NCBI RefSeq assembly: GCF_004103715.1
Contig: NZ_CP035282.1
Coordinates: 310,001 to 374,000 of the forward strand
Length of the DNA stretch: 64,000 nucleotides
DNA from: Acidilutibacter cellobiosedens
GTDB taxonomy: Bacteria; Bacillota; Clostridia; Tissierellales; Acidilutibacteraceae
Direction of reading: 5' to 3'
How positions within the stretch are numbered: the stretch's first letter is position 1; every line of letters begins with the position of its first letter. A program made the position numbers and the translations under genes. Under the pieces are notes generated by a model. That model was not told the DNA's origin, did no database searches, and worked only from the letters and a program-made list of their open reading frames with translations. Positions 1 to 64,000 of the stretch are shown piece by piece.

Positions 1-1
1 T

Positions 2-247
2 AAAGAGCTAATTATTTATGGAGAAATTTATGGTGAAAGGTTAACTAATAGCATTAAGATGATGTGTAGTGTATATGATAATGAAGGAGATATAATAGCA
101 TCAGGAGAAAATAGTAGTTATTCAAGTGGATTGGTAACAAGTTATATAGAACCACAATGTTTTGAAGGAATATTTCCATTTGAGATACAAGTAAATATAC
201 CAAATGGGAACAAGATTGATAAAATACGTATTTACCCCATAAATTAG
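2..247 (+). CDS. C-terminal part of a small FxLYD-like protein, cut by the window edge
   Basis: The frame is open from the first bases of the window to a TAG at 245-247, so the true start lies to the left. The visible 81 residues align along their length with the next gene: both have a V/I-x-GEI segment, a VYDNEGDIIASG / VHNEDGQIIGAD segment, and end in KIRIYPIN / KVRVYPVK. This beta-rich pattern resembles FxLYD-type domains. The two genes are tandem paralogs 20 bp apart. Function is not known. Confidence 0.6.
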   Translation, partial: KELIIYGEIYGERLTNSIKMMCSVYDNEGDIIASGENSSYSSGLVTSYIEPQCFEGIFPFEIQVNIPNGNKIDKIRIYPIN

Positions 248-267
248 TATATGTAAGGAGGATACTC

Positions 268-621
268 GTGGAAAAAGATTTTAAGTATCCAAAAAATATT
301 GTTGAACGATTGGATGTTTTTGAAAGAAAATTTGGAATAGAAGATATGAATGTAAGTGTTTTTCAAGATTCTTGGTATGACGGGGATTCAGGGGTAAAAG
401 TTATAGGAGAAATTCTAGCTGAAAATTTAACTGAAAACATATTAATAATAATAACAGTACATAATGAAGATGGACAAATTATTGGTGCTGATTTTAATGA
501 AAAAATTGATGCAGCAGATTTTGGCGGTATTTATTCATTTTCTCAAAGTCTGCGCGTTGCTAGTGGAGAAAACATTTATAAAGTACGTGTATATCCCGTA
601 AAAAATCCAGCAAGTTGGTAA
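268..621 (+). CDS. small beta-rich protein, paralog of the preceding gene
   Basis: This is a 117-residue soluble protein with no signal peptide. The start is GTG, preceded by AAGGAG at 255-260. The N-terminal 40 residues are charged (ERLDVFERKFGIEDMNVSV). The rest is a beta-strand-rich FxLYD-like module ending KVRVYPVKNPASW, matching the C-terminus of the upstream neighbour. The pair probably arose by tandem duplication. I do not recognise a specific function. Confidence 0.6.
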   Translation: MEKDFKYPKNIVERLDVFERKFGIEDMNVSVFQDSWYDGDSGVKVIGEILAENLTENILIIITVHNEDGQIIGADFNEKIDAADFGGIYSFSQSLRVASGENIYKVRVYPVKNPASW

Positions 622-1272
622 TTTGATAGTATTGGTTATTTCTGCTTTACAAGAAAAAGCCAGTAGCTTTAATAAAAAGAGTGTAATAATTGAGAGTTTT
701 TAGAATGGCGGGCACAGAAGTTGTTGCAAACGATTATTATTGACCAGTAATATTTATTATATGAAATTTATTTAATTATATCAAGAATAATAATGTTTAA
801 ATTCATATAACAAATTCAGGTATAAAGTAACATCTTAAGACATTAATCCTTACCCCTTAAAACTGTAACTATGTATAACCAAAATAAAGTCTTGTGACGG
901 AAAATAAAGTTTTGTCATGTTTATTAGGGAGCAAGGCTCAAGAATCAATGAATAAGGATATTTTTAAGAAGGATTTAGAGACAATCACAATAGACTAAAA
1001 CCATTGATAGTAAAGATTTAAGAGGGAAAACGGATTATGATAAGAATAGTCCTTTTCCCTTTTTTCATATACCTTGATCCTGCCTTTACAACAGAACTTT
1101 ATTTACTTTTTCAGAGAGCATTAAGGGGCATTTGAGGGCAAAAAATAATAGGAAGTAAAAAAGAGGTAAAAAGGAAGAAAAATACAAAGGTAGAGATACC
1201 AATGGTTAGCGGGTTGTGCGTGACAGAACTATATTTGCTTTTTGACAGAACTTTATTTTGATTGCACATATA

Positions 1273-1723
1273 ATGTCTCCATCAAATAAAGTCCTATCAT
1301 TTTGCAAATTCATTTTAAAATGCAAATAAAGTTGTTTCAGGAAACATGGTTTATTAGGGATTAGGAATCTCGGGTAAGCCATGTTTTTTTATTAGAGGTT
1401 TGCGAGGGATAGAGAAAAGGATACAAGGCAAAAGTCAGGTAAATCAAGGGATTGAAAGATTGAATGGAAAAGAAAATGGAGAGGAGAAATGGATAGAATT
1501 CTCCTTAAACCTTCTCCCTTAACCCTCAATCCTAATAGAACTTTATTTTCATTTTTTGCCCTAATTTTTAAGAAATACAAGGACTTTAAAAGATAAATTA
1601 AGGGGAAAAGGGCATAAATGGGGAATTAGGGATAAAAAAACAAGCCGGTGTTTTCAAGGGTTTGAGGGGTGTTGGTGAGAGAACTTTATTTGAAAAAGGA
1701 GAGGAGTTTGTTTGATGAACACA
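1273..1723 (+). repeat. long direct repeat, copy 1 (partner at 17181-17632)
   Basis: About 451 bp match 17181-17632 in the same orientation. The first roughly 170 bp are identical or nearly so. The middle is diverged by scattered substitutions, and the last 80 bp are again almost identical, ending GATGAACACA. Open frames in the two copies are not conserved, since copy 1 has an early TAA, so the repeat is not selected as a protein. It includes four of the AAATAAAGT motifs and a terminator-like hairpin. Confidence 0.85.
1342..1390 (+). terminator. terminator-like hairpin inside repeat copy 1
   Basis: AACATGGTTTA pairs with TAAGCCATGTT (one G-T pair) around a loop, followed by a run of T. The same structure is at 17250-17298 in copy 2. 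No gene ends immediately upstream, so it may end a non-coding transcript or act as a transcription barrier. Confidence 0.5.
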
Positions 1724-2451
1724 TAGTTAGGAACAAGGAAAAAGGGGTAAGGAATATAGGAAATAAATTAGGCAGGATATAGGGGTTAATTAGTTGTTGT
1801 AAAAAGAAAATAAAGTAGTGGTATTAGAAGGGATAAGGAATAAGGGAAGGCATTGGTAATACAGGGTTTAGTTCAGTTTTAAGGTTAAAAGAATATGGAT
1901 ATTAAAGGGAATTTGTGAAAGGACTTTATTTACTTTTACTATACAACATAGGCCTTTTTTTCTGTTTCTAAAAATGATGTGGTGAAAAATATTAGAAATA
2001 GAAAAGTCCTTGCATTGCAGAAAAGTAGTTACAAAAAGAAAATAAAGTTCTTAGATGGTGTTTTACCCACATTTCTTGATACAAGAATGGGGATAAAGTA
2101 TATAAAATATAAGGGAAATGTGGATAAAAGGGAAAAGGAATTAGGACATTATTTACATTTTATAAGAACTTAGCATATTTTTTCTGTTTCAGAAATGATG
2201 AAGAAGAAATTTTGGAAAAAGAAAAGACAATTTTAGTGATGGTAAAGTTCTATTAAAGTGAAAATAAAGTTATATTATTTATATGAATATAGGAAACAGG
2301 TTGTGGAAGAGGTTAATAGGGTATTAGGAGAGTTGCTTAAAAAGTAGTAAGGTGTAAGAAAACGGGTGCTTTTATAGGTTATATGGTGTAAAATAAAGGT
2401 ATAAGGAACGAATTAGTAGAATAAAACGAATTATCGAGGGAGATGAAAATA

Positions 2452-2943
2452 GTGATTATACGTTTAGCCAAAATTGATGATGAAGAAAAAATATCAAGCC
2501 TGATAGCACAGTTTAGAGTTGAACTAAAACAATTTAAAGGAATTACTTCAACACCTAAAATAGACCAAGCAAAGGAAGAATTTAAAGAATATATAGAGGC
2601 GAAGTATCCTATTTTTGTCGCTGAAGATAATAGTAAAGAACTATTGGGGTATATAGTTTGTAGAATTGATGGTAATGTAGTTTGGGCAGAATCTCTATTT
2701 GTTTCTGATAGTGCAAGGAGAAAAGGTATAGCCTCAAAACTATATAAAGAGGCAGAAAAAATTGCGAATGAATTGGGTGGGGATACAGTTTTTAACTGGG
2801 TACATCCTAATAACGATAAGATGATAACATTTTTATCTAAAATAGGATATGATGTTTTGAACCTTATTGAAATAAGAAAACCTTCGAAAAATGAAATATT
2901 AACTCAAAAAATATGTGTTGGAAATCATGAGTATAACTATTAA
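2452..2943 (+). CDS. GNAT-family N-acetyltransferase
   Basis: This is a cytosolic acetyl-CoA-dependent acetyltransferase of unknown substrate. The GNAT core is visible: a VAED..ELLGYIVCRIDG strand pair, then ESLFVSDSARRKGIASKL, the acetyl-CoA pyrophosphate loop (R-R-K-G-I-A), then WVHPNNDKMITFLSKIGYD. I chose the GTG start at 2452 because GAGGGAG lies nine bases upstream. The ATG at 2443 touches the Shine-Dalgarno sequence, and the paralog at 20429 starts with the same MIIR. That paralog is about three-quarters identical by eye, which suggests duplication or two transfers of the same cargo. Confidence 0.85.
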   Translation: MIIRLAKIDDEEKISSLIAQFRVELKQFKGITSTPKIDQAKEEFKEYIEAKYPIFVAEDNSKELLGYIVCRIDGNVVWAESLFVSDSARRKGIASKLYKEAEKIANELGGDTVFNWVHPNNDKMITFLSKIGYDVLNLIEIRKPSKNEILTQKICVGNHEYNY

Positions 2944-3028
2944 TCTTTAGGTTGGAATATTTATATTTTACGTCGCAGTGGTTGAATTTTGTGAATTAAG
3001 AACATTATATTTAAAGGAGGGTATGAAA

Positions 3029-3184
3029 ATGATTATACTTGGGATTATCGTGAGTATTGTTATTGGCGTGATAGGTTCCAGCATTGGTTACGGAATGAAT
3101 GCTGCTGAATTAGGGCCAATATTATCGATTGCAACAATGGGTGGATTTATCATGGCTTATATAAAGAAAAATAATATTAAATAA
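3029..3184 (+). CDS. small two-helix membrane protein
   Basis: This 51-residue protein starts at the ATG eight bases after AGGAGG (3015-3020). Another in-frame ATG at 3023 is too close to the Shine-Dalgarno sequence. Residues 1-21 (IILGIIVSIVIGVIGSSIG) and 28-44 (LGPILSIATMGGFIMAYI) are hydrophobic, and the C-terminus is lysine-rich. The glycine-rich helices resemble small general membrane proteins. No function can be assigned. Confidence 0.5.
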   Translation: MIILGIIVSIVIGVIGSSIGYGMNAAELGPILSIATMGGFIMAYIKKNNIK

Positions 3185-3256
3185 ACATTTAGAGGCGTAA
3201 AAGTTGAATGATGTACATTAAGATAATGTATATAAATTTAAAGTAGGTGATTATAA

Positions 3257-3913
3257 ATGGATTGGAATATAGTTCAGTTACCAGTTGAAAATATATATGA
3301 TAAATTGGATATTAGTTTTACACCCTTTTTCAAAGAGAATATTCAGTTATTTAAAGAGATTGGATATGAAAGAATTTTAGACATAGGATGTGGCTACGGT
3401 AAACATAGCATTTATCTTGCAGAAAATAATTTTAATGTAACTTCAATAGATATAAATGCACAGGCAATAGAATGGTTAAAGAGATATATAGATAGAAAAT
3501 CTATAAGTAATATTACTTTAATACAAGCAGATATGAATAGTCTTCCGTTTCAAGATAATTATTTTGATACAGTGATTTGCACATCCGTACTTCATCATCA
3601 GGATTTTAAACAAATTGAAAATAGCATTTCTGAAATCTATAGGGTGTTAAGACGAAGAGGATACTTTTTATTTGACTTTCTATCAGTAGAAGATGACTCT
3701 TTTGGAATTGGAGAAGAGATAGAAAAAAATACATTTGTAGGTTCAAGAGAAGGAGAAGAAAATATACCTCACCATTATACTGATGTTATTGAATTAAATG
3801 AGTTGTTTAATAATTTCAGGAAGATTAAAATTCAAAAAAATGAATATCATATTATCATTGATTCAGAAAGAAAGATTAAAAGTAGGGTTTTTGATGTTTT
3901 GACTTATAAGTAA
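3257..3913 (+). CDS. class I SAM-dependent methyltransferase
   Basis: A 218-residue soluble Rossmann methyltransferase. Motif I is LDIGCGYGKHSIYL (residues about 41-54), the acidic ribose-binding end of beta-2 is SIDIN, motif II/III is QADMNSLPF, and the VLHH after FDTVICTS is typical of the Methyltransf_11/25 group. AGGTGA precedes the ATG. Substrate unknown. It sits in a run of unrelated small cargo genes, each with its own ribosome-binding site. Confidence 0.85.
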   Translation: MDWNIVQLPVENIYDKLDISFTPFFKENIQLFKEIGYERILDIGCGYGKHSIYLAENNFNVTSIDINAQAIEWLKRYIDRKSISNITLIQADMNSLPFQDNYFDTVICTSVLHHQDFKQIENSISEIYRVLRRRGYFLFDFLSVEDDSFGIGEEIEKNTFVGSREGEENIPHHYTDVIELNELFNNFRKIKIQKNEYHIIIDSERKIKSRVFDVLTYK

Positions 3914-3993
3914 ATTATGGATTTTAAGTAATGATGCAATTAAATGCATCATGTCGAATTAATTACAAAGAGATTCGAATGGAGATGAAACCT

Positions 3994-4221
3994 ATGAAAT
4001 GTCCCTATTGTAATGGTGAAATGGAGATAGGTATATTAGAAGGAGGAAGGTATCTTTTATGGGCGAAACAGCCACATAAAGTATCCTATCATCCTAAAGC
4101 AGGCGAAGTCTTACTAGGAGAAAAAGCGGTTAGTTCTATCAGAGTAGATTCTTATATTTGCAAGCAGTGTAAAAAGATTATCATAGATTATGCTAATCTT
4201 GATGATGTAAAAGAGGGATAG
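3994..4221 (+). CDS. PF20097-like zinc-ribbon protein
   Basis: A 75-residue protein starting MKCPYCNGEME and ending ICKQCKKIIIDYANLDD. Two CxxC pairs about 45 residues apart should bind one Zn ion. The ending CK.CKKIIIDY is typical of the small PF20097 family of unknown function. GGAG at 3981-3984 is nine bases before the ATG at 3994, which I prefer over upstream in-frame ATGs at 3931, 3979 and 3985. Confidence 0.7.
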   Translation: MKCPYCNGEMEIGILEGGRYLLWAKQPHKVSYHPKAGEVLLGEKAVSSIRVDSYICKQCKKIIIDYANLDDVKEG

Positions 4222-4270
4222 ATAGTACATATTGATAGAATATTATGCAACAAAATTTAGGGGGGAATTT

Positions 4271-4459
4271 ATGAAGAATTTTAAACGTTCTCGAAACCTA
4301 TCGTTACTTGCTGGATTTCTTTTTATAATAAATACTATTTTGGCATTAGTAAGTACTCAATTTATTCTCGTACCAATTTTAGAGGCAATTGCAAGTATTT
4401 GTTTTTTTGCAGGTGCTTATGATTACCATAAGAAAATTACCAAGGATAATAAGGATTAA
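4271..4459 (+). CDS. small two-helix membrane protein
   Basis: A 62-residue protein with a basic N-terminus (MKNFKRSRN), two hydrophobic helices (about residues 9-30 and 32-47) and a charged tail. AGGGGGGAA is just upstream of the ATG. It resembles small DUF-type membrane proteins common in Clostridia. No function is recognisable. Confidence 0.5.
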   Translation: MKNFKRSRNLSLLAGFLFIINTILALVSTQFILVPILEAIASICFFAGAYDYHKKITKDNKD

Positions 4460-4492
4460 GGAAATGTACATTATTCATAAAATATGTATTAA

Positions 4493-4882
4493 GTGAGGTT
4501 ATATAAATTTGCAAGGGGCGATTGTTTGGCTAAGCATGATTTTGGAATAATAGATTCTTTTGAAGAAAATAAGTGGTATAGCGATTATGAACCTGAAAAA
4601 TACAATTGTATTTCGGTACATGATGACTTATTAGAAGAGATGATTATAAAGTATAATGAAGAACTAATGGCAATAAAAACATACCTTCAGGTTACAACTC
4701 AGCCAGGAAATGGATTGGATTATTGCGGGGTAACCCTCATCCCACCAGAATCCCTTAAACAATTTAGAGAGATTATTATCAAGGCAAATAGTTATTATCA
4801 ATCGCAGGAACTTCAATCGCTTGTTGAAAAGGTATCTAATGCAATTAGTGAAAATAAATACTTAATTCACTACGGAATATAG
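4493..4882 (+). CDS. hypothetical soluble protein
   Basis: About 129 residues, acidic, without signal or membrane segment (KHDFGIIDSFEENKWY near the N-terminus, PESLKQFREIIIKANSYY in the second half). The start is uncertain. GTG 4493 gives the longest protein, but TTG 4526 after AGGGGCG is also possible. A decayed copy of the 3' end lies at 10092-10173. Family not recognised. Confidence 0.5.
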   Translation: MRLYKFARGDCLAKHDFGIIDSFEENKWYSDYEPEKYNCISVHDDLLEEMIIKYNEELMAIKTYLQVTTQPGNGLDYCGVTLIPPESLKQFREIIIKANSYYQSQELQSLVEKVSNAISENKYLIHYGI

Positions 4883-4930
4883 TGTTTTGTATATAAGCAT
4901 ATGAATATGCAGGCTAATAGGGGGATTATC

Positions 4931-5515
4931 ATGTTCGAATACATAAAATTGCAAAGAACAATGTGCTATGGAACTTGCCCTGTTTATAGTGTAACAGTAG
5001 ATAACGAGGGCAATGTAAATTATCATGGAGAAATGTTTGTATATAAGAGCGGAGAGCAGCATTGGAAGATATCAAAGAAAAAGGTAGAACAATTAAATAA
5101 CTTGATTGAGGATTTTGGGTTTAAGTCTTTCACATATGAACCAGGGGAGGAGTTCATTACAGACCAGCCTTCTTGTATTACTACAGTTAAATATTCTGAT
5201 GGGCAAACTAAAGAAATTGACCATTACTATGGACACATTTTGATAGATGATAATTTGACCGCATTTGAAGAGAAGATAGATAGAATAATAGGCACTAAAA
5301 AATATGTAAATCCAAGGTTATACATATATCAGGTCGAAGAAAAGACTTCAGAAGCGTCAATTAGGTTTATAGTTATTTCTGCTTCTGAAATAGAAGCAAT
5401 AGATTTAGTAGAAAAAGAATGTGATAAACAAGAAATATTGGAATGGAAGGTGCAGAAGATAGGGATTGCTACAGATGACTATTATGGACCCATAATAATT
5501 ATGAAAAGTGTTTGA
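4931..5515 (+). CDS. DUF6438-like protein
   Basis: A 195-residue soluble protein. The N-terminal half begins YIKLQRTMCYGTCPVYSVTV and continues VNYHG..FV...G.; the CYGTCP.Y...V..NG.V.Y.G pattern is typical of the DUF6438 domain. The last 65 residues (YIYQVEEKTSEASIRFIVI onward) form a separate alpha/beta module. The start at 4931 is set by GGGGGATT just upstream. Function unknown. Confidence 0.65.
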   Translation: MFEYIKLQRTMCYGTCPVYSVTVDNEGNVNYHGEMFVYKSGEQHWKISKKKVEQLNNLIEDFGFKSFTYEPGEEFITDQPSCITTVKYSDGQTKEIDHYYGHILIDDNLTAFEEKIDRIIGTKKYVNPRLYIYQVEEKTSEASIRFIVISASEIEAIDLVEKECDKQEILEWKVQKIGIATDDYYGPIIIMKSV

Positions 5516-5674
5516 TTAATGGTTGGTGAAATACTATGTAACCCATTGGTTATAACGGATTTGAAAAACAAATTCAAGAAATAAGTAATCATAGTATTTT
5601 AGGTAAGTGAAAAGTATGAGGAGAAAAGATAGAAAAAATAATAAACGTTGCCCTGAAAAAAATAAGTTTGTTCT

Positions 5675-5730
5675 AAAATCCCGTAGTAGATGCAGGATAA
5701 TTCCTGATTTATTCCGGGATTTTTATTTTT
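5675..5730 (+). terminator. terminator upstream of the arsenic operon
   Basis: AAAATCCCG (5675-5683) pairs with CGGGATTTTT (5715-5724). An inner AGGA/TCCT stem shortens the loop, and a T-rich tract follows. It insulates the ars promoter from the genes to the left. Confidence 0.7.
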
Positions 5731-5782
5731 AAGAGGCTGATAATTAAGGTGTAAGTTGCAAGTACAAAGGATAATATTCTTA

Positions 5783-5837
5783 TTGACAAAAAAATAAATC
5801 TACACTATTATATGAGTATAATCGAATATAATCATAT
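5783..5837 (+). promoter_or_regulatory. ars promoter with ArsR-type operator
   Basis: TTGACA (5783-5788), 17 bp, TATTAT (5806-5811) is a near-consensus sigma-A promoter. Overlapping the -10 and running to 5837 is an inverted repeat: ATATGAGTATA, six bases ATCGAA, then TATAATCATAT (one mismatch). A nearly identical element sits before acr3. ArsR proteins bind such palindromes over the core promoter and release with As(III). Confidence 0.8.
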
Positions 5838-5850
5838 AGGAGGCGATGAA

Positions 5851-6234
5851 TTGGATTTCATAGAAATATTTAAGGCATTGGGAGATGAAAATAGGATTAG
5901 AATATTAAATCTGTTAATAAGAGAAGAACTTTGTGTATGTGAAATAGAGACGATGCTAGGAATGACTCAGTCCAACGCTTCAAGACATTTAAACAAATTA
6001 AAAAGCGCAGGTATTATAACTAGTGATAAGAAGTCACAATGGGTTTATTATGGAGTAAATAACGAATTTATTAAGGAAAATAATTTGCTGTATGAATTTC
6101 TTAAAAACAAGATTAACGAAAATGTACAATACCTAAAAGATGTTGAAAGGCTTAAAAAATATAAAAGCAGTAACTTTACTTGTGAGCAATTAAGAGAAGA
6201 TAAAAAGCAAGTTCTAAAGTTTCTTCGAAAGTAG
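5851..6234 (+). CDS. arsR: ArsR-family As(III)-responsive repressor
   Basis: A 127-residue winged-helix repressor (MDFIEIFKALGDENRIRIL). The metal-binding ELCVCEI box on alpha-3 gives the Cys28/Cys30 pair of the classical ArsR arsenite site, and the recognition helix is MTQSNASRHLNKLK. The TTG start at 5851 is seven bases after AGGAGG. The upstream ATG at 5812 lies inside the operator and before the Shine-Dalgarno sequence. It is the first gene of the ars operon and is expected to repress its own promoter and the second operator at 6305. Confidence 0.93.
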   Translation: MDFIEIFKALGDENRIRILNLLIREELCVCEIETMLGMTQSNASRHLNKLKSAGIITSDKKSQWVYYGVNNEFIKENNLLYEFLKNKINENVQYLKDVERLKKYKSSNFTCEQLREDKKQVLKFLRK

Positions 6235-6304
6235 CGTAAGAAGATGGAAGATGAAAAGTAGTATGGTATTGTTAAATACATTTTAGATACTTTTATTTCA
6301 TATT

Positions 6305-6332
6305 ATATGATTATAATCGAATATAATCATAT
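6305..6332 (+). promoter_or_regulatory. second ArsR-type operator before acr3
   Basis: A perfect 11-bp inverted repeat, ATATGATTATA / TATAATCATAT, around ATCGAA. It carries the same spacer and right arm as the operator at 5810-5837. TATTAT at 6301-6306 precedes it exactly as at the first promoter, though no clear -35 is seen. It probably allows separate As(III) control of acr3 and downstream genes. Confidence 0.75.
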
Positions 6333-6369
6333 ATGTAAAAACAGATTAGATAGATTGGAGGCATTAAAT

Positions 6370-7446
6370 TTGGATAGCGAAGAAGTAATAGAGAAAAAAA
6401 GGGGACTGGGCTTTTTCGAAAAATACTTAACATTATGGGTAATTGCATGCATCATAGCGGGAGTTGCCATAGGACAATTAATTCCTGCAATTCCTGAAAC
6501 ATTAAGTAAGTTTGAATATGCCAATGTATCCATTCCTGTTGCTATTCTGATATGGCTCATGATATACCCTATGATGCTGAAGATTGATTTTTCAAGCATT
6601 ATCAAGGCAACAAAAAAACCGAAGGGACTTATAGTTACCTGTGCGACAAACTGGTTCATCAAGCCTTTTACCATGTATCTCATAGCAGCATTTTTCTTAA
6701 AGATAGTATTCATAAGATGGATTGGTCAAGATTTAGCGACAGACTATCTTGCGGGTGCAGTATTACTGGGAGCCGCACCATGTACCGCTATGGTGTTCGT
6801 ATGGAGTTATCTGACAAAAGGCGACCCTGCTTATACATTAGTTCAGGTAGCGGTAAATGACCTGATTTTATTACTCGCATTTACTCCTATAGTAGCATTT
6901 TTATTAGGAGTAAGTAATGTAATTGTTCCTTATGATACACTATTTTTATCCGTTGTCTTGTTTGTTGTGATACCTTTACTTGGCGGATACTTATCAAGAA
7001 AATTTATTATAAAGCATAGGAGCGTAGAATATTTTGAAGATGTTTTTCTAAAGAAGTTTGATAATGTAACTATTGTAGGTTTGCTTCTTACTTTAATAAT
7101 CATTTTCTCGTTTCAGGGTGAAATTATTTTAAATAATCCTCTGCACATTTTATTAATTGCTGTACCATTAATTATTCAGACATTTTTAATATTCTTCATC
7201 GCCTATGGATGGGCAAAGATATGGAAACTTCCCCATGATATTGCAGCACCTGCGGGAATGATTGGAGCAAGTAACTTCTTTGAACTTGCTGTTGCAGTGG
7301 CCATTTCACTTTTTGGGTTGGATTCTGGAGCCGCTCTTGCAACAGTTGTGGGAGTACTGGTTGAAGTTCCTGTCATGCTTGTACTTGTTAGAATAGCCAA
7401 CAACACAAGGTATTGGTTTAAACAAACTGGTGAAAGGGGAAAATAA
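6370..7446 (+). CDS. acr3: arsenite efflux permease Acr3
   Basis: A 358-residue inner-membrane carrier of the BART superfamily with about ten hydrophobic helices, exporting arsenite. The conserved LLGAAPCTAMVFVWS segment contains the essential Acr3 cysteine, and ASNFFELAVAVA contains the conserved Glu. TTG at 6370 follows GGAGG by eight bases and the protein then begins MDSEEVIEKKRGLGFFEKYL, the usual Acr3 N-terminus. Arsenite made by ArsC downstream is the substrate. Confidence 0.93.
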   Translation: MDSEEVIEKKRGLGFFEKYLTLWVIACIIAGVAIGQLIPAIPETLSKFEYANVSIPVAILIWLMIYPMMLKIDFSSIIKATKKPKGLIVTCATNWFIKPFTMYLIAAFFLKIVFIRWIGQDLATDYLAGAVLLGAAPCTAMVFVWSYLTKGDPAYTLVQVAVNDLILLLAFTPIVAFLLGVSNVIVPYDTLFLSVVLFVVIPLLGGYLSRKFIIKHRSVEYFEDVFLKKFDNVTIVGLLLTLIIIFSFQGEIILNNPLHILLIAVPLIIQTFLIFFIAYGWAKIWKLPHDIAAPAGMIGASNFFELAVAVAISLFGLDSGAALATVVGVLVEVPVMLVLVRIANNTRYWFKQTGERGK

Positions 7447-7451
7447 AACAC

Positions 7452-7916
7452 ATGAAAAAGAAGGTGGCATTTGTATGTGTTCACAATTCCTGTCGTTCTC
7501 AAATGGCAGAAGGTTGGGCAAAGAAATTGGGAAGTGATGTATTGGAAGCATATTCGGCGGGAACAGAAAATTATCCTGAAGTAAAACCACTGGCAGTACA
7601 GGTAATGGAAGAAGAAGGGGTAGATATGGGCGGATATCATCCAAAATTATTAAGTGATATTCCAGAAGAAGTAGATATTTTAATAACTATGGGTTGTAAC
7701 GTAGTATGCCCTTATGTGCCATGCAGGTACAGAGAAGATTGGGGACTTGAGGACCCATCAGGTGGACCAATAGAGGATTACAGAAAAACAAGGAATATTA
7801 TTAAAGAAAAAGTAATGGATTTGATACAGAGGGTAAAAAAACAAACAAATTTAATGAATATAAAAGAAGATGTTAGTGGAGAGAAAAATCCAAGCACTTT
7901 TTCTTTTAAGTCTTAA
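7452..7916 (+). CDS. arsC: arsenate reductase, low-molecular-weight phosphatase type
   Basis: Reduces arsenate to arsenite, which Acr3 exports. It has the P-loop CVHNSCR (Cys9 to Arg15, CX5R), GCNVVCPYVPC (Cys82, 86, 91; the thioredoxin-coupled family uses two cysteines here for the disulfide relay) and the general-acid EDPSG (Asp101). The core ends near residue 135. The last 20 residues (TNLMNIKEDVSGEKNPS) are an extra polar tail. It starts five bases after acr3. Confidence 0.92.
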   Translation: MKKKVAFVCVHNSCRSQMAEGWAKKLGSDVLEAYSAGTENYPEVKPLAVQVMEEEGVDMGGYHPKLLSDIPEEVDILITMGCNVVCPYVPCRYREDWGLEDPSGGPIEDYRKTRNIIKEKVMDLIQRVKKQTNLMNIKEDVSGEKNPSTFSFKS

Positions 7917-7924
7917 AGAAGAAG

Positions 7925-8088
7925 TGTACAAGAAGATGCTGGAGGAGATAAAAGACAATATAGACGATTATTTGAAACTTAAAAGAGATGTTGAAAAGTG
8001 TATGAATGTTGAAAGTTATCTTGTAGTTGCAGAAAATAGGGGGGAATTATATGAATATACTAACAATGTTATTTGGCTGGTTAAATGA
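7925..8088 (+). CDS. doubtful small ORF between arsC and the permease
   Basis: An open frame from GTG 7925 encodes about 54 lysine- and glutamate-rich residues (KKMLEEIKDNIDDYLKLKRD). Its end overlaps the start of the permease by 38 bp. The ribosome-binding site is weak. It may be a short helical protein or spacer sequence; I rate it weakly. Confidence 0.25.
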
Positions 8089-9067
8089 CCAATTATTAAA
8101 AATGAAATGGCTTTCAGAACTTATAAGGCTTCTTATGGAGAAAGTATTTGGCTTGTCGATTAATGATAGAATAGGTGGAAGTATTCACTTCTTTATCTAT
8201 GATACTATTAAAATTTTTATTTTATTATCGGTATTAATTTTTATTGTATCTTATATCCAAAGTTATTTTCCACCAGAAAGGACTAAAAAGATACTCGGTA
8301 GAATAAAGGGTATAAAAGGAAATATACTTGGCGCACTACTTGGAACTATCACACCATTTTGTAGTTGTTCCAGTATACCGATTTTTATAGGATTTACTTC
8401 GGCTGGATTACCTTTAGGTGTAACTTTCTCTTTCCTGATTTCTTCACCGATGGTAGATTTAGCATCATTAATGCTTTTAATGTCATTTTTCGGTGCCAAA
8501 ATTGCCATAGCCTATGTGGTTGTAGGTCTTATTCTTGCTGTTGTCGGAGGTACTTTAATTGAAAAGTTGGGACTTGAAAAATATGTAGAGGGATATGTTA
8601 GAGAGATAGAGAATGTAGATACTGATTTTATAGAAATGAGTCGTGATGAAAGAATTTCTTATTCAAAAGAACAAGTTAAGGATATTATCCATAAGGTATG
8701 GTTATATGTATTAATTGGGGTAGGGATAGGAGCAGCAATTCACAATTGGATTCCTCAATCAGTTATAGAAAATGTGATTGGAGAAAATAATCCATTTGCA
8801 GTTTTAATGGCTACAGTAGTTGGTATTCCTATGTATGCTGATATATTTGGTACACTACCAATAGCAGAGGCTTTATTTACAAAAGGAGTAGGAATAGGGA
8901 CAATATTATCCTTTATGATGGCAGTAACTGCCTTGTCACTTCCTTCTATGATAATGCTTAGTAAAGTAGTAAAACCTAAACTTCTAGCAATCTTTGTATC
9001 CATTGTATCAGTAGGAATTATAATTATTGGATATCTATTTAATGCTTTTTCGTATATTTTCATATAA
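8051..9067 (+). CDS. ArsP_1-family (PF03773) permease
   Basis: A 338-residue membrane protein with about eight helices in two blocks and a polar linker near residues 180-215. The signature TPFCSCSSIPIFIGF is diagnostic of the ArsP_1/SO_0444 permease family, whose members export methylarsenite or other thiophilic metals. GGGGGGAA precedes the ATG at 8051. In this operon an organoarsenical or As/Sb substrate is likely. It is followed by a thioredoxin-like protein, a common partner. Confidence 0.88.
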   Translation: MNILTMLFGWLNDQLLKMKWLSELIRLLMEKVFGLSINDRIGGSIHFFIYDTIKIFILLSVLIFIVSYIQSYFPPERTKKILGRIKGIKGNILGALLGTITPFCSCSSIPIFIGFTSAGLPLGVTFSFLISSPMVDLASLMLLMSFFGAKIAIAYVVVGLILAVVGGTLIEKLGLEKYVEGYVREIENVDTDFIEMSRDERISYSKEQVKDIIHKVWLYVLIGVGIGAAIHNWIPQSVIENVIGENNPFAVLMATVVGIPMYADIFGTLPIAEALFTKGVGIGTILSFMMAVTALSLPSMIMLSKVVKPKLLAIFVSIVSVGIIIIGYLFNAFSYIFI

Positions 9068-9100
9068 ATAAATTAAATTAATCAATTGAGGAGGATAATT

Positions 9101-9328
9101 ATGGTAATTAAAGTTTTAGGTTCAGGATGTGCGAATTGTAAAAAATTAGAGGCTAATGTTAACGAGGCTGTTAAAGAATTGGGAATTGAAGCCACAATTG
9201 AAAAAGTGCAAAATTTTAAGGACATTGCAGCATATGGTGTGATGAGAACACCCGCTTTGGTGGTAGATGAACAGGTTAAAATTGCAGGAAAAATTCCAAC
9301 AGTGGAAGAAATAAAGAAGTATTTATAA
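9101..9328 (+). CDS. small thioredoxin-fold protein (redox-active disulfide protein 2 type)
   Basis: 75 residues, MVIKVLGSGCANCKKLE with a CANC active site at residues 10-13, and the cis-Pro loop MRTPALVVDEQ. It is of the TM0996-type mini-thioredoxin family, often encoded next to ArsP_1 permeases. It may reduce ArsC or deliver metal to the permease. GAGGAGG lies upstream. It belongs to the ars operon. Confidence 0.88.
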   Translation: MVIKVLGSGCANCKKLEANVNEAVKELGIEATIEKVQNFKDIAAYGVMRTPALVVDEQVKIAGKIPTVEEIKKYL

Positions 9329-9382
9329 GGAAAACCTAGTAGGGATTCAACCCAATTAGTGATTTTGAAGGAGGTAACATTC

Positions 9383-9949
9383 ATGGATTGTTGTCAGTCA
9401 CAAAATAATAACTGTATATGTAATACGAAATGCTGTGAAGATTTAAGACAGAGTCAAACTGAAGAAAAAAATGAAATAATAATTGATTTTTTATATTTAG
9501 ACCTAAACATTTGCACACGATGTCAGGGAACAGATGCAGGGCTTGAAGAGGCCATTGCAGATGTGGCAAAGATACTTCAATTGACAGGGATAGAAGTAGT
9601 TGTGAACAAAATCCATATTGATAGTAAAGAAAAGGCAAAACAACATAGATTTATTAGTTCGCCTACTATACGAGTAAATGGAGAAGACATACAAATGGAT
9701 GTCAAGGAATCTCTATGTGAATCTTGTGGAGATTTATGTGGCGATGAAGTTGATTGCCGAGTATGGGTGTATAAGGGAAAAGAATATAATGTTCCACCAA
9801 AAGCAATGATTATTGATGCCATCCTTCGTAAAGTATATAGTGATAAGAAAGCACGGTTGAATGATAGGGTTGATAAAGAAGCATATCAATTACCAGAAAA
9901 TTTGCGGAGGTTTTTTGAGTCGATTGAGAAAAATAAAAAACCTGAATAA
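9383..9949 (+). CDS. DUF2703 protein, thioredoxin-like, arsenic-operon associated
   Basis: 188 residues. The cysteine-rich N-terminus (DCCQSQNNNCICNTKCC) could bind As(III) or metal. The DUF2703 domain begins LDLNICTRCQGTDAGLEEA (CxxC) and continues SSPTIRVNGEDI and CESCGDLCGDEVDCRVW. AAGGAGG fixes the start. It is the last gene of the ars cluster. The family recurs in arsenic and mercury loci, but its reaction is not established. Confidence 0.82.
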   Translation: MDCCQSQNNNCICNTKCCEDLRQSQTEEKNEIIIDFLYLDLNICTRCQGTDAGLEEAIADVAKILQLTGIEVVVNKIHIDSKEKAKQHRFISSPTIRVNGEDIQMDVKESLCESCGDLCGDEVDCRVWVYKGKEYNVPPKAMIIDAILRKVYSDKKARLNDRVDKEAYQLPENLRRFFESIEKNKKPE

Positions 9950-10091
9950 TAAATGCTAGACTTTGTATCAAGATATAATAATAGGGTGGGTTTCAGAAGG
10001 TTTACGATAATGCTATTTTCAAGTATCGATAAGGTAAATATTATATCAACTCATCCAAATTACTAGTATATGATATTTAATGTAACATTGA

Positions 10092-10173
10092 TTTATCAGG
10101 AAATTCAGTGGTTATTGGAAAAATAACCGAGACCATCAAAGAAAACAAATATTTAATTCGCTAGGGAATTTAT
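10092..10173 (+). pseudogene. decayed 3' end of a copy of the 4493-4882 gene
   Basis: Reading from 10108 gives VVIGKITETIKENKYLIR then TAG, GIY. The intact gene ends VEKVSNAISENKYLIHYGI. Nucleotides upstream to about 10092 also match (CAGGAA.TTCA). The rest of 9950-10530 is otherwise non-coding, apart from the terminator at 10299. Confidence 0.6.
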
Positions 10174-10298
10174 TATACAGTTATGAAAATTAAGAGTAAA
10201 ATGTAGTATAATATATAAAGGAATGTGAAAGCCAATGTGGGTCAATACCTTAACTTTAGAAACATTTTTTATAATAGGACTATTAGGATTTTTTAGAA

Positions 10299-10337
10299 TG
10301 CTTTGGAGGATTAGTGGCCTTCCAAGGCATTTTTTCT
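10299..10337 (+). terminator. rho-independent terminator
   Basis: AATGCTTTGGA pairs with TCCAAGGCATT (one G-T) and is followed by TTTTTTC. It lies between the ars operon and the reverse-strand gene at 10531. Confidence 0.65.
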
Positions 10338-10530
10338 TATTTTTTATAGCAATCAAGAAAAGTACAGAAAGAATGCCTAGACCTCGCCCCTTATCCCTCG
10401 AAACTTTCCCCAACTTATAAGAGTTTAAACTAAAGAGATAGTTCTATCCCTAGAACAATTTCTAAATTAGACTACAACATTTTTAGTAAAGCCCGCAAGG
10501 GGAACAATCCTATAACCTATTGAATTAATA

Positions 10531-10935
10531 TTAAGTGTCATTAGTATTTGAGGTGTCGCGCGGTGCGGATTTTAGCCTTTTTATATAGCCATATAGCATT
10601 TTGATAATCTCAATTAACCTTTTATCTAGGGCATCATATTGTGTACTATTTATATAACCATTTTGATATGCAGTAATGAGATGGCTCCTGCATTCTCCCG
10701 CACTTCCTAATGCAATATTTGCGTGAACTATTTCTTTTTTTATAAACAACTGTGTATTTCCTTCTGCAAGATTTGCCCCTATACTCCTAACAGCCCGTAC
10801 TAACTGGTCTGTAAGCCTATATTGCTCACAACTTGGAAATCCTTTAACCAATTCCCTTATATCCTGCTCAAGAACATTCGCCTTCTGCCATACTTTCAGG
10901 CTTTTAAAATCTTTTATATACAAATTTTCACTCAT
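10531..10935 (-). CDS. four-helix-bundle protein (23S rRNA intervening-sequence protein family)
   Basis: 134 residues, almost wholly helical: FKSLKVWQKANVLEQDI, then LTDQLVRAVRSIGANLAEG, IALGSAGECRSHLITAYQNG and a final helix. The R.A..SI..N.AEG pattern is typical of PF05635 (bvg/S23 family). The start is set by AAAGGA upstream of the second ATG. Here it stands alone, not inside an rRNA gene. Such proteins are common in mobile DNA. Function unclear. Confidence 0.85.
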   Translation of the reverse strand: MSENLYIKDFKSLKVWQKANVLEQDIRELVKGFPSCEQYRLTDQLVRAVRSIGANLAEGNTQLFIKKEIVHANIALGSAGECRSHLITAYQNGYINSTQYDALDKRLIEIIKMLYGYIKRLKSAPRDTSNTNDT

Positions 10936-11258
10936 AGAATTCATCCTTTCAAATTGATTTTTAACATTATACGGAAGAGCAGGGATAAGTCAAATTCTGA
11001 TAGAGAAATTTTCGTAAGGAAATCACTAAAAAGGTATAAGAGTTAAGGCGTTGCATTAAAAGTTAATATAATGCATATATTTGTTCCTTAACCCAATAAA
11101 CCTTTTTCCTAATATACCCTAAACTAGTTTTTGTCGCTTAAAAACTTCTACGAATGCCGTAAATTAAAGGGCTTGAAGAAATTTACTAAATACATAATAT
11201 ATAAAAGGGATTTAGGTAAAAGGAAATAAGGAAAAAGTTAAAAAAGTAGAAATTAGAC

Positions 11259-11287
11259 TTGACTTTGTGGAGAATGATTTATTATAA
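11259..11287 (+). promoter_or_regulatory. promoter of the parM-parR pair
   Basis: TTGACT (11259-11264), 17 bp, TTATAA (11282-11287). A terminator hairpin stands between this promoter and parM. The rest of 10945-11479 holds no gene. Confidence 0.5.
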
Positions 11288-11358
11288 AATATATGTTTAC
11301 GTTTATGAAGGCATTTTACAATGTTAATGAAATAACCTCCGTATTATTTTATTTTGTA

Positions 11359-11393
11359 TGCTTACCTAGTTTGCTGGGTGAGCAATTTTTTTT
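11359..11393 (+). terminator. leader terminator before parM
   Basis: TGCTTACCT (11359-11367) pairs with GGGTGAGCA (11376-11384, two G-T pairs) and a run of eight T follows. Placed about 70 bp after the promoter and 90 bp before parM, it could attenuate the operon or end a short RNA. Confidence 0.55.
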
Positions 11394-11479
11394 GCAGAAA
11401 TACTTGAAATTATAAAAAATCATCGGCTATAAAGAACGATAAGGAACTTAAATTTTATTAAAGAAATGGAGGAATTACT

Positions 11480-12388
11480 ATGGGAAACAGGATTTTATTG
11501 GGACTTGATAATGGAAACAAATGTACAAAAACAAGTGAGGGCTATATTGTTGAGTCAGGATTTACTAAATCTAATAGTGAGCCAATCTCAGCGAGCAACT
11601 TGTTAATTTATGAAGGTAAGTTTTATAGCATCGGAGGTAATAGATTGAGTGTCCAGATGGATAAGACAGTTAATCAGGATACTTTCATTATGTCTTTACC
11701 TGCAATTGCAGATGCTGTAAATATAGCGAGGATAGAAGATAAATCTGATGTAATTCTAGGAGTAGGACTTCCAATTGTCAATTATGGAACTCTTAAGAAA
11801 AAATTTCGGGAATATTTTTTAAGACAGGATGTTAAATTTAATTTTAACAAAAAAGGTTATGCAATTAATATTATTGATTGCAGGGTGTATCCACAGGGGT
11901 ATGCTTCGCTTATTACGGTATTTAACAGTTATAAGGATATATTATGTAATGTTATAGATATTGGCGGTTATACTGTAGATATTTTTAGAGTGGAGAACGG
12001 GATAATTGACACTGCATCGTGTTACTCACTCCCTGACGGAATTATTACGCTAATTGCGAATATACAGCAGGAACTCTTAAAAACAAATATTAGGCTGACT
12101 GAAACTCAAATACAAGATATTATATTAGGAAGAGAACCTGTTATTTTTGAAGCAGATGTTAAAGAGATAATTAAAATAATGACGAATGAGTATGTAGAAA
12201 ACATATTGGCCAAAATTGAGGAATATGGGTTCGAATTCCGTAACCCTACTGTTTTCACAGGTGGTGGAAGTATGTTGCTTCGGAAATATATTGAAGAATC
12301 CACAAAAGTAAGGTATGCGGATTTTCTTGACCAGTTTGCTAATGCAAAGGGCTATAAAATCCTATTAGAGCAGGAATTAAGAAGGTGA
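11480..12388 (+). CDS. parM: ParM/StbA-type actin-like plasmid segregation protein
   Basis: A 302-residue actin-fold ATPase that should form filaments to separate DNA copies. Phosphate-1 loop LLGLDNGNKCTKT (residues 6-18), phosphate-2 NVIDIGGYTVDIF (around residue 160) and adenosine motif VFTGGGSMLLRKYI (around 256) are all present. Length is normal for ParM-like proteins. GGAGG precedes the ATG. The next gene follows by four bases and looks like its adaptor. This indicates plasmid or integrative-element ancestry. Confidence 0.9.
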   Translation: MGNRILLGLDNGNKCTKTSEGYIVESGFTKSNSEPISASNLLIYEGKFYSIGGNRLSVQMDKTVNQDTFIMSLPAIADAVNIARIEDKSDVILGVGLPIVNYGTLKKKFREYFLRQDVKFNFNKKGYAINIIDCRVYPQGYASLITVFNSYKDILCNVIDIGGYTVDIFRVENGIIDTASCYSLPDGIITLIANIQQELLKTNIRLTETQIQDIILGREPVIFEADVKEIIKIMTNEYVENILAKIEEYGFEFRNPTVFTGGGSMLLRKYIEESTKVRYADFLDQFANAKGYKILLEQELRR

Positions 12389-12392
12389 TGCT

Positions 12393-12683
12393 ATGGTAAC
12401 AAAACGAATAAACCTGTCTTTTTCTATGGATAGAGAGGAAGATGTTAAGGTATATAACATACTTTCTGCACAGAAATATAAAACGGATTACGTTATTAAG
12501 GCAGTATTAAGTTTTACGGGGAAAAATGATAAGGATTTTGATAAGGAGAAAATAAAGGAGGCTTTAAAGGAAGCAATAGCGGAATGTGGAGGAATTACTA
12601 TAGGGAACAGTAAAAAAGATAATGATGATTATGCTCAGCCTGAATTACCTGAGGGTATATTTAATATGTTTGATAATCTATAG
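12393..12683 (+). CDS. ParR-like DNA-binding adaptor
   Basis: A 96-residue basic-then-acidic protein. The N-terminus KRINLSFSMDREEDVKVYNI looks like a ribbon-helix-helix beginning (beta strand, then helix), as in ParR centromere-binding proteins. The acidic tail (PELPEGIFNMFDNL) could contact the ParM filament. It is co-transcribed with parM. The function is inferred mainly from position and size. Confidence 0.7.
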   Translation: MVTKRINLSFSMDREEDVKVYNILSAQKYKTDYVIKAVLSFTGKNDKDFDKEKIKEALKEAIAECGGITIGNSKKDNDDYAQPELPEGIFNMFDNL

Positions 12684-12691
12684 CCATTATG

Positions 12692-12724
12692 AGCAGTGAA
12701 GTTTAGAACTTCCTGCTTTTTTCT
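12692..12724 (+). terminator. terminator after parR
   Basis: AGCAG-T-GAAGTT pairs with AACTTC-CTGCT with a one-base bulge, followed by TTTTTTC, nine bases after the parR stop. Confidence 0.7.
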
Positions 12725-12907
12725 TACCTCCTGTCCCCTATATCCTTACTATGGGGTTCCTAAATGAACTAGAATAAAAAGTTAGGAACTAAAAGGAACC
12801 AGGACTCTATCTCTAGGGAATAAAGGGATAAAACTCTTTACAATCAACATCTAATATGTTACTTTTAATGCAGACATTCTAGGGAGTGTTAGTAAGCGGA
12901 CAAAATG

Positions 12908-12955
12908 GAGGAAATGGTTGCTCTGCAGCAATTTATTTCCTCTGTTTTGTTTTTA
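12908..12955 (+). terminator. strong hairpin with T-rich tail in the 12.7-13.4 kb gap
   Basis: GAGGAAAT (12908-12915) pairs with ATTTCCTC (12935-12942), with an inner TTGCT/AGCAA stem, followed by TGTTTTGTTTTTATTTT. No gene is visible upstream after the parR terminator, so it may end a small RNA. The remainder of 12725-13402 is non-coding with TTAGGG/AAGGGA-like strings. Confidence 0.5.
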
Positions 12956-13402
12956 TTTTAAAATATTTTGCATTTTAAGGGGCGAAACTCGATTTTAGAA
13001 TTGCTTTTCTTAATAAGAAGATAAGTAAGAATGAATTATTAGAAAGCAGCCTTTTTATATAGGAAACGGAGCAATTTGATAGGTATTATATGCTTTGGCT
13101 AAGGAATAAGGGTTAGAAATGGTTTTTAAGGATTAGGGGATAAAAAGCGATTCTAAAACATAATTAGAATGGTGAATAAGAGTTATGGGTTAAAGGGAGA
13201 TAGGGAATTTGGAATGAGGAAATACATAATATGGCAGTAGTTACTGAAGGTATTAAAATTTCTTACCCATTATCTTATTAAAAATCTATATATCTATATA
13301 AAAAGATTCTATCAATAACTTTGGTTATACAATATAATAGTAAATATAATCCTGAAAAGATGTAGCGTAATGGCACATATAACCTTTATGAGGTGAAAAG
13401 AT

Positions 13403-13927
13403 ATGAAAATCAAAAAGAAGACTATCATGATAACAGCATTTTTAATAATACCTTTGATACTGTTTATATTAAGTTATATAAACTATCGTAGTCAAAGAAT
13501 CGATAATAAGCACTTAGAAAGTTTCAAAAGTGAACTGATGACAACTGTCCAGCAAAACTCATCTTTTGATATGAATAATATAACTCCTTTTGAATGGGAC
13601 AGGATGTATGTTATACGACCTTATATTAGCAGAACAGAAATGCAGAAGGTAATAGGCATAAAATGGACTACAGCGGACACTTATATCGGTTATCTAATAT
13701 GTGATAAAACTTGGTTCGGAGAGCATCCATTGGATGATGATATATTTCATAAACTAATTTTTGTAAAAGATAATAAAGTAGTTCTAGATATTACTCTCGA
13801 CAGGAATGATGTGGATTTTACACAGATTAATAGTCCTGTTATAAACGATGACTCTCTATTTGACATTGATAAAGCAGATGAAAGAAATATCATAAAAACA
13901 AGTAAGCAGCAAAAGATGATGCCTTAA
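13403..13927 (+). CDS. membrane-anchored hypothetical protein
   Basis: 174 residues with an N-terminal signal anchor (KIKKKTIMITAFLIIPLILF, residues 2-21), then an outside domain with PFEWDRMYVIRPYISRTEMQ near residue 62. The F.WD..YV..PY pattern occurs in a family of small extracytoplasmic Firmicute proteins without known role. The C-terminus is basic. GAGGTGAAAAG precedes the start. It is followed closely by the mini-OadB protein. Confidence 0.6.
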   Translation: MKIKKKTIMITAFLIIPLILFILSYINYRSQRIDNKHLESFKSELMTTVQQNSSFDMNNITPFEWDRMYVIRPYISRTEMQKVIGIKWTTADTYIGYLICDKTWFGEHPLDDDIFHKLIFVKDNKVVLDITLDRNDVDFTQINSPVINDDSLFDIDKADERNIIKTSKQQKMMP

Positions 13928-13959
13928 TAAAAAACGAATATATATGGAGTGAGTAAGAT

Positions 13960-14253
13960 ATGAAAAATAGGAAATTAACGAAGGCAATTACAGCAGTTAC
14001 CGTTACATGCACTTTAATAGCCGTTATCAGTGCATTTTCCAGTTACTTATTGCCATTATACTTATCATATAAACTTAATAAGGATATAAGAGATGCGGGT
14101 TCAGTAGGAATTATAGGTGGTGCAGACGGACCAACAGCAATTTATTTGTCAGGTCAAATTTCTTCGCACTTGGTTACAATTATCTTTGCAGCATTAGCGA
14201 TTTTGGGAGTTATATATTTAATTGCGGTTAAAAATTCAGTAAAAAAATCATAA
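13960..14253 (+). CDS. miniature protein carrying the OadB Na+-site segment
   Basis: 97 residues with one hydrophobic helix at about 10-35 and another at about 70-88. Between them, GSVGIIGGADGPTAIYLSGQ matches region IIIa of the beta subunit of Na+-translocating oxaloacetate decarboxylase, where the motif GIIGGADGPTAIYLSG includes the Na+-binding Asp. The full beta subunit is over 400 residues, so this is not a working pump alone. GGAGTGAG lies upstream of the ATG. No alpha or gamma subunit gene is nearby. Confidence 0.7.
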   Translation: MKNRKLTKAITAVTVTCTLIAVISAFSSYLLPLYLSYKLNKDIRDAGSVGIIGGADGPTAIYLSGQISSHLVTIIFAALAILGVIYLIAVKNSVKKS

Positions 14254-14333
14254 TCCAGAACCACATTTTAACAATAAAAAGTGTGCAGAATGCAGGTTTT
14301 TTATTGCAAAAAAACAGTGTGATATTATGTAAA

Positions 14334-14363
14334 AAGGCTTTTCAGTTTTTACTGAAAAGCCTT
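14334..14363 (-). terminator. reverse-strand terminator
   Basis: Perfect 13-bp stem AAGGCTTTTCAGT / ACTGAAAAGCCTT. Reading on the minus strand it is followed by TTTTT, so it ends the gene fragment at 14371-14495. Confidence 0.65.
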
Positions 14364-14370
14364 AAGATTA

Positions 14371-14495
14371 TTAATCAGATAGCCATTCCTCAAGACATTT
14401 TATCATCTCACTGATATTTGGATAGCATTGTGTGAACATATTAGATGATAATTCAGGTATTCTATCTGATAATTTGCCTATATAAATCACAATGA
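14371..14495 (-). pseudogene. C-terminal gene fragment cut by the IS630 element
   Basis: The minus-strand frame reads GKLSDRIPELSSNMFTQCYP and ends CLEEWLSD, then a stop at 14371, followed directly by a matching terminator. It has no start and ends where the IS630 element begins, so it looks like the stump of an interrupted gene. The family is not recognised. Confidence 0.4.
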
Positions 14496-15650
14496 CAAAT
14501 GGCTAAATCCTCTTAGTGAAAGGCTTAACATATATATGCACATAGTTTTTTTAACTTACTCTTGTTTTTATTTATAGAACAAAGATAAGATTGAACTTCG
14601 TTTAATAATTCTGTAAATTGATCAAAAAGTGTATTGTGTGTAACAGCAGCACGTATGTTTTTCCACAAGTGTTCTATTGCATTAAGTTCCGAGCAATATG
14701 AAGGCAAGTATAGAAACTCTATATTCTTTAATTCTTTCAAGTATTCGTTTATACCTTTAAAGTGATGATATTTTACGTTATCTGCAATTATTATTACTTT
14801 TTTACCGCTGTAATTTTTAGATACCTTATTTTAAAAAAGACTTGAAGTTTTCAGTATTTCCCTTATCACTAAATTGCTGTGATAATTCGCCGGTTTCAGG
14901 ATTTACTGCCCCAAATATTACGTTTCTTTTTCTTGAGCCGCTGGTATTTGTTTTAACTACTGTTTGAGTACCTTTTTTAGACCAAACCGAAGAAATTGTA
15001 GGTTCAGATGTAATTATTGCTTCATCTTCGTATACAATTACGGTATCTTCATCTTTAGATTCAAGTAAGCCGTTAAGTTCACTCCGAAAATTTTCTAAGG
15101 TTTCTTTATTTACTCTTTTATCTGTTTTCTTTGGACGAGTCTTGGAGTAGTTTAACCGGTGAAGAATGTTGTAGGCAGTTCCAAGGGCTATAGTTTTATT
15201 AAATTTGTTTTTAACAAATGAAACAATAAGCTGCCCCGTCCAGTTACTAAAATTTAAACCCGCATTTCTTGGGCTTGATGATAATGCTTTATCAATTTCT
15301 TTCAATTCATCATTAGTTAGTATGTTTTTTTTAGGCGGATGGGGTATGTCTTTCAGGCCCGCCAATCCGGCTTTATTATATCTATGAAGATATCTTCTGA
15401 CTGTAGAATCAGATTGATGTAACAACTTAGCTACTTCAAGGCTGGTATATCCTTCAAAGAAGTGTAAAATTGCAAGTAACCTGATTTTAAGCCTTACATC
15501 TTTTTCAGTTTGATATAATTGCTTCAACATATCATATGAAGCATATTTAGGATTAACCTCAAGTTTTTTTCTCATGATATCATCTCCAAAACTGTATTTT
15601 CTTTAGTATACTCATTTTGGAGATTTTTAAGCAGTATTTACAGCTATTTG
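14496..15650 (-). mobile_element. IS630-family insertion sequence
   Basis: About 1.15 kb carrying one reverse-strand transposase. Imperfect ends CAAATGGCT--AAAT at 14496 and the inverted CAAATAGCTGTAAAT ending at 15650 are candidate terminal repeats. IS630 elements insert at TA, but a clean TA duplication is not evident. It is flanked by two truncated genes. Confidence 0.7.
14525..15575 (-). pseudogene. IS630-family transposase in two frames
   Basis: The N-terminal part (15575 down to 14826) has two helix-turn-helix segments (YTSLEVAKLLHQSDSTVRRY) and the first catalytic Asp in VIVYEDEAIITSEP. After a TAA the next frame (+1) continues without loss: KVIIIADNVKYHH (second Asp), then YCSELNAIEHLWKNIR (Glu), to 14525. 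The shift occurs at TTTTTTAAAATAA, so either a programmed frameshift or a disabling mutation is possible. All DDE residues are present. Confidence 0.85.
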
Positions 15651-15655
15651 TTAAT

Positions 15656-16254
15656 AAAATTTATATAGTATTTCTAATTTCTACGATTTTTTAAGTAATG
15701 AAAACATTATTGAGAGTGATATTGCAAAGTTTATTAAGAATAATAAAGCATATTTTATAATTGGTTCTATTTTAAAATCAAATTATAACTTTGGGCATCA
15801 TGATGCATTTATTATACCAGAGTTTATGTTGGGAAATTCATACAAAGTAGATTACCTACTCATAGGAAAAAACTCAGGTGGATATGAGTTCGTCTTTGTT
15901 GAGTTAGAAAATCCATATGGAAAAATCACCTTAAAAGATGGAAATTTAGGAGATACTTTTAGAAAAGGTATAAAACAGGTATTTGATTGGGATGAATGGC
16001 TTGAGTCAAATTATGTGTCACTCAGAGAAACTTTTCAAAAATATAAGAACCCAAATGAACAGTTGCCTAATGAATTTTTTAGCCTTGATAAAACAAGAAT
16101 ACACTATGCAGTTGTTGCTGGAAGAAGAGATGCTTTCAATCTAAAAACATATAAAGAAAAACGAAGATATTTAGATAAGCATAAAATTCTTTTACTGCAT
16201 TATGATAATTTATGCGATAGTGCAAAAAGTACCATTGGTAAGCCTACTTATTAG
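15656..16254 (+). pseudogene. C-terminal fragment of a Shedu (SduA, DUF4263) anti-phage protein
   Basis: A frame open from just inside the IS630 end to TAG 16254 gives about 199 residues with no start codon or ribosome-binding site near its beginning. Residues HHDAFIIPEF, KVDYLLIG and EFVFVELENPYGKI match the nuclease core of SduA proteins (D-x(n)-ExN/K). GIKQVFDWDEWL and YAVVAGRRD are also typical. Full SduA proteins are about twice this length. The N-terminal half appears lost where the IS inserted. An internal ATG at 15826 could give a shorter product. Confidence 0.65.
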
Positions 16255-16356
16255 TTAGACATATTTTTTATTGTTCCATTATCTTATTGATAAATAGACT
16301 TTTTTATATACTAAGATTTCAAAAAATAGAGATTATCCTATAAGAGGAGATATAGA

Positions 16357-17100
16357 ATGGATAAGTACAGTGAAGTAATTACAAATTATTTAGGTAGCAC
16401 AGATAAAAATTTATGTGATGACTGTTTATCAAAATTGTTGAGCATCGAACCACGTCAAACTATTAATGCTGTTTGTAATAAATTATTTAAGCAAGATATG
16501 ATAAACCGTTGTAAAGGCGAATGTTCATACTGTAAAAAGATTAAAATAGTAAATGGTGTTGGTCATACGTATAATAACGAAGTGGTAAATCATGAAGTAA
16601 ACAGTCAGAATCATTGCCCGAATCTACAAAACACAAATAATAATGGCGTTTTTTCAAGGCTCCCTTTTGATGAATTTGAAAACAGAGTGGGATTATATTT
16701 AAATAGAAAACTTAAGGATAGTTTCTATGAAAAGCCATTAATTGTAGGTGTTAATAAAGTTCATAAGTTTGATTTGGTTTCATTGGATAACTCCATTGTG
16801 GCGGAATGTAAAAGTTATACTTGGACAAAGGATGATAATTTTCCTTCTGCTAAAATATCAACTGCAATAGAAGCAGTCTTTTATCTTTCTAGAATAATTG
16901 CTGAAAGAAAAGTTATAGTTTTCCAAGATGATTTTAATAAAAAAGGAGAAAGTCTAGTAGAAACTTTTATAAGAAGATATGATGGAATACTTGATGATGT
17001 TGAAGTATGGAGATATTTAGTCGGAGAATCAATTGAGTATGATAGAATTCAAATAAAACGGGAAGGAAAAGAATGCTGGTATAAAAATCTATATAAATAA
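16357..17100 (+). CDS. zinc-finger plus PD-(D/E)XK nuclease-like protein
   Basis: 247 residues. The N-terminus has cysteine pairs (NLCDDCLSKLL around residue 20; CKGECSYCKK around 53) suggesting a zinc-binding module. After a linker, the C-terminal half has KFDLVSLDNSIVAECKSYTW. The D-x(n)-E-x-K arrangement and following helix (SAKISTAIEAVFYLSRI) look like a restriction-endonuclease fold. GGAGATATAG precedes the ATG. It follows the SduA fragment, so a defence role is plausible but unproven. Confidence 0.6.
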   Translation: MDKYSEVITNYLGSTDKNLCDDCLSKLLSIEPRQTINAVCNKLFKQDMINRCKGECSYCKKIKIVNGVGHTYNNEVVNHEVNSQNHCPNLQNTNNNGVFSRLPFDEFENRVGLYLNRKLKDSFYEKPLIVGVNKVHKFDLVSLDNSIVAECKSYTWTKDDNFPSAKISTAIEAVFYLSRIIAERKVIVFQDDFNKKGESLVETFIRRYDGILDDVEVWRYLVGESIEYDRIQIKREGKECWYKNLYK

Positions 17101-17180
17101 ACGATAATCTGAAATCAGCAATAAATTTATATATAATGGTATCCCTATTCCCTTGCTCCTTACCCCTTGTTCCTGTATCT

Positions 17181-17632
17181 ATGTCTCCATCAAATAAAGT
17201 CCTATCATTTTGCAAATTCATTTTAAAATGCAAATAAAGTTGTTTCAGGAAACATGGTTTATTAGGGATTAGGAATCTCGGGTAAGCCATGTTTTTTTAT
17301 TAGAGGTTTGCGAGGGATAGAGAAAAGGATACAAGGCAAAAGTCAGGTAAATCAAGGGATTGGAAGACTGAATGGAAAAGAAAATGGAGAGGAGAAATGG
17401 ATAAAAACTCTCCTTAAACCTTCTCCCTTAACCCTCAATCCTAATAGAACTTTATTTTCATTTTTTGAGGTAAAAATCAAGAAATACAAGTACTTTGAAA
17501 GACAGGTTCAAGGGAAAAGGGTTTAAATGGAAAATTAGGGGTAAAAAAACAAGCCAGTGGTATCAAGGGTTTGAGGGGTGTTGGTGAGAGAACTTTATTT
17601 GAAAAAGGAGAGGAGTTTGTTTGATGAACACA
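17181..17632 (+). repeat. long direct repeat, copy 2 (partner at 1273-1723)
   Basis: Same orientation as copy 1 and the same start (ATGTCTCCATC) and end (GATGAACACA). It includes the terminator-like hairpin at 17250-17298 and four AAATAAAGT-type motifs. Together the copies bracket 15.5 kb of cargo including the ars and par genes. Confidence 0.85.
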
Positions 17633-17634
17633 AT

Positions 17635-17698
17635 AAAAAAGCATGGTCAAAAGGAAAATTTTCTAATCCTATGGCATGCTTTTTTTCTTTAAAATGAG
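17635..17698 (+). terminator. terminator after repeat copy 2
   Basis: AAAAAAGCATG pairs with CATGCTTTTTT across a 36-base loop, with a T-rich tail. No gene lies directly upstream. Confidence 0.5.
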
Positions 17699-17792
17699 GA
17701 ACTGGCAAAGAAGCTAATTCGGTATGAAGAACAATTTTTTCAAATGTTTAGGTAGTATTTTAACTGGATATTCTCGTTAATCTGATATTTTA

Positions 17793-17860
17793 GTAATAAA
17801 TTATTACATAAATACACAAAATATTGACAATAAACAAATACTGATGTAATATAATATTAC
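17793..17860 (+). promoter_or_regulatory. promoter with two palindromic operators for the XRE/ImmA/PIN operon
   Basis: TTGACA (17824-17829), 17 bp, TAATAT (17847-17852). A perfect 15-bp palindrome GTAATATAATATTAC covers 17846-17860 over the -10. A second, GTAATAAATTATTAC, covers 17793-17807 upstream of the -35. Their centres are 53 bp apart, close to five helical turns, which suits cooperative binding of the XRE protein. Confidence 0.75.
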
Positions 17861-17875
17861 AAGGAGGGTTTGAAA

Positions 17876-18265
17876 ATGGTGAAGAATATTCCTATCGGAT
17901 TAAAAATAAAAGCTAGTAGAGAGGCAAAAGAATTAAGCCAAATAGAAGTAGTAGAAAAACTTGCCGAAAAAGATATTGACATGAGCAGGGAAACATTAAG
18001 CAAAATAGAAAACGGCAACAGGACTATATCTGCTGTGGAATTAAATGCTATATGCAAAATTCTGAATATAGATCTAAACGATCTTTTTGAAGAAGATAAA
18101 GGCGATGATTTAGTTACACTATTCAGAAAGAAACATTTCTCAGAGAAAACAATTGAAGAAGTGGAAAAACTTCAGGATATGATAAAGATGTTTATTTATC
18201 AAAAGAAAATATATAATGGAGAGTTTAAACCACAAGAGAGAAAGCTGCTATGGAAGGAGTGTTAA
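17876..18265 (+). CDS. XRE-family transcriptional regulator
   Basis: 129 residues. The N-terminal helix-turn-helix domain (residues about 8-70) has GLKIKASREAKELSQIEVVE and MSRETLSKIENGNRTIS. The C-terminal helix-rich tail may be the target of the neighbouring protease. The ATG at 17876 is eight bases after AGGAGG. It is the first gene of a three-gene unit, with one base between it and the ImmA/IrrE gene, and is likely autoregulated through the two palindromes upstream. Confidence 0.88.
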   Translation: MVKNIPIGLKIKASREAKELSQIEVVEKLAEKDIDMSRETLSKIENGNRTISAVELNAICKILNIDLNDLFEEDKGDDLVTLFRKKHFSEKTIEEVEKLQDMIKMFIYQKKIYNGEFKPQERKLLWKEC

Positions 18266-18266
18266 A

Positions 18267-19058
18267 ATGTCAAAGATTAATTTGAATCTCCCGGAAGCAT
18301 CCTTCAGACTGCAAATCAAAGATTTGGCAGAAGATGTGAGAATAAAATTTGCCAGAAAAGGGCTTTCTGATATATTTGATATTTTATCGGAGGCTGCATT
18401 TTTAATAAGAAAGCCATTGGATACAGACGAATTATCAGGATTTAGCACCTATTTTGAGAGACAGTTTATTGTTTATTTAAACAGTAATTTTACTCTGGGG
18501 CATGAACGCTATACCGGTGCTCACGAATTATACCACCTTATTTATAATGCTGATACTTTGAAAAGAGAAAAAATTTTTTTAGATGATGAAAAGCATAAAG
18601 AGGAAGATACTAAAGCGGATGTATTTGCTTCCGAATTTTTAATGCCCGAAGATTATGTAAAAGAAATATTTTATAAAATTGTTAATGTAGATAAAGACAG
18701 CATTTTACCAAGGCATATTGTTAGAATTCACAATTATTTTAAAGTAAGTTATAAGGCAATGTTAAAAAGGCTTGTTCAGATTGATTTATGTTCTATCGAT
18801 AAATATGAAGAACTCGCAGATATCTGTTCACTAAAAAATACAAAACAACTTCAACTTTTAACCGTACGGGAAGGTTATGATATTGACTTGATAATTCCAT
18901 CAAAAGAAACGTATGTACCCAAAGAATATATAGAATTTGTAAAAAGTAATTACGAAAGAGGGAATATTTCATATAAGAATATGAAAAACAGCCTTGAATT
19001 TATTGGGCTGACACCAAAACAATTTGGGTATGAGTATCCCTTGGAAGAGGACTATTAA
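18267..19058 (+). CDS. ImmA/IrrE-family metallo-endopeptidase
   Basis: A 263-residue cytosolic zinc protease. The HExxH motif is in TGAHELYHLIYN (around residue 92-97), and the third ligand region is DTKADVFASEFLMP, with the E-x-A-FA-x-LMP pattern of COG2856. These proteases cleave partner XRE repressors, as ImmA cleaves ImmR. The tail (residues about 185-263) is an extra helical module. AAGGAG is seven bases upstream. Confidence 0.88.
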   Translation: MSKINLNLPEASFRLQIKDLAEDVRIKFARKGLSDIFDILSEAAFLIRKPLDTDELSGFSTYFERQFIVYLNSNFTLGHERYTGAHELYHLIYNADTLKREKIFLDDEKHKEEDTKADVFASEFLMPEDYVKEIFYKIVNVDKDSILPRHIVRIHNYFKVSYKAMLKRLVQIDLCSIDKYEELADICSLKNTKQLQLLTVREGYDIDLIIPSKETYVPKEYIEFVKSNYERGNISYKNMKNSLEFIGLTPKQFGYEYPLEEDY

Positions 19059-19059
19059 A

Positions 19060-19626
19060 ATGAGGTATGTGGGTGCAGTTTCTGATGCGGATATCTTAAT
19101 TAATTTAGCTGAGGCTAACAGGTTGGATATTTTAGAACTTTTATTTAAAAAAATTATTATTCCGCAATTTGTATATGAGATTGAAATAAAGAAAAATGCA
19201 AGAATATACTATAGTACAATTAACCAAGCCGTTTATAAAGACGGAAGCATATTTAAGGTAGTGGATAGGAAGAAAGATATATCTGTAAATATACTTGCAA
19301 GAGACATTATTGAAGATAAGAAAAAGGTAATCGGGCCGGGAGAAAGTGAATGTTCAGGATATGCCCAGGCATTGAGAATCCCAATAATAATATCAGATAA
19401 TTATACTGAATTTAAATGGTTAAACGAATTTATCACTCTAACACACAATAATATTTTGGCCTTATGCGTATATTTTAGGGAGATTACAAAAAGTGAAGCA
19501 GAAGATATTTTTAATAAAATTAATGATAAATTAGATCATCCAACCGAAGACACCTTTGAAGACCAATATAACAAGGCTTTAATAAGATTTGAGAGAAATG
19601 GTTGGAAAAGATATTTAGGCATATAA
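19060..19626 (+). CDS. PIN-domain protein, third gene of the XRE/ImmA unit
   Basis: A 188-residue PIN-like nuclease. MRYVGAVSDADILINLAEAN carries the first acidic residue, YEIEIKK the second, GPGESECSGYAQAL the third and IIISDNYTEFKWL the fourth. The pattern matches DUF3368-like and VapC-like PIN folds, predicted Mg-dependent RNases. The gene starts one base after the protease stop, so it is translationally coupled. It is the likely toxin or effector of the unit. Confidence 0.75.
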   Translation: MRYVGAVSDADILINLAEANRLDILELLFKKIIIPQFVYEIEIKKNARIYYSTINQAVYKDGSIFKVVDRKKDISVNILARDIIEDKKKVIGPGESECSGYAQALRIPIIISDNYTEFKWLNEFITLTHNNILALCVYFREITKSEAEDIFNKINDKLDHPTEDTFEDQYNKALIRFERNGWKRYLGI

Positions 19627-19821
19627 CAGATGGTTCTTGTTGACTAATAATATTAAAAGTAGAAAGCTAATGGAAGTTATATCTAATGAGATTCTGGAAT
19701 CGTTAATTAAAAAAGTTATGATTAAAAACCATAAAAGCAAAATATAATAAGTAATATTATTAAACGAAACAAAGTTTACAACAAGCAGGCTTACAAAAAG
19801 TTAATTATAGGGGTGGGAATT

Positions 19822-20151
19822 ATGAAGTTCACTAAATCTAAAATATTAGAAATTGTAAGAAAACAATTGGCAATAGCAGGAGCATCAGCCGATAGTAATT
19901 TGATGTGGCAAATAGGTATTGATGTATTACCACAATTCAGGAATAAAGGGCTTGTTACAAGTTTAGTAAGTAATCTTGCAATAATGATTATGGAACGAGG
20001 AACTATACCTTATTATGGAACTGCTTCATCCAATATAGCATCACAATCTGTTGCATATAGAAGTGGATTTACTCCAACGTGGATGTGCTCATATAAAAAT
20101 ATTTTTGACGGGACAGCACCTTATGATAATGACATAAAAATTATTTTCTAA
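19822..20151 (+). pseudogene. 5'-truncated GNAT acetyltransferase
   Basis: 109 residues. From residue 22 the sequence is the C-terminal half of a GNAT enzyme (MWQIGIDVLPQFRNKGLVTS, then TASSNIASQSVAYRSGFTPTW). The N-terminal half normal for the family is missing and replaced by MKFTKSKILEIVRK. AGGGGTGGG lies upstream, so it may still be translated, but an intact enzyme is unlikely. Confidence 0.6.
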
Positions 20152-20428
20152 TATTATTATAATGTATATGATATTTAAGAAGGTAAAACACATAGATTGG
20201 GAAAGCTGTCCTAAAGTTCTTGACAACGTAAAGAAGAAACGTTTTTTAAAAAAGAAGTAGTATATTGGTATTATAAGAATCAATTTAAAAAGGTATAATT
20301 TATTTTTACAATTGAGTTGTTTAACGTAATGAAGAGAGAAGATATTAACTATTTGAAAAATAATTTTTTGATGTTTTAAGTTAAACTTTATGATAAAAAA
20401 GGTAATTAGGCTGGGAGAAGGTGAGCGT

Positions 20429-20920
20429 ATGATTATAAGAGCAGCAGAATTTGAAGATGAAGAAAGGATATCGGGATTAATAGCACAGTTTAGAGTAGAA
20501 TTAAAAGAACTTAAAGGTATTAAATCCTATGCTAACATAGAGCAGGCAAAAGAAGAATTTAGAGAATACATGGAAGCCAAATTTCCTATATTTGTTGCCG
20601 AAGATAGTAATAATGAATTGTTAGGTTATTTGGTTTGCAGAATTGACGGTGATGTAGTATGGGCAGAATCCCTGTTTGTTTCTGATACTTCAAGAAGAAA
20701 AGGAATAGGTTCAAAATTATATGCAAAAGCAGAGGAAATAGCAAAGAAATTAGGAGAAAATACGGTTTATAATTGGATTCATCCAAATAATGATAAGATC
20801 ATACCGTTTTTATTGAAAAGGGGTTATAACGTTTTAAATCTTATAGAAATAAGGAAACCATGGGAGAATGAGATACCAGCTCAAAAAATAAGTATCGGAA
20901 AATATGAATATAATTATTGA
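20429..20920 (+). CDS. GNAT-family N-acetyltransferase, paralog of 2452-2943
   Basis: 163 residues, MIIRAAEFEDEERISGLIAQ, with the acetyl-CoA loop VSDTSRRKGIGSKLYAKAEE and WIHPNNDKIIPFLLKRGYN. The ATG at 20429 follows GAAGGTGAG. It is very similar over its whole length to the first GNAT, and is likewise next to a methyltransferase gene, though the two methyltransferases are not close relatives. Confidence 0.87.
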   Translation: MIIRAAEFEDEERISGLIAQFRVELKELKGIKSYANIEQAKEEFREYMEAKFPIFVAEDSNNELLGYLVCRIDGDVVWAESLFVSDTSRRKGIGSKLYAKAEEIAKKLGENTVYNWIHPNNDKIIPFLLKRGYNVLNLIEIRKPWENEIPAQKISIGKYEYNY

Positions 20921-20943
20921 TTGCATGAGAGGGAGAAATTAAA

Positions 20944-21573
20944 ATGCTGGACAGTAAGGGCTTTGATTTATGGGCCGATGGTTATGACAAAAGCGTAAAT
21001 ATGAGTGAAGAAAGTAACGAATATCCCTTTGCGGGATATAAAGATGTACTCAACTATATATACAAACAAGTCAGAGGAAAAAATAGCGCGGATATTTTAG
21101 ATATAGGCTTTGGAACGGGAATATTAACTTCCAAACTTTATAATGAAGGATATAATATTACTGGCATTGATTTTTCAAGTAATATGATAGACATCGCAAA
21201 ACAGAAAATGCCCCGGGCAATATTAATAAATTGGGATTTTAAAAATGGAATACCTGATGAGGTTAAAAACCGCCAATTTGATTATATTATTAGCACTTAT
21301 GCAATTCATCATATAACAGATAAAGAGAAAATAAATTTTATAAATTTACTTTCTCCTATGTTAACTGAAACAGGAAAGATAATCTTGGGGGACGTTTCTT
21401 TTGAAAATAAAAGTGAATTGGAAAAGTGTAAAAGGATATATAATAAATGTTGGGATGATGAAGAATTTTATTTTATTGCGGAAGAAATATTAAGAATTTT
21501 ACAAAATCAATACTTATGCAAGTATACAAAATTATCTTACTGTGCCGGAGTGTTGACCGTTATGAGAAAGTGA
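20944..21573 (+). CDS. class I SAM-dependent methyltransferase
   Basis: 209 residues. FDLWADGYDKSVNMSEESNE at the N-terminus resembles YrrT-like methyltransferases. Motif I is ILDIGFGTGILTSKLY, then GIDFSSNMIDIAK, FDYIISTYAIHH and a glycine-rich TETGKIILGDVSF. It begins 23 bases after the GNAT gene with GAGGGAG upstream. Substrate unknown. Confidence 0.85.
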   Translation: MLDSKGFDLWADGYDKSVNMSEESNEYPFAGYKDVLNYIYKQVRGKNSADILDIGFGTGILTSKLYNEGYNITGIDFSSNMIDIAKQKMPRAILINWDFKNGIPDEVKNRQFDYIISTYAIHHITDKEKINFINLLSPMLTETGKIILGDVSFENKSELEKCKRIYNKCWDDEEFYFIAEEILRILQNQYLCKYTKLSYCAGVLTVMRK

Positions 21574-21710
21574 AATGCACCCAAAATGTTAGACAAAAAA
21601 TCTAATGCTTGGAAGTGCATTTTTTATGGGTAAATGTTCTATTGAATTCAAGCTTGAAATTGTTGAATATTATTTGTCTGATAAATTCTTTTACATGGAA
21701 ACTTTTAAAA
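21572..21710 (+). mobile_element. remnant of an IS3-family (IS150-like) element
   Basis: TGAAATGCACCCAAAATGTT at 21572 is a typical IS150-group end. At 21626 an ATG gives MGKCSIEFKLEIVEYYLSDK, the start of an orfA transposase, which stops after 27 residues. The helix-turn-helix, orfB and right end are missing. Confidence 0.65.
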
Positions 21711-21801
21711 AAATTTAATGTAGATAAAAGGGATGTAATAAAATGAATTTAAATTTAACGGAAATGTCGAAATTTTTTGAAAAATAAATAGCGATAAGTA
21801 A

Positions 21802-21830
21802 TTGACAATGTGTTTTAAAAATGATAATAA
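21802..21830 (+). promoter_or_regulatory. promoter of the BpsA/ABC/peptide locus
   Basis: TTGACA (21802-21807), 17 bp, TAATAA (21825-21830), about 210 bp before the first gene. A related AAGTAATT/GACAAT segment reappears inverted near 21868-21890. The rest of 21711-22042 has no gene except an unlikely 14-codon frame at 21743. Confidence 0.5.
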
Positions 21831-22042
21831 TATAATTAAGAATAGTAAAATAATTTATTATTTGTTATATTGTCAATTATAAATTACTTGGGAATTAGAT
21901 GCGAAAATCCTGTTTACTTGATAATTTACCCTCTTATACCGTTTTAATAATTGAGTCATAAGAAAAATGGCGGATTGTAAGTATTATATTCCTGTGATCA
22001 TGATTAGCATTTGTCGAATAAATTATGGGAGGATCAATCGTT

Positions 22043-23082
22043 ATGGCAGGTGAACATACAGATTTGTGTAAAACTGATTCTGTTCTTGATGAAATGATTG
22101 AAACAATACGAGTACAGAAGAAAGCATTTCTCATGAAAACCTTTGTCAAGGGCAGAATTTCTATAAATGAGATAGCAGCAAATTTAAGTTTGCCGATAGC
22201 TTTGGTTTCATACATTAAAAGGGATTTTTTAAGAAACGGGTTTGTTTGTTGCGATGATGATATAATTAGTCTCACTGATTTGGGACTAGCAGTTTAGATC
22301 TTGATCTTCTAAAATTTATATTATCACATTCAATAGATAATAATGTATTAGCCCAGTTCTATGAGGAAATTCAAGAATTTGATCAGTTACTTAAAGATGC
22401 TTCTAACACTAATATAAATATCGACCAAACACGTAATATTGCCTATATCGGAATTAAACGAGCGTTGTTACTAATTCAATATAACCGATTTGTTGGATCC
22501 CAAATATTGTTAATAGGAGATGATGATCTTACAAGTCTTGCAATAACTATAATGTCCAAGAAAATGTTTAAAAATGGAACAACTGGAATACCACAAATTA
22601 CTGTCATGGATATTGATGAACGGATACTAGAATACATACAGACAAACTCACATATTACAAAATGCATCAGACAAGATTTCAGAGATGCACCGTTAAAAGA
22701 ATATAACAATTTATTTGATTGTGCATTTCTTGATCCGCCATATACGGATGATGGATTGTGCTTATTTTTATCCAGAGCAGTTCAGTATGTAAAGCCACAG
22801 GCGAATCTGTTCGTTTCTTTTGGTCATGGAACCGATAAAATGCGATATCGAATACAGAAAATGGTTGTTGATTCTAAGCTATATATCACTGAGATTATTT
22901 CCAAATTTAATTCGTATATTGGTGCAAAAAGCTGGGACGGTTTAAGCGATATGATTGTTTTATGTGCCACGTATGATAAAAAGCCGCTTATTTCTGGCAG
23001 ATATATAGGGACAAGTTTATATACTCATAGTATAAAGAATATGCCACTTAATTCTTATGGGGAGTTTTTGAAAGGAGTATAG
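22043..23082 (+). pseudogene. BpsA-like (branched-chain polyamine synthase fold) enzyme, split by a -1 frameshift
   Basis: The first part (ATG 22043, ten bases after GGGAGG) is a winged-helix-like N-terminus (ISINEIAANLSLPIALVSYI) ending SLTDLGLAV at 22297. The second part continues in the -1 frame from about 22285 (TSSLDLDLLKFILSHSIDNN) to TAG 23082. It has the PF01861 catalytic motifs LLIGDDDLTSLA and CAFLDPPYTDD. The two parts together have normal family length. The junction is the heptamer T-TTG-GGA. The enzyme type transfers aminopropyl groups in polyamine synthesis; here it heads an operon with a transporter and peptide, so a peptide or unusual substrate is likely. Confidence 0.75.
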
Positions 23083-23086
23083 TAGT

Positions 23087-24079
23087 ATGATTGATATTGA
23101 AATTCAGAACCTTAGCAAAGTATATGAGAATGTTATTAAGCAAAGTGGATTTCGGAACAGTATTCTCTACCTTTTTCACAGCCAAAAGAAATTGACTGAG
23201 GCAATTAATAGCCTTGATTTGCAAGTTATGCATGGTGAGTGTTTAGGAATAGTTGGTGCCAATGGAGCTGGTAAAACAACTTTAATTAAATTAATGTCAG
23301 GAATTATTATGCCTACCAGTGGAAGCATAAAAGTATTAGGATATACACCTTTTGAATTGGACATTGAGTTTAAAAAGAAAATTGCTTTTGTTTCAGGACA
23401 GAGAAATCAACTCTTTTTTGATCTAACTGCACTGGATTCATTTAATCTTTTGCAAGAGATTTATTGTGTTCAAAAAAAAGCCTTTAAAGCATCTTTAAGT
23501 GAATTGACTCATATACTCGAAGTTGATGATTTGCTTGATAGACCTATACGAAATCTTTCCCTTGGAGAAAGAATGAAGATGGAAATCATTGGTGCATTAC
23601 TCCATGATCCTCAAATTCTCTTTTTAGATGAACCTACTATTGGGCTTGACTGTATAAGCCAAGGCAAACTGAGGCAATATTTGAAAGAAATAAACAAAAA
23701 AAGGAATACAACGATTATTTTAACAAGCCATGATTTTTCTGATATTATTGATGTGTGTCAAAGATGTATTGTTTTAAGCCATGGTTATAAGATTTATGAT
23801 GAAAATATAGAGAAACTGATTAAACGATTTAACACTAAAAAAATAATTACAATATACAATGATAGAAAAATGCGTTCATTTGTTCTTCCGGATTTCTGTA
23901 AAATTATAGAAAATAGCGACGACAAATTGGTATTTGCACTTCCGCCGGATAAAGTTGGATATATTTACAATCAGCTTTTTTCACAACAACCCACACTGGA
24001 TATTTCTATTGAAGACGAGGATATAGCTAGTATCATTAGCAGAGTATACAAACAGGAGGAAATCAGTCTAAATGAGTAA
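23087..24079 (+). CDS. ABC transporter ATP-binding protein (ABC-2 exporter)
   Basis: 330 residues. Walker A GANGAGKTTLIKLMSG, signature NLSLGERMKMEIIGALLHD, Walker B ILFLDEPTIGLDCISQGKL, and H-loop LTSHDFSDI. The extended N-terminus (SKVYENVIKQSGFRNSILYL) and C-terminal regulatory tail are typical of the DUF990-linked ATPase group. It starts four bases after the BpsA-like gene and overlaps the first permease by eight bases. It powers export, probably of the locus product. Confidence 0.9.
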   Translation: MIDIEIQNLSKVYENVIKQSGFRNSILYLFHSQKKLTEAINSLDLQVMHGECLGIVGANGAGKTTLIKLMSGIIMPTSGSIKVLGYTPFELDIEFKKKIAFVSGQRNQLFFDLTALDSFNLLQEIYCVQKKAFKASLSELTHILEVDDLLDRPIRNLSLGERMKMEIIGALLHDPQILFLDEPTIGLDCISQGKLRQYLKEINKKRNTTIILTSHDFSDIIDVCQRCIVLSHGYKIYDENIEKLIKRFNTKKIITIYNDRKMRSFVLPDFCKIIENSDDKLVFALPPDKVGYIYNQLFSQQPTLDISIEDEDIASIISRVYKQEEISLNE

Positions 24080-24866
24080 GATGCTGAAGGTGTTAACTAC
24101 ATCTGTTAAAATACATAGTGTTTATAAAGCAAATATTTTTTTTAACATAATTTCTATGTTTACAAGGATATTGTTAGCATTTATTCTTTGGGGCGTAGCG
24201 TATGAATCAAATAGCTTAATAGGGGGATATACATATAACCAGATGCTTTTGTACTATATCCTTTCTAGTTTTATTTTGCAATTAGATAAAACAGATATTA
24301 TTGCGAATTCTATGGCTGAAGAAGTACAAAACGGAAGATTTGCCAAGTATATAATAATGCCGATCAATGTAAAAAATTATTTTCTGTTTTATTCCTTGGG
24401 GGATTCTTTTTTGAACTTTTTATTTTCCTTTATTTGTTGCATTGGTTTTATTATATTTTTTGGTCTTCGGTTATCCTTTACAATTACGGCTGCACATTTT
24501 TTGGGTTTGTTAGTTGTAATAGTATTAGGTATTTTAATAATGGCTAATATTAATTTTATAATAGGTACACTGGCAATTAAGTATTATGATATTACTGTAT
24601 TTATGATGGTTAAGGACAATATTTTATCACTGATTACAGGCAGTCTTCTTCCTTTGTCATTATTTCCAAAAGGTATATTGAATATCATGCACTTTTTCCC
24701 ATTTTACTATATTGGCTATTACCCTGTAAACTTATTAATTACCGGGGACGTGGAATCCATCTTTATGGCTGCTTGTATTCTTACTGTTTGGTTGTTTGTA
24801 TTGCATTTAGCCGCTACTAGATTGTTTAAGAAATATATCATGAGTTATGAAGGAATTGGATTATGA
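24072..24866 (+). CDS. ABC-2 family permease, first subunit
   Basis: A 264-residue membrane protein with six hydrophobic segments. The N-terminal cytoplasmic stretch is MSKMLKVLTTSVKIHSVYKA. GGYTYNQMLLYYILSSFILQ and PLSLFPKGILNIMHFFPFYY resemble the ABC-2/DUF990 (PF06182) permeases. It overlaps both the ATPase and the next permease, so the three form one transporter. Confidence 0.85.
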   Translation: MSKMLKVLTTSVKIHSVYKANIFFNIISMFTRILLAFILWGVAYESNSLIGGYTYNQMLLYYILSSFILQLDKTDIIANSMAEEVQNGRFAKYIIMPINVKNYFLFYSLGDSFLNFLFSFICCIGFIIFFGLRLSFTITAAHFLGLLVVIVLGILIMANINFIIGTLAIKYYDITVFMMVKDNILSLITGSLLPLSLFPKGILNIMHFFPFYYIGYYPVNLLITGDVESIFMAACILTVWLFVLHLAATRLFKKYIMSYEGIGL

Positions 24867-25657
24867 TGAAGAAGAACTTTCGAATAATTTTAATGTTAAT
24901 AAGACAAAAGCTGATAAGGCAAATGATGCATAAGGAAGTGTTTTTTGGAGGATTTTTTGTTAATCTCTCTCTCTTTATTGTGCAATTGTTATTTTTCAAA
25001 ATTATATATAGTAATATAAACGTTATTGACGGCTGGACTCAGTATCAGATAATTTTTTTTATTGGTACATACAATCTTATAAATAATATTGCTATGATGT
25101 TGTTTTACTTTGGGATCAATAAAATACCACGCCTAATCAGAAGTGGTAAAATGGACTTCTACCTTTTAAAGCCTTGCAATTCATTGCTATATATTAGTTT
25201 TGAAAATTTTGATTTTAGTTCGTTTCCTATGGTAATGTTTAGCATAGTTATAATTATATATGCTGCACTGATGGAGAACATTACGCTAACTGCACAGAAT
25301 ATCATTCTATATCTGTGTTTCCTGATTTTGATGTGTATTTTATATTATGATCTTCTGGTTTTAGTTCGTTGTGTCGCATTTTTTACAATAGATATTTCCG
25401 GACTGGAGAACGTAGAATGGTCTTTGACTGAGCTTACAATGAAAATTCCGGGGACAGCCTTTAAATCGTTTTTTAAATTGCTTTTTTGCATAATAATCCC
25501 ATACGGATTGATTTCAACAGTGCCAAGTTATATGTTTTTTCATACAGTTGATTGGAATTCAGTAATTTTGGTGTTAATAATTGTTTTTGTGTTTTCGGCA
25601 ATCACATATTTTGCATGGAAGTTTTCAGTAAGGCATTATCGTAGTGCCAGCAGTTAA
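24863..25657 (+). CDS. ABC-2 family permease, second subunit
   Basis: 264 residues with six hydrophobic segments. DGWTQYQIIFFIGTYNLINN and KIPRLIRSGKMDFYLLKPCN match PF06182-type permeases (the R.GK.D..LLKP motif lies in the coupling helix region). It begins with an ATGA overlap with the first permease. Pairs of this type are encoded together with one ATPase in exporters of unknown substrates. Confidence 0.87.
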   Translation: MMKKNFRIILMLIRQKLIRQMMHKEVFFGGFFVNLSLFIVQLLFFKIIYSNINVIDGWTQYQIIFFIGTYNLINNIAMMLFYFGINKIPRLIRSGKMDFYLLKPCNSLLYISFENFDFSSFPMVMFSIVIIIYAALMENITLTAQNIILYLCFLILMCILYYDLLVLVRCVAFFTIDISGLENVEWSLTELTMKIPGTAFKSFFKLLFCIIIPYGLISTVPSYMFFHTVDWNSVILVLIIVFVFSAITYFAWKFSVRHYRSASS

Positions 25658-25796
25658 CCATCTGCACTTTTATTGAAATTCAAAATAAATGTTGTAACAA
25701 GAGATTTTTTTATACAAAAGTAATTGGTAAAGGACGGAAGAAAGTAAAATCAACTATTGGACTCTTTATTTAACTGCAAGGAAGGGGGTGAGAATA

Positions 25797-25886
25797 ATGT
25801 ACGATCTGGATGAAGCTTATGTGGTGCCAGAAATTGACGACATGGATGATATGTCATTGGCATCAGCTTGGTCGGTTCTGGAATAG
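25797..25886 (+). CDS. candidate peptide precursor (29 residues)
   Basis: The ATG follows GGAAGGGGGTGAG, the strongest ribosome-binding site in the locus. The peptide is MYDLDEAYVVPEIDDMDDM then SLASAWSVLE and TAG: an acidic leader-like part and a small Ser/Ala/Trp tail. It lies between an export system and a TldD-type protease, as precursor genes do in RiPP clusters. A -1 shift near codon 26 would replace the end with GSGIVHSTVTGFGGDKGNRY, a Gly-rich core-like tail. It could also be the broken start of the downstream gene. Confidence 0.5.
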   Translation: MYDLDEAYVVPEIDDMDDMSLASAWSVLE

Positions 25887-26068
25887 TCCACAGTACAGTT
25901 ACAGGATTCGGCGGAGATAAGGGGAATCGCTATTGAATATTTTGACTTTGGTGTCTAAGAGATTGTAGATACTGGCAAAGAAATCCAGCTTACTCCCTAA
26001 TATCTACCTCCTTTGCAGCATATATTAAACAAACTGCAATTTCTACTGCATATCCGTGTTCTGTATTA
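25887..26068 (+). other. probable decayed 5' region of the TldD-like gene
   Basis: In the peptide's own frame, after its TAG, the text reads STVQLQDSAEIRGIAIEYFD, FGV, stop, EIVDTGKEIQLTP, stop. The AEIR...EIVDTGKEI style resembles N-terminal strands of TldD proteins. The frame of the downstream protease is open back to about 25946. This suggests lost N-terminal coding sequence with frameshifts, not a clean spacer. Confidence 0.35.
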
Positions 26069-27076
26069 ATGACTTTTTCTGAGCAACATGAGATAATATC
26101 ATTTCTTAGATTAACAACAGAAGAATGGAGTAAGAAACTCCTTTCAAATATACGATTGAGCTGTGACTTTTCCTATGAAATAATTGGCTTTGATTCTAAA
26201 AATGCTGAACAAATTCGAAGGTTTTATACTTATATTTACATAAATATAAATGGAAGAACAAAATTATCAAAAAGTAGTATATTTCCTTATCTATTACAAT
26301 TGGAAGAAATTCAGAAATATGTTGAGCATATTCTACTTAACATCGATTTAAATGTTGAAAAACACATGATAGAACCTGGTTTTTTTGATATAGTTTTTGA
26401 AGCTGGATGGCCTGGACTGATTTTTCATGAAGCTTGTGGACACTGTCTTGAGAGTGACAACATTGTTCGGGGTACTTCCATTTTTGGTAAGAAAGATCTG
26501 GGCAGAAAAGTCTCAATCCCAGAATTGACCTTAGTGGATGACCCGACTAAAAGATATGGAGGATACTTAGACATTGATGACGAAGGAAACAAATCTATGC
26601 CAATAGAACTAATAAAGAATGGATACTTGGCTTCTTTCATAACTGATGAAAAAGGGGCGAATACTCTTTCAACTGAGAACAACGGACATGGTCGAAAGGA
26701 AAAGTATTCATCAAAAACACTTCCGCGCATGACAAATACTTTTATTTTCCCTAATGGTATTTGTACAAGAGAGGATATAATTAGTAATATAGATAATGGG
26801 ATTTATGTAAAAAATTTAGGTGGCGGTAGTGTCAATATTAGTACTGGGGAATTCTGTTTCTATGTTACAGAAGCAGAAAAAATAGAGGGCGGTAAGGTGA
26901 TTCACCACTTAAACGATCTTATGGTTATTGATAATAGTTTGCATTTTTTAGAGAATATATTTTCGATTGCCAATAATTTGGTAATCGAATCTGGTTTCTG
27001 TAAAAAAGAAGGCCAGTGTGTTCCTGTCGGGTGTGGACAGCCAACTATTGCAGTTCACAATGTATACATTCGATGA
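26069..27076 (+). CDS. TldD-type metalloprotease
   Basis: 335 residues. EAGWPGLIFHEACGHCLESD carries the HExxxH zinc motif of TldD. The later DIDDEGNKSMP, LPRMTNTFIFPNG, GGGSVNISTGEF and CKKEGQCVPVGCGQPT segments match TldD through to its C-terminus. E. coli TldD has about 150 more N-terminal residues, so this copy is N-terminally short (see 25887-26068). TldD/TldE trim leader peptides, for example of microcin B17. No TldE partner gene is seen. The start is uncertain, with no good ribosome-binding site. Confidence 0.85.
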   Translation: MTFSEQHEIISFLRLTTEEWSKKLLSNIRLSCDFSYEIIGFDSKNAEQIRRFYTYIYININGRTKLSKSSIFPYLLQLEEIQKYVEHILLNIDLNVEKHMIEPGFFDIVFEAGWPGLIFHEACGHCLESDNIVRGTSIFGKKDLGRKVSIPELTLVDDPTKRYGGYLDIDDEGNKSMPIELIKNGYLASFITDEKGANTLSTENNGHGRKEKYSSKTLPRMTNTFIFPNGICTREDIISNIDNGIYVKNLGGGSVNISTGEFCFYVTEAEKIEGGKVIHHLNDLMVIDNSLHFLENIFSIANNLVIESGFCKKEGQCVPVGCGQPTIAVHNVYIR

Positions 27077-27235
27077 AGCAGTATCTCGGAGATTAAAGTC
27101 ATGGCAAAATACACTTAAACACCAAGTGCAACATTGGACCTCCATGATTTGTTCAGATACATGATCACCAAGAACTCAGCTATGCCAGATACGATTATCT
27201 AAACAGGATTGAGCTTATTTGTTAATTTTTTAAAT

Positions 27236-27322
27236 AGTGAATTGGATACAAGGGTAGGAGAAAGACGGAAGCTTACCATAGCCAGAGCCTTAATTAAAAA
27301 TACCCCGGTAATTCATCATTGA
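27236..27322 (+). pseudogene. remnant of an ABC exporter ATPase domain
   Basis: The frame reads SELDTRVGERRKLTIARALI, KNTPVI, then stop. It matches the region around the ABC signature of peptide/lipid exporters (LDT.VGERG..LSGGQ.QR..IARALL...P) with the SGGQ part deleted. It is the stump of a second transporter of the locus. 27077-27235 holds no intact frame. Confidence 0.5.
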
Positions 27323-27327
27323 ACAAT

Positions 27328-27372
27328 GAGGCTACTAAAAAAATACTTTTTTAGTAGCCTCTCCTATTTTTT
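27328..27372 (+). terminator. terminator ending the peptide locus
   Basis: Perfect 15-bp stem GAGGCTACTAAAAAA / TTTTTTAGTAGCCTC around ATAC, followed by TCCTATTTTTTC. Confidence 0.8.
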
Positions 27373-27417
27373 CTGCTCCTACTTATCAATGTTTTTAGAT
27401 ATGGATCTAACGAAATC

Positions 27418-27789
27418 CTAGGTTTTTAAAAAAATATCGATCCTTTTAGCAGAACTATTTTTAAGTTCATAAATAATGTGTTTAATTTTAGGATTATTGT
27501 TTAGAATTTTTATTATTTCATAATCTTCTGTATTATAGCAATATTCTTTTTTATCGCTGCTCTCCTTTATAAGCTGACATTGATTGTTAGATTCTCCTAA
27601 TAGATATGACATATTTGTGTTTAACTTATCAGCAATAATTTGCAAAGTTTGAATAGACGGATTGGTTCTTCCGCTTTCTATATCGTTGATATAAGAATGA
27701 GATAAATTACATATTTTACCAAACTTTCTTAGGCTATATCCGTTTTCCTTTCTTAAATATTTAACTTTTATACCTAAATTATCTATCAT
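27418..27789 (-). CDS. XRE-family transcriptional regulator
   Basis: 123 residues. N-terminal HTH: IKVKYLRKENGYSLRKFGKI, then LSHSYINDIESGRTNPSIQT. The C-terminal part (EDYEIIKILNNNPKIKHIIY) is a helical effector region found in clostridial phage-like repressors. The start is set by AAGGGTGAG. It is divergent from the XRE gene at 28015, sharing a 225-bp control region. Confidence 0.87.
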   Translation of the reverse strand: MIDNLGIKVKYLRKENGYSLRKFGKICNLSHSYINDIESGRTNPSIQTLQIIADKLNTNMSYLLGESNNQCQLIKESSDKKEYCYNTEDYEIIKILNNNPKIKHIIYELKNSSAKRIDIFLKT

Positions 27790-27817
27790 CAGGCTCACCC
27801 TTCTATTTTCGTTAATA

Positions 27818-27873
27818 ACGTACATCTATAATAATATCATAAAAAAAATATCATCATACATTATGCATGTACG
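27818..27873. promoter_or_regulatory. inverted ACGTACAT / ATGTACGT boxes between divergent XRE genes
   Basis: ACGTACAT at 27818-27825 and its complement ATGTACGT at 27866-27873, with a related ACATACAT near 27987. They sit in the promoter region of the reverse-strand XRE gene and are candidate operators. Confidence 0.5.
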
Positions 27874-28014
27874 TTTATATATTACGGAAATTTATGTAAC
27901 AGTGAGTAAATAAAAGAAATATGTTGATAAAGGTAAAAAAACGGACTATATTAACTTACAACATTATTGCAATCTGTAAATATATAACATACATTTAAGT
28001 AAAGGGGATGTCCG

Positions 28015-28230
28015 GTGAATAAAATACAACTTGGATATATTATAAAAGAACATAGGCTTAAAAAGGGGCTTACTATTAGAGAATTATCAAAAGCAACCAA
28101 TATATCTGTTGGATTTATTGGCGATATAGAAACTAACAGAAGCAGACCTTCCTATGAAAATTTAGTCAAATTAGTTCGGGTTTTGGAAATACCGATAGAA
28201 GATATTTTTAATATTAAAAGGAATAGTTAA
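28015..28230 (+). CDS. short XRE-family regulator
   Basis: 71 residues, little more than one HTH domain: GYIIKEHRLKKGLTIRELSK, ATNISVGFIGDIETNRSRPS, ending VLEIPIEDIF. GTG start with AAGGGGATG upstream. It probably acts with or against the divergent XRE protein, in the manner of a cI/cro pair. Confidence 0.82.
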   Translation: MNKIQLGYIIKEHRLKKGLTIRELSKATNISVGFIGDIETNRSRPSYENLVKLVRVLEIPIEDIFNIKRNS

Positions 28231-28278
28231 TTTAAATGCATATTAGTTGCAAAACCGTAGTTACCAAACTATGGGAAT

Positions 28279-28310
28279 ACCACTTTGAAGTGGGTTGTAT
28301 TTTTTGCACT
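28279..28310 (+). terminator. terminator after the short XRE gene
   Basis: ACCACTT pairs with AAGTGGGT around TG, followed by TGTATTTTTT. A second hairpin CCGTAGTT/AACTATGG lies just before it. Confidence 0.55.
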
Positions 28311-28467
28311 TGATTATTATCATATTACTTAAACAGAAAATTAAAGAAGTCGAAATTAATGTTATCATGTTGAAATTTACTTATGTGTTAAATATTGTAA
28401 CAGTTTTTATGTTATAAATTATAGCAAAATATGAATTCAAAAATACCTGCAGAAATCAGATTAAAGC

Positions 28468-28733
28468 TTTAAAACTGATACAAAAATTATTCTGAAATGA
28501 GCAGAAAATATTTATCATATAGTAATTCTGGACTAAATAGGTCCCTGTAATATTACACATTTCCTCGCTTTACTGAACATAAGTTACTTATCGTTAAGGA
28601 AGGTATATGGTATAGAATTAATAAAAATATGTATATATAATTTTAATTAGAAAGAATCTTTGTAATTATGAATGAATAATATGCAGACTTTGTTTTAAAA
28701 CCGATACGAAAATTATTCTGAAACGAATAATTT
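28468..28733 (+). repeat. 33-bp direct repeat pair upstream of oppA
   Basis: Copies at 28468-28500 and 28694-28726 share TTTAAAACYGATACR then AAAATTATTCTGAAAYGA, differing only by three transitions. The second copy also forms an inverted repeat AAATTATTC / GAATAATTT. In an otherwise empty 560-bp gap before oppA they look like regulator sites. Confidence 0.6.
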
Positions 28734-28790
28734 TGTATATAAATTCAGAATTTACGAAATATCAGAAAAATTATTAAAGGGGGAGTTGAA

Positions 28791-30488
28791 TTGAAAAGTA
28801 AGAGAATATGGGCAGTAGTAATGGTGGTTGCCTTATTGGCTGTGACCTTGACGGGTTGCGGAGAAGAAACAAAAAAAGCAAATAACCCTGAAGGCGAAAA
28901 AACTGAAACGGAAAACAAAATAGACGACGAACAATACATAACAACGACTACAGACGAACCTCAGGCGATTGATCCGTCAAAGAGCAGTGATGTATATTCA
29001 TCACAGATTTTAAATGAGATAACGGAAGGATTAGCAAGGGTAGAAGTGGATGAAAACGGAACAGATGTTTATAAGCCGGCAGGTGCCGAAAAGTGGGATG
29101 TAAGCGATGACGGGCTTGTATGGACATTTCATCTGAGAGATTATAAATGGTCTGACGGGAAAACGGTTACGGCAAAGGATTTCGAATATGGGATTAAAAG
29201 AACTGTTGACCCGAAGGTAGCTTCTACCTATGCATTTTTATTATATCCTATAAAAAACGCCCAAGTATGTAATACCGGAGAGAAGCCTTTGGATGAATTG
29301 GGAGTTAAAGCGGTAGACGATAAGACCTTGGAAATAACTTTGGAAGGACCATGCGCATATTTTGAAAAATTGCTTGCGTTTAAAACCATGTATCCTCAGA
29401 GACAGGACCTTGTGGAAAAATGGGGAGACAAAAGCGGAACCGAAGCTGAGTATACAATATCATGCGGGCCTTTCAAACTAACCGAATGGACCCATAAAAA
29501 CCAACTTGTTCTGGAGAAAAATGAAAATTATTGGGATAAAGATAATGTTAAGTTAGATAAATTAACGTACAAAGTCGCAACAGATCCTACTACGAGAGCC
29601 AATATGCTTTCCAGTGGCCAGTTGGATATGGCTGGAATAACACAGTCGGAATGGGTTGAAAAATTTAAAAAAGATGAAAACTTGAATTATACAAGTCGGT
29701 TCCGTGCGACTACCGCATATCAATTTTATAATCAGGAGGATAAACTTTTCAAGAATGCCAATGTAAGAAAAGCATTTTCTTTAGCCATGGACAGAGAAGA
29801 AATGGTTGATGTTTTGTACTATGGTGTAGCAGCTCCTGCTTACGGTTTTGTACCGCCTGATATGACTATAGGGGACAAACAATACAGAGAAGTAGTTGAA
29901 GAACCCCTGAAAAAATTGGCGGAAGAAAATCCGGATCCAAAGGCACTATTGGTAAAGGGATTAAAAGAGCTTGGAATGGACCCTGATCCGAGTAAAGTAA
30001 CGATTACCATGTTACAGTCGGGGACAGATGCTAACACCCGAAGATTTGCGGAATATGACCAGCAAGTATATGAAAAGAAACTTGGGATAAACGTTGAAGC
30101 GGAGTATGTAGATTGGCCCGTATTCTTGGACAGAACAAACAAAAAAGAATATCAGGTCGCAGGTATGGCGTGGACAGGTGATTATAACGATCCTATGACA
30201 TTTTTGGATATGTGGGTAACAGGCAGTGGTATGTCACAGGTATCGTGGTCGAATAAAGAATATGATGAATTAATCAAAAAAGCACAAAATAGTTTGGATG
30301 ATAAAGAAAGACTCGAATGTTTCAAGCGCGCCGAAGAGATTCTGTTATGTGATGATGCTGTCATTTCACCTACGGTATATATGAAAACCAGTACCTTTAA
30401 GTATAATTACGTAAAAGGCACCATGAGTCCGTTGTTTGGATCTGGAATGGAATTTAAATATGCATATACTCAAGGCAGAGGAAAATAA
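28791..30488 (+). CDS. oppA: oligopeptide ABC transporter substrate-binding lipoprotein
   Basis: 565 residues. The lipoprotein signal peptide ends LTGC (Cys23), then an acidic linker, then the SBP_bac_5 fold: WDVSDDGLVWTFHLRDYKWS and YQFYNQEDKLFKNANVRKAF. TTG start with GGGGGAG upstream. It is anchored outside the membrane, where it captures peptides for OppBCDF. It is first of five genes and separated from oppB by a strong hairpin, which may raise its expression over the rest. Confidence 0.93.
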   Translation: MKSKRIWAVVMVVALLAVTLTGCGEETKKANNPEGEKTETENKIDDEQYITTTTDEPQAIDPSKSSDVYSSQILNEITEGLARVEVDENGTDVYKPAGAEKWDVSDDGLVWTFHLRDYKWSDGKTVTAKDFEYGIKRTVDPKVASTYAFLLYPIKNAQVCNTGEKPLDELGVKAVDDKTLEITLEGPCAYFEKLLAFKTMYPQRQDLVEKWGDKSGTEAEYTISCGPFKLTEWTHKNQLVLEKNENYWDKDNVKLDKLTYKVATDPTTRANMLSSGQLDMAGITQSEWVEKFKKDENLNYTSRFRATTAYQFYNQEDKLFKNANVRKAFSLAMDREEMVDVLYYGVAAPAYGFVPPDMTIGDKQYREVVEEPLKKLAEENPDPKALLVKGLKELGMDPDPSKVTITMLQSGTDANTRRFAEYDQQVYEKKLGINVEAEYVDWPVFLDRTNKKEYQVAGMAWTGDYNDPMTFLDMWVTGSGMSQVSWSNKEYDELIKKAQNSLDDKERLECFKRAEEILLCDDAVISPTVYMKTSTFKYNYVKGTMSPLFGSGMEFKYAYTQGRGK

Positions 30489-30495
30489 TTTTTCG

Positions 30496-30529
30496 GTAGT
30501 TTATGCGGCTATTCAGCCGCATAAACTAC
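30496..30529 (+). promoter_or_regulatory. perfect hairpin between oppA and oppB
   Basis: GTAGTTTATGCGGCT / AGCCGCATAAACTAC, a 15-bp perfect stem around ATTC, without a following T-run. It is suited to protecting the oppA mRNA 3' end rather than to termination. Confidence 0.65.
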
Positions 30530-30566
30530 TTGAATTGTATTTTGATGTATAAATGGAGGAAATAAT

Positions 30567-31505
30567 ATGCTCAGATATATTTTAAAGAGAGTTTTATACA
30601 TGATATTTACATTGTGGGTTGTAATTACCATAACATTTTTTTTGATGCATGCAATGCCGGGAGATCCGTTAGCATCATTGGCTCGGAAATTACCGGAACA
30701 AATAAGGATTAACTATTATGCCAAATACGGATTGGATAAAAGTGTTCCCCAGCAATATGTGAGATTTTTGAAGAACGTATTCCATGGGGATTTCGGAGAA
30801 TCTCTGACATATCCCGGACGAAGTGTTACCGGTACTATAATAAAACATGCTCCCATATCCGGCAGGTTGGGAATTCAGGCTTTGATTATCGGAGTTGCCA
30901 TAGGTATAATACTTGGAATCGTTGCCGCATTTAAGAGAAATAAATGGCCTGATCATTTGGTTATGTTTATAGCAATATTGGGAGTCTGTCTTCCGAGCTT
31001 TGTTTTAGCAGCATTACTCCAATATGTTTTTACCGTCAGGTTTGAATTGCTGCCTACCGCCGGATGGGGAGGTACAAAGTTTACGGTGCTTCCTACCATT
31101 GCGTTATGCTTTGGTTCGATAGCAACTTATGCCAGGTATATGAGGTCCAGTGTTCTTGATGTAATAGGACAGGATTATATTTTGACGGCTCAGGCAAAAG
31201 GAGTTTCCACGGGAAGCTTGATATGGAAACATATTATAAGAAATGCAATTATTCCGGCTATAACCATTTTGGCACCTCAGATAGCAGGGGTATTTGGAGG
31301 TTCTTTTGTTATAGAAAGTATTTTTGCTATTCCGGGTATAGGTTCGGAGTTGGTAGGTTCAATCAATAACAGGGATTTTAGTATGATAATGGGTTTAACC
31401 ATTTTTTATTGTGCGCTGTATATAGTATCCTTGCTGGTGGTAGATATTTTATATGGTGTTGCCGATCCGAGAATGAGGGTTTCTGCTGATGCTGATAATA
31501 AGTAA
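30567..31505 (+). CDS. oppB: oligopeptide ABC transporter permease OppB
   Basis: 312 residues with six membrane helices. The N-terminus LRYILKRVLYMIFTLWVVIT is the standard OppB/DppB opening. The EAA loop YARYMRSSVLDVIGQDYILT with AKG lies around residue 190-210. GGAGG upstream. Pairs with OppC. Confidence 0.95.
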   Translation: MLRYILKRVLYMIFTLWVVITITFFLMHAMPGDPLASLARKLPEQIRINYYAKYGLDKSVPQQYVRFLKNVFHGDFGESLTYPGRSVTGTIIKHAPISGRLGIQALIIGVAIGIILGIVAAFKRNKWPDHLVMFIAILGVCLPSFVLAALLQYVFTVRFELLPTAGWGGTKFTVLPTIALCFGSIATYARYMRSSVLDVIGQDYILTAQAKGVSTGSLIWKHIIRNAIIPAITILAPQIAGVFGGSFVIESIFAIPGIGSELVGSINNRDFSMIMGLTIFYCALYIVSLLVVDILYGVADPRMRVSADADNK

Positions 31506-31551
31506 ATTTGTGGTTAATTATATACCATATAAATGATTGGAGGGAAACTCA

Positions 31552-32472
31552 ATGACAGAAATGATAGATGAAAGATTTAAAATCATTGGCTGTGAAGATG
31601 CTAACAGCGAGAAGATAGCAAGGCCTACTATAACTTATTGGCAGGATGCTTGGAGAAGGCTGAAAACAAATAAGACGGCAATGGCGGCAATGATAGTACT
31701 TATAGTTTTGATTATGATGACAGTAATAGGTCCAACCCTGACTCCATATTCCAGTGATCAGATGATTGTCGAAGACAGAAATAAAGCACCCAGTGCCGAA
31801 CATTGGTTTGGAACTGATGAACTCGGAAGGGATATATTTACCAGAGTGTGGAAAGGCGGAAGGGTTTCGATGCTCATCGGTGTGTTGGGAGCTTTGGTCG
31901 TATCGTTTATAGGATGTATTTATGGCGGGGTTTGTGCTTACCTTGGAGGCAATGTAGACAATATAATGATGAGAATAGTAGAAATATTGGTAAGTGTGCC
32001 GTATCTGATAGTAGTTATTTTGATTTCATTGATAACGGAAAGCAAAGGTGTGGGTTCAATACTTATTGCTCTTACTATCACCGGATGGTGTGGAACGGCA
32101 AGACTTGTAAGAGGTCAAATACTTCAGATAAAACAGCAGGAATTTATAATGGCAGCCCGTGCTCTCGGAGTAAGCCCGTGGAAAATAATTACAAAGCATT
32201 TAATCCCCAATACAATAGGTACAATTATCGTATCTATTACTTTTGATATTCCGGGATTTATATTTTCGGAATCATTTCTAAGTTATATAGGATTGGGTGT
32301 TCAATCTCCGAATACCAGTTGGGGCGCTATGGCTTCCGCAGCACAACAAAATTTAATGTTTTATCCATATCAATTATTTTTTCCCGCATTGATGATAGCT
32401 TTAACGATGTTGTCGTTTACTTTGTTGGGTGACGGATTGAGAGATGCTCTGGATCCGAGATTAAGACAGTAA
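31552..32472 (+). CDS. oppC: oligopeptide ABC transporter permease OppC
   Basis: 306 residues. A cytosolic N-terminus is followed by YWQDAWRRLKTNKTAMAAMI (OppC-type), HWFGTDELGRDIFTRVWKGG, and the EAA loop RGQILQIKQQEFIMAARALG. Start ATG 31552 follows GGAGGG. Six helices. Pairs with OppB. Confidence 0.95.
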   Translation: MTEMIDERFKIIGCEDANSEKIARPTITYWQDAWRRLKTNKTAMAAMIVLIVLIMMTVIGPTLTPYSSDQMIVEDRNKAPSAEHWFGTDELGRDIFTRVWKGGRVSMLIGVLGALVVSFIGCIYGGVCAYLGGNVDNIMMRIVEILVSVPYLIVVILISLITESKGVGSILIALTITGWCGTARLVRGQILQIKQQEFIMAARALGVSPWKIITKHLIPNTIGTIIVSITFDIPGFIFSESFLSYIGLGVQSPNTSWGAMASAAQQNLMFYPYQLFFPALMIALTMLSFTLLGDGLRDALDPRLRQ

Positions 32473-32485
32473 GGAGAATGAGAAG

Positions 32486-33505
32486 ATGGAAAGAATATTG
32501 GAAGTAAGTAATTTAAGCGTTTCGTTTCATACTTATGCGGGGGAAGTAAAAGCTGTTCGGGGGATAAATTTCTCCTTGGATAAAGGAGAAACATTAGCTC
32601 TCGTCGGGGAATCGGGATGCGGAAAAACCGTAACTGCAAAGGCATTGATGAGATTGAATCCGGAGCCTCCGGGAGATATAAAGGAGGGTTCCTCCGTTAA
32701 ATTCGATGGAGAAGAAGTACTGAATATGTCTAAAGAAAGATTGAAGAAGTTAAGAGGGGCAGAAATCAGTATGATATTTCAGGATCCCATGACATCCTTG
32801 AATCCTACTATGAAAATCGGAGATCAGATAGCGGAAAGTTTGAAAATTCATAACAAACTTAATAAAAAAGAATCTTTGGACAGAGCCGCTAAAATGCTGG
32901 AAACGGTCAATATACCTGAGCCTAAGGAAAGAATCAATAATTACCCTCATGAATTTTCGGGAGGAATGAGGCAGAGGGTAATGATAGCCATGGCCCTTGC
33001 ATGCAATCCGAAGATACTTATAGCAGACGAGCCTACCACTGCCCTTGATGTAACGATACAGGCTCAGATTTTGGAATTATTGAAAAATCTTCAGAGTACC
33101 ATGAATACGGCCATAATCTTGGTAACCCATGACTTAGGTGTTGTGGCAAACTTTGCTGACAGAATAAATGTTATCTATGCAGGACAAATAATTGAGGAAG
33201 GTACGACGGAGGAAATTTTTTATGAAGGAGAACATCCGTATACATGGGCTCTTTTGAGTTCGGTTCCGAGATTGGATATAGAGAGTAAAAAGGAGTTGTA
33301 TTCACTGGGAGGAACTCCGCCTGATTTATTGTTACCGTTGGAAGGCTGTCCTTTTGCTTCCCGATGCAGGTATTGCATGGGGATATGCAGAGAGAAAATG
33401 CCTCCGAAAACCGAGATAAGTGAAAACCACAGTGTAACATGCTGGTTGAAGCATCCTTCCGCGCCAAGGATTGAGAAACCGGATCTTTTAAGGAGGGCTC
33501 AATAA
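32486..33505 (+). CDS. oppD: oligopeptide ABC transporter ATPase OppD
   Basis: 339 residues. Walker A GESGCGKTVTAKALM, signature EFSGGMRQRVMIAMAL, Walker B ILIADEPTTALD. The C-terminal oligopeptide-transporter domain carries CPFASRCRYCMGIC, a four-cysteine motif that binds an Fe-S cluster in some homologs. The stop overlaps the oppF start by one base. Confidence 0.95.
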   Translation: MERILEVSNLSVSFHTYAGEVKAVRGINFSLDKGETLALVGESGCGKTVTAKALMRLNPEPPGDIKEGSSVKFDGEEVLNMSKERLKKLRGAEISMIFQDPMTSLNPTMKIGDQIAESLKIHNKLNKKESLDRAAKMLETVNIPEPKERINNYPHEFSGGMRQRVMIAMALACNPKILIADEPTTALDVTIQAQILELLKNLQSTMNTAIILVTHDLGVVANFADRINVIYAGQIIEEGTTEEIFYEGEHPYTWALLSSVPRLDIESKKELYSLGGTPPDLLLPLEGCPFASRCRYCMGICREKMPPKTEISENHSVTCWLKHPSAPRIEKPDLLRRAQ

Positions 33506-34467
33506 TGGTTAACATGCATGAAGAATTAATCCAAGTCAGCAATTTAAAAAAATATTTTAATGTTGGCAAGAAATCGGTATTAAAAGCGGTTGATGATGTC
33601 AGCTTTTCCATAAAGAGGGGAGAAACCTTAGGTTTAGTAGGGGAATCGGGATGCGGGAAGACCACCTGCGGCAGAAGCATTATAGGATTGTATAATATTA
33701 CCGCCGGTTCCGTAATATACGATGGTGAAAATGTCCACCAACTAAAGAAGGATGAAAAATTAAAATTTAAGAAAAGGGCGCAAATTATATTTCAGGACCC
33801 CTATGCTTCATTGGATCCAAGGATGACAATAGGAGATATTATAGGGGAAGGAATGGATGTCCATCAATCCTATAGTGAAAAAGAGCGTACCGAAAAAATA
33901 CATGAACTATTGGGATTAGTAGGATTAAACAACGAGCATGCCCTGAGGTATCCCCACGAACTTTCGGGAGGGCAAAAACAAAGAATAGGGATAGCACGTG
34001 CTCTTGCGGTAGAACCGGAATTTATTGTATGTGATGAGCCTATTTCGGCGCTGGATGTTTCCATTCAAGCTCAAATAGTAAACTTGCTTATACACTTACA
34101 GGAGAATTTAGGATTAACATACTTGTTTATATCACATGATTTAGCCATGGTAAAACATATTTCGGACAGAGTAGGCGTTATGTATTTGGGGTCCATAGTT
34201 GAAATATCTGAAAATACAAATTTGTACAAGAAACCTTTACATCCCTATACTCAGGCTTTAATATCAGCCATAAACATACCGGATCCGGGCATTGAAGAAA
34301 AGAGGAAGAGAATTAAATTGGAAGGAGAAGTTCCAAGTCCGATAAATACTAAGCCGGGCTGTAAATTTGCAAGCAGATGCAGGTATGTAAAAGATATTTG
34401 CAGAGAAAAGGCGCCTGAATTGAAAGAGGTAGGAAGAGATCATTATGTTGCGTGCTATTTAGTATAA
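33505..34467 (+). CDS. oppF: oligopeptide ABC transporter ATPase OppF
   Basis: 320 residues. Walker A GESGCGKTTCGRSII, signature ELSGGQKQRIGIARAL, Walker B IVCDEPISALD. The C-terminal CKFASRCRYVKDICREKAP is as in OppF. The ATG overlaps the OppD stop (TAATG). Works with OppD. Confidence 0.95.
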   Translation: MVNMHEELIQVSNLKKYFNVGKKSVLKAVDDVSFSIKRGETLGLVGESGCGKTTCGRSIIGLYNITAGSVIYDGENVHQLKKDEKLKFKKRAQIIFQDPYASLDPRMTIGDIIGEGMDVHQSYSEKERTEKIHELLGLVGLNNEHALRYPHELSGGQKQRIGIARALAVEPEFIVCDEPISALDVSIQAQIVNLLIHLQENLGLTYLFISHDLAMVKHISDRVGVMYLGSIVEISENTNLYKKPLHPYTQALISAINIPDPGIEEKRKRIKLEGEVPSPINTKPGCKFASRCRYVKDICREKAPELKEVGRDHYVACYLV

Positions 34468-34512
34468 AACTTCGTACTCTATTATTAATAGCATACCCTC
34501 ATAAATATAATA

Positions 34513-34551
34513 TAGCTCTTATTTATGTATTATTATACAAAATAAGAGCTA
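34513..34551 (+). terminator. hairpin ending the opp operon
   Basis: TAGCTCTTATTT / AAATAAGAGCTA, a perfect 12-bp stem, 45 bases after the oppF stop. No long T-run follows, but the arms are T-rich. Confidence 0.55.
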
Positions 34552-34572
34552 CATGATATGAATGTTTTGATA

Positions 34573-34629
34573 AAGGGGCAGGTGAAACCATTGAAAAAGG
34601 CTAATTTTCAGTGGTTCCACCTGCCCCTT
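34573..34629. repeat. GC-rich 25-bp stem palindrome
   Basis: AAGGGGCAGGTG... (34573-34597) pairs with ...CACCTGCCCCTT (34605-34629) over 25 bp with one mismatch and one G-T pair. It is much more GC-rich than its surroundings and has no T-run. It resembles a REP/MITE-like unit. Confidence 0.55.
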
Positions 34630-34661
34630 GTTAATAGATATTATATGGTATGTCAATGATA

Positions 34662-34690
34662 TTGACAAAAGCGAATAATTGATATACTAT
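34662..34690 (+). promoter_or_regulatory. promoter of the MATE gene
   Basis: TTGACA (34662-34667), 17 bp, TACTAT (34685-34690), 38 bp before the start codon. Confidence 0.6.
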
Positions 34691-34728
34691 CAGAAAATAG
34701 TGAGAAATTTAAATTTGGAGCAGATAAG

Positions 34729-36090
34729 ATGAAGCATGACACAGTAAATAAATATAATCTTGCGGAAGGTGTAATTTGGCAACAAATACTGATTTTCTTT
34801 TTTCCGATTTTATTCGGGACTTTCTTTCAGCAACTGTATAATACAGTCGATGCTATAGTTGTGGGAAGATTTGTCGGCAAAGAAGCATTATCGGCAGTGG
34901 GGGGAACAACCGGCACACTTATAAATTTATTGGTTAATTTTTTTGTTGGGATATCTTCCGGAGCGACAGTCATTATCTCACAGTATTACGGTGCCAAAAA
35001 ACGTGAAGATTTAAACACTGCCGTTCATACCGCTATAGGCATGGCAGTAATAGGAGGAGCTTTTATCATGGTAGTGGGGTTTTTAGCATCCCCAATTGCA
35101 TTAAGGGCTATGAATACACCGTCCGATGTCATTGAATATTCAATAATTTATATACGAATATATTTTACGGGTATGATAGCAAACTTGATATATAATATGG
35201 GTTCCGGAATTCTCCGTGCAGTGGGAGATTCTAAGCGTCCTTTATATTTTTTGATCGTAAGCTGCTTTGTAAATATAGTACTGGATTTATTGTTTGTTAT
35301 AGTATTTGGATGGGGAGTTCATGGTGTTGCAATAGCTACTGTTTTGTCACAGTGCGTAAGTGCTGTGCTGATACTTTTGGCCTTGTCAAAAACAGATGAA
35401 TCCTATCAAATTCAATTTAACAATATAAAGATACATGGAGATAAACTTGATCAAATTTTTAAAATAGGTTTACCGGCAGGATTGCAGTCAGTTATGTACA
35501 GTATAGCAAATATGGCTATTCAAGTATGCATAAATTCATTTGGTACTGATACTGTGGCTGCATGGACGGCATTCAGTAAAATTGACGGATTATTTTGGAT
35601 GATGATGGGTGCATTTGGAGTATCAATAACAACCTTTGTGGGACAGAATTACGGGGCTGAAAAGATGGACCGTGTTAAAAAAGGAGTCCGCCAATGTTTG
35701 AGTATGTGTATGCTTTCAGCCGTTATTTTAAGTATGGTGCTGTATTTTGCCGGGCAATATATATATTTGATGTTTACGGCAGATACAGCAGTCATTGAAA
35801 AGGGGATGGAAATTTTAAGATTTTTGGTGCCGACTTATTTTACATTTGTATTTATAGAAATATTGTCCGGTGCCTTGCGTGGAATGGGGAATTCATTAGT
35901 TCCGATGCTCATTACTTGTCTTGGAGTTTGCGGGCTGAGGATTGTTTGGATATTTTGTGCAGTTCCGATCAAGCCGGATATTAAGACCGTTGTTTTTAGT
36001 TATCCTCTTAGTTGGATTGTGACATCTGTTTTATTTATATTTTATTACAGACATTTTGTGAAAAAGATTAAAAGTCAAGCTGCTGCATAA
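34729..36090 (+). CDS. MATE-family efflux transporter
   Basis: 453 residues with twelve hydrophobic segments. FFFPILFGTFFQQLYNTVDA and IVVGRFVGKEALSAVGGTTG are the MATE N-terminal signature, repeated in the second half (IGLPAGLQSVMYSIANMAIQ, AAWTAFSKIDGLFWMMMGAF). A Na+ or H+ coupled exporter of cationic compounds; the substrate cannot be told. It is a single-gene unit with its own promoter and terminator. Confidence 0.93.
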   Translation: MKHDTVNKYNLAEGVIWQQILIFFFPILFGTFFQQLYNTVDAIVVGRFVGKEALSAVGGTTGTLINLLVNFFVGISSGATVIISQYYGAKKREDLNTAVHTAIGMAVIGGAFIMVVGFLASPIALRAMNTPSDVIEYSIIYIRIYFTGMIANLIYNMGSGILRAVGDSKRPLYFLIVSCFVNIVLDLLFVIVFGWGVHGVAIATVLSQCVSAVLILLALSKTDESYQIQFNNIKIHGDKLDQIFKIGLPAGLQSVMYSIANMAIQVCINSFGTDTVAAWTAFSKIDGLFWMMMGAFGVSITTFVGQNYGAEKMDRVKKGVRQCLSMCMLSAVILSMVLYFAGQYIYLMFTADTAVIEKGMEILRFLVPTYFTFVFIEILSGALRGMGNSLVPMLITCLGVCGLRIVWIFCAVPIKPDIKTVVFSYPLSWIVTSVLFIFYYRHFVKKIKSQAAA

Positions 36091-36150
36091 TTATGATGAA
36101 TACATAAAAATGCAGAACTGAAATCAAAACTTTATATGTAAGGGATAAAT

Positions 36151-36197
36151 AGAGAGCACTGAAAAAATATTTTTTCAGTGCTCTCTGTTTATTTTTT
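36151..36197 (+). terminator. terminator after the MATE gene
   Basis: AGAGAGCACTGAAAAAA / TTTTTTCAGTGCTCTCT, a perfect 17-bp stem, then GTTTATTTTTTT. Confidence 0.9.
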
Positions 36198-36260
36198 TAT
36201 CAATTAACTATTTAATCGTTTTAATTGGTACTGGTATATGTACATTAGTTTGTACAGGTA

Positions 36261-36542
36261 ATGCTTATTATCATAAAAATCAGACTAAAAAATTATACAG
36301 AAAATAATTTAAACAGAAAAGTTAGTGGCAAGGCATATACCGGTTTAATGATACATATCTCAATAATGATAAAAAGAATGCAGTTAAAGGGGGAAATATA
36401 CATTTTCAATATAAATTATGAATATATTCAGAATACAGAGGAATATAAAATATCCAGGAAAGTTGTAGAGAGAATTGAGAAAAAGTTCATCATAACTGTA
36501 TCTGAAAAAGATATGGAATATATTGTTCTTCATCTAATATGA
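36261..36542 (+). pseudogene. fragment of a PRD-containing PTS regulator
   Basis: The frame gives about 93 residues. From VSGKAYTGLMIHISIMIKRM to IITVSEKDMEYIVLHLI it is a PTS-regulation domain with both expected histidines (MIHIS and VLHLI). The HTH or AAA part that should precede it is missing and there is no ribosome-binding site, so it is the C-terminal stump of a BglG/LevR-type regulator of the PTS genes that follow. Confidence 0.6.
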
Positions 36543-36600
36543 ACTTTTGTACGAGATAAAGTAATATAGAAAATCTATACTTTATGAAAGGGGAACTTTT

Positions 36601-37050
36601 ATGTTAAAAGATCTGCTTAAAAGGGATGTAATCGAACTAAAGGTTGAATGTAAAGATTGGAAGGAGGCTATAAGAAAGGGAACTCAAAATTTGATTGATA
36701 AAGGATTTATTGAAGAAAGTTATACTGAAGCGATATTTGAAAGCTTTAAAGAAAATGGACCTTATATGGTAATAGGCCCCGGAATCGTCTTAGCTCATGC
36801 TCGACCGGAGGACGGAGTTAATCAGCTATGTATGAGTTTGACTACTTTAAAAGAAGGAATAAATTTCGGCAATAAAACTAATGACCCGGTAAAACTCATA
36901 ATTACTTTCGGCGCAATAGATAATAAAAGCCACTTGGAGGCTTTATCTCAATTGATGGAATTATTCATGAATGATAATGACATTAATAAAATTATATCTT
37001 CAACAACGAAGGATGATGTATTGGATATAATCTACAAATATTCAAAGTAA
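36601..37050 (+). CDS. PTS IIA component, ascorbate (SgaA/UlaC) type
   Basis: 149 residues of the EIIA-2 fold. His66 in GIVLAHARPEDGVNQLC is the phosphorylation site. It takes phosphate from HPr and passes it to the IIB protein downstream. GAAAGGGGAAC precedes the ATG. It is the first intact gene of the PTS operon, directly after the PRD remnant. Confidence 0.9.
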   Translation: MLKDLLKRDVIELKVECKDWKEAIRKGTQNLIDKGFIEESYTEAIFESFKENGPYMVIGPGIVLAHARPEDGVNQLCMSLTTLKEGINFGNKTNDPVKLIITFGAIDNKSHLEALSQLMELFMNDNDINKIISSTTKDDVLDIIYKYSK

Positions 37051-37084
37051 CAGATTTATAAGAAATTCGGAAGGAGGTGAAAAC

Positions 37085-37369
37085 ATGAAGAAGATTTTAG
37101 TATGTTGCAGTACAGGTCTTGGCAGCAGCTTTATGATAGAGATGAATATCAAAAAAGTACTAAATGAATTAGGGATAAAGGGTATAGAAGTGAGCCATTC
37201 TGATTTGTCATCTGCTTCTGCATCCGGTGCAGATATATTTGTTGGTACAAGGGATATAGCCAACAATTTGAAACCTCTCGGAGATACCATCTTATTAAAT
37301 AATATGATTGATATGAATGAACTGAGGGATAAATTGACGTTAATGTTAAAAGGGAAAGGCATGATTTAG
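37085..37369 (+). CDS. PTS IIB component, ascorbate (SgaB/UlaB) type
   Basis: 94 residues. KKILVCCSTGLGSSFMIEMN holds the phospho-cysteine P-loop (C-x-x-G-x-G-S-S, Cys8). It transfers phosphate to the incoming sugar acid at IIC. GGAGGTG upstream. Confidence 0.92.
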   Translation: MKKILVCCSTGLGSSFMIEMNIKKVLNELGIKGIEVSHSDLSSASASGADIFVGTRDIANNLKPLGDTILLNNMIDMNELRDKLTLMLKGKGMI

Positions 37370-37397
37370 TAAAAAATATAACAAAGGGGGTTATTTA

Positions 37398-38657
37398 ATG
37401 TTAAAACTGATTTTGGACATATTAAGTGTGCCTGCAATTTTGGTTGGACTAATAGCACTTATTGGTTTAATATTACAGAAGAAATCAGCTTCTGATACAT
37501 TGAAGGGGACAATTAAAACGGTCTTAGGATTCTTAGTACTAAGCGGAGGAGCAGGAATTGCCGAAAAATCCTTAGGTTATTTTGGAACTATATTTCAAGA
37601 GGCCTTTAATGTACAGGGGGTAGTGCCTCACAATGAAGCTGTAGTAGCTTTGGCTTTAGAGACCTATGGGACCAGTACAGCTCTGATAATGGCCTTTGGG
37701 ATGTTAGCTAATATACTTATAGCCAGATATACAAAACTTAAATATATATTTTTAACCGGACATCATACATTATATATGGCAGCTATGATATCCGTGATTC
37801 TTGTAGTCGGAGGTTTAGAAGGAGTTACCCTTATAATAGTAGGTTCAATAATACTTGGATTTGTTATGGCGTTTTTCCCTGCAATTGCTCAGCCGACTAT
37901 GCGAAAGATTACCGGTACTGATGATGTAGCCTTTGGACATTTTGGTACCGTTGGATACGTACTATCTGCTTGGGTAGGAAAGGTGTTAGGTAAGAATTCC
38001 AAATCCACAGAGGAAATGGAATTTTCTCAAAAGCTTGGTTTCATGCGTGACAGTTCCGTAGCCATATCTTTAGTAATGGGCGTACTGTATATCATAGTTG
38101 CTATTGCTTCTGGGCATAAATTTATAAATACATTGAGCGGGGGACAAAACTACATTTTATTTGCCGTACTACAGGCTATAACCTTTGCAGGAGGAGTATA
38201 TATAATACTTCAGGGTGTAAGGCTAATATTGGCGGAGATAGTACCTGCATTTAGAGGTATATCGGAAAAATTGGTACCTGATGCAAAACCGGCATTGGAT
38301 TGCCCTGTAGTATTCCCGTATGCGTCTAATGCGGTATTAATCGGATTCCTATCGAGCTTTTTAGGTGGTATAGTTGGAATGTTAATATTGATTGGATTAA
38401 AAACTACAATAATATTGCCTGGAGTCGTTCCTCATTTTTTCTGTGGCGCAACGGCTGGAGTATTCGGTAACGCAACAGGAGGTAAAAGAGGGGCTTTCTG
38501 GGGCTCTTTTGCTCATGGACTTCTGATAACATTCTTGCCGGTATTGTTGATGCCGGTATTGGGAAATTTAGGATTTGCCAACACTACTTTTAGTGATGCT
38601 GATTTTGGAGTAGTAGGTATTATATTAGGCAATATTGTGAAGTTGTTTATAAAATAA
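37398..38657 (+). CDS. PTS IIC component, ascorbate (SgaT/UlaA) type
   Basis: A 419-residue membrane protein with about ten helices. VLGFLVLSGGAGIAEKSLGY and GVVPHFFCGATAGVFGNATG are typical of UlaA/SgaT. Transports and phosphorylates L-ascorbate or a related pentose-like substrate. A small AAAGGTAGA/TCTACCTTT hairpin follows at 38657-38678, before the transketolase remnant. Confidence 0.92.
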   Translation: MLKLILDILSVPAILVGLIALIGLILQKKSASDTLKGTIKTVLGFLVLSGGAGIAEKSLGYFGTIFQEAFNVQGVVPHNEAVVALALETYGTSTALIMAFGMLANILIARYTKLKYIFLTGHHTLYMAAMISVILVVGGLEGVTLIIVGSIILGFVMAFFPAIAQPTMRKITGTDDVAFGHFGTVGYVLSAWVGKVLGKNSKSTEEMEFSQKLGFMRDSSVAISLVMGVLYIIVAIASGHKFINTLSGGQNYILFAVLQAITFAGGVYIILQGVRLILAEIVPAFRGISEKLVPDAKPALDCPVVFPYASNAVLIGFLSSFLGGIVGMLILIGLKTTIILPGVVPHFFCGATAGVFGNATGGKRGAFWGSFAHGLLITFLPVLLMPVLGNLGFANTTFSDADFGVVGIILGNIVKLFIK

Positions 38658-38700
38658 AAGGTAGATTTTTCTACCTTTTATTTAAATACAGGAGGTTGCA

Positions 38701-39060
38701 ATGAATAAAGAGAAATTAACACAGTTAAAGAAAATAGCCCTTTGCATCAGAAAAGCTGAATATAAAGGGAATAAGCACGAAAGTCATAGAAATGCCGACA
38801 ATAAAACCTTTAGATATAGAACTAATTTTGCAGACGCAAAGAAAATTAAAGGCATAGTTGTAGCAGAAGACCATTTTAAATATGGTGGTCTGTATAGTGC
38901 TATATCGGAAGTGGTTGTGGATAAATATCCGTGTAATATAAAGCCGGTTAGCGTAGACGATACCTTCGGAGAATCGGGAAAGTCTGATGAATTGTATGAA
39001 AAGTATGGATTAACGGAGGAAAATATTATATCTAAAGCTTTAGATATACTGGAAGTATAA
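38701..39060 (+). pseudogene. transketolase gene pair fused by internal deletion
   Basis: The ORF keeps AGGAGG and a start. Residues 1-18 (MNKEKLTQLKKIALCIRK) match the opening of an N-terminal transketolase subunit. Residues about 19-47 are low-complexity junk (YKGNKHESHRNADNKTFRYR). From KIKGIVVAEDHFKYGGLYSA to the end it is the tail of a C-terminal transketolase subunit (FGESGKSDELYEKYGLTEEN). All TPP-binding and most of both subunits are missing, so a deletion joined tktA to the end of tktB. Confidence 0.75.
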
Positions 39061-39136
39061 ACTTTAGCAACACTCCGGAAATTAGAATTATTCTATTGTT
39101 TTTTTTATTAACTTAATATAATATATATGTAAAGAA

Positions 39137-39248
39137 ATCTTCAGGGCGGGGTGAAATTCCTCACCGGCGGTGACAGTCCGCGAACCGTTTTTACGGCTGA
39201 TTCGGTGAAATTCCGAAACCGGCAGTTATAGTCTGAATGGAAGAAGAT
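39137..39248 (+). ncRNA. FMN riboswitch (RFN element)
   Basis: The conserved AGGGCGGGGTGAAATTCC, TCACCGGCGGTGACAGTCCG and GAAACCGGCAGTTATAGTC blocks are present, and ATCTTC (39137) pairs with GAAGAT (39243) to close the helix. It lies upstream of ribU and should switch it off at high FMN. Confidence 0.95.
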
Positions 39249-39274
39249 GGCTTAAATTAAGAGCTATTTTATAT

Positions 39275-39298
39275 GCCCCAAAGATTTGGGGTATTTTT
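39275..39298 (+). terminator. expression-platform terminator of the FMN riboswitch
   Basis: GCCCCAAA / TTTGGGGT, then ATTTTTA, 36 bases before the ribU start. It forms when FMN is bound. Confidence 0.85.
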
Positions 39299-39334
39299 AT
39301 GCCCTGACAAAAATATTATTTTGGAGGGATTTAT

Positions 39335-39946
39335 ATGAGAAGTTATAAAAAAACAAGGATGAATGTAAATACTAAGAATATTGTCAGAATTGCCATGTTG
39401 GCTGCAGTAGCCGTAGGTTTAATGTTTTTTAAGGTTCCGGTAGTGTTTATGGCTCCAGGTTTTATGAAACTTGATATAAGCGATGTGCCTGTTTTAATAT
39501 CAGGATTTGCTATGGGTCCAATTTCTGGTGTAATCGTATCACTATTAAAAAATTTGTTGAACATGCTAATAGAAGGTAGTACTACCGGAGGTATTGGAGA
39601 GCTTACCAACTTTATTATCGGTTCATCTTTTGTTTTAGCATCATCAATTATATACCGTAAAAGCAAAACAATTCATAGAGCTATCTTGAGTTTGGTTGTC
39701 GGAATTTTGTTTATGACTCTATTGGCTTCATTAAGCAATTATTATATTATATTTCCGTTGTATGGCAAAGTAATGATTCCTATAGAAAAGATAATTGAAA
39801 TGGGCAGTGCCATAAGCTCTCGGGTTGTGGATTTAAAAACAATGATTATATATACAGTGGTGCCATTTAATTTATTAAAAGGAACTGTAAATGCCTTGGT
39901 AACATTTTTGCTATATAAGAGAATATCTCCTTTGCTAAAGGATTAG
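39335..39946 (+). CDS. ribU: riboflavin ECF transporter substrate-binding component RibU
   Basis: A 203-residue membrane protein with about six helices. FFKVPVVFMAPGFMKLDISD then VPVLISGFAMGPISGV is the RibU signature, and NYYIIFPLYG and VVPFNLLKGTVNALVTFLLY follow. It binds riboflavin and partners with the ECF energising module, encoded elsewhere. It is controlled by the FMN riboswitch. GGAGGG upstream. Confidence 0.95.
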   Translation: MRSYKKTRMNVNTKNIVRIAMLAAVAVGLMFFKVPVVFMAPGFMKLDISDVPVLISGFAMGPISGVIVSLLKNLLNMLIEGSTTGGIGELTNFIIGSSFVLASSIIYRKSKTIHRAILSLVVGILFMTLLASLSNYYIIFPLYGKVMIPIEKIIEMGSAISSRVVDLKTMIIYTVVPFNLLKGTVNALVTFLLYKRISPLLKD

Positions 39947-40110
39947 TACATTGTTTTTATTTAATAATAAAAATTCAAGGTGATATTTTTTGAATTAATA
40001 ATTGATAATTTATAGTTTATAATTTTACAGACTGAGAAAATAAACTTAAAATATAATTTAAACTTAATATTATAGAATTTGTAAAATTCTTAATCTATAA
40101 TATAAAACGA

Positions 40111-40155
40111 AAACATTTCGAGTTTATTTAAATAAAAACTCGAAATGTTTTTGTT
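40111..40155. terminator. bidirectional terminator between ribU and sod
   Basis: AAACATTTCGAGTTT / AAACTCGAAATGTTT, a perfect 15-bp stem with T-runs on both strands. Confidence 0.85.
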
Positions 40156-40255
40156 TAGAATCTGAGAGGAAAGCTCTAATTACCTTAAAATATGCTTTCA
40201 GTAAAATGGGCTTAATATATCATTGTTTCAATGAAAGCTCTTTTTAAAAAGTATT

Positions 40256-40879
40256 TTATCCTGCAATCACATAGTCATAAAGCCTACTCACTGCATTCCA
40301 ATCAACTACATTCCAAAAGGCCTTTACGTAGTCTGGACGGAGATTTTTATATTTAAGATAATATGCATGTTCCCACACATCTATTCCCAGAATCGGTATA
40401 AAACTACTGTCCTCTATGAGTGGATTATCCTGGTTAGGAGAAGAGCTGACATTAAGCTTTCCATCCTTATCTGTACTAAGCCATGCCCAGCCTGAACCGA
40501 ACCGGCTTATTGCAGCAGCAGAAAGATGCATACGCATATCTTCTACACTGCCGAAGTCCTCTTTGATCTTTTTTTCCAGCTCTCCCCTGGGGTTTCCTCC
40601 GCCATTAGGAGATATTGTACTAAAATACAGGTTATGGTTGTAAAACCCTCCGCCATTATTTCTTATTGCAGTTCTTAGTGTGGTATCAGCGATAACATCA
40701 AGGTTTTTTAAAATTTCTTCAATGCTTTTACCAGACAGTTCCGGCACCTTCTCAACTGCAGCATTTAAATTTGCCGTATAAGTAGCATGATGCTTACTAT
40801 AATGTGTAATCATTGTCAATTTGTCAATATGTGGTTCAAGGGCTCCAAACCCATAACTTAATTCTATTTGTTTAAACAT
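40256..40879 (-). CDS. sodA: superoxide dismutase, Fe/Mn family
   Basis: 207 residues. Metal ligands are visible in MITHYSKHHATYTANLN, GGGFYNHNLYFSTISPNGGG and GIDVWEHAYYLKYKN (Asp and His), with GSGWAWL before. Converts superoxide to peroxide and oxygen. AAAGGAGG is upstream of the ATG. Fe versus Mn cannot be told safely from sequence. An oxygen-defence gene in a likely anaerobe. Confidence 0.95.
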   Translation of the reverse strand: MFKQIELSYGFGALEPHIDKLTMITHYSKHHATYTANLNAAVEKVPELSGKSIEEILKNLDVIADTTLRTAIRNNGGGFYNHNLYFSTISPNGGGNPRGELEKKIKEDFGSVEDMRMHLSAAAISRFGSGWAWLSTDKDGKLNVSSSPNQDNPLIEDSSFIPILGIDVWEHAYYLKYKNLRPDYVKAFWNVVDWNAVSRLYDYVIAG

Positions 40880-41412
40880 TTCAAATCCTCCTTTTTAATT
40901 CTTAATTTCTTTCTTTATAACAGACTTGTCGATTCTTTTTTTGATTTAAGTGATACAGGAACAAATCGTTTTAGATTAAATCACAGATATCTGCTAAATT
41001 AATATGTGTTGTACTTTATCTCAATTATACCCATTCCCGAAAGAAATTAATGCTAATTTGGATTTAAAAGAAAAAAATTCAAAAAATTTCTTGATAAATG
41101 CCCAATACAATGAAGGAATAGGCATCTGGTCATCAATTTAAAAGAATAAATCAGAATTTTAGGTATAACGTTCAATAAGTAATTTAAAATTGTCTCTGAT
41201 ATAATAATTAAATCTACAACTGTATAATGCAGATTTAAAGTATTTTTAACATTAAATTTTTATAAAGTTCATGTATATTTGCGGTATAAGTCTTCATTAC
41301 TTATTGAAGACATAATGAATTAAAAATTGAATATTCTTATACATTATGATATAATTTTAAAAACATAATGACATATGCTAAACATTATTAATTATAAAGA
41401 GGAGTTGATATT
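40880..41412. other. 533-bp gap between divergent sod and acoR
   Basis: AT-rich with no open frame of note. It should hold the promoters of both genes. The segments CTTCATTACTTATTGAAGAC near 41290 and TTCAATAAGTAATTTAAAAT near 41170 contain partly inverted ATTACTTATTGAA / TTCAATAAGTAAT (13 bp), a possible regulator site about 115 bp apart. I see no riboswitch. Confidence 0.4.
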
Positions 41413-43344
41413 ATGTTTAGTAATATGAAGGAGAGTTGGAGGGAATACGTAAAAACAAAGAAAGTATCGGAAAATGTAAGAAATGTTATATTGGAATCAT
41501 GGAGAAGATGCGAAAAAATGGGAGTAAACTATATGTGGGGAAGAGGTACAAGGGTTTCGGATGCGTGGCTTAAAGAAAGTATATCCAGAAAAACAGAATT
41601 GATAAACCTTACACGGCCTATTTTGGAAAACGTTTACTCAATGGTGAAAAGTACAAGTTACAGTGTTGTTTTAACTGATGAAAAGGGAGTTATTATAGAT
41701 TTGATAATAAACAATGATATAAAGGATATTCATGATAATTTAAACTTTGTAAAGGGTTCTCTGTGGGATGAAAAAAGCGTAGGGACTAATGCCATAGGCA
41801 CATGTCTTGCAATTGACAAACCTATGCAGGTTATAGGAGCAGAACATTATTGTGAATATCACCATAGATGGACCTGTTCTGCGGCTCCCATACATAACAG
41901 CAAGGGAGAAATAATAGGATGCTTTGATATATCAGGCAGAGCAGAGGATGTTCAAACTCACACTTTTGCTATAGCGGTTTCCAGTGCCAATTGTATAGAA
42001 AAACAGCTTGCCATATCAGAATCTTATCATCTGGTGGATACTACCTTTGATTCCATAATGGATGGAATAATGGTGGTTGACAGCAATTTAAAAGTTATAA
42101 GGATTAACAATAAGGTTAAAGATATATTTGACATGGAGGAAAGTGATATATTAAATACCAAGTTTGATAAAGTCTTTAAACTAATTGATATTAAGAATAA
42201 TATATTTATAGCTAAGGAGAAGATGAGTATTTTTGACTTTACAATTTCCATCGGAAATAAAAAAGTTGAATGTTCCTTGAATATTTCTCCTATTTTGGCA
42301 GGAGACGAGGTAGCGGCGGCAGTAATTTTTATCAGAGAAGCAAAACATGTGAGAAAAGAGGTAAGCAAATTAGCAGGTTTTAATGCAAATTATACCTTTA
42401 ACAGTATAATTACTGAGGATAGCAAAATGAAGGAGCTTATAAGTACAGCAAAAAAAGTATCAAAGACAAATTGTCCCATTCTAATTGAGGGAGAGAGTGG
42501 TACGGGAAAGGAGCTGTACGCTCAGTCCATACACAATGAAAGCCATAGAAGAAATGGCCCTTTTATTGCGATTAATTGTTCTGCTATTCCAAAGGAACTG
42601 TTTGAAAGCGAGTTATTCGGCTATGAAAGCGGCTCTTTTACGGGAGCAGTAAGGGGAGGAAAACCCGGAAAATTTGAATTAGCTAACGGAGGTACAATTT
42701 TTCTGGATGAAATAGGAGAAATTCCTTTGGAGGTCCAGCCGAAACTTTTGAGAGTTCTGGATAACAATAAAATTATGAGAATTGGAAGTTTTTATGAAAG
42801 GGATTTGGATGTCAGAGTTATATCTGCAACCAACAGAAATTTGGCAGATGAGATTTCAAAGGGTTCTTTCAGGCAGGATCTTTATTTCAGGCTCAATGTA
42901 ATTAATTTAAAAATACCGCCTTTAAGAAATAGAAAAAATGACATAATAGTTCTTGCAAGATATTTTTTAGAGGATCTTAACAGAGAAAATAGTATGCAGA
43001 AATATTTTTCCAAATCCTTTGAAGAAACATTAAAAAATCATTTCTGGAGCGGAAATGTGAGGGAATTGAAAAATATTATTCAGCGGGCATACTACACCTC
43101 TGACAGACAAGTGATCAACAGTACAGTATTTTATAAGGACAATGCCGAATTTATTAAAAGTTCTGAGAAATCACCCTCTTTTAATTTGAAAGATATAGAA
43201 AAAGACAGTATAAAGCAGGCTCTTGCAGCTAATAATTTTAATGTTTTAAGGGCTGCCAATGATTTAAATATAAGTAAGGCTACTATTTACAGAAAAATAA
43301 AAATGTACAGTATTGATTTGAGAAGTATAGGCAAATCTATATAA
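41413..43344 (+). CDS. acoR: AcoR-like sigma-54-dependent activator
   Basis: 643 residues. N-terminal GAF sensor (about 50-200, VGTNAIGTCLAIDKPMQVIG and HHRWTCSAAPIH), PAS (about 210-300), AAA+ sigma-54 domain: Walker A GESGTGKELYAQ, the sigma-54 loop GSFTGA (Ser for the usual Ala), Walker B GGTIFLDEIGE. The C-terminal Fis-like HTH is NVLRAANDLNISKATIYRKI. It senses acetoin or a related ligand and drives the aco operon that follows through the sigma-54 promoter at 43583. Confidence 0.92.
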   Translation: MFSNMKESWREYVKTKKVSENVRNVILESWRRCEKMGVNYMWGRGTRVSDAWLKESISRKTELINLTRPILENVYSMVKSTSYSVVLTDEKGVIIDLIINNDIKDIHDNLNFVKGSLWDEKSVGTNAIGTCLAIDKPMQVIGAEHYCEYHHRWTCSAAPIHNSKGEIIGCFDISGRAEDVQTHTFAIAVSSANCIEKQLAISESYHLVDTTFDSIMDGIMVVDSNLKVIRINNKVKDIFDMEESDILNTKFDKVFKLIDIKNNIFIAKEKMSIFDFTISIGNKKVECSLNISPILAGDEVAAAVIFIREAKHVRKEVSKLAGFNANYTFNSIITEDSKMKELISTAKKVSKTNCPILIEGESGTGKELYAQSIHNESHRRNGPFIAINCSAIPKELFESELFGYESGSFTGAVRGGKPGKFELANGGTIFLDEIGEIPLEVQPKLLRVLDNNKIMRIGSFYERDLDVRVISATNRNLADEISKGSFRQDLYFRLNVINLKIPPLRNRKNDIIVLARYFLEDLNRENSMQKYFSKSFEETLKNHFWSGNVRELKNIIQRAYYTSDRQVINSTVFYKDNAEFIKSSEKSPSFNLKDIEKDSIKQALAANNFNVLRAANDLNISKATIYRKIKMYSIDLRSIGKSI

Positions 43345-43370
43345 CAATATTTTTAATAGATATTATGGAT

Positions 43371-43487
43371 GTCTCAAAATGAGACTTCATATTTACACCT
43401 GCAGACAAATTCATAGGAATTTATTATATTAATACAAAAAGGAATCTCAAAATGAAACTTTAGTCTCATTTTGAGATTCCTTTTTTG
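43371..43487 (+). promoter_or_regulatory. AcoR enhancer candidates, partly within the acoR terminator
   Basis: GTCTCAAAATGAGAC (43371-43385) is a palindrome with 6-bp arms. At 43441-43480 a 19-bp stem (GGAATCTCAAAATGAAACT / AGTCTCATTTTGAGATTCC, one mismatch) followed by TTTTTTG is a terminator for acoR, and both arms repeat the TCTCAAAATGAAAC motif. They lie 100-210 bp before the sigma-54 promoter, the right range for enhancer sites. Confidence 0.7.
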
Positions 43488-43582
43488 TATGTATTAATAA
43501 AAAATAAATTGCAACGATTCTAACAGAGCTTCAAAACATTAAAATTAAGGGATTTAACAAAAATTTTTTAAGTTTAAAAATC

Positions 43583-43598
43583 TGGCATAAAATGTGCT
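43583..43598 (+). promoter_or_regulatory. sigma-54 (-24/-12) promoter of the aco operon
   Basis: TGGCATAAAATGTGCT: GG and GC are 12 bases apart as in TGGCAYRNNNNTTGCW. It lies 58 bp before the first (decayed) gene of the operon. Confidence 0.8.
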
Positions 43599-43640
43599 TT
43601 GTATTTAAGATGACAATGATAAATAGAAAGGAGAATTTAT

Positions 43641-43908
43641 ACGAAGAGATTTATTATTGAGTTTGGGCCGGGAGTGGATTTTCGCAGGATAATATAAATG
43701 ATAGCGTATTCATCAAAACAACTGTTGCCGTTACAAGGCCTGATGAAGTCAAAACGGAAGAAATAGAAAAATACTTTCCTATAGGGAAAGTAACAGTACA
43801 TGCTGTTAATGGAGGGCTGAAAACGGAAGGCCTTTATTTCACTAAGCTTGGAGATAAAGATGATTCAATTGAGGCCGCCATAGCATGTGTGGAAGTAAAA
43901 ATAAAATA
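43641..43908 (+). pseudogene. decayed Lin0512-like gene at the head of the aco operon
   Basis: TKRFIIEFGPGVDF starts right after AAAGGAGA, but without an ATG, and runs into TAA. Another frame continues NINDSVFIKTTVAVTRPDEV and LKTEGLYFTKLGDKDDSIEA to the stop at 43906-43908. The two parts match the beginning and end of a family of about 115 residues (Lin0512-like), so the middle is deleted and the frame broken. Confidence 0.55.
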
Positions 43909-43926
43909 ATGATGGGAGGTAGTATT

Positions 43927-44913
43927 TTGAAAATAACAGATGCTCAATTGAAAAGTATGTATTTGACCATGTTAAAGATTAGAAAATTTGAGACAAGGGC
44001 AATGGATAAATTTGCTGAAGGTAAGATTCCCGGATTTGTTCATCTTTATATAGGAGAAGAGGCTGTTGCAACAGGAGCTTGTGCTAATCTCAGAGAAGAC
44101 GATTACATTACAAGTACTCATAGAGGACATGGCCATATTATAGCCAAGGGCGGAGAATTGAATTATATGATGGCAGAACTTTTTGGGAAGGAAACAGGAT
44201 ATGGAAGAGGAAAAGGCGGGTCAATGCATATTGCCGATGCATCAAAAGGTATACTTGGTGCAAACGGTATTGTAGGTGCAGGACATAATATAGCAGTGGG
44301 AGCGGGTTTTGCTGCTCAGTATAAAGGAACTGATCAGGTTTGTGTTTGCTTTTTTGGAGATGGTTCTACAAACCAGAGTACATTCCATGAATCTATGAAT
44401 TTAGCAAGTATTTGGAAACTTCCCGTTATATTTGTATGTGAAAATAACGGTTACGGAATTTCTGTAAGTCAGAAAAGACATCAGGCAATTACTGATGTTT
44501 CCGTAAGAGCAACAGCATACAATATGCCTGGAGTAACAGTAGACGGCAATGATGTATTTGCAGTTTATGAGGCTGTAGGGGAAGCAGTTGCACGGGCAAG
44601 GAAAGGACAGGGGCCAAGTTTGATCGAATGTAAAACTTACAGATGGAGAGGACATTTTGAAGGGGACCCAACTGTATACAGACCAGAAGGCGAACTGGAA
44701 GCTTGGAAGAAGAAAGATCCTATACCAAGATTAGAAAAATATCTTATGGAAAATGACATAATGACGGAAGATGAAATTAAAACGTTGAACGCAGATGTTG
44801 ATAAGATGATAGATGATGCTAACGAATTTGCAGATAAGAGCAAAATACCTGCCTTGGAATCAGCTTTGGAAGATGTTTATACTGATATAGTTGAGGAGGG
44901 AAGAGTAAGATGA
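43927..44913 (+). CDS. acoA: acetoin dehydrogenase E1 alpha subunit
   Basis: 328 residues. TPP-binding VCVCFFGDGSTNQSTFHESM ends in the GDG...N motif. GGKGGSMHIAD and THRGHGHIIAKGG are typical of AcoA. TTG start seven bases after GGGAGG. Cleaves acetoin with TPP, forming acetaldehyde and an acetyl group passed to AcoC. Overlaps acoB by four bases. Confidence 0.93.
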   Translation: MKITDAQLKSMYLTMLKIRKFETRAMDKFAEGKIPGFVHLYIGEEAVATGACANLREDDYITSTHRGHGHIIAKGGELNYMMAELFGKETGYGRGKGGSMHIADASKGILGANGIVGAGHNIAVGAGFAAQYKGTDQVCVCFFGDGSTNQSTFHESMNLASIWKLPVIFVCENNGYGISVSQKRHQAITDVSVRATAYNMPGVTVDGNDVFAVYEAVGEAVARARKGQGPSLIECKTYRWRGHFEGDPTVYRPEGELEAWKKKDPIPRLEKYLMENDIMTEDEIKTLNADVDKMIDDANEFADKSKIPALESALEDVYTDIVEEGRVR

Positions 44914-45881
44914 AAAAGATGACCTATGCAGAAGGAATAAGAGAAGGAATGAGAAAGAAAATGTTGGAAGATCCCAATGTGTTTATCTTCGGAGAAGATG
45001 TGGGAAAATTCGGCGGATGTTTTGGAGTCACGATGGGAATGTTTGATGAATTTGGAGATAAAAGAGTAAGAGATACACCTATTTCAGAAGGGGCAATCAT
45101 TGGAACTGCTGTAGGGTCTGCGGCATGCGGACTGAGACCTATAGCAGAACTTATGTTTATGGATTTCGTTACAGTAGGTATGGACCAAATTGTAAATCAA
45201 GCTGCGAAATTAAGATATATGACAGGAGGAAAAATTACTCTTCCTATAGTTATACGACTTCCGGAAGGAGGAGGAGTAAGTGCTGCTGCACAGCATTCCC
45301 AATCCTTAGAAGCATGGCTTACTCATGTCCCTGGGCTTAAAGTTGTATATCCCTCTAATGCCCGGGATGCCTATGGGCTGATGATTTCGGCAATAGAAGA
45401 TGATAATCCTGTAATCTATATTGAAAACAAAACATTATATGCAACTAAAAGTGAAGTAGAAGATGAACTGAAAATAGTACCCTTAGGAAAAGCTTCCGTT
45501 AAAAAGGAGGGAACAGATGTAACTATAATAACTTATGGACGACAGGTCTTCAATTCTTTAAAAGCGTCTGAAGACCTTGCTAAAGATGGAATAAATGCAG
45601 AGGTTATCGATTTAAGGTCTCTTTATCCCTTTGACATTGAAACAATATTTAAGTCTGTGGGCAAAACCCACAAGGTTGTAATAGTAAGTGAGGAGGTAAA
45701 AAGGGGAGCTTTTACCGGAGAAATTGCTTCAATTATTGCTGAAGAATGTTTCTATGAATGTGATGCTCCAATAAAAAGAGTTGGTTCCCTTAATACTCCA
45801 ATTCCATTTGCCTCCAATCTGGAAAATTATGTTCTTCCAAATGATAGAGACATAGTAATTGCTGTTAAATCATTGTTTTAA
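44910..45881 (+). CDS. acoB: acetoin dehydrogenase E1 beta subunit
   Basis: 323 residues of the transketolase pyrimidine fold. FIFGEDVGKFGGCFGVTMGM has the catalytic Glu region. RDTPISEGAIIGTAVGSAAC and ITYGRQVFNSLKASEDLAKD follow. Forms the alpha2-beta2 E1 with AcoA. The ATGA overlap couples translation. Confidence 0.94.
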   Translation: MKKMTYAEGIREGMRKKMLEDPNVFIFGEDVGKFGGCFGVTMGMFDEFGDKRVRDTPISEGAIIGTAVGSAACGLRPIAELMFMDFVTVGMDQIVNQAAKLRYMTGGKITLPIVIRLPEGGGVSAAAQHSQSLEAWLTHVPGLKVVYPSNARDAYGLMISAIEDDNPVIYIENKTLYATKSEVEDELKIVPLGKASVKKEGTDVTIITYGRQVFNSLKASEDLAKDGINAEVIDLRSLYPFDIETIFKSVGKTHKVVIVSEEVKRGAFTGEIASIIAEECFYECDAPIKRVGSLNTPIPFASNLENYVLPNDRDIVIAVKSLF

Positions 45882-45946
45882 CAAAGTTGTTTAGGGGCAT
45901 TGATATAATTCTATATCAATGCTCCAGTTCAATATGGAGGTGGAAA

Positions 45947-47002
45947 ATGCTTACTACCATCGGAATAATAGCAAATCCTGCTTCCGGAAAGGATATAAGG
46001 AGACTTGTATCCCATGCTACCGTAATAGATAACAATGAAAAAATAAATATTGTGGAAAGAATCATATTGGGAGCTCAAGCTTTCGGAGTAGAAAGAGTTT
46101 ATATGATGCCTGATTCCTACAATATAGGTTATAGAGTTGAGGATAGCCTCAACACGTGTAACGAACTGAAATGTGATATTAATGTAATAAATATGCTGAA
46201 TTGTGATAGCATAGAGGACACCATATGTGCTACAAAATTTATGGAACAAAACAAAGTAGGATGTATTGTAACTTTAGGAGGTGACGGTACTAACAGGGCT
46301 GTTGCGAAAGCAGTTGAGAATACACCTTTAATAACTATTTCGACAGGTACAAACAATGTGTATCCGGTTATGATGGAAGGGACTATAGCAGGAATGGCTG
46401 CAGCAGTAGTTGCTTCCCATAAATTTGATGAAAGGCTGTTTACAATTAAGGATAAAAGAATAGAAATATATGAAGATGAAGCCTTAAAGGACATTGCTTT
46501 GATAGATGCAGTTATATCAAAAGATGTCTATGTAGGTTCAAAAGCCATATGGAACATTGAAAATATTGAAAAAATATTTGTGACGAGAAGCCATCCTGCT
46601 TCAATAGGTTTTTCATCTGTTGTGGGCTGCAGGAAGATAATACTTCCTAAAGATGATTTCGGGGCATTTATAAACATTAATTCTAAAGGTTCTCAAATTG
46701 TCGCTCCCGTTGCAGCAGGAGTATTAAATTTAATTTTTACAGAAGAACCTGTTATTCTTAAATTAAATGATGAATTTAGATATATTTCGTCAGGCAGAGG
46801 GACTATTGCTTTAGATGGAGAAAGAGAAATAGAATTTTCAAAGAATCAGAATTTCATATTCAAAATCACCCGTAAAGGTCCACAGCATGTAGATGCGGTA
46901 AAAGCATTGGAAGTAGCACAAAATAAAGGCTTTTTTCTTGCAGGGAATTCTTCAATTTGTTCTATTGTCAGAGAAGGAAAAATTGAAGGAACATATAACT
47001 AA
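45947..47002 (+). CDS. acoX: AcoX, NAD-kinase-like protein of acetoin operons
   Basis: 351 residues. GIIANPASGKDIRRLVSHAT and IVTLGGDGTNRAVAKAVENT carry the GGDG motif of the NAD/diacylglycerol-kinase fold. AcoX is regularly found in acetoin operons but its reaction is not settled. ATG 45947 follows GGAGGTGG. Lies between acoB and acoC. Confidence 0.88.
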   Translation: MLTTIGIIANPASGKDIRRLVSHATVIDNNEKINIVERIILGAQAFGVERVYMMPDSYNIGYRVEDSLNTCNELKCDINVINMLNCDSIEDTICATKFMEQNKVGCIVTLGGDGTNRAVAKAVENTPLITISTGTNNVYPVMMEGTIAGMAAAVVASHKFDERLFTIKDKRIEIYEDEALKDIALIDAVISKDVYVGSKAIWNIENIEKIFVTRSHPASIGFSSVVGCRKIILPKDDFGAFININSKGSQIVAPVAAGVLNLIFTEEPVILKLNDEFRYISSGRGTIALDGEREIEFSKNQNFIFKITRKGPQHVDAVKALEVAQNKGFFLAGNSSICSIVREGKIEGTYN

Positions 47003-47019
47003 TATTAAGGAGGAACAAC

Positions 47020-48327
47020 ATGGCAGAATTAGTATTGATGCCCAAAATGGGATTAACAATGACAGAGGGATTTTTAACTAACTGGAAAAAATCTGAAGGA
47101 GACATAGTAACAAAGGGAGATACACTCTTTGAAGTAGAAACAGATAAATTGACAAATGAATATAAATCAACAGTTTCAGGAGTATTAAGAAAAATAATTA
47201 TTAAAGAAGGTACTGTAAAGGTGCTTGAACCGGTGGCGATAATAGCTGAAACAGGTGAAGATATCTCGGGTTTATTGAAAAAATTAGGAGAAAATACTCA
47301 GCCGGATACTCCTAATCTTAAACCGAAAACAGTATCAAAGGAAAGCGGAAAATCTGTAGTTTCCAATAGAGAGAGAGTAAAAATTTCTCCGAGAGCTAAG
47401 AAAATAGCCAAGGAATTAAATGTTGATATTTCATTAGTAAAAGGTACAGGACCTGAAAACAGCATAACTGAGGATGACATCAGAAATTATTCGGAAAATA
47501 AAAAAAGTACTAATAAAAAGGTATCGCCTACGGCAACGGTAGTTGCGGAACAATTGAATGTTGACATAGACAAGATTCAAAAAGATACGAGAATTATGAA
47601 AGACGATGTCATTAAGTTTAAACTCAGTGAGGAACTTGCCAAATATGCAGACCCCAAGGAATCAAGAAAGCCTATGAACACAATGAGAAAGGTAATCGGA
47701 AAAAGAATGTTGGAAAGTGTACAGACTTCTCCTACGGTAAATTACAATATAAAAGTAGATACAAGTGCATTAAAGCATATTAGAGAGGAACTTAAAGCTA
47801 CGCTGAAGGTTTCATATACGGATATTTTGGTTAAAATCGTATCCAAAACCTTGCTGAAATTTCCTCTTTTAAATAGCTCCATAGACGGCAATGAGATTAT
47901 TATAAGAAATTACGTGAACATGGGTGTAGCAGTTGCCCTTCATGAGGGACTCCTTGTTCCGGTAATAAAATATGCCAACGTTAAAGGATTAAAGGAAATT
48001 TCGGGGGAACTTAAAGAGTTGGCAGAGAAGGCAAAAAACAATGAACTGACTCCTGACGAACTTTCGGGAGGAACATTTACTATCAGCAACCTTGGCATGT
48101 TTGGAATTGAATTATTTACACCTATTATAAATCAGCCGGAGGTGGCGATATTGGGTGTAAATACGATTAATGAAGAAGCAAAAGTGATAAACGGCCAATT
48201 GGTGATTAAACCTATAATGAACCTGAGTTTGACTGCAGATCACAGGGTTATAGACGGAGCGGCAGCCGCAGCATTTATGGCAAAGCTAAAAGAATATATA
48301 GAGAAGCCGGGACTTCTTTTAATTTAA
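47020..48327 (+). CDS. acoC: acetoin dehydrogenase E2 (dihydrolipoamide acetyltransferase)
   Basis: 435 residues. N-terminal lipoyl domain with Lys43 in FEVETDKLTNEY. Two tandem peripheral-subunit-binding-like domains: KISPRAKKIAKELNVDISLV and a second, weaker KVSPTATVVAEQLNVDIDKI. Then the catalytic domain with TADHRVIDGAAAAAFM. Moves the acetyl group to CoA. The doubled binding domain is less usual. Confidence 0.93.
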   Translation: MAELVLMPKMGLTMTEGFLTNWKKSEGDIVTKGDTLFEVETDKLTNEYKSTVSGVLRKIIIKEGTVKVLEPVAIIAETGEDISGLLKKLGENTQPDTPNLKPKTVSKESGKSVVSNRERVKISPRAKKIAKELNVDISLVKGTGPENSITEDDIRNYSENKKSTNKKVSPTATVVAEQLNVDIDKIQKDTRIMKDDVIKFKLSEELAKYADPKESRKPMNTMRKVIGKRMLESVQTSPTVNYNIKVDTSALKHIREELKATLKVSYTDILVKIVSKTLLKFPLLNSSIDGNEIIIRNYVNMGVAVALHEGLLVPVIKYANVKGLKEISGELKELAEKAKNNELTPDELSGGTFTISNLGMFGIELFTPIINQPEVAILGVNTINEEAKVINGQLVIKPIMNLSLTADHRVIDGAAAAAFMAKLKEYIEKPGLLLI

Positions 48328-48339
48328 GGAGGTAGCTTA

Positions 48340-49728
48340 ATGAAGATAGTAATTATGGGCGGGGGACCGGGAGGGTATGTGGCAGCTATAAGAGCTGCTC
48401 AGCTTGGTGCCGAGGTGACAATAATCGAGAAAGAACATTTTGGCGGGACCTGTTTGAACAAAGGGTGTATACCTACCAAGGTTCTGCTTCATACTACTGA
48501 ACAGCTTGAAATGATAAAAAAAGATTATAATGAAATGGGTATAAGGGTATCAGATATAGGGGTGGATTGGAGACGGTTACAAGAGAGAAAAGAAAAGATA
48601 GTAGGAAGACTTGTAAGAGGAGTAGAAGGACTCCTGAGTAACAACAAAATTGTAAAAATAGAGGGAGAAGGAAGTTTTGTAAATAAAAATAAGATATCCG
48701 TAAAGATGAAGGATGGTACAAAAACATCAGCAGACTTTGATTATGCTATAATAGCTACAGGTTCGAAACCGGTAATAATTCCTTTACCGGGAGTAAATCT
48801 TCCTGGAGTTATAACTAGTGACGAAGCCCTTTCGCTATCGAAAGTACCAAAGAGTATGGTAATAATTGGCGGAGGAGTCATAGGAGCAGAATTTGCCGCT
48901 GTTTACAATGCCTTAGGCTGTAAAGTTATAATTGTGGAAATGCTTGATAACATAGTTGCCAATATGGATAAAGATATAGTTCAGCCTTTGAAAGATAAAT
49001 TTATTAAAAACGGTGTGGAAATCCATACGGGTACGAAGGTAGTTTCTATTTCAGAATCAAATGAAGGATTGTCCGTAAATACAGTATCATATCAGGGAGA
49101 AGCTTCTTTTATAGGTGAAAAGGTGCTTCTGTCCATAGGAAGAAAACCCGCAACAGATAGCATGGGACTGGAAAATCTTAATGTGAAAACCGAAAGAGGG
49201 GCTATTGTAGTAAATAAAAATATGAGGACGGATACAGATAATATATATGCCATCGGAGACTGTACAGGAGGCGTCATGCTTGCTCATGCAGCTTCGGCGG
49301 AAGGAATCGTTGCCGCTGAATCTATAATTGGTAAAAAACCACAGATAGATTTTAGAACCATACCTTACTGTGTTTACACAAAACCTGAACTGGCAGGGGT
49401 GGGACTTACGGAAGAACAAGCCAAGACAAAGGGATATGAAATTAAAACGGGAATGTTTCCCATGTATATAAACGGTAAGGCTATAATAGAGGGAGAAACT
49501 GATGGTATTGTAAAATATATTGCCGATGCTCAAACAGGAGAAATACTTGGGTTTCATATGGCAGGGCCGAGAGCTACGGACCTTATTGTGGAAGGATCAC
49601 TTGCCATCAGACTTGAAGCTACTGTTGATGAAATAACATCAACGATACATGCCCATCCTACAATAGGAGAAGCTCTTCAGGAAGCAGCTCATGCAGTTCA
49701 CGGAAATGCAATTCACATTCCAAGATAA
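48340..49728 (+). CDS. acoL: dihydrolipoamide dehydrogenase (E3)
   Basis: 462 residues. FAD-binding GGGPGGYVAAIRAAQLGAEV, redox disulfide GGTCLNKGCIPTK (Cys38/Cys43), NAD-binding IIGGGVIGAEFAAVYNALG, and the dimer-interface active-site HAHPTIGEALQEAAHAV. Reoxidises AcoC lipoamide and makes NADH. Last gene of the aco operon, followed by a terminator. Confidence 0.95.
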   Translation: MKIVIMGGGPGGYVAAIRAAQLGAEVTIIEKEHFGGTCLNKGCIPTKVLLHTTEQLEMIKKDYNEMGIRVSDIGVDWRRLQERKEKIVGRLVRGVEGLLSNNKIVKIEGEGSFVNKNKISVKMKDGTKTSADFDYAIIATGSKPVIIPLPGVNLPGVITSDEALSLSKVPKSMVIIGGGVIGAEFAAVYNALGCKVIIVEMLDNIVANMDKDIVQPLKDKFIKNGVEIHTGTKVVSISESNEGLSVNTVSYQGEASFIGEKVLLSIGRKPATDSMGLENLNVKTERGAIVVNKNMRTDTDNIYAIGDCTGGVMLAHAASAEGIVAAESIIGKKPQIDFRTIPYCVYTKPELAGVGLTEEQAKTKGYEIKTGMFPMYINGKAIIEGETDGIVKYIADAQTGEILGFHMAGPRATDLIVEGSLAIRLEATVDEITSTIHAHPTIGEALQEAAHAVHGNAIHIPR

Positions 49729-49739
49729 AAATAATTATT

Positions 49740-49784
49740 AAGGCGTTCTAATAGCAATAGAAATTAGAATGCCTTAATTTTTTG
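49740..49784 (+). terminator. terminator of the aco operon
   Basis: AAGGCGTTCTAAT / ATTAGAATGCCTT (one G-T pair), then AATTTTTTG. Confidence 0.85.
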
Positions 49785-49896
49785 TTCGCTTAGCTTGATA
49801 TTTATTTTTCTGTTTTTTTGTGTTATGATATTTCTAATTAAGGAATTGAACCATATTTTGGTGAATTATACCTATATTACTGAAGGAGGATTATCT

Positions 49897-50454
49897 ATGA
49901 ATAGTGATTTATCCCATCTTATCCTGAGGGAAACAGCGCTGAAGGACGGAAAAAAGTTAACAGTAAGAATACCTGAAGTTGAAGATGCAGAGGAGATGGT
50001 GGAATACTGTAACACGGTAGGAGGAGAAAGCGACAATTTAACCTTTGGCAAGAATGAATTTCATCTTAACGTTGAACAGGAAGAAGAGTATATAAGAAAT
50101 TTAAAGAACAATCAAAATTCCCTTACGATATTGGGGATTGTAGATAATACCATTGTGAGCATGGCCAATATTGTTGGCTTGAAGAAGAAAAGGTTTGTTC
50201 ATAACAGCGAAATAGGTATTTCAGTAAGAAAGGATTATTGGAAAAACGGTATAGGAAGTATAATGATGGAGGAATTAATAAAATTTGCAAAGGAAAAGGG
50301 AATGAGAAATATAAGCCTCGGAGTCAGGGCGGACAACAAAAATGCCATAAAGTTATATGAAAAATTTGGATTTCAGCAAGTAGGTTTACATAAAGATTAC
50401 TTTAATATAAATGGAGTTTTCTATGATGAAATATTAATGGACCTGTACATTTAA
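49897..50454 (+). CDS. GNAT-family N-acetyltransferase
   Basis: 185 residues. VRIPEVEDAEEMVEYCNTVG at the N-terminus, then HNSEIGISVRKDYWKNGIGS (acetyl-CoA loop), NISLGVRADNKNAIKLYEKF. This is the RimI/RimJ-like style common in Firmicutes. The start is set by GAAGGAGG. Substrate unknown; it is a single gene between the aco and cob operons. Confidence 0.88.
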   Translation: MNSDLSHLILRETALKDGKKLTVRIPEVEDAEEMVEYCNTVGGESDNLTFGKNEFHLNVEQEEEYIRNLKNNQNSLTILGIVDNTIVSMANIVGLKKKRFVHNSEIGISVRKDYWKNGIGSIMMEELIKFAKEKGMRNISLGVRADNKNAIKLYEKFGFQQVGLHKDYFNINGVFYDEILMDLYI

Positions 50455-50499
50455 ATTAATCTGGGATTAAATATAAACATGAGATTAAAGTTAATTTAC

Positions 50500-50530
50500 T
50501 GTGGACAAGGGTACAGGCATTTTGTCCACA
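50500..50530 (+). promoter_or_regulatory. inverted repeat before the corrin operon
   Basis: TGTGGACAA (50500-50508) and TTGTCCACA (50522-50530), perfect 9-bp arms, 23 bp before the cbiA start. No cobalamin riboswitch is visible here. It may be an operator or a hairpin in the leader. Confidence 0.5.
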
Positions 50531-50553
50531 TATATAATGAGGTGGATAATTAG

Positions 50554-51927
50554 ATGAAAAAAGTAGTTATAGCCGGTACTCACAGCGGTTGCGGGAAGAC
50601 TACGGTAAGCTTGGGAATAATGGCAGCTTTTACGAAAAAAGGGAAAAAAGTTTCGCCTTTTAAGGTGGGACCTGATTATATAGATCCTGGCTTTCATCAA
50701 TTTGTTACGGGAAATTTTTCGTATAATTTAGATAGTTATCTTTTAGACAGTGACACTATAAGGTATCTGTTCAACAAAAGTACATGCGGAACTGATATAA
50801 GTATTATTGAAGGCGTAATGGGAATGTACGACGGGTTTGGAACGGAAAAGGATAATGGGAGTACTGCCCATGTGGCTAAAATTATTAAGGCGCCGGTAGT
50901 GCTGGTAGTTGAAGCTAAGGCAATGTCTTCAAGTGTAGCAGCCCTTATAATGGGTTATATGATGTATGATAGAGATGTAGAGATTAAAGGAGTGATTTTT
51001 AATCAGGTTTCAGGTCAAAAGCATTATGACATGTTGAAGTCAATTGTTGAAAGAGAGCTAAAAATAAAATGCTTGGGATATCTTCCGAATAAAGAAGACA
51101 TATCCTTGAAAAGCAGGCATTTAGGCCTAATCCCTGCTCAGGAAGCAAAAGAATTAAACAAAAAAGTAGATAGACTGGCAGAATTTACAGAGGATTATGT
51201 TGATTTGGATGCCTTAGAAGATATAGCAAATGCAGAGGACCTTAAACCCGTAAATAATCCTGCCGAAAGTATTATGTCTGAATATAAAGGCCTTAAAATA
51301 GGAGTTGCTATGGATAAAGCCTTTAGTTTTTATTACCATCATAACTTACAGTTGATGGAAGAGACGGGAGTTAAACTCTTACCCTTTAGTCCTATATCAG
51401 ATTCCAAAGTACCGGATAAGATAGACGGACTTTATATAGGAGGCGGTTTTCCTGAGGTATTCGGAGAGGAACTGGAGGAAAATGTTTCTATGAGAGAAAA
51501 TATAAAATCGTTTCTTGATAAGGGGCTTCCTGCCTATGCAGAATGCGGAGGGTTGATGTACCTTACTAAAGGAATAGTGGATTTACAAGGCAAATATCAT
51601 GATATGGTCGGATTTTTTAACGCCGAATCTGTAATGACTGATAAATTGAATCATTTCGGATATGTTGATATTGAAACTAAAAGTGGGATCAAAATAAGAG
51701 GCCATGAATTCCACAGATCATATGTAAAAGAAAATGAGAAATTGGATTATTACTATAATATAACTAAACATAGAGAAGATTTTACAGACTGTTGGAAAGG
51801 CGGGTTAATGAAAAATAACGTAATAGCAGGGTATCCTCACATTCATTTTTATAGTAACTTGGATTTCCTCAAGGAGTTTTTAAACAGATGTGTGAAGTTG
51901 AAAAAAATTTTAGGCGGAGGGAGATAA
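50554..51927 (+). CDS. cbiA: cobyrinic acid a,c-diamide synthase
   Basis: 457 residues. Dethiobiotin-synthetase-like N-terminal domain with P-loop AGTHSGCGKTTVSLG; C-terminal class I glutamine amidotransferase domain with catalytic Cys about 331 in AYAECGGLMYLTKG. Amidates cobyrinic acid at a and c using glutamine and ATP. First gene of an eleven-gene operon; cobO begins at the next base. Confidence 0.95.
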   Translation: MKKVVIAGTHSGCGKTTVSLGIMAAFTKKGKKVSPFKVGPDYIDPGFHQFVTGNFSYNLDSYLLDSDTIRYLFNKSTCGTDISIIEGVMGMYDGFGTEKDNGSTAHVAKIIKAPVVLVVEAKAMSSSVAALIMGYMMYDRDVEIKGVIFNQVSGQKHYDMLKSIVERELKIKCLGYLPNKEDISLKSRHLGLIPAQEAKELNKKVDRLAEFTEDYVDLDALEDIANAEDLKPVNNPAESIMSEYKGLKIGVAMDKAFSFYYHHNLQLMEETGVKLLPFSPISDSKVPDKIDGLYIGGGFPEVFGEELEENVSMRENIKSFLDKGLPAYAECGGLMYLTKGIVDLQGKYHDMVGFFNAESVMTDKLNHFGYVDIETKSGIKIRGHEFHRSYVKENEKLDYYYNITKHREDFTDCWKGGLMKNNVIAGYPHIHFYSNLDFLKEFLNRCVKLKKILGGGR

Positions 51928-52443
51928 ATGGAAAAAGGTTATGTTCATGTATATACCGGTAACGGTAAGGGAAAAACCACTGCGGCTTTAGGCCTGTCTC
52001 TTAGGGCTGTATGCGCCGGGAAGAAGGTATATTTCGGACAGTTTATAAAGGGAATGAAATACAGCGAGCTTGAAAGTCAAAAATTCCTTCCCAATTTTGA
52101 AATACATCAGTTCGGACGAAATTGTTTTATATTTAATAAACCTACGGAAGAGGATATAAGATTGGCTAAAGAAGGATTGGAAACCTGCAGAAAAATTTTA
52201 TCCGGAGGTTTATATGATATAGTTGTATTGGATGAACTCAATATAGCCGTATACTATAATTTATTTACAATTGACGAAGCAATTGAAGTTATCAAAAACA
52301 GAGTGCCTCACGTTGAGGTTATAGTAACCGGCAGGTATGCAGATGAAAAGCTTATAGAGTTTGCGGATTTGGTTACGGAGATGAAAGAGATAAAGCATTA
52401 TTACAAAAAAGGAGTACCTGCCAGAAAGGGAATAGAAAATTGA
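51928..52443 (+). CDS. cobO: corrinoid adenosyltransferase
   Basis: 171 residues. P-loop VYTGNGKGKTTAALGLSLRA, VVLDELNIAVYYNLF and VIVTGRYADEKLIEFADLVT are typical of the CobA/CobO/BtuR family. Adds 5'-deoxyadenosine from ATP to the Co(I) corrinoid. It starts immediately after the cbiA stop. Confidence 0.95.
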   Translation: MEKGYVHVYTGNGKGKTTAALGLSLRAVCAGKKVYFGQFIKGMKYSELESQKFLPNFEIHQFGRNCFIFNKPTEEDIRLAKEGLETCRKILSGGLYDIVVLDELNIAVYYNLFTIDEAIEVIKNRVPHVEVIVTGRYADEKLIEFADLVTEMKEIKHYYKKGVPARKGIEN

Positions 52444-52463
52444 TTTAGTTGGAGGGAAAAGAT

Positions 52464-53087
52464 ATGTTGAAAGAATATATAAAAGATCCCAAAGAAATAG
52501 AGCGCAAAAGCTTTGAAATAATAACAAAAGAGTTGGGAGATAAAACATTTGAAGAAAGCATGGGGAAAATAGTCAAAAGGGTAATTCATACGACGGCTGA
52601 TTTTGAATATGCAGATTTGCTTGAATTTCATCCGAAAGCTATTGAGACAGGGAAGAAAGTATTAAAAGAAGGATGTAAAATATATGCGGACACTCAAATG
52701 ATCATAGGAGGAGTAAATAAGAATAAACTTTCTCAGTTTGGAATAAGCATTGTAAATTTTGTTCATGACGAAGATGTGGTAAAAAAGGCTTTAGAAACCG
52801 GCGTTACAAGATCTATAATAGCTTTGGAAAAAGCAGCTTTGGATAAAGGCATAAGGGTATACGCAATAGGAAATGCACCTACAGCTTTACTTACTTTAGA
52901 GAGGCTTATCGAAGAAAAAAAGGTAAAACCAGATTTAATAATCGGAGTGCCTGTGGGATTTGTCAGTGCGGCAGAATCTAAAGAATCTATAAAGGATACG
53001 GGTATACCATATATAATATCGAGAGGCAGAAAGGGCGGAAGTACAGTTGCTGCAGCTATAATTAATGCCTTTTTATATATGATATAG
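52464..53087 (+). CDS. cbiC: cobalt-precorrin-8 methylmutase
   Basis: 207 residues. KRVIHTTADFEYADLLEFHP carries the catalytic His of CbiC/CobH. TQMIIGGVNK and AIGNAPTALLTLERLIEE follow. Moves the methyl from C-11 to C-12, giving cobyrinic acid. ATG at 52464 after GGAGGG. Confidence 0.95.
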   Translation: MLKEYIKDPKEIERKSFEIITKELGDKTFEESMGKIVKRVIHTTADFEYADLLEFHPKAIETGKKVLKEGCKIYADTQMIIGGVNKNKLSQFGISIVNFVHDEDVVKKALETGVTRSIIALEKAALDKGIRVYAIGNAPTALLTLERLIEEKKVKPDLIIGVPVGFVSAAESKESIKDTGIPYIISRGRKGGSTVAAAIINAFLYMI

Positions 53088-53095
53088 GAGATATT

Positions 53096-54211
53096 ATGTT
53101 AGAAAAGTATATAATAAAAGACGGCAAAAAATTACGATATGGTTATACTACAGGCTCCTGTGCTGCCGGAGCTGCTAAAGCCGCCGCTGAGATGCTCTTT
53201 TTTCAAAGAACGGTAGATAATATAGAGATAGATACTCCGAAAGGATGGAAACTTAATCTGAAAGTGGAAGAACCGTCCTTTGATTCTGATAAGGCAGTTT
53301 GTTGTATAGTAAAGGATGGGGGAGACGATCCGGATATCACCAACGGATTGAAAATATATGCCCGAATTGCTAAGAACTCCGAGGGGAAAATAAATATAAC
53401 GGGAGGCATAGGTATAGGTGTTGTAACTAAACCGGGACTATCGGTTCCGGTGGGAGAATATGCAATAAATCCGGTGCCGAGAGAAATGATAACAAAGGAA
53501 GTAAGGAAAGTTATTCCCGATAAGGAAGGTGTAGATGTCAAGATATATGCTCCTGAAGGCGTTGAAGCAGCAAAAAAAACTTTTAACGGGAAACTGGGAA
53601 TTGAAGGAGGAATATCGATAATAGGCACATCGGGAATAGTTGAACCTATGTCTGAAGAGGCTCTTAAAAGTTCTTTGGAGCTGGAACTGTCTATGCTGAA
53701 AGAACAAGGGGTTAAAAGGATAATATTTTCACCAGGAAATTACGGCAGGGATTTTGGGATAGATTATGGTTTAGATGAAAAATTAATAGTTAAGATCAGC
53801 AATTATGTAGGCTTTATGATAGATAAGGCTGTCGAATATAATATGGAGGAAGTTCTTTTTATAGGTCATATAGGAAAACTTGTAAAGGTGGCAGCAGGGA
53901 TATTTAATACTCACAGCAAGATAGCAGACGGAAGGCTGGAAACTTTGGCGGCAAACTGTGCACTCTTAGGAGCATCTCAAGAGTTAGTGAAGAAGATAAT
54001 GGAAAGCAATACTACGGAGGAAGCTGTGGACTATATTTCGGCAGATAATATGGATAAGGTGTTTGATTTTATAGCACAGAAAATAAGCAAAAAGTGTGAG
54101 GAAAGATCTTATGGTCGGATTAAATTCGGTACATTGATATTTTCCTTAAACCATGGTATGCTTGGTGTATGTGACAAGGGATTAAAAATGTTGGAGGAAT
54201 TTAAAATATGA
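53096..54211 (+). CDS. cbiD: cobalt-precorrin-5B C1-methyltransferase
   Basis: 371 residues. LRYGYTTGSCAAGAAKAAAE is the CbiD opening; VKDGGDDPDITNGL and GIGVVTKPGLSVPVGEYAIN follow. Methylates C-1 in the anaerobic route with SAM. Starts eight bases after cbiC and overlaps cbiE by four. Confidence 0.96.
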   Translation: MLEKYIIKDGKKLRYGYTTGSCAAGAAKAAAEMLFFQRTVDNIEIDTPKGWKLNLKVEEPSFDSDKAVCCIVKDGGDDPDITNGLKIYARIAKNSEGKINITGGIGIGVVTKPGLSVPVGEYAINPVPREMITKEVRKVIPDKEGVDVKIYAPEGVEAAKKTFNGKLGIEGGISIIGTSGIVEPMSEEALKSSLELELSMLKEQGVKRIIFSPGNYGRDFGIDYGLDEKLIVKISNYVGFMIDKAVEYNMEEVLFIGHIGKLVKVAAGIFNTHSKIADGRLETLAANCALLGASQELVKKIMESNTTEEAVDYISADNMDKVFDFIAQKISKKCEERSYGRIKFGTLIFSLNHGMLGVCDKGLKMLEEFKI

Positions 54212-54828
54212 ATAAGATATCCGTAGTCGGATTGGGGCCGGGTCATCCCGATTACATACTGCCCAGAGCTTTGAAGATTATAAATCAGTCGGATATAATA
54301 ATTGCCGGAAGAAGAAATCTTGAAAGCATAGATGCCGAGAAAAAAGAAATTTTTGCTATAGGTAATAATTTGTCTCAGATGATAGAATTTATAAAAAAGA
54401 ATAGAAGAATTAAAAAGATAGCCATAGCGGTTTCGGGAGATACGGGTTTTTACAGCATGCTCAGATATTTAAAAAAATATTTTTCTGCTGATGAGTTAGA
54501 TGTAACAGCAGGATTAAGCTCTGTTCAGTATATGTTTGCAAGAATAGGCCAAAGTTGGGAAGACGGATATTTTACAAGTTTGCACGGCAGGGAAAATGAT
54601 TTCTCGAAAGAGGTTAAAGAATATAATAAAGTTGCTATTCTTACGGATAATAAATGGACTCCCGATAAAATTGCTCAAACATTATTGAATAGCAAAATCA
54701 GTGATAAAATAATGTATGTGGGAGAAAATTTATCCTATGAAAATGAAAGAATAACAAGAGGGAGCATTGAACAATTTACTGCTAAAAGGAAATACGATAT
54801 TTGTGTGGTGATAATCAGCAATGAGTAG
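54208..54828 (+). CDS. cbiE: cobalt-precorrin-7 C5-methyltransferase
   Basis: 206 residues of the tetrapyrrole methylase fold. SVVGLGPGHPDYILPRALKI and AIAVSGDTGFYSMLRYLKKY (SGD SAM loop) and TSLHGREND are typical of CbiE/CobL-N. With CbiT it methylates C-5 and C-15 and decarboxylates. Overlaps cbiT by eight bases. Confidence 0.93.
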   Translation: MNKISVVGLGPGHPDYILPRALKIINQSDIIIAGRRNLESIDAEKKEIFAIGNNLSQMIEFIKKNRRIKKIAIAVSGDTGFYSMLRYLKKYFSADELDVTAGLSSVQYMFARIGQSWEDGYFTSLHGRENDFSKEVKEYNKVAILTDNKWTPDKIAQTLLNSKISDKIMYVGENLSYENERITRGSIEQFTAKRKYDICVVIISNE

Positions 54829-55411
54829 ATGGAACTATAGGACGGCAGGAATACCCGATTGTTTATTTAAGCGCGGGAATGTGCCTATGACTAAGGAAGA
54901 AGTAAGGACGATTACCATAAGTAAATTGAGGTTAAATAAGGATAACAAAATAGTTGATATAGGAGCAGGGACAGGCTCTATATCCATAGAAGCCGCTCTG
55001 ATAGCAAATGAAGGAACAGTATATGCGGTGGAGAGAAAAAGGGAAGGTATACAATTAATTAAGGAAAATGCAAGCCTTTTTCAGGTAAAAAATATTTTTA
55101 CAATAGAGGGGGAAGCCCCGGAAGCCCTGTCCGAAATAGGAAAAGTAGACAGAGTAATATTGGGAGGGACAGGCGGAAATATAAAAGGTATATTTGAGTG
55201 GGTGGAAAACAACCTGAAATCAGGAGGCAGGATAGCGGCCAACATGATTACAATAGAAAATTTGTATAAATCCTTAGAGCTTATGAAGTCGGGGAGTTTT
55301 GATAATATAGAAGTAATAAATTTGTCAGTGTCCAAAGGAAAGAATGTAGGTAATTTAACTATGATGGAGTCGCGGAATCCAATATATATTATATATGCAG
55401 ATAAAAGGTGA
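54821..55411 (+). CDS. cbiT: cobalt-precorrin-6B C15-methyltransferase (decarboxylating)
   Basis: 196 residues. A class I methyltransferase, unlike its neighbours: DIGAGTGSISIEAALIANEG, then YAVERKREGIQLIKENASLF. The N-terminal GIPDCLFKRGNVPMTKEEVR is the CbiT signature. Fused to CbiE as CobL in aerobes; here separate but overlapping. Confidence 0.95.
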   Translation: MSRWNYRTAGIPDCLFKRGNVPMTKEEVRTITISKLRLNKDNKIVDIGAGTGSISIEAALIANEGTVYAVERKREGIQLIKENASLFQVKNIFTIEGEAPEALSEIGKVDRVILGGTGGNIKGIFEWVENNLKSGGRIAANMITIENLYKSLELMKSGSFDNIEVINLSVSKGKNVGNLTMMESRNPIYIIYADKR

Positions 55412-55416
55412 TAATT

Positions 55417-56124
55417 ATGAGAGGAAAACTTTATGGAATAGGATTAGGCCCCGGAGATCCGGAATTGGTTACACTAAAAGCTGTTGAAGTGCTTAAAAGA
55501 TTGGATAAGGTTGTTTGCCCTCAAAGCAGAGGAGATAAAAAAAGCATAGCTTTTGATATAGCCAAAGCATATTTAAAAGAAGATGCGGAAGTAATAAATC
55601 TGTCCTTTCCAATGGTTTACGATAAGGAAAAACTTAAAGAAAAATGGGGAGAAAATGCAAATATAATAAATGAGATTCTTCTTTCGGGGAAGAATGTCGG
55701 ATTTTTAACCATAGGGGACCCTACAGTATACAGTACATATATGTATTTAGTTCCGCTGATAAAGGAATTAGGTAACGAAGTGGAAACTATTCCGGGAATA
55801 ACTTCTTTTTGTGCCTCGGCAGCGAGGATAAGCAATCCCTTGGCAAAGGGAAAGGAAACTTTCGCTGTAATTCCCTTAGAAGGCAATGTTGAAAATATAG
55901 ATGGGATATTAAATTTTTGTGATAATATAGTAATTATGAAACCATCTTCCGACAGCAAAATTTTAGCCCAAAAACTGATAGAAATGGGTTTAGAGAAAAA
56001 TTTTGCGCTGATATCAAAATGCGGTACAAAGGAAGAGTATATTTCCTATGATATAAAGGATTTGCAGTTGGAGAAAGTACCTTATATGTCAATAGTTATA
56101 ATAAAAAAAGAGGGATTAATATGA
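55417..56124 (+). CDS. cbiL: cobalt-factor II C20-methyltransferase
   Basis: 235 residues. LYGIGLGPGDPELVTLKAVE, then FLTIGDPTVYSTYMYLVPLI and ETIPGITSFCASAARISNPL match CbiL/CobI. First SAM methylation of the cobalt-containing ring. ATG 55417 after AAAGGTG; overlaps cbiF by four bases. Confidence 0.94.
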   Translation: MRGKLYGIGLGPGDPELVTLKAVEVLKRLDKVVCPQSRGDKKSIAFDIAKAYLKEDAEVINLSFPMVYDKEKLKEKWGENANIINEILLSGKNVGFLTIGDPTVYSTYMYLVPLIKELGNEVETIPGITSFCASAARISNPLAKGKETFAVIPLEGNVENIDGILNFCDNIVIMKPSSDSKILAQKLIEMGLEKNFALISKCGTKEEYISYDIKDLQLEKVPYMSIVIIKKEGLI

Positions 56125-56876
56125 ACAAGGTATATTTTATAGGGGCAGGACCGGGGGATCCGGAGCTGATAACTCTAAAAGGAAAAAGATTAATAGATGA
56201 ATCGGATGTAATAATATATGCCGGTTCCTTGGTAAACGAAAAGATGTTAAGGGATAGGAAACAGGAAAGTTTAGTATATAACAGCGCTTATATGACATTG
56301 GAGGAAGTAATATCCGTGATAAAAGAAAATTTTACTAAAGGGAAAAAGGTCGTCAGAATTCACAGCGGAGATCCAAGTATATACGGGGCCATAAGAGAAC
56401 AAATAGACGCCTTGGAAAAATTGGGAATAGACAGTGAAGTAGTTCCGGGAGTCAGCTCTTTTGTAGCTTCTGCTGCTGCTATTGAAAAGGAATTTACTCT
56501 CCCCGGCGTTTCGCAGACGATAATTTGTACCAGATTAGGCGGAAGGACAGAAGTCCCTGAAAAAGAAAGTTTGGAAAGTTTAGCATCTCATAATGCGTCT
56601 ATGGCTATATTTCTTTCAGTCCAGATGATAGATCAGGTAGCAGAGAGGCTCAAAAGCCACTATAAGGAAACTACACCCGTTGCGGTAATACAAAGGGTCA
56701 GCTGGGAAGATGAAAAAATAATAATCGGCAACCTCAGCAATATAGCGGAAAAGGTTAAAAAAGAAGGAATAACTAAAACTGCACAGATCCTTGTAGGAGA
56801 TTTTCTTGGGGATGAGTATGAACTGTCCAAGCTGTATGACAGCAATTTTAGTCACGGGTATAGGAGAGCAAAATGA
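56121..56876 (+). CDS. cbiF: cobalt-precorrin-4 C11-methyltransferase
   Basis: 251 residues. YFIGAGPGDPELITLKGKRL, IYAGSLVNEKMLRD and VRIHSGDPSIYGAIREQIDA match CbiF/CobM, as does QTIICTRLGGRTEVPEKESL. Overlaps cbiG by four bases. Confidence 0.95.
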   Translation: MNKVYFIGAGPGDPELITLKGKRLIDESDVIIYAGSLVNEKMLRDRKQESLVYNSAYMTLEEVISVIKENFTKGKKVVRIHSGDPSIYGAIREQIDALEKLGIDSEVVPGVSSFVASAAAIEKEFTLPGVSQTIICTRLGGRTEVPEKESLESLASHNASMAIFLSVQMIDQVAERLKSHYKETTPVAVIQRVSWEDEKIIIGNLSNIAEKVKKEGITKTAQILVGDFLGDEYELSKLYDSNFSHGYRRAK

Positions 56877-57886
56877 ACTGGGCAATAGTTACTCTGACAA
56901 AAGGAGGTACCCGTCAGGCCAAGAGAGTAAAAAAATCGTTGGATAATATTAGGATAGATATATATACCCTAAAAAAATGGTCTGATAAGGAAACTTTGAC
57001 TATAGATAAAAAATTGAGCGAATTCGTGGGCAGCATATTTTATGAATACGATATTATACTGTTTATCATGGCTGCGGGAATAGTGGTGAGGAGTATAGCT
57101 AAGTATTTGGTAAGCAAAACTACGGACCCCGGCATAATAGTTATGGATGAGAAGGGACAGTTTGTAATAAGTTTAATTTCGGGCCATTTGGGAGGAGCTA
57201 ATGACGCGGCATGTTTATTGGCAGACAGAGTAGGAGGGCAGGCCGTGATAACCACTTCTTCCGATGTCAGAGGATTGATAGCCGTTGATACTTTGGCGGA
57301 GAAATTAAACTGTCGGGTATCCGACATGTTAAATGCCAAAGATGTTACTGCCCTTATAGTAAATGATGAATTGGTAGGGATAAAGTCAGATATAAGAATA
57401 GATATAAAACTTCCGGATAATATAGTGGAATCTGCGAAGGGAAAGGGAATGATATACATAACAAACAAAGTTTTGGACATCTCCTCTTCCAATGAAGTAC
57501 AGCTTATACCTAAAAATATAATCATAGGAATAGGTTGTAAAAGGGGAATTCCTAAGGAAGCTATAATATCGGCTGTAGCAGAAGCATTGAATTCTTTAAA
57601 CATTGACGTAAGAAGTATAAAGCATTTTGCAACGGTGGATCTTAAGAAAAATGAAGCAGGAATATTTGAAGCTGCCCGATATTATGATGCTGAAGTTAAA
57701 ATAGTTTCCAGAGAAGAAATAAAAACTGTGGAAAAGAATTTTAGCTGTTCCGAGTTTGTGAAAAAGACTATAGGGGTTGGCGGGGTCTGTGAACCCTGTG
57801 CAATGCTTACCGCTTCGGGAGGACATTTTCTTATGACCAAAAAATCTTATAATGGAATAACCTTATCTGTATGGGAGGAAATATAG
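56873..57886 (+). CDS. cbiG: cobalt-precorrin-5A hydrolase
   Basis: 337 residues. N-terminal VTLTKGGTRQAKRVKKSLDN, AAGIVVRSIAKYLVSKTTDP and VISLISGHLGGANDAACLLA; C-terminal CbiG domain IIGIGCKRGIPKEAI and GVGGVCEPCAMLTASGG. Opens the delta-lactone and releases acetaldehyde. ATGA overlap with cbiF. Confidence 0.95.
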   Translation: MNWAIVTLTKGGTRQAKRVKKSLDNIRIDIYTLKKWSDKETLTIDKKLSEFVGSIFYEYDIILFIMAAGIVVRSIAKYLVSKTTDPGIIVMDEKGQFVISLISGHLGGANDAACLLADRVGGQAVITTSSDVRGLIAVDTLAEKLNCRVSDMLNAKDVTALIVNDELVGIKSDIRIDIKLPDNIVESAKGKGMIYITNKVLDISSSNEVQLIPKNIIIGIGCKRGIPKEAIISAVAEALNSLNIDVRSIKHFATVDLKKNEAGIFEAARYYDAEVKIVSREEIKTVEKNFSCSEFVKKTIGVGGVCEPCAMLTASGGHFLMTKKSYNGITLSVWEEI

Positions 57887-58627
57887 GTGGACAAGACAGG
57901 AAAAATATTTGTAGTCGGAATAGGTCCCGGCAATATTGAACATATGACCTTTGAAGCCAGAAATGCTATTGAAAAATCGGATGTAATAGTTGGATATAAA
58001 ACTTATGTGGACTTGATAGAAGATATAATAAGAGATAAAGAAGTAGCTTCGACGGGCATGAAAAAAGAGAAAGAAAGATGTGAAGAAGCCTTAAAATATG
58101 CGGAAGAAGGGAATACCGTATCATTGATAAGCAGTGGGGATGCCGGTGTTTACGGAATGGCGGGAATAATTTTGGAAATAGTTTTTAAAAGCAAAAGCTC
58201 CGTAGAGGTAGAAGTAGTACCGGGGATTACTGCTGCAAATGCAGCGGCGGCTTCTCTGGGAGCGCCTATTATGCACGACTATGTTACTATAAGTTTAAGT
58301 GATTTACTTACGGATTGGAGCTTAATTGAAAAAAGGCTTCACTGCGCAGGAGAAGGGGATTTTGTAGTATGTTTGTATAATCCTAAGAGCAAGGGAAGAC
58401 AAAAGGAAATAGAAAAAGCAAGAGAAATACTTCTTAAATATAAAAAAAATGATACGTTAGTGGGGATAGTCAGGAACGCTAAAAGAAAGGGAGAATCATG
58501 TGTTATAACTACACTTGAAGATATGCTTAAATATGATATAGATATGTTTACCACAATTATTGTCGGAAATTCACATACCTATATGGCAAAGGGAAAAATG
58601 ATAACACCGAGAGGGTATGCACTATGA
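57887..58627 (+). CDS. cbiH: cobalt-factor III C17-methyltransferase
   Basis: 246 residues. VVGIGPGNIEHMTFEARNAI, IVGYKTYVDLIEDI, VSLISSGDAGVYGMAGIILE and VVCLYNPKSKGRQKEIEKAR match CbiH/CobJ, the ring-contracting methyltransferase. GTG start directly after the cbiG stop. Overlaps cbiJ by four bases. Confidence 0.95.
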   Translation: MDKTGKIFVVGIGPGNIEHMTFEARNAIEKSDVIVGYKTYVDLIEDIIRDKEVASTGMKKEKERCEEALKYAEEGNTVSLISSGDAGVYGMAGIILEIVFKSKSSVEVEVVPGITAANAAAASLGAPIMHDYVTISLSDLLTDWSLIEKRLHCAGEGDFVVCLYNPKSKGRQKEIEKAREILLKYKKNDTLVGIVRNAKRKGESCVITTLEDMLKYDIDMFTTIIVGNSHTYMAKGKMITPRGYAL

Positions 58628-59388
58628 TATTGGTATTGTCGGGAACATCCGACGGAAGAAAAATAATAGAACTATTGTTTCAAAAAGGATATGATGTTAT
58701 AGCTTCTACAGCTACGAAGTATGGAGGAATACTAATAGAATCCGATTGTAATGTGGAAGTAATATCCGAGAAAATGGAACAAGATGATATGGAAAAGTTA
58801 ATACGGAAAAGAAAAATAGAATGTATAGTAGATGCTACTCATCCCTATGCCGAAAAGGTTTCGGTTAATGCCATGGCAGCATGTAAATCTACGGGAATAA
58901 AATATTTGAGATATGAAAGAAAGGGAAACTCCTATGAGAAAACAGATGGAGTATCTTGTTTTCCCGATTATGATAAAGCTATATCATACTTAAAGGGAAC
59001 TAAAGGAAATATACTTTTGACTGTCGGCAGCAATAACCTTCAGCTTTTTACTTCATCTTTAGAGATTGACAGACTGTATGCAAGGGTTTTGCCTACCTAT
59101 TCTGTGATAAAGAAATGTGAGGACCTGAGGCTTCTTCCAAAGCAGATAGTAGCGGCCCAAGGACCTTTTACGAAGGAATTCAATAAGGCCATGTATAATA
59201 ATTATAATATAAAATATATGGTAACTAAGGATAGCGGAGATGAAGGAGGAACCGAAGAAAAAATTAAAGGAGCTATAGAAACAGGAGTAAATGTGGTGTT
59301 GATAAAACGCCCTAAAATAAATTATATAAATTTATATGATAATATATATGATATAATTAAAGTTATTGATAAAGATTTAAAGAAATAA
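58624..59388 (+). CDS. cbiJ: cobalt-precorrin-6A reductase
   Basis: 254 residues. ILVLSGTSDGRKIIELLFQK is the NAD(P)H-binding start; CIVDATHPYAEKVSVNAMAA and YMVTKDSGDEGGTEEKIKGA are typical of CbiJ/CobK. Last gene of the operon; the riboswitch of the next operon begins about 20 bases later, with no separate terminator seen. Confidence 0.94.
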   Translation: MILVLSGTSDGRKIIELLFQKGYDVIASTATKYGGILIESDCNVEVISEKMEQDDMEKLIRKRKIECIVDATHPYAEKVSVNAMAACKSTGIKYLRYERKGNSYEKTDGVSCFPDYDKAISYLKGTKGNILLTVGSNNLQLFTSSLEIDRLYARVLPTYSVIKKCEDLRLLPKQIVAAQGPFTKEFNKAMYNNYNIKYMVTKDSGDEGGTEEKIKGAIETGVNVVLIKRPKINYINLYDNIYDIIKVIDKDLKK

Positions 59389-59409
59389 TCTTGTATAATT
59401 AAATAGCTT

Positions 59410-59575
59410 AAAATTACAGGTTTTTTGAAATTAAAAGGGAAAGCGGTGAAAAATCCGCTGCAGCCCCCGCTACTGTAAATAGGAACGAAATCATACAATT
59501 ACCACTGGAAGCTTTTCTGGGAAGGTATTGAGAGTAGGATGAACTATTAGCCAGGAGACCTGCCTGTAACTTTTA
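59410..59575 (+). ncRNA. cobalamin riboswitch
   Basis: The landmarks AAGCGGTGAAAAATCCGCTG, CAGCCCCCGCTACTGTAAAT, a GGAAG..TTCTGGGAAGG helix and the B12 box AGCCAGGAGACCTGCC (59549-59564) are in order. It controls cbiK and btuFCD. Confidence 0.93.
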
Positions 59576-59629
59576 TAAATAAGCCTTCGGAGGGAAGTGG
59601 TTGTTTACATGTAAGTTTTATTTATATAT

Positions 59630-59659
59630 AACCATAGCAGAAAAGGCCATGGTTTTTTT
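59630..59659 (+). terminator. expression-platform terminator of the cobalamin riboswitch
   Basis: AACCAT / ATGGTT with an inner GCAG..GGCC loop region, followed by TTTTTTTA. GTGGTT at 59597 can pair with AACCAT as the antiterminator. Confidence 0.75.
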
Positions 59660-59680
59660 ATTTGAGATAAGGAGGGAATA

Positions 59681-60463
59681 ATGGAGAAAGGAATTATTGT
59701 GGCAAGTTTTGGCACCACCTTTGAGGAAGCCGAAAAATTATGTATAAAAAGCATAGAAAAGAGGGTGAAGAAGGAGTTTAACGGATATTATACGGAAAGG
59801 GCTTTTACTTCCCAGATGGTGATTAATAAACTTAAGAAAAGGGATGGAATATCAGTAAATAATGTAACAGAAGCATTGGGGAAGATGAAAAACGAAGGTA
59901 TTTCCCAAATATATATACAATCCCTTCATATAATACCAGGTCATGAATACAATAAGCTCGTAAATCAGGCAGAATTGTTTAAAAAAGAAAATCAGGATAT
60001 CATTGTAAAAATAGGAGTACCGCTGTTATACGATGATACAGATTATGAAAGGACAGTAAATTCAATTGAAATTCCGCAAATTAAACCTGATGAGGCATTG
60101 GTTTTTATGGGACATGGTACAGATCATAGCTCGGATACCAGTTATAGTCTGTTGGAAAAATATTTTAGAAAGGAATATTCAGACAATATATTTATCGGAA
60201 CAATGGAAGGAAGTATAACGTTAGGGAATATAATACCTCAACTCTTCCGGAGAAAGATAAAAAAAATTATACTAATGCCCTTTATGTTGGTAACGGGGGA
60301 TCACGTAATCAACGATATGGCTGGCGATAAAGGCAGTTCATGGAAGAATACGTTAATCAAAGGCGGTTTTGAGGTTGAAGTGAATATGCTTGGATTAGGT
60401 CAGAATAAAAAAATTCAAGATATATTTATATCTCACTTAAAAACCATCATAGAAAATAACTGA
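59681..60463 (+). CDS. cbiK: sirohydrochlorin cobaltochelatase
   Basis: 260 residues. IIVASFGTTFEEAEKLCIKS, QSLHIIPGHEYNKLVNQAEL (metal-site His), VFMGHGTDHSSDTSY (second His) and PFMLVTGDHVINDMAG are diagnostic of CbiK. Inserts Co(II) into sirohydrochlorin, the entry step of the anaerobic pathway. No signal peptide. First gene after the cobalamin riboswitch. Confidence 0.95.
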   Translation: MEKGIIVASFGTTFEEAEKLCIKSIEKRVKKEFNGYYTERAFTSQMVINKLKKRDGISVNNVTEALGKMKNEGISQIYIQSLHIIPGHEYNKLVNQAELFKKENQDIIVKIGVPLLYDDTDYERTVNSIEIPQIKPDEALVFMGHGTDHSSDTSYSLLEKYFRKEYSDNIFIGTMEGSITLGNIIPQLFRRKIKKIILMPFMLVTGDHVINDMAGDKGSSWKNTLIKGGFEVEVNMLGLGQNKKIQDIFISHLKTIIENN

Positions 60464-60496
60464 TTATTGAAAAGAATATTTTAGGAGGAATGAAAT

Positions 60497-61528
60497 ATGA
60501 AAAAGACAAAGATGTTGTTATTATTTTTGGTAGTTGTGATGGCTGTATCAATATTTAGCGGATGTCAAAATACTAAAGATGTAAACGGTTCGGATAATGA
60601 TGATGCTAAAGAAGAAACGAAGAAAGAAGAAGAGAATAAACCAGTATCAGAATACGGGGTTACTGTTAATAAGGATAATGTAGTATTTACAGATGCCAGG
60701 GGAAAAGAAGTAACCATAAAAAAGAACCCTGAAAGGGTTGTCTGCTTATACAATTCCTATCTTGACATCTGGGACAGCTGTGGCGGAAAAGTAATAGGAA
60801 AGGTAGAAGAAGCCGAGGAAAAACCTATTGAAAATGCTAAATCCGCTGAAGTTGTAGGAAGCCCCGGTTCTCCGAGCCTTGAAAAGATATTAGCATTAAA
60901 ACCCGATTTAGTCATTTTGACTAATGACTTTAAAGGTCAAGCATCCCTGATTCCGTCGTTAGAACAAAATAACATTCAGGTTATTGATTTAGCTAATACC
61001 TATTTAAAGGATTATTATATGACTGTAAGGCTTTTCACGGGGATTACCGGAAGAGAAGACCTGTATGAAAAACACACCAATGAAGTAAAGAAGAAAGTAG
61101 ATGAAATAATAGCAAAAGTACCGAAGGACAAAAAATATAAAGTGCTAATAGTATTTGCTACTGCTAAAAATATTACAGTCAGGAATTCGGAATCAATGGT
61201 GGGGGAAATGCTCAAGGATTTAAACACCATAAATATATCCGATACTGCGGCAAATTCGTCTGATGCAAAGGTCTTCAGCATGGAAAAAATAATACAGGAA
61301 GATCCGGATTTCATATTTGTACAAACTATGGGAAGCGATAAAGAGGAAATAATGGCAAGATTGAAACAGGATGTGGAAGATAATCCGGCTTGGAGCTCTC
61401 TTACTGCTGTGAAGAATGACAGATATATAATTCTTTCTAAGGACTTGTACTTATATAAACCAAATGCAAAATATCCCGATGCTTATGAAGGCTTAGCAAA
61501 AATACTTTATCCGGATATATTCAAATAA
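60497..61528 (+). CDS. btuF: corrinoid/siderophore ABC transporter binding lipoprotein (BtuF-like)
   Basis: 343 residues. Lipoprotein signal ending FSGC (Cys23), acidic linker, then a helical-backbone binding protein: VFTDARGKEVTIKKNPERVV, VVGSPGSPSLEKILALKPDL, VILTNDFKGQASLIPSLEQN. The fold is shared with iron-siderophore binders. The riboswitch and cbiK upstream make cobalamin or a precursor the likely ligand. Confidence 0.85.
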   Translation: MKKTKMLLLFLVVVMAVSIFSGCQNTKDVNGSDNDDAKEETKKEEENKPVSEYGVTVNKDNVVFTDARGKEVTIKKNPERVVCLYNSYLDIWDSCGGKVIGKVEEAEEKPIENAKSAEVVGSPGSPSLEKILALKPDLVILTNDFKGQASLIPSLEQNNIQVIDLANTYLKDYYMTVRLFTGITGREDLYEKHTNEVKKKVDEIIAKVPKDKKYKVLIVFATAKNITVRNSESMVGEMLKDLNTINISDTAANSSDAKVFSMEKIIQEDPDFIFVQTMGSDKEEIMARLKQDVEDNPAWSSLTAVKNDRYIILSKDLYLYKPNAKYPDAYEGLAKILYPDIFK

Positions 61529-61541
61529 AAAGATTGGCATG

Positions 61542-61573
61542 GCTGTATAGTCTTTATATAAAGACTATACAGC
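61542..61573 (+). promoter_or_regulatory. perfect 32-bp palindrome between btuF and btuC
   Basis: GCTGTATAGTCTTTAT followed by its exact complement, 13 bases after the btuF stop and without a T-run. It can form a long stem in the mRNA and may stabilise the btuF part. Confidence 0.7.
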
Positions 61574-61606
61574 TATTGAAATGCTTAATACTAAGGGGAA
61601 TAAAAT

Positions 61607-62611
61607 ATGACTGATAGCAATATAAAAAAAGAAAGAATTAAAAAGAAGGTTATTTTACTGATTTTTATAGCTTTGACTGTAATCAGTTTTTTTATAAGCA
61701 TAGGAAATGGAGCGGTAAAGGTACATCCAAAGGAAATAATAAATGCGGTATTCTTTGAAAAATCCACAGTGAACTATCAAATAATATGGAACGTCAGATT
61801 GCCGAGAACTATAGTAGCAGCCCTCGTTGGGACATGCCTTGCATTATCGGGAGCCATATTGCAGGGTGTTATGAGAAACCCATTAGCGGCGCCAAATATC
61901 ATAGGAGTTTCCTCTGGAGCCGGACTTATGACATTATTAATTCTGATACTCTTTCCGGATTTCTACTATTTGGCACCTATAGGTGCATTTATAGGTGCAC
62001 TGCTGGCCACACTTTTTATATATTTTTTAGCGTGGAAGGAAGGTGTTGTACCAACGAGATTGATACTGGCCGGAGTTGCCGTTTCTTCCTTATTGGGAGC
62101 GGGAACAAACGCTTTGATGACGTTTTATCCAAACAAAGTGGCAGGAGTTATAGGCTTCATGGTGGGTGGCCTTTCATCTACTACGTGGCAGCAGGTAAAA
62201 ATTATATTTCCTTATGCAGCTATAGGGATTTTTTTGATTTTATTGATACCAAACAAACTGAATATACTGATGATGGGAGACGAAGTAGCTACAAGCCTTG
62301 GATTAAATGTTGAAAGAACAAGGTTTGCCTTTATTATAATTTCGTCCTTATTGGCAGGAAGTGCTGTAAGCGTTGTAGGGCTTTTAGGATTTGTAGGATT
62401 TATAGTACCACATATGACGAGATTGTTTATAGGTTCTGATTATAGATATTTACTGCCGGCAGTTATTTTTACGGGAGCTACTGTAGTCATGCTATGTGAT
62501 ACCCTCGCAAGAGTAATGTTTGCACCTATGGAAATACCTGTAGGAATTATAATGTCAGCATTGGGAGCTCCGTTTTTCTTATATTTACTAAGAAGAAAGA
62601 AGGAGTATTAA
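61607..62611 (+). CDS. btuC: BtuC-like FecCD-family permease
   Basis: 334 residues with about nine to ten helices. VRLPRTIVAALVGTCLALSG, GAILQGVMRNPLAAPNIIGV and GFVGFIVPHMTRLFIGSDYR are FecCD/BtuC signatures. A homodimeric channel for the binding protein upstream. Confidence 0.92.
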   Translation: MTDSNIKKERIKKKVILLIFIALTVISFFISIGNGAVKVHPKEIINAVFFEKSTVNYQIIWNVRLPRTIVAALVGTCLALSGAILQGVMRNPLAAPNIIGVSSGAGLMTLLILILFPDFYYLAPIGAFIGALLATLFIYFLAWKEGVVPTRLILAGVAVSSLLGAGTNALMTFYPNKVAGVIGFMVGGLSSTTWQQVKIIFPYAAIGIFLILLIPNKLNILMMGDEVATSLGLNVERTRFAFIIISSLLAGSAVSVVGLLGFVGFIVPHMTRLFIGSDYRYLLPAVIFTGATVVMLCDTLARVMFAPMEIPVGIIMSALGAPFFLYLLRRKKEY

Positions 62612-62613
62612 AT

Positions 62614-63396
62614 ATGGAATTAAAAGTTGAAAACTTAGATGTGAATTATGGAGACAAGAATGTTGTGAAAAATATAAGCTTTAATGTAGATTCCGGACAA
62701 ATAGTTACCGTTATAGGGCCTAACGGTTCAGGAAAATCAACTTTAATTAAAGCTATGGGCAGATGCTTAAAGCCGGCAAGAGGTAATATCTACTTAGACG
62801 GAACCAATATCAAGGATATGAATACTAAGGTCATTGCTCAAAAACTATCTATGCTGCCCCAGGTAAAGAATATAGCATCCGATATATCTGTGGAAGAATT
62901 GGTATCATACGGCAGGTACCCTCATTTAAAATTTGGGAAAAGGCTTAGTAAAGAAGATACGGATATAATAAATTGGGCGTTGGAAAAAACCGGTCTTATT
63001 CCGTTGAGAAAAAGATTTGTTACAACCTTGTCGGGAGGAGAAGAACAGAGAGCGTGGTTAGCCATGTCTTTGGCTCAAAGGCCTAAGATACTTATGCTCG
63101 ATGAGCCTACTACATTTCTTGATATATCCTATCAGGTAGAAATTTTAGAATTGGTAAGGGAATTAAACAGAACACTGAGATTAACGGTAGTGATGGTTTT
63201 GCATGATTTAAACCAAGCCGCAAGATATTCGGATACAATTTTGGTTATAAAAGACGGTAAGCTATGGAATCAAGGGCCGCCGGATAAGATAATGGATGAG
63301 AAATTATTAAGAGAAGTTTTTAAAATAGAAGCGGACATATATGATGATAAAGTAAATAATTGTCCTTATTTTATTCCTAAAAATGTTATTGGTTAA
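62614..63396 (+). CDS. btuD: BtuD-like ABC ATPase
   Basis: 260 residues. Walker A GPNGSGKSTLIKAMG, signature LSGGEEQRAWLAMSL, Walker B ILMLDEPTTFLD, H-loop VLHDLNQAARY. FepC/BtuD group. Starts two bases after btuC. Confidence 0.93.
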   Translation: MELKVENLDVNYGDKNVVKNISFNVDSGQIVTVIGPNGSGKSTLIKAMGRCLKPARGNIYLDGTNIKDMNTKVIAQKLSMLPQVKNIASDISVEELVSYGRYPHLKFGKRLSKEDTDIINWALEKTGLIPLRKRFVTTLSGGEEQRAWLAMSLAQRPKILMLDEPTTFLDISYQVEILELVRELNRTLRLTVVMVLHDLNQAARYSDTILVIKDGKLWNQGPPDKIMDEKLLREVFKIEADIYDDKVNNCPYFIPKNVIG

Positions 63397-63471
63397 AATT
63401 TTGTCCTTATTTACTTTTTGAGGAATCAATTATATTATTGATATAAATAATATATTAAGGAGTTGAATTTA

Positions 63472-64000
63472 ATGATACAGGAAAGACTTAAAAAGGTTTT
63501 AGAAATTATGGAAAAGAAGAAATTGCCTCAGATTATAGTTTCCGATCCGTCAGCTATATTTTATCTTACAGGGAAATGGATTTTTCCCGGGGAAAGAATG
63601 CTTGCACTTTATATAACGTTAAATGGGGATAATAAACTGTTTGTAAATGAATTATTTCCAATAAGCGAAGACTTGGGACCGGAAATTGTATGGTACAATG
63701 ATGTGCAGAATCCTGTAGATGTATTGGTGAAATATATTGAAAAGGATAAGCCAATGGGTATTGATAAGAATTGGCCTGCTCATTTTCTGTTGAAGCTTAT
63801 GGAACTAAAAGGCGGCACTGTATTTGTAAATGCTTCCGAGATTATAGATAGAGTAAGGATGTGCAAAGATGAAACTGAAAAACAACTTATGAGAAGTGCT
63901 TCAAAATTAAATGACACTGCCATGGATAAAATGGTTAAACTTGTGCCAAAGAAATATTCGGAAAAGAAAATGGGGAAAATACTTTCTGACATATGGGATG
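63472..64000 (+). CDS. M24-family Xaa-Pro peptidase, N-terminal part (runs off the window)
   Basis: 176 residues visible. The creatinase-type N-terminal domain: ERLKKVLEIMEKKKLPQIIV, SAIFYLTGKWIFPGERMLAL, EIIDRVRMCKDETEKQLMRS. The linker RM.KDE.E...MR.A precedes the pita-bread catalytic domain, whose five metal ligands lie beyond the window. AAGGAG upstream. Aminopeptidase P or prolidase type. Confidence 0.88.
   Translation, partial: MIQERLKKVLEIMEKKKLPQIIVSDPSAIFYLTGKWIFPGERMLALYITLNGDNKLFVNELFPISEDLGPEIVWYNDVQNPVDVLVKYIEKDKPMGIDKNWPAHFLLKLMELKGGTVFVNASEIIDRVRMCKDETEKQLMRSASKLNDTAMDKMVKLVPKKYSEKKMGKILSDIWD

Follow-up and report, generated by a model that had tools for sequence, protein, structure and literature searches.

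Within the 64,000-nucleotide window of the Acidilutibacter cellobiosedens genome analysed here, a run of plus-strand genes encodes, in this order, a BpsA-family enzyme, an ABC ATPase, two PF06182 permeases, a 29-aa ORF, a TldD-like protease, and a scrap of an ABC exporter, and is followed by a terminator. All the genes named in the original prediction, including the exporter stump, lie on this strand close to where they were expected, and the strong terminator proposed at 27328 is present. The features are:

22043-22297, plus strand: N-terminal part of the BpsA-family gene, aligning with the N-domain of relatives; SD sequence of -11.0 kcal/mol at ATG 22043
22279-22297, plus strand: frame-change stretch, whose first seven letters, TTTGGGA, form an X-XXY-YYZ heptamer in the zero frame
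22279-23082, plus strand: catalytic part of the BpsA-family gene in the -1 frame, open for 267 aa (PF01861, E 8e-22)
23087-24079, plus strand: ABC transporter ATPase, 330 aa (full PF00005, E 2e-26, profile 2-136 of 137)
24072-24866, plus strand: ABC-2 permease 1 (PF06182), overlapping the ATPase gene; full-length (E 1e-21, profile 4-229 of 229)
24863-25657, plus strand: ABC-2 permease 2 (PF06182), overlapping permease 1; full-length (E 5e-44, profile 2-229 of 229)
25797-25886, plus strand: acidic 29-aa ORF, candidate precursor or severed TldD head; 9 acidic and 0 basic residues, with YVVPEI
25887-25994, plus strand: read-through that continues the frame of the 29-aa ORF beyond its amber stop and a second stop; 36 codons, weakly gene-like (p 0.05)
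26069-27076, plus strand: TldD-like metalloprotease without domain 1 (PF19289, E 1.2e-48; weak SD, -4.1)
27119-27319, plus strand: remnant of the nucleotide-binding domain of an exporter-type ABC protein, interrupted by a stop (tblastn 3e-6)
27328-27361, plus strand: intrinsic terminator with a 15-pair stem

The locus is a wreck in which several genes are broken, and in this genome the pathway very likely no longer works or is being lost. By their coordinates, the enzyme, ATPase, and permease genes are tightly coupled with operon-like spacing, so that the overlaps or short gaps on one strand which had been proposed hold for these four genes, but not around the 29-aa ORF, which is preceded by a gap of 139 nt and followed by one of 182 nt. 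Mobile-type genes lie immediately upstream of the locus. No RNA families or tRNAs were found, and protein scans of viral contigs yielded no relative. Close DNA relatives on plasmids amount to two records, each covering a short piece of the ATPase gene, and plasmid protein searches returned generic TldDs in 61 records, one distant BpsA, and distant permeases in 7 records and 1 record.

The SD sequence of the 29-aa ORF (-17.3 kcal/mol) is equalled at two of 2,338 ATGs, its own included, and at two of the 761 that are followed by 28 or more open codons; being among the two strongest, it makes a chance start unlikely, and the ORF has leader-like features. Its codon score has a p of 0.03, and its length is uncertain because codon usage stays weakly gene-like beyond the amber stop. 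A second frame after the ORF was rejected as a hidden core on account of its weak codon score (0.10). YVVPEI fits the motif [Y/W]xxPx[L/V/I/A/F/Y] that is described as the recognition handle of RiPP leaders, the RRE-handle motif (PMC13381572), and a marginally broader version that also accepts M in the final position would be expected about 0.02 times in such an ORF; acidity together with one motif of that frequency is weak evidence for a precursor. No Pfam or NCBIfam family matches the 29 residues up to E 10, and they have no known relative. No RRE/PqqD domain was found in the locus, and the one PqqD match of the genome at E <= 1 sits at 3.496 Mb, where the PqqD-type gene adjoins a 46-aa ORF with YSSPVM.

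The protease predicted beside this ORF stands as a TldD by its PF19289 match and by the HExxxH/Cys metal site of an M103 enzyme, HEACGH and the C-terminal Cys of FCKKEGQ, aligned with E. coli TldD and others, but it is truncated: the third Pfam domain is the only one found, about 110-156 N-terminal residues are missing, and domain 1 was not found by Pfam, in the match to PDB 5nj5 (E 6.7e-48, residues 102-333), or with a profile of TldD starts. A single-sequence fold model of the protease was set aside (pLDDT 33). In the order, 95 of 249 genomes, counting its own, have a match to this TldD at 1e-30; the highest score outside its own genome is 171.5 bits, and no match extends below query residue 78. 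No TldE partner is encoded in the locus; four further PF19289 genes, in two adjacent pairs, lie elsewhere in the genome. The exporter scrap that follows was detected with a single query, one exporter of the same genome, against a target of 280 bases with compositional correction off, and positions 27209-27319 weakly resemble MsbA-type exporters at E 0.003-0.009, far below the cut-off.

In the main alternative to a precursor peptide, which we consider rather unlikely but still the most serious, the 29-aa ORF would be the severed 5' end of a full-length TldD, of the housekeeping type or an orphan, that decayed by nonsense and frame changes, so that no precursor ever existed and a dead TldD adjoins an enzyme-exporter operon by chance. 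The spacing between the peptide ATG and the protease roughly equals the missing TldD domain, with about 426 codons from ATG 25797 to the TldD stop compared with 461-495 in 30 TldD proteins, and about 93 codons ahead of TldD residue 4 compared with about 113 in a Salinivibrio TldD. ATG 26069 of the protease has a poor SD whereas that of the 29-aa ORF is superb, the weakly gene-like codons beyond the amber stop are also what a severed head would leave, and DSAEI in the read-through resembles, by eye, the DFAEI/DFAEV of TldD starts. Against this, a profile built from 20 TldD proteins over their first 215 residues finds nothing in the three plus-strand frames at full sensitivity, a silence that contrasts with the about 33-43% identity to TldDs of the order kept in the C-terminal part. 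In addition, the 29 residues contain no K or R, unlike the listed TldD starts, and the 53-aa read-through shows no TldD domain 1 by Pfam, its one NCBIfam match being at chance level (E 0.16).

The enzyme at the head of the locus belongs to the BpsA family, as judged from its sequence and predicted fold. The start proposed at 22043 is upheld by its SD, compared with -1.4 kcal/mol at 22025, and 22025-22294 gives a weak HTH_24 match (E 0.019). The catalytic part scores 78.1 bits against PF01861 (curated cut-off 27; E 6.8e-25 as a genome match), carries GDDD, DIDER, DPPY, FNSY, and LYT, and matches PDB 5xnc (E 1.7e-8); the GDDD, DPPY, FNxY, and YT columns do not vary across 24 sequences. A structure model of the -1 frame part (pLDDT 87.7) is predicted to superpose on 5xnf_A with Z 26.7 and an rmsd of 2.6 over 222 residues, and in the fold search BpsA entries and the related 2qm3 reach Z 24.1-26.7 (rmsd 2.3-3.6, 209-226 residues), the next row standing at 18.0. 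GDDD is reported to be essential in BpsA (PMC12979288). Counted in the 5xnc alignment, the Asp of DPPY and the Tyr of FNxY correspond to Asp225 and Tyr290 of Thermococcus BpsA; the alignment does not reach Tyr316 and offers no clear acidic counterpart for Glu259.

For all its likeness to the branched-chain polyamine synthase BpsA in family score, motifs, and predicted fold, the window enzyme differs in several respects. It is about 20-22% identical to the solved BpsA chains (PDB 5xnf, 5xnc, 6j27), and its branch measures 2.05 changes per column compared with a median of 0.24, which, given the kept fold and motifs, points to long divergence with the catalytic core retained. It has an exporter next door in a host genome where no speD was found, and it lacks the acidic C-terminal carrier tail (one acidic residue among the 18 after LYT). 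However, across 69 relatives the 10-residue stretch near the C-end that is richest in acidic residues has 1-5 of them, and weak tail acidity therefore does not distinguish the window enzyme.

The ABC-2 exporter, with its ATPase and both permeases intact, agrees with the original prediction. The ATPase also matches TIGR01188 at E 1.5e-50, under the family cut-off. The closest exporter found, that of G848, has neither the enzyme nor a TldD beside it; its ORFs match the ATPase with 54% over 183 aa, permease 1 with 38% over 218 aa, and permease 2 with 44% identity, and since its ATPase and permease 1 are each split over several ORFs, only permease 2 can be used as a length yardstick. Permease 2 is matched in one genome besides its own among 398 of the phylum at 1e-45 and in none besides its own among 248 of the order at 1e-40. 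BpsA is matched in one genome besides its own among 391 of the class at 1e-36 and, at 1e-20, in 4 genomes among 398 of the phylum and in 12 among 209 of the order.

That the enzyme and the exporter form a stand-alone unit for a polyamine-like or amino-acid-derived small molecule, to which peptide and TldD are unrelated, is distinctly unlikely in our judgement. Such a unit would fit the end of tight spacing at 25657, the G848 exporter without neighbouring enzyme or TldD, and the small-molecule-like settings of relatives in G380 and a Paenibacillus, where the ORFs that follow BpsA look, by eye, like those for a GNAT, an FkbH-type phosphatase, and a carrier protein. In G380, speD lies about 3 kb further on. 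Relatives with polyamine genes were the case held to weigh against a peptide pathway, and the data come close to it, with speD within the flank in at least 34 of 73 distinct BpsA-relative loci among the matches listed, a setting that would also suit a small-molecule unit, but those enzymes are distant (about 28-42% identity). The clostridial speD-bpsA loci (e.g., L046, L048, L064, and L150) encode a homologous enzyme of about 37-40% identity, in several cases with a C-terminal CxxC..CxxC tail (by eye), and have speD just downstream, whereas no such exporter, peptide, or close TldD was found there. The recurrence that had been proposed as a check did not appear: by a home-made profile of four permeases, none of the 73 listed loci has such permeases nearby, which also tells against a small-molecule unit, and a TldD occurs at one of the 73, unlinked. 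A second locus with the whole gene set was not found in the genomes examined.

A further point against a small-molecule unit is that speD was not found in the host. PF02675, the decarboxylase family searched for as a source of decarboxylated SAM, has no match in the genome, compared with matches in 8 of 14 control genomes, and PF01564 matches only below its cut-off, so an ordinary polyamine role is unlikely here, and a polyamine locus, common as it is among relatives, was rejected for this genome. Plain aminopropyl transfer is likewise doubtful, as there would be no aminopropyl donor without SpeD unless the enzyme uses SAM itself.

In the enzyme gene, the frame from 22043 stops at TAG 22295-22297 and the -1 frame opens at 22279, so the enzyme predicted as a neighbour of the 29-aa ORF is of the proposed fold but not encoded by an intact gene. 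We give little credence to an unbroken enzyme in a functional locus, its halves joined by programmed -1 frameshifting at TTTGGGA or by a sequencing error, for although the -1 frame opens exactly at a heptamer in the correct phase, both halves align with relatives, and the transporter domains are full-length, the heptamer has a chance of about 4% in that stretch (estimated from its 1.07% frequency in the window), the downstream structure is weak (MFE -6.1 kcal/mol over 80 nt), a GGA A-site is, to our knowledge, not among efficient frameshift sites, and decay is the simpler cause, since damage of other kinds has broken TldD and the exporter scrap. A sequencing error in particular is disfavoured because ORFs of at least 100 aa cover 93-100% of the window beyond 44 kb, so that the assembly does not look generally frameshifted.

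The explanation that we tentatively prefer, while holding it with less than even confidence, is that the locus is what is left of a RiPP-like cluster, probably acquired and now decayed, whose tailoring enzyme had the BpsA fold. Translation from the strong SD would have yielded an acidic precursor, with the YxxP stretch perhaps acting as a handle for a recognition domain. The diverged enzyme, made together with its own ABC-2 exporter, would have tailored the product with a SAM-derived three-carbon group, either 3-aminopropyl from decarboxylated SAM or 3-amino-3-carboxypropyl from SAM itself. We infer that TldD, paired with a TldE encoded elsewhere in the genome, then removed the leader, and that the role of the ABC transporters was either to export the product or to protect the cell. 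Consistent with such a RiPP-like cluster are the kept fold and motifs, the operon spacing, the SD, YVVPEI, the PqqD-adjacent YSSPVM ORF, HExxxH, the exporter scrap, and the mobile-type genes upstream; the lack of recurrence, of a recognition domain, and of peptide relatives, the unclear counterpart of Glu259, the 139-nt gap that separates the enzyme-exporter genes from the peptide-protease part, and the TldD-sized spacing argue against it.

Three groups of known peptides can be compared with this RiPP-like reading. The aminopropyl decoration of microcin C is made by MccD/MccE, enzymes unrelated to BpsA, and a peptide product carrying such a group is conceivable here; among 23 window ORFs between 9.4 and 28.2 kb scanned with Pfam, however, no ThiF-type match occurs. 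TldD/E is described as an established leader protease (PMC10885120, PMC5810440), and the RiPPs that depend on it, such as microcin B17, klebsazolicin, and McC-Yps (PMC10885120), resemble the locus in having a metal-site TldD by a short acidic ORF, whereas here TldD is truncated, the precursor is a candidate, and the scanned ORFs include no azole-forming or adenylylating enzyme. Lasso and linear polyphosphorylated peptides, as presented in PMC13381572, share the leader YxxPx(hydrophobic) and, in the MsbA-like scrap, the exporter, but a recognition domain, B2 protease, cyclase, kinase, or signal peptidase was not found by Pfam among the same ORFs. No link of BpsA or PF01861 with RiPPs appears in the listed titles and abstract openings of open-licence literature, a set mostly outside subscription journals.

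In Thermococcus BpsA, aminopropyl groups are described as being carried, esterified during catalysis, by the enzyme's own acidic C-terminal tail (PMC12979288). By analogy, a tail-less BpsA-fold transferase might load aminopropyl or amino-carboxypropyl groups on the Asp/Glu cluster (PEIDDMDD) of a separate peptide that is trimmed by TldD and exported, and the peptide would then be the acidic tail of BpsA turned product or scaffold; as a RiPP class, this seems very improbable to us.

Should no intact relative turn up, the locus is a dead end. It also presents a BpsA homologue that lies apart from polyamine genes, in a genome whose search for an AdoMet decarboxylase came up empty, so that its donor and acceptor can be tested directly. 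Given an intact relative, the BpsA fold would join the enzymes that tailor ribosomal peptides, and aminopropyl-type decoration would gain a second origin besides that of microcin C.

The cluster lies at 22043-27361 on the plus strand, with its parts in the following order:

22043 (+), start codon of the gene for the BpsA-family (PF01861) enzyme
23087-24079 (+), ABC ATPase
24072-24866 (+), PF06182 permease 1
24863-25657 (+), PF06182 permease 2
25797-25886 (+), 29-aa peptide ORF
26069-27076 (+), TldD-like gene
27119-27319 (+), scrap of an ABC exporter, followed by a terminator

The enzyme is the single PF01861 match in the host genome of 3.74 Mb, a single contig of which the window comprises bases 310001-374000. 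Upstream of the cluster, between 10.5 and 19.6 kb, Pfam matches include a DDE transposase and the SduA (Shedu) C-terminal domain, along with an actin-like segregation protein and a regulator carrying an M78 peptidase. The mobile-type genes at 10531-19058 also include a 23S rRNA intervening-sequence protein and HTH ORFs. Genes for a GNAT acetyltransferase and a SAM methyltransferase (20390-21573, same strand), ending about 470 nt 5' of the enzyme, possibly belong to the same island. Directly past the terminator, two divergent regulators of the HTH_3 type (Cro/C1-like) are encoded (27418-27825, minus strand; 28015-28230, plus strand). ORFs of at least 100 aa cover 93-100% of the final 20 kb of the window, in contrast to the patch described here, which we read as acquired, decaying DNA.

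Our best reading of this locus, tentative and with less than even confidence, is a RiPP-like cluster that is now dead. The peptide ORF encodes MYDLDEAYVVPEIDDMDDMSLASAWSVLE, with nine acidic and no basic residues, and only 2 of the 2,338 ATGs in the window, its own included, attain its Shine-Dalgarno energy of -17.3 kcal/mol. The segment YVVPEI matches the motif [Y/W]xxPx[L/V/I/A/F/Y], which one study describes as a leader motif bound by recognition domains (PMC13381572). For an ORF of this size 0.02 matches are expected, a rate obtained over 638 short window ORFs with a slightly wider form that also permits M at the last place. The peptide matches no family in Pfam or NCBIfam. Past its amber stop, 36 codons are weakly gene-like by codon usage (p 0.05), and hence the ORF may once have been longer. 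A separate and apparently intact RiPP-type locus exists at about 3.494-3.497 Mb of the host genome (L129, 7452-10101). It comprises a 46-aa ORF with YSSPVM, a PqqD-like domain (E 7e-11), and a B12-binding radical SAM enzyme, with ABC-type genes downstream. As the YSSPVM ORF adjoins the only PqqD-type gene found in the host genome, YxxP-type handles may be in use in this organism.

The main doubt is that the 29-aa ORF could be the severed head of the TldD-like gene, which we consider somewhat less likely than the best reading. About 426 codons separate ATG 25797 from the stop of the TldD-like gene, close to the 461-495 of 30 TldDs gathered, and the short ORF might therefore be such a head. However, a profile of TldD N-termini reported nothing in the plus frames of the stretch, and the residues of the peptide look unlike TldD. 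In the TldD-like gene Pfam domain 3 alone is detected; in a structure-database sequence alignment with TldD of E. coli, residue 102 pairs with residue 258, and residue 4 falls, as computed from alignments, near residue 114 of a Salinivibrio TldD, offsets which indicate that the first domain is missing.

The original prediction expected PF01861, PF06182, and TldD genes to recur together in other genomes, and no such recurrence was found among the loci listed. In total, 74 loci carrying a BpsA relative were collected: a first set of 69 (7, 1, and 4 from separate genome searches and 57 of at least 62 from a contig scan; L120-L124 showed no BpsA match on re-check and were left out) and five added later. 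L064 and L147, on contigs of equal length, carry identical enzymes and were counted once, giving 73 distinct loci. Flanks extended up to about 9 kb, less at contig ends, and four loci with short flanks were fetched again. None of the 73 distinct loci listed has a permease of this kind, as judged by a four-sequence profile which distant PF06182 proteins could escape, and a TldD profile from 20 sequences detected a single gene, located in L064 on the opposite strand at a distance of about 8.6 kb. SpeD, the AdoMet decarboxylase of the ordinary polyamine setting, detected with three queries only, is nearby in 30 of 65, 1 of 4, and 4 of 5 loci in three sets, i.e., in at least 34 of 73 with the double removed. 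In L066 (2648-4186), L079 (137-1681), and L096 (8542-10110), BpsA and SpeD are encoded within one ORF each. The 99 other genomes listed include none from the host's family. Among the publications listed, none joins BpsA or PF01861 with RiPPs in its title or the opening of its abstract.

Less probable than a severed TldD head, in our view, is that enzyme and exporter form a unit for a small molecule. By eye, BpsA is followed by ORFs that resemble genes for GNAT acetyltransferase, FkbH-type phosphatase, and a small carrier protein in genome G380 and in a Paenibacillus (L055, 6584-9538; L067, 8524-11504), and these neighbours suggest that BpsA enzymes may act in small-molecule pathways. The Pfam profiles of the ATPase and the two permeases are fully covered, and permease 2, with 264 aa, is similar in length to its homologue in genome G848 (272 aa). 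In the closest exporter homologue found (L058, 10084-11896, G848), ATPase and permease 1 are broken up into several ORFs, and that exporter may also be decaying. The exporter scrap of the host, about 200 bases long, contains an internal stop.

The enzyme frame opening at ATG 22043 (Shine-Dalgarno energy -11.0 kcal/mol) stops at TAG 22295-22297, and a -1 frame, open from 22279 directly 3' of a stop, encodes the catalytic part in 267 codons; both parts can be aligned with relatives. A programmed frameshift or sequencing error is conceivable, as a slippery-type heptamer, TTTGGGA (22279-22285), coincides with the opening of the -1 frame and has the right phase, but little else supports this and we regard it as very improbable.

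A profile search detected no PF02675 AdoMet decarboxylase in the host genome, whereas 8 of 14 control genomes match, and PF01564 is found below cut-off only, so that decarboxylated SAM is probably not made in the host. Conceivably, an enzyme of the BpsA fold could take SAM directly as its donor, as does MccD of microcin C, which is unrelated to BpsA.

The enzyme represents a divergent branch of a known family. It scores 78 bits against PF01861, and a structure model (pLDDT 87.7; input of the enzyme and 23 relatives) has BpsA entries and the related 2qm3 as top matches (Z 24.1-26.7; following row Z 18.0). GDDD, DPPY, FNxY, and YT are invariant across 24 sequences. By eye, the CxxC..CxxC tail of many Bacillota relatives is missing. 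An acidic carrier tail is described for BpsA (PMC12979288). The enzyme lacks one, and acidic clusters are rare in its relatives too; that the acidic peptide might stand in for this tail is the boldest of our readings and a long shot. In a tree of 74 rows, where long branches including its own are placed unsurely, the branch of the enzyme measures 2.05 changes per column versus a median of 0.24, and its nearest row is from G380, with weak support (94/64). That the core survived such a long divergence suggests a changed task of the enzyme and its recent loss.
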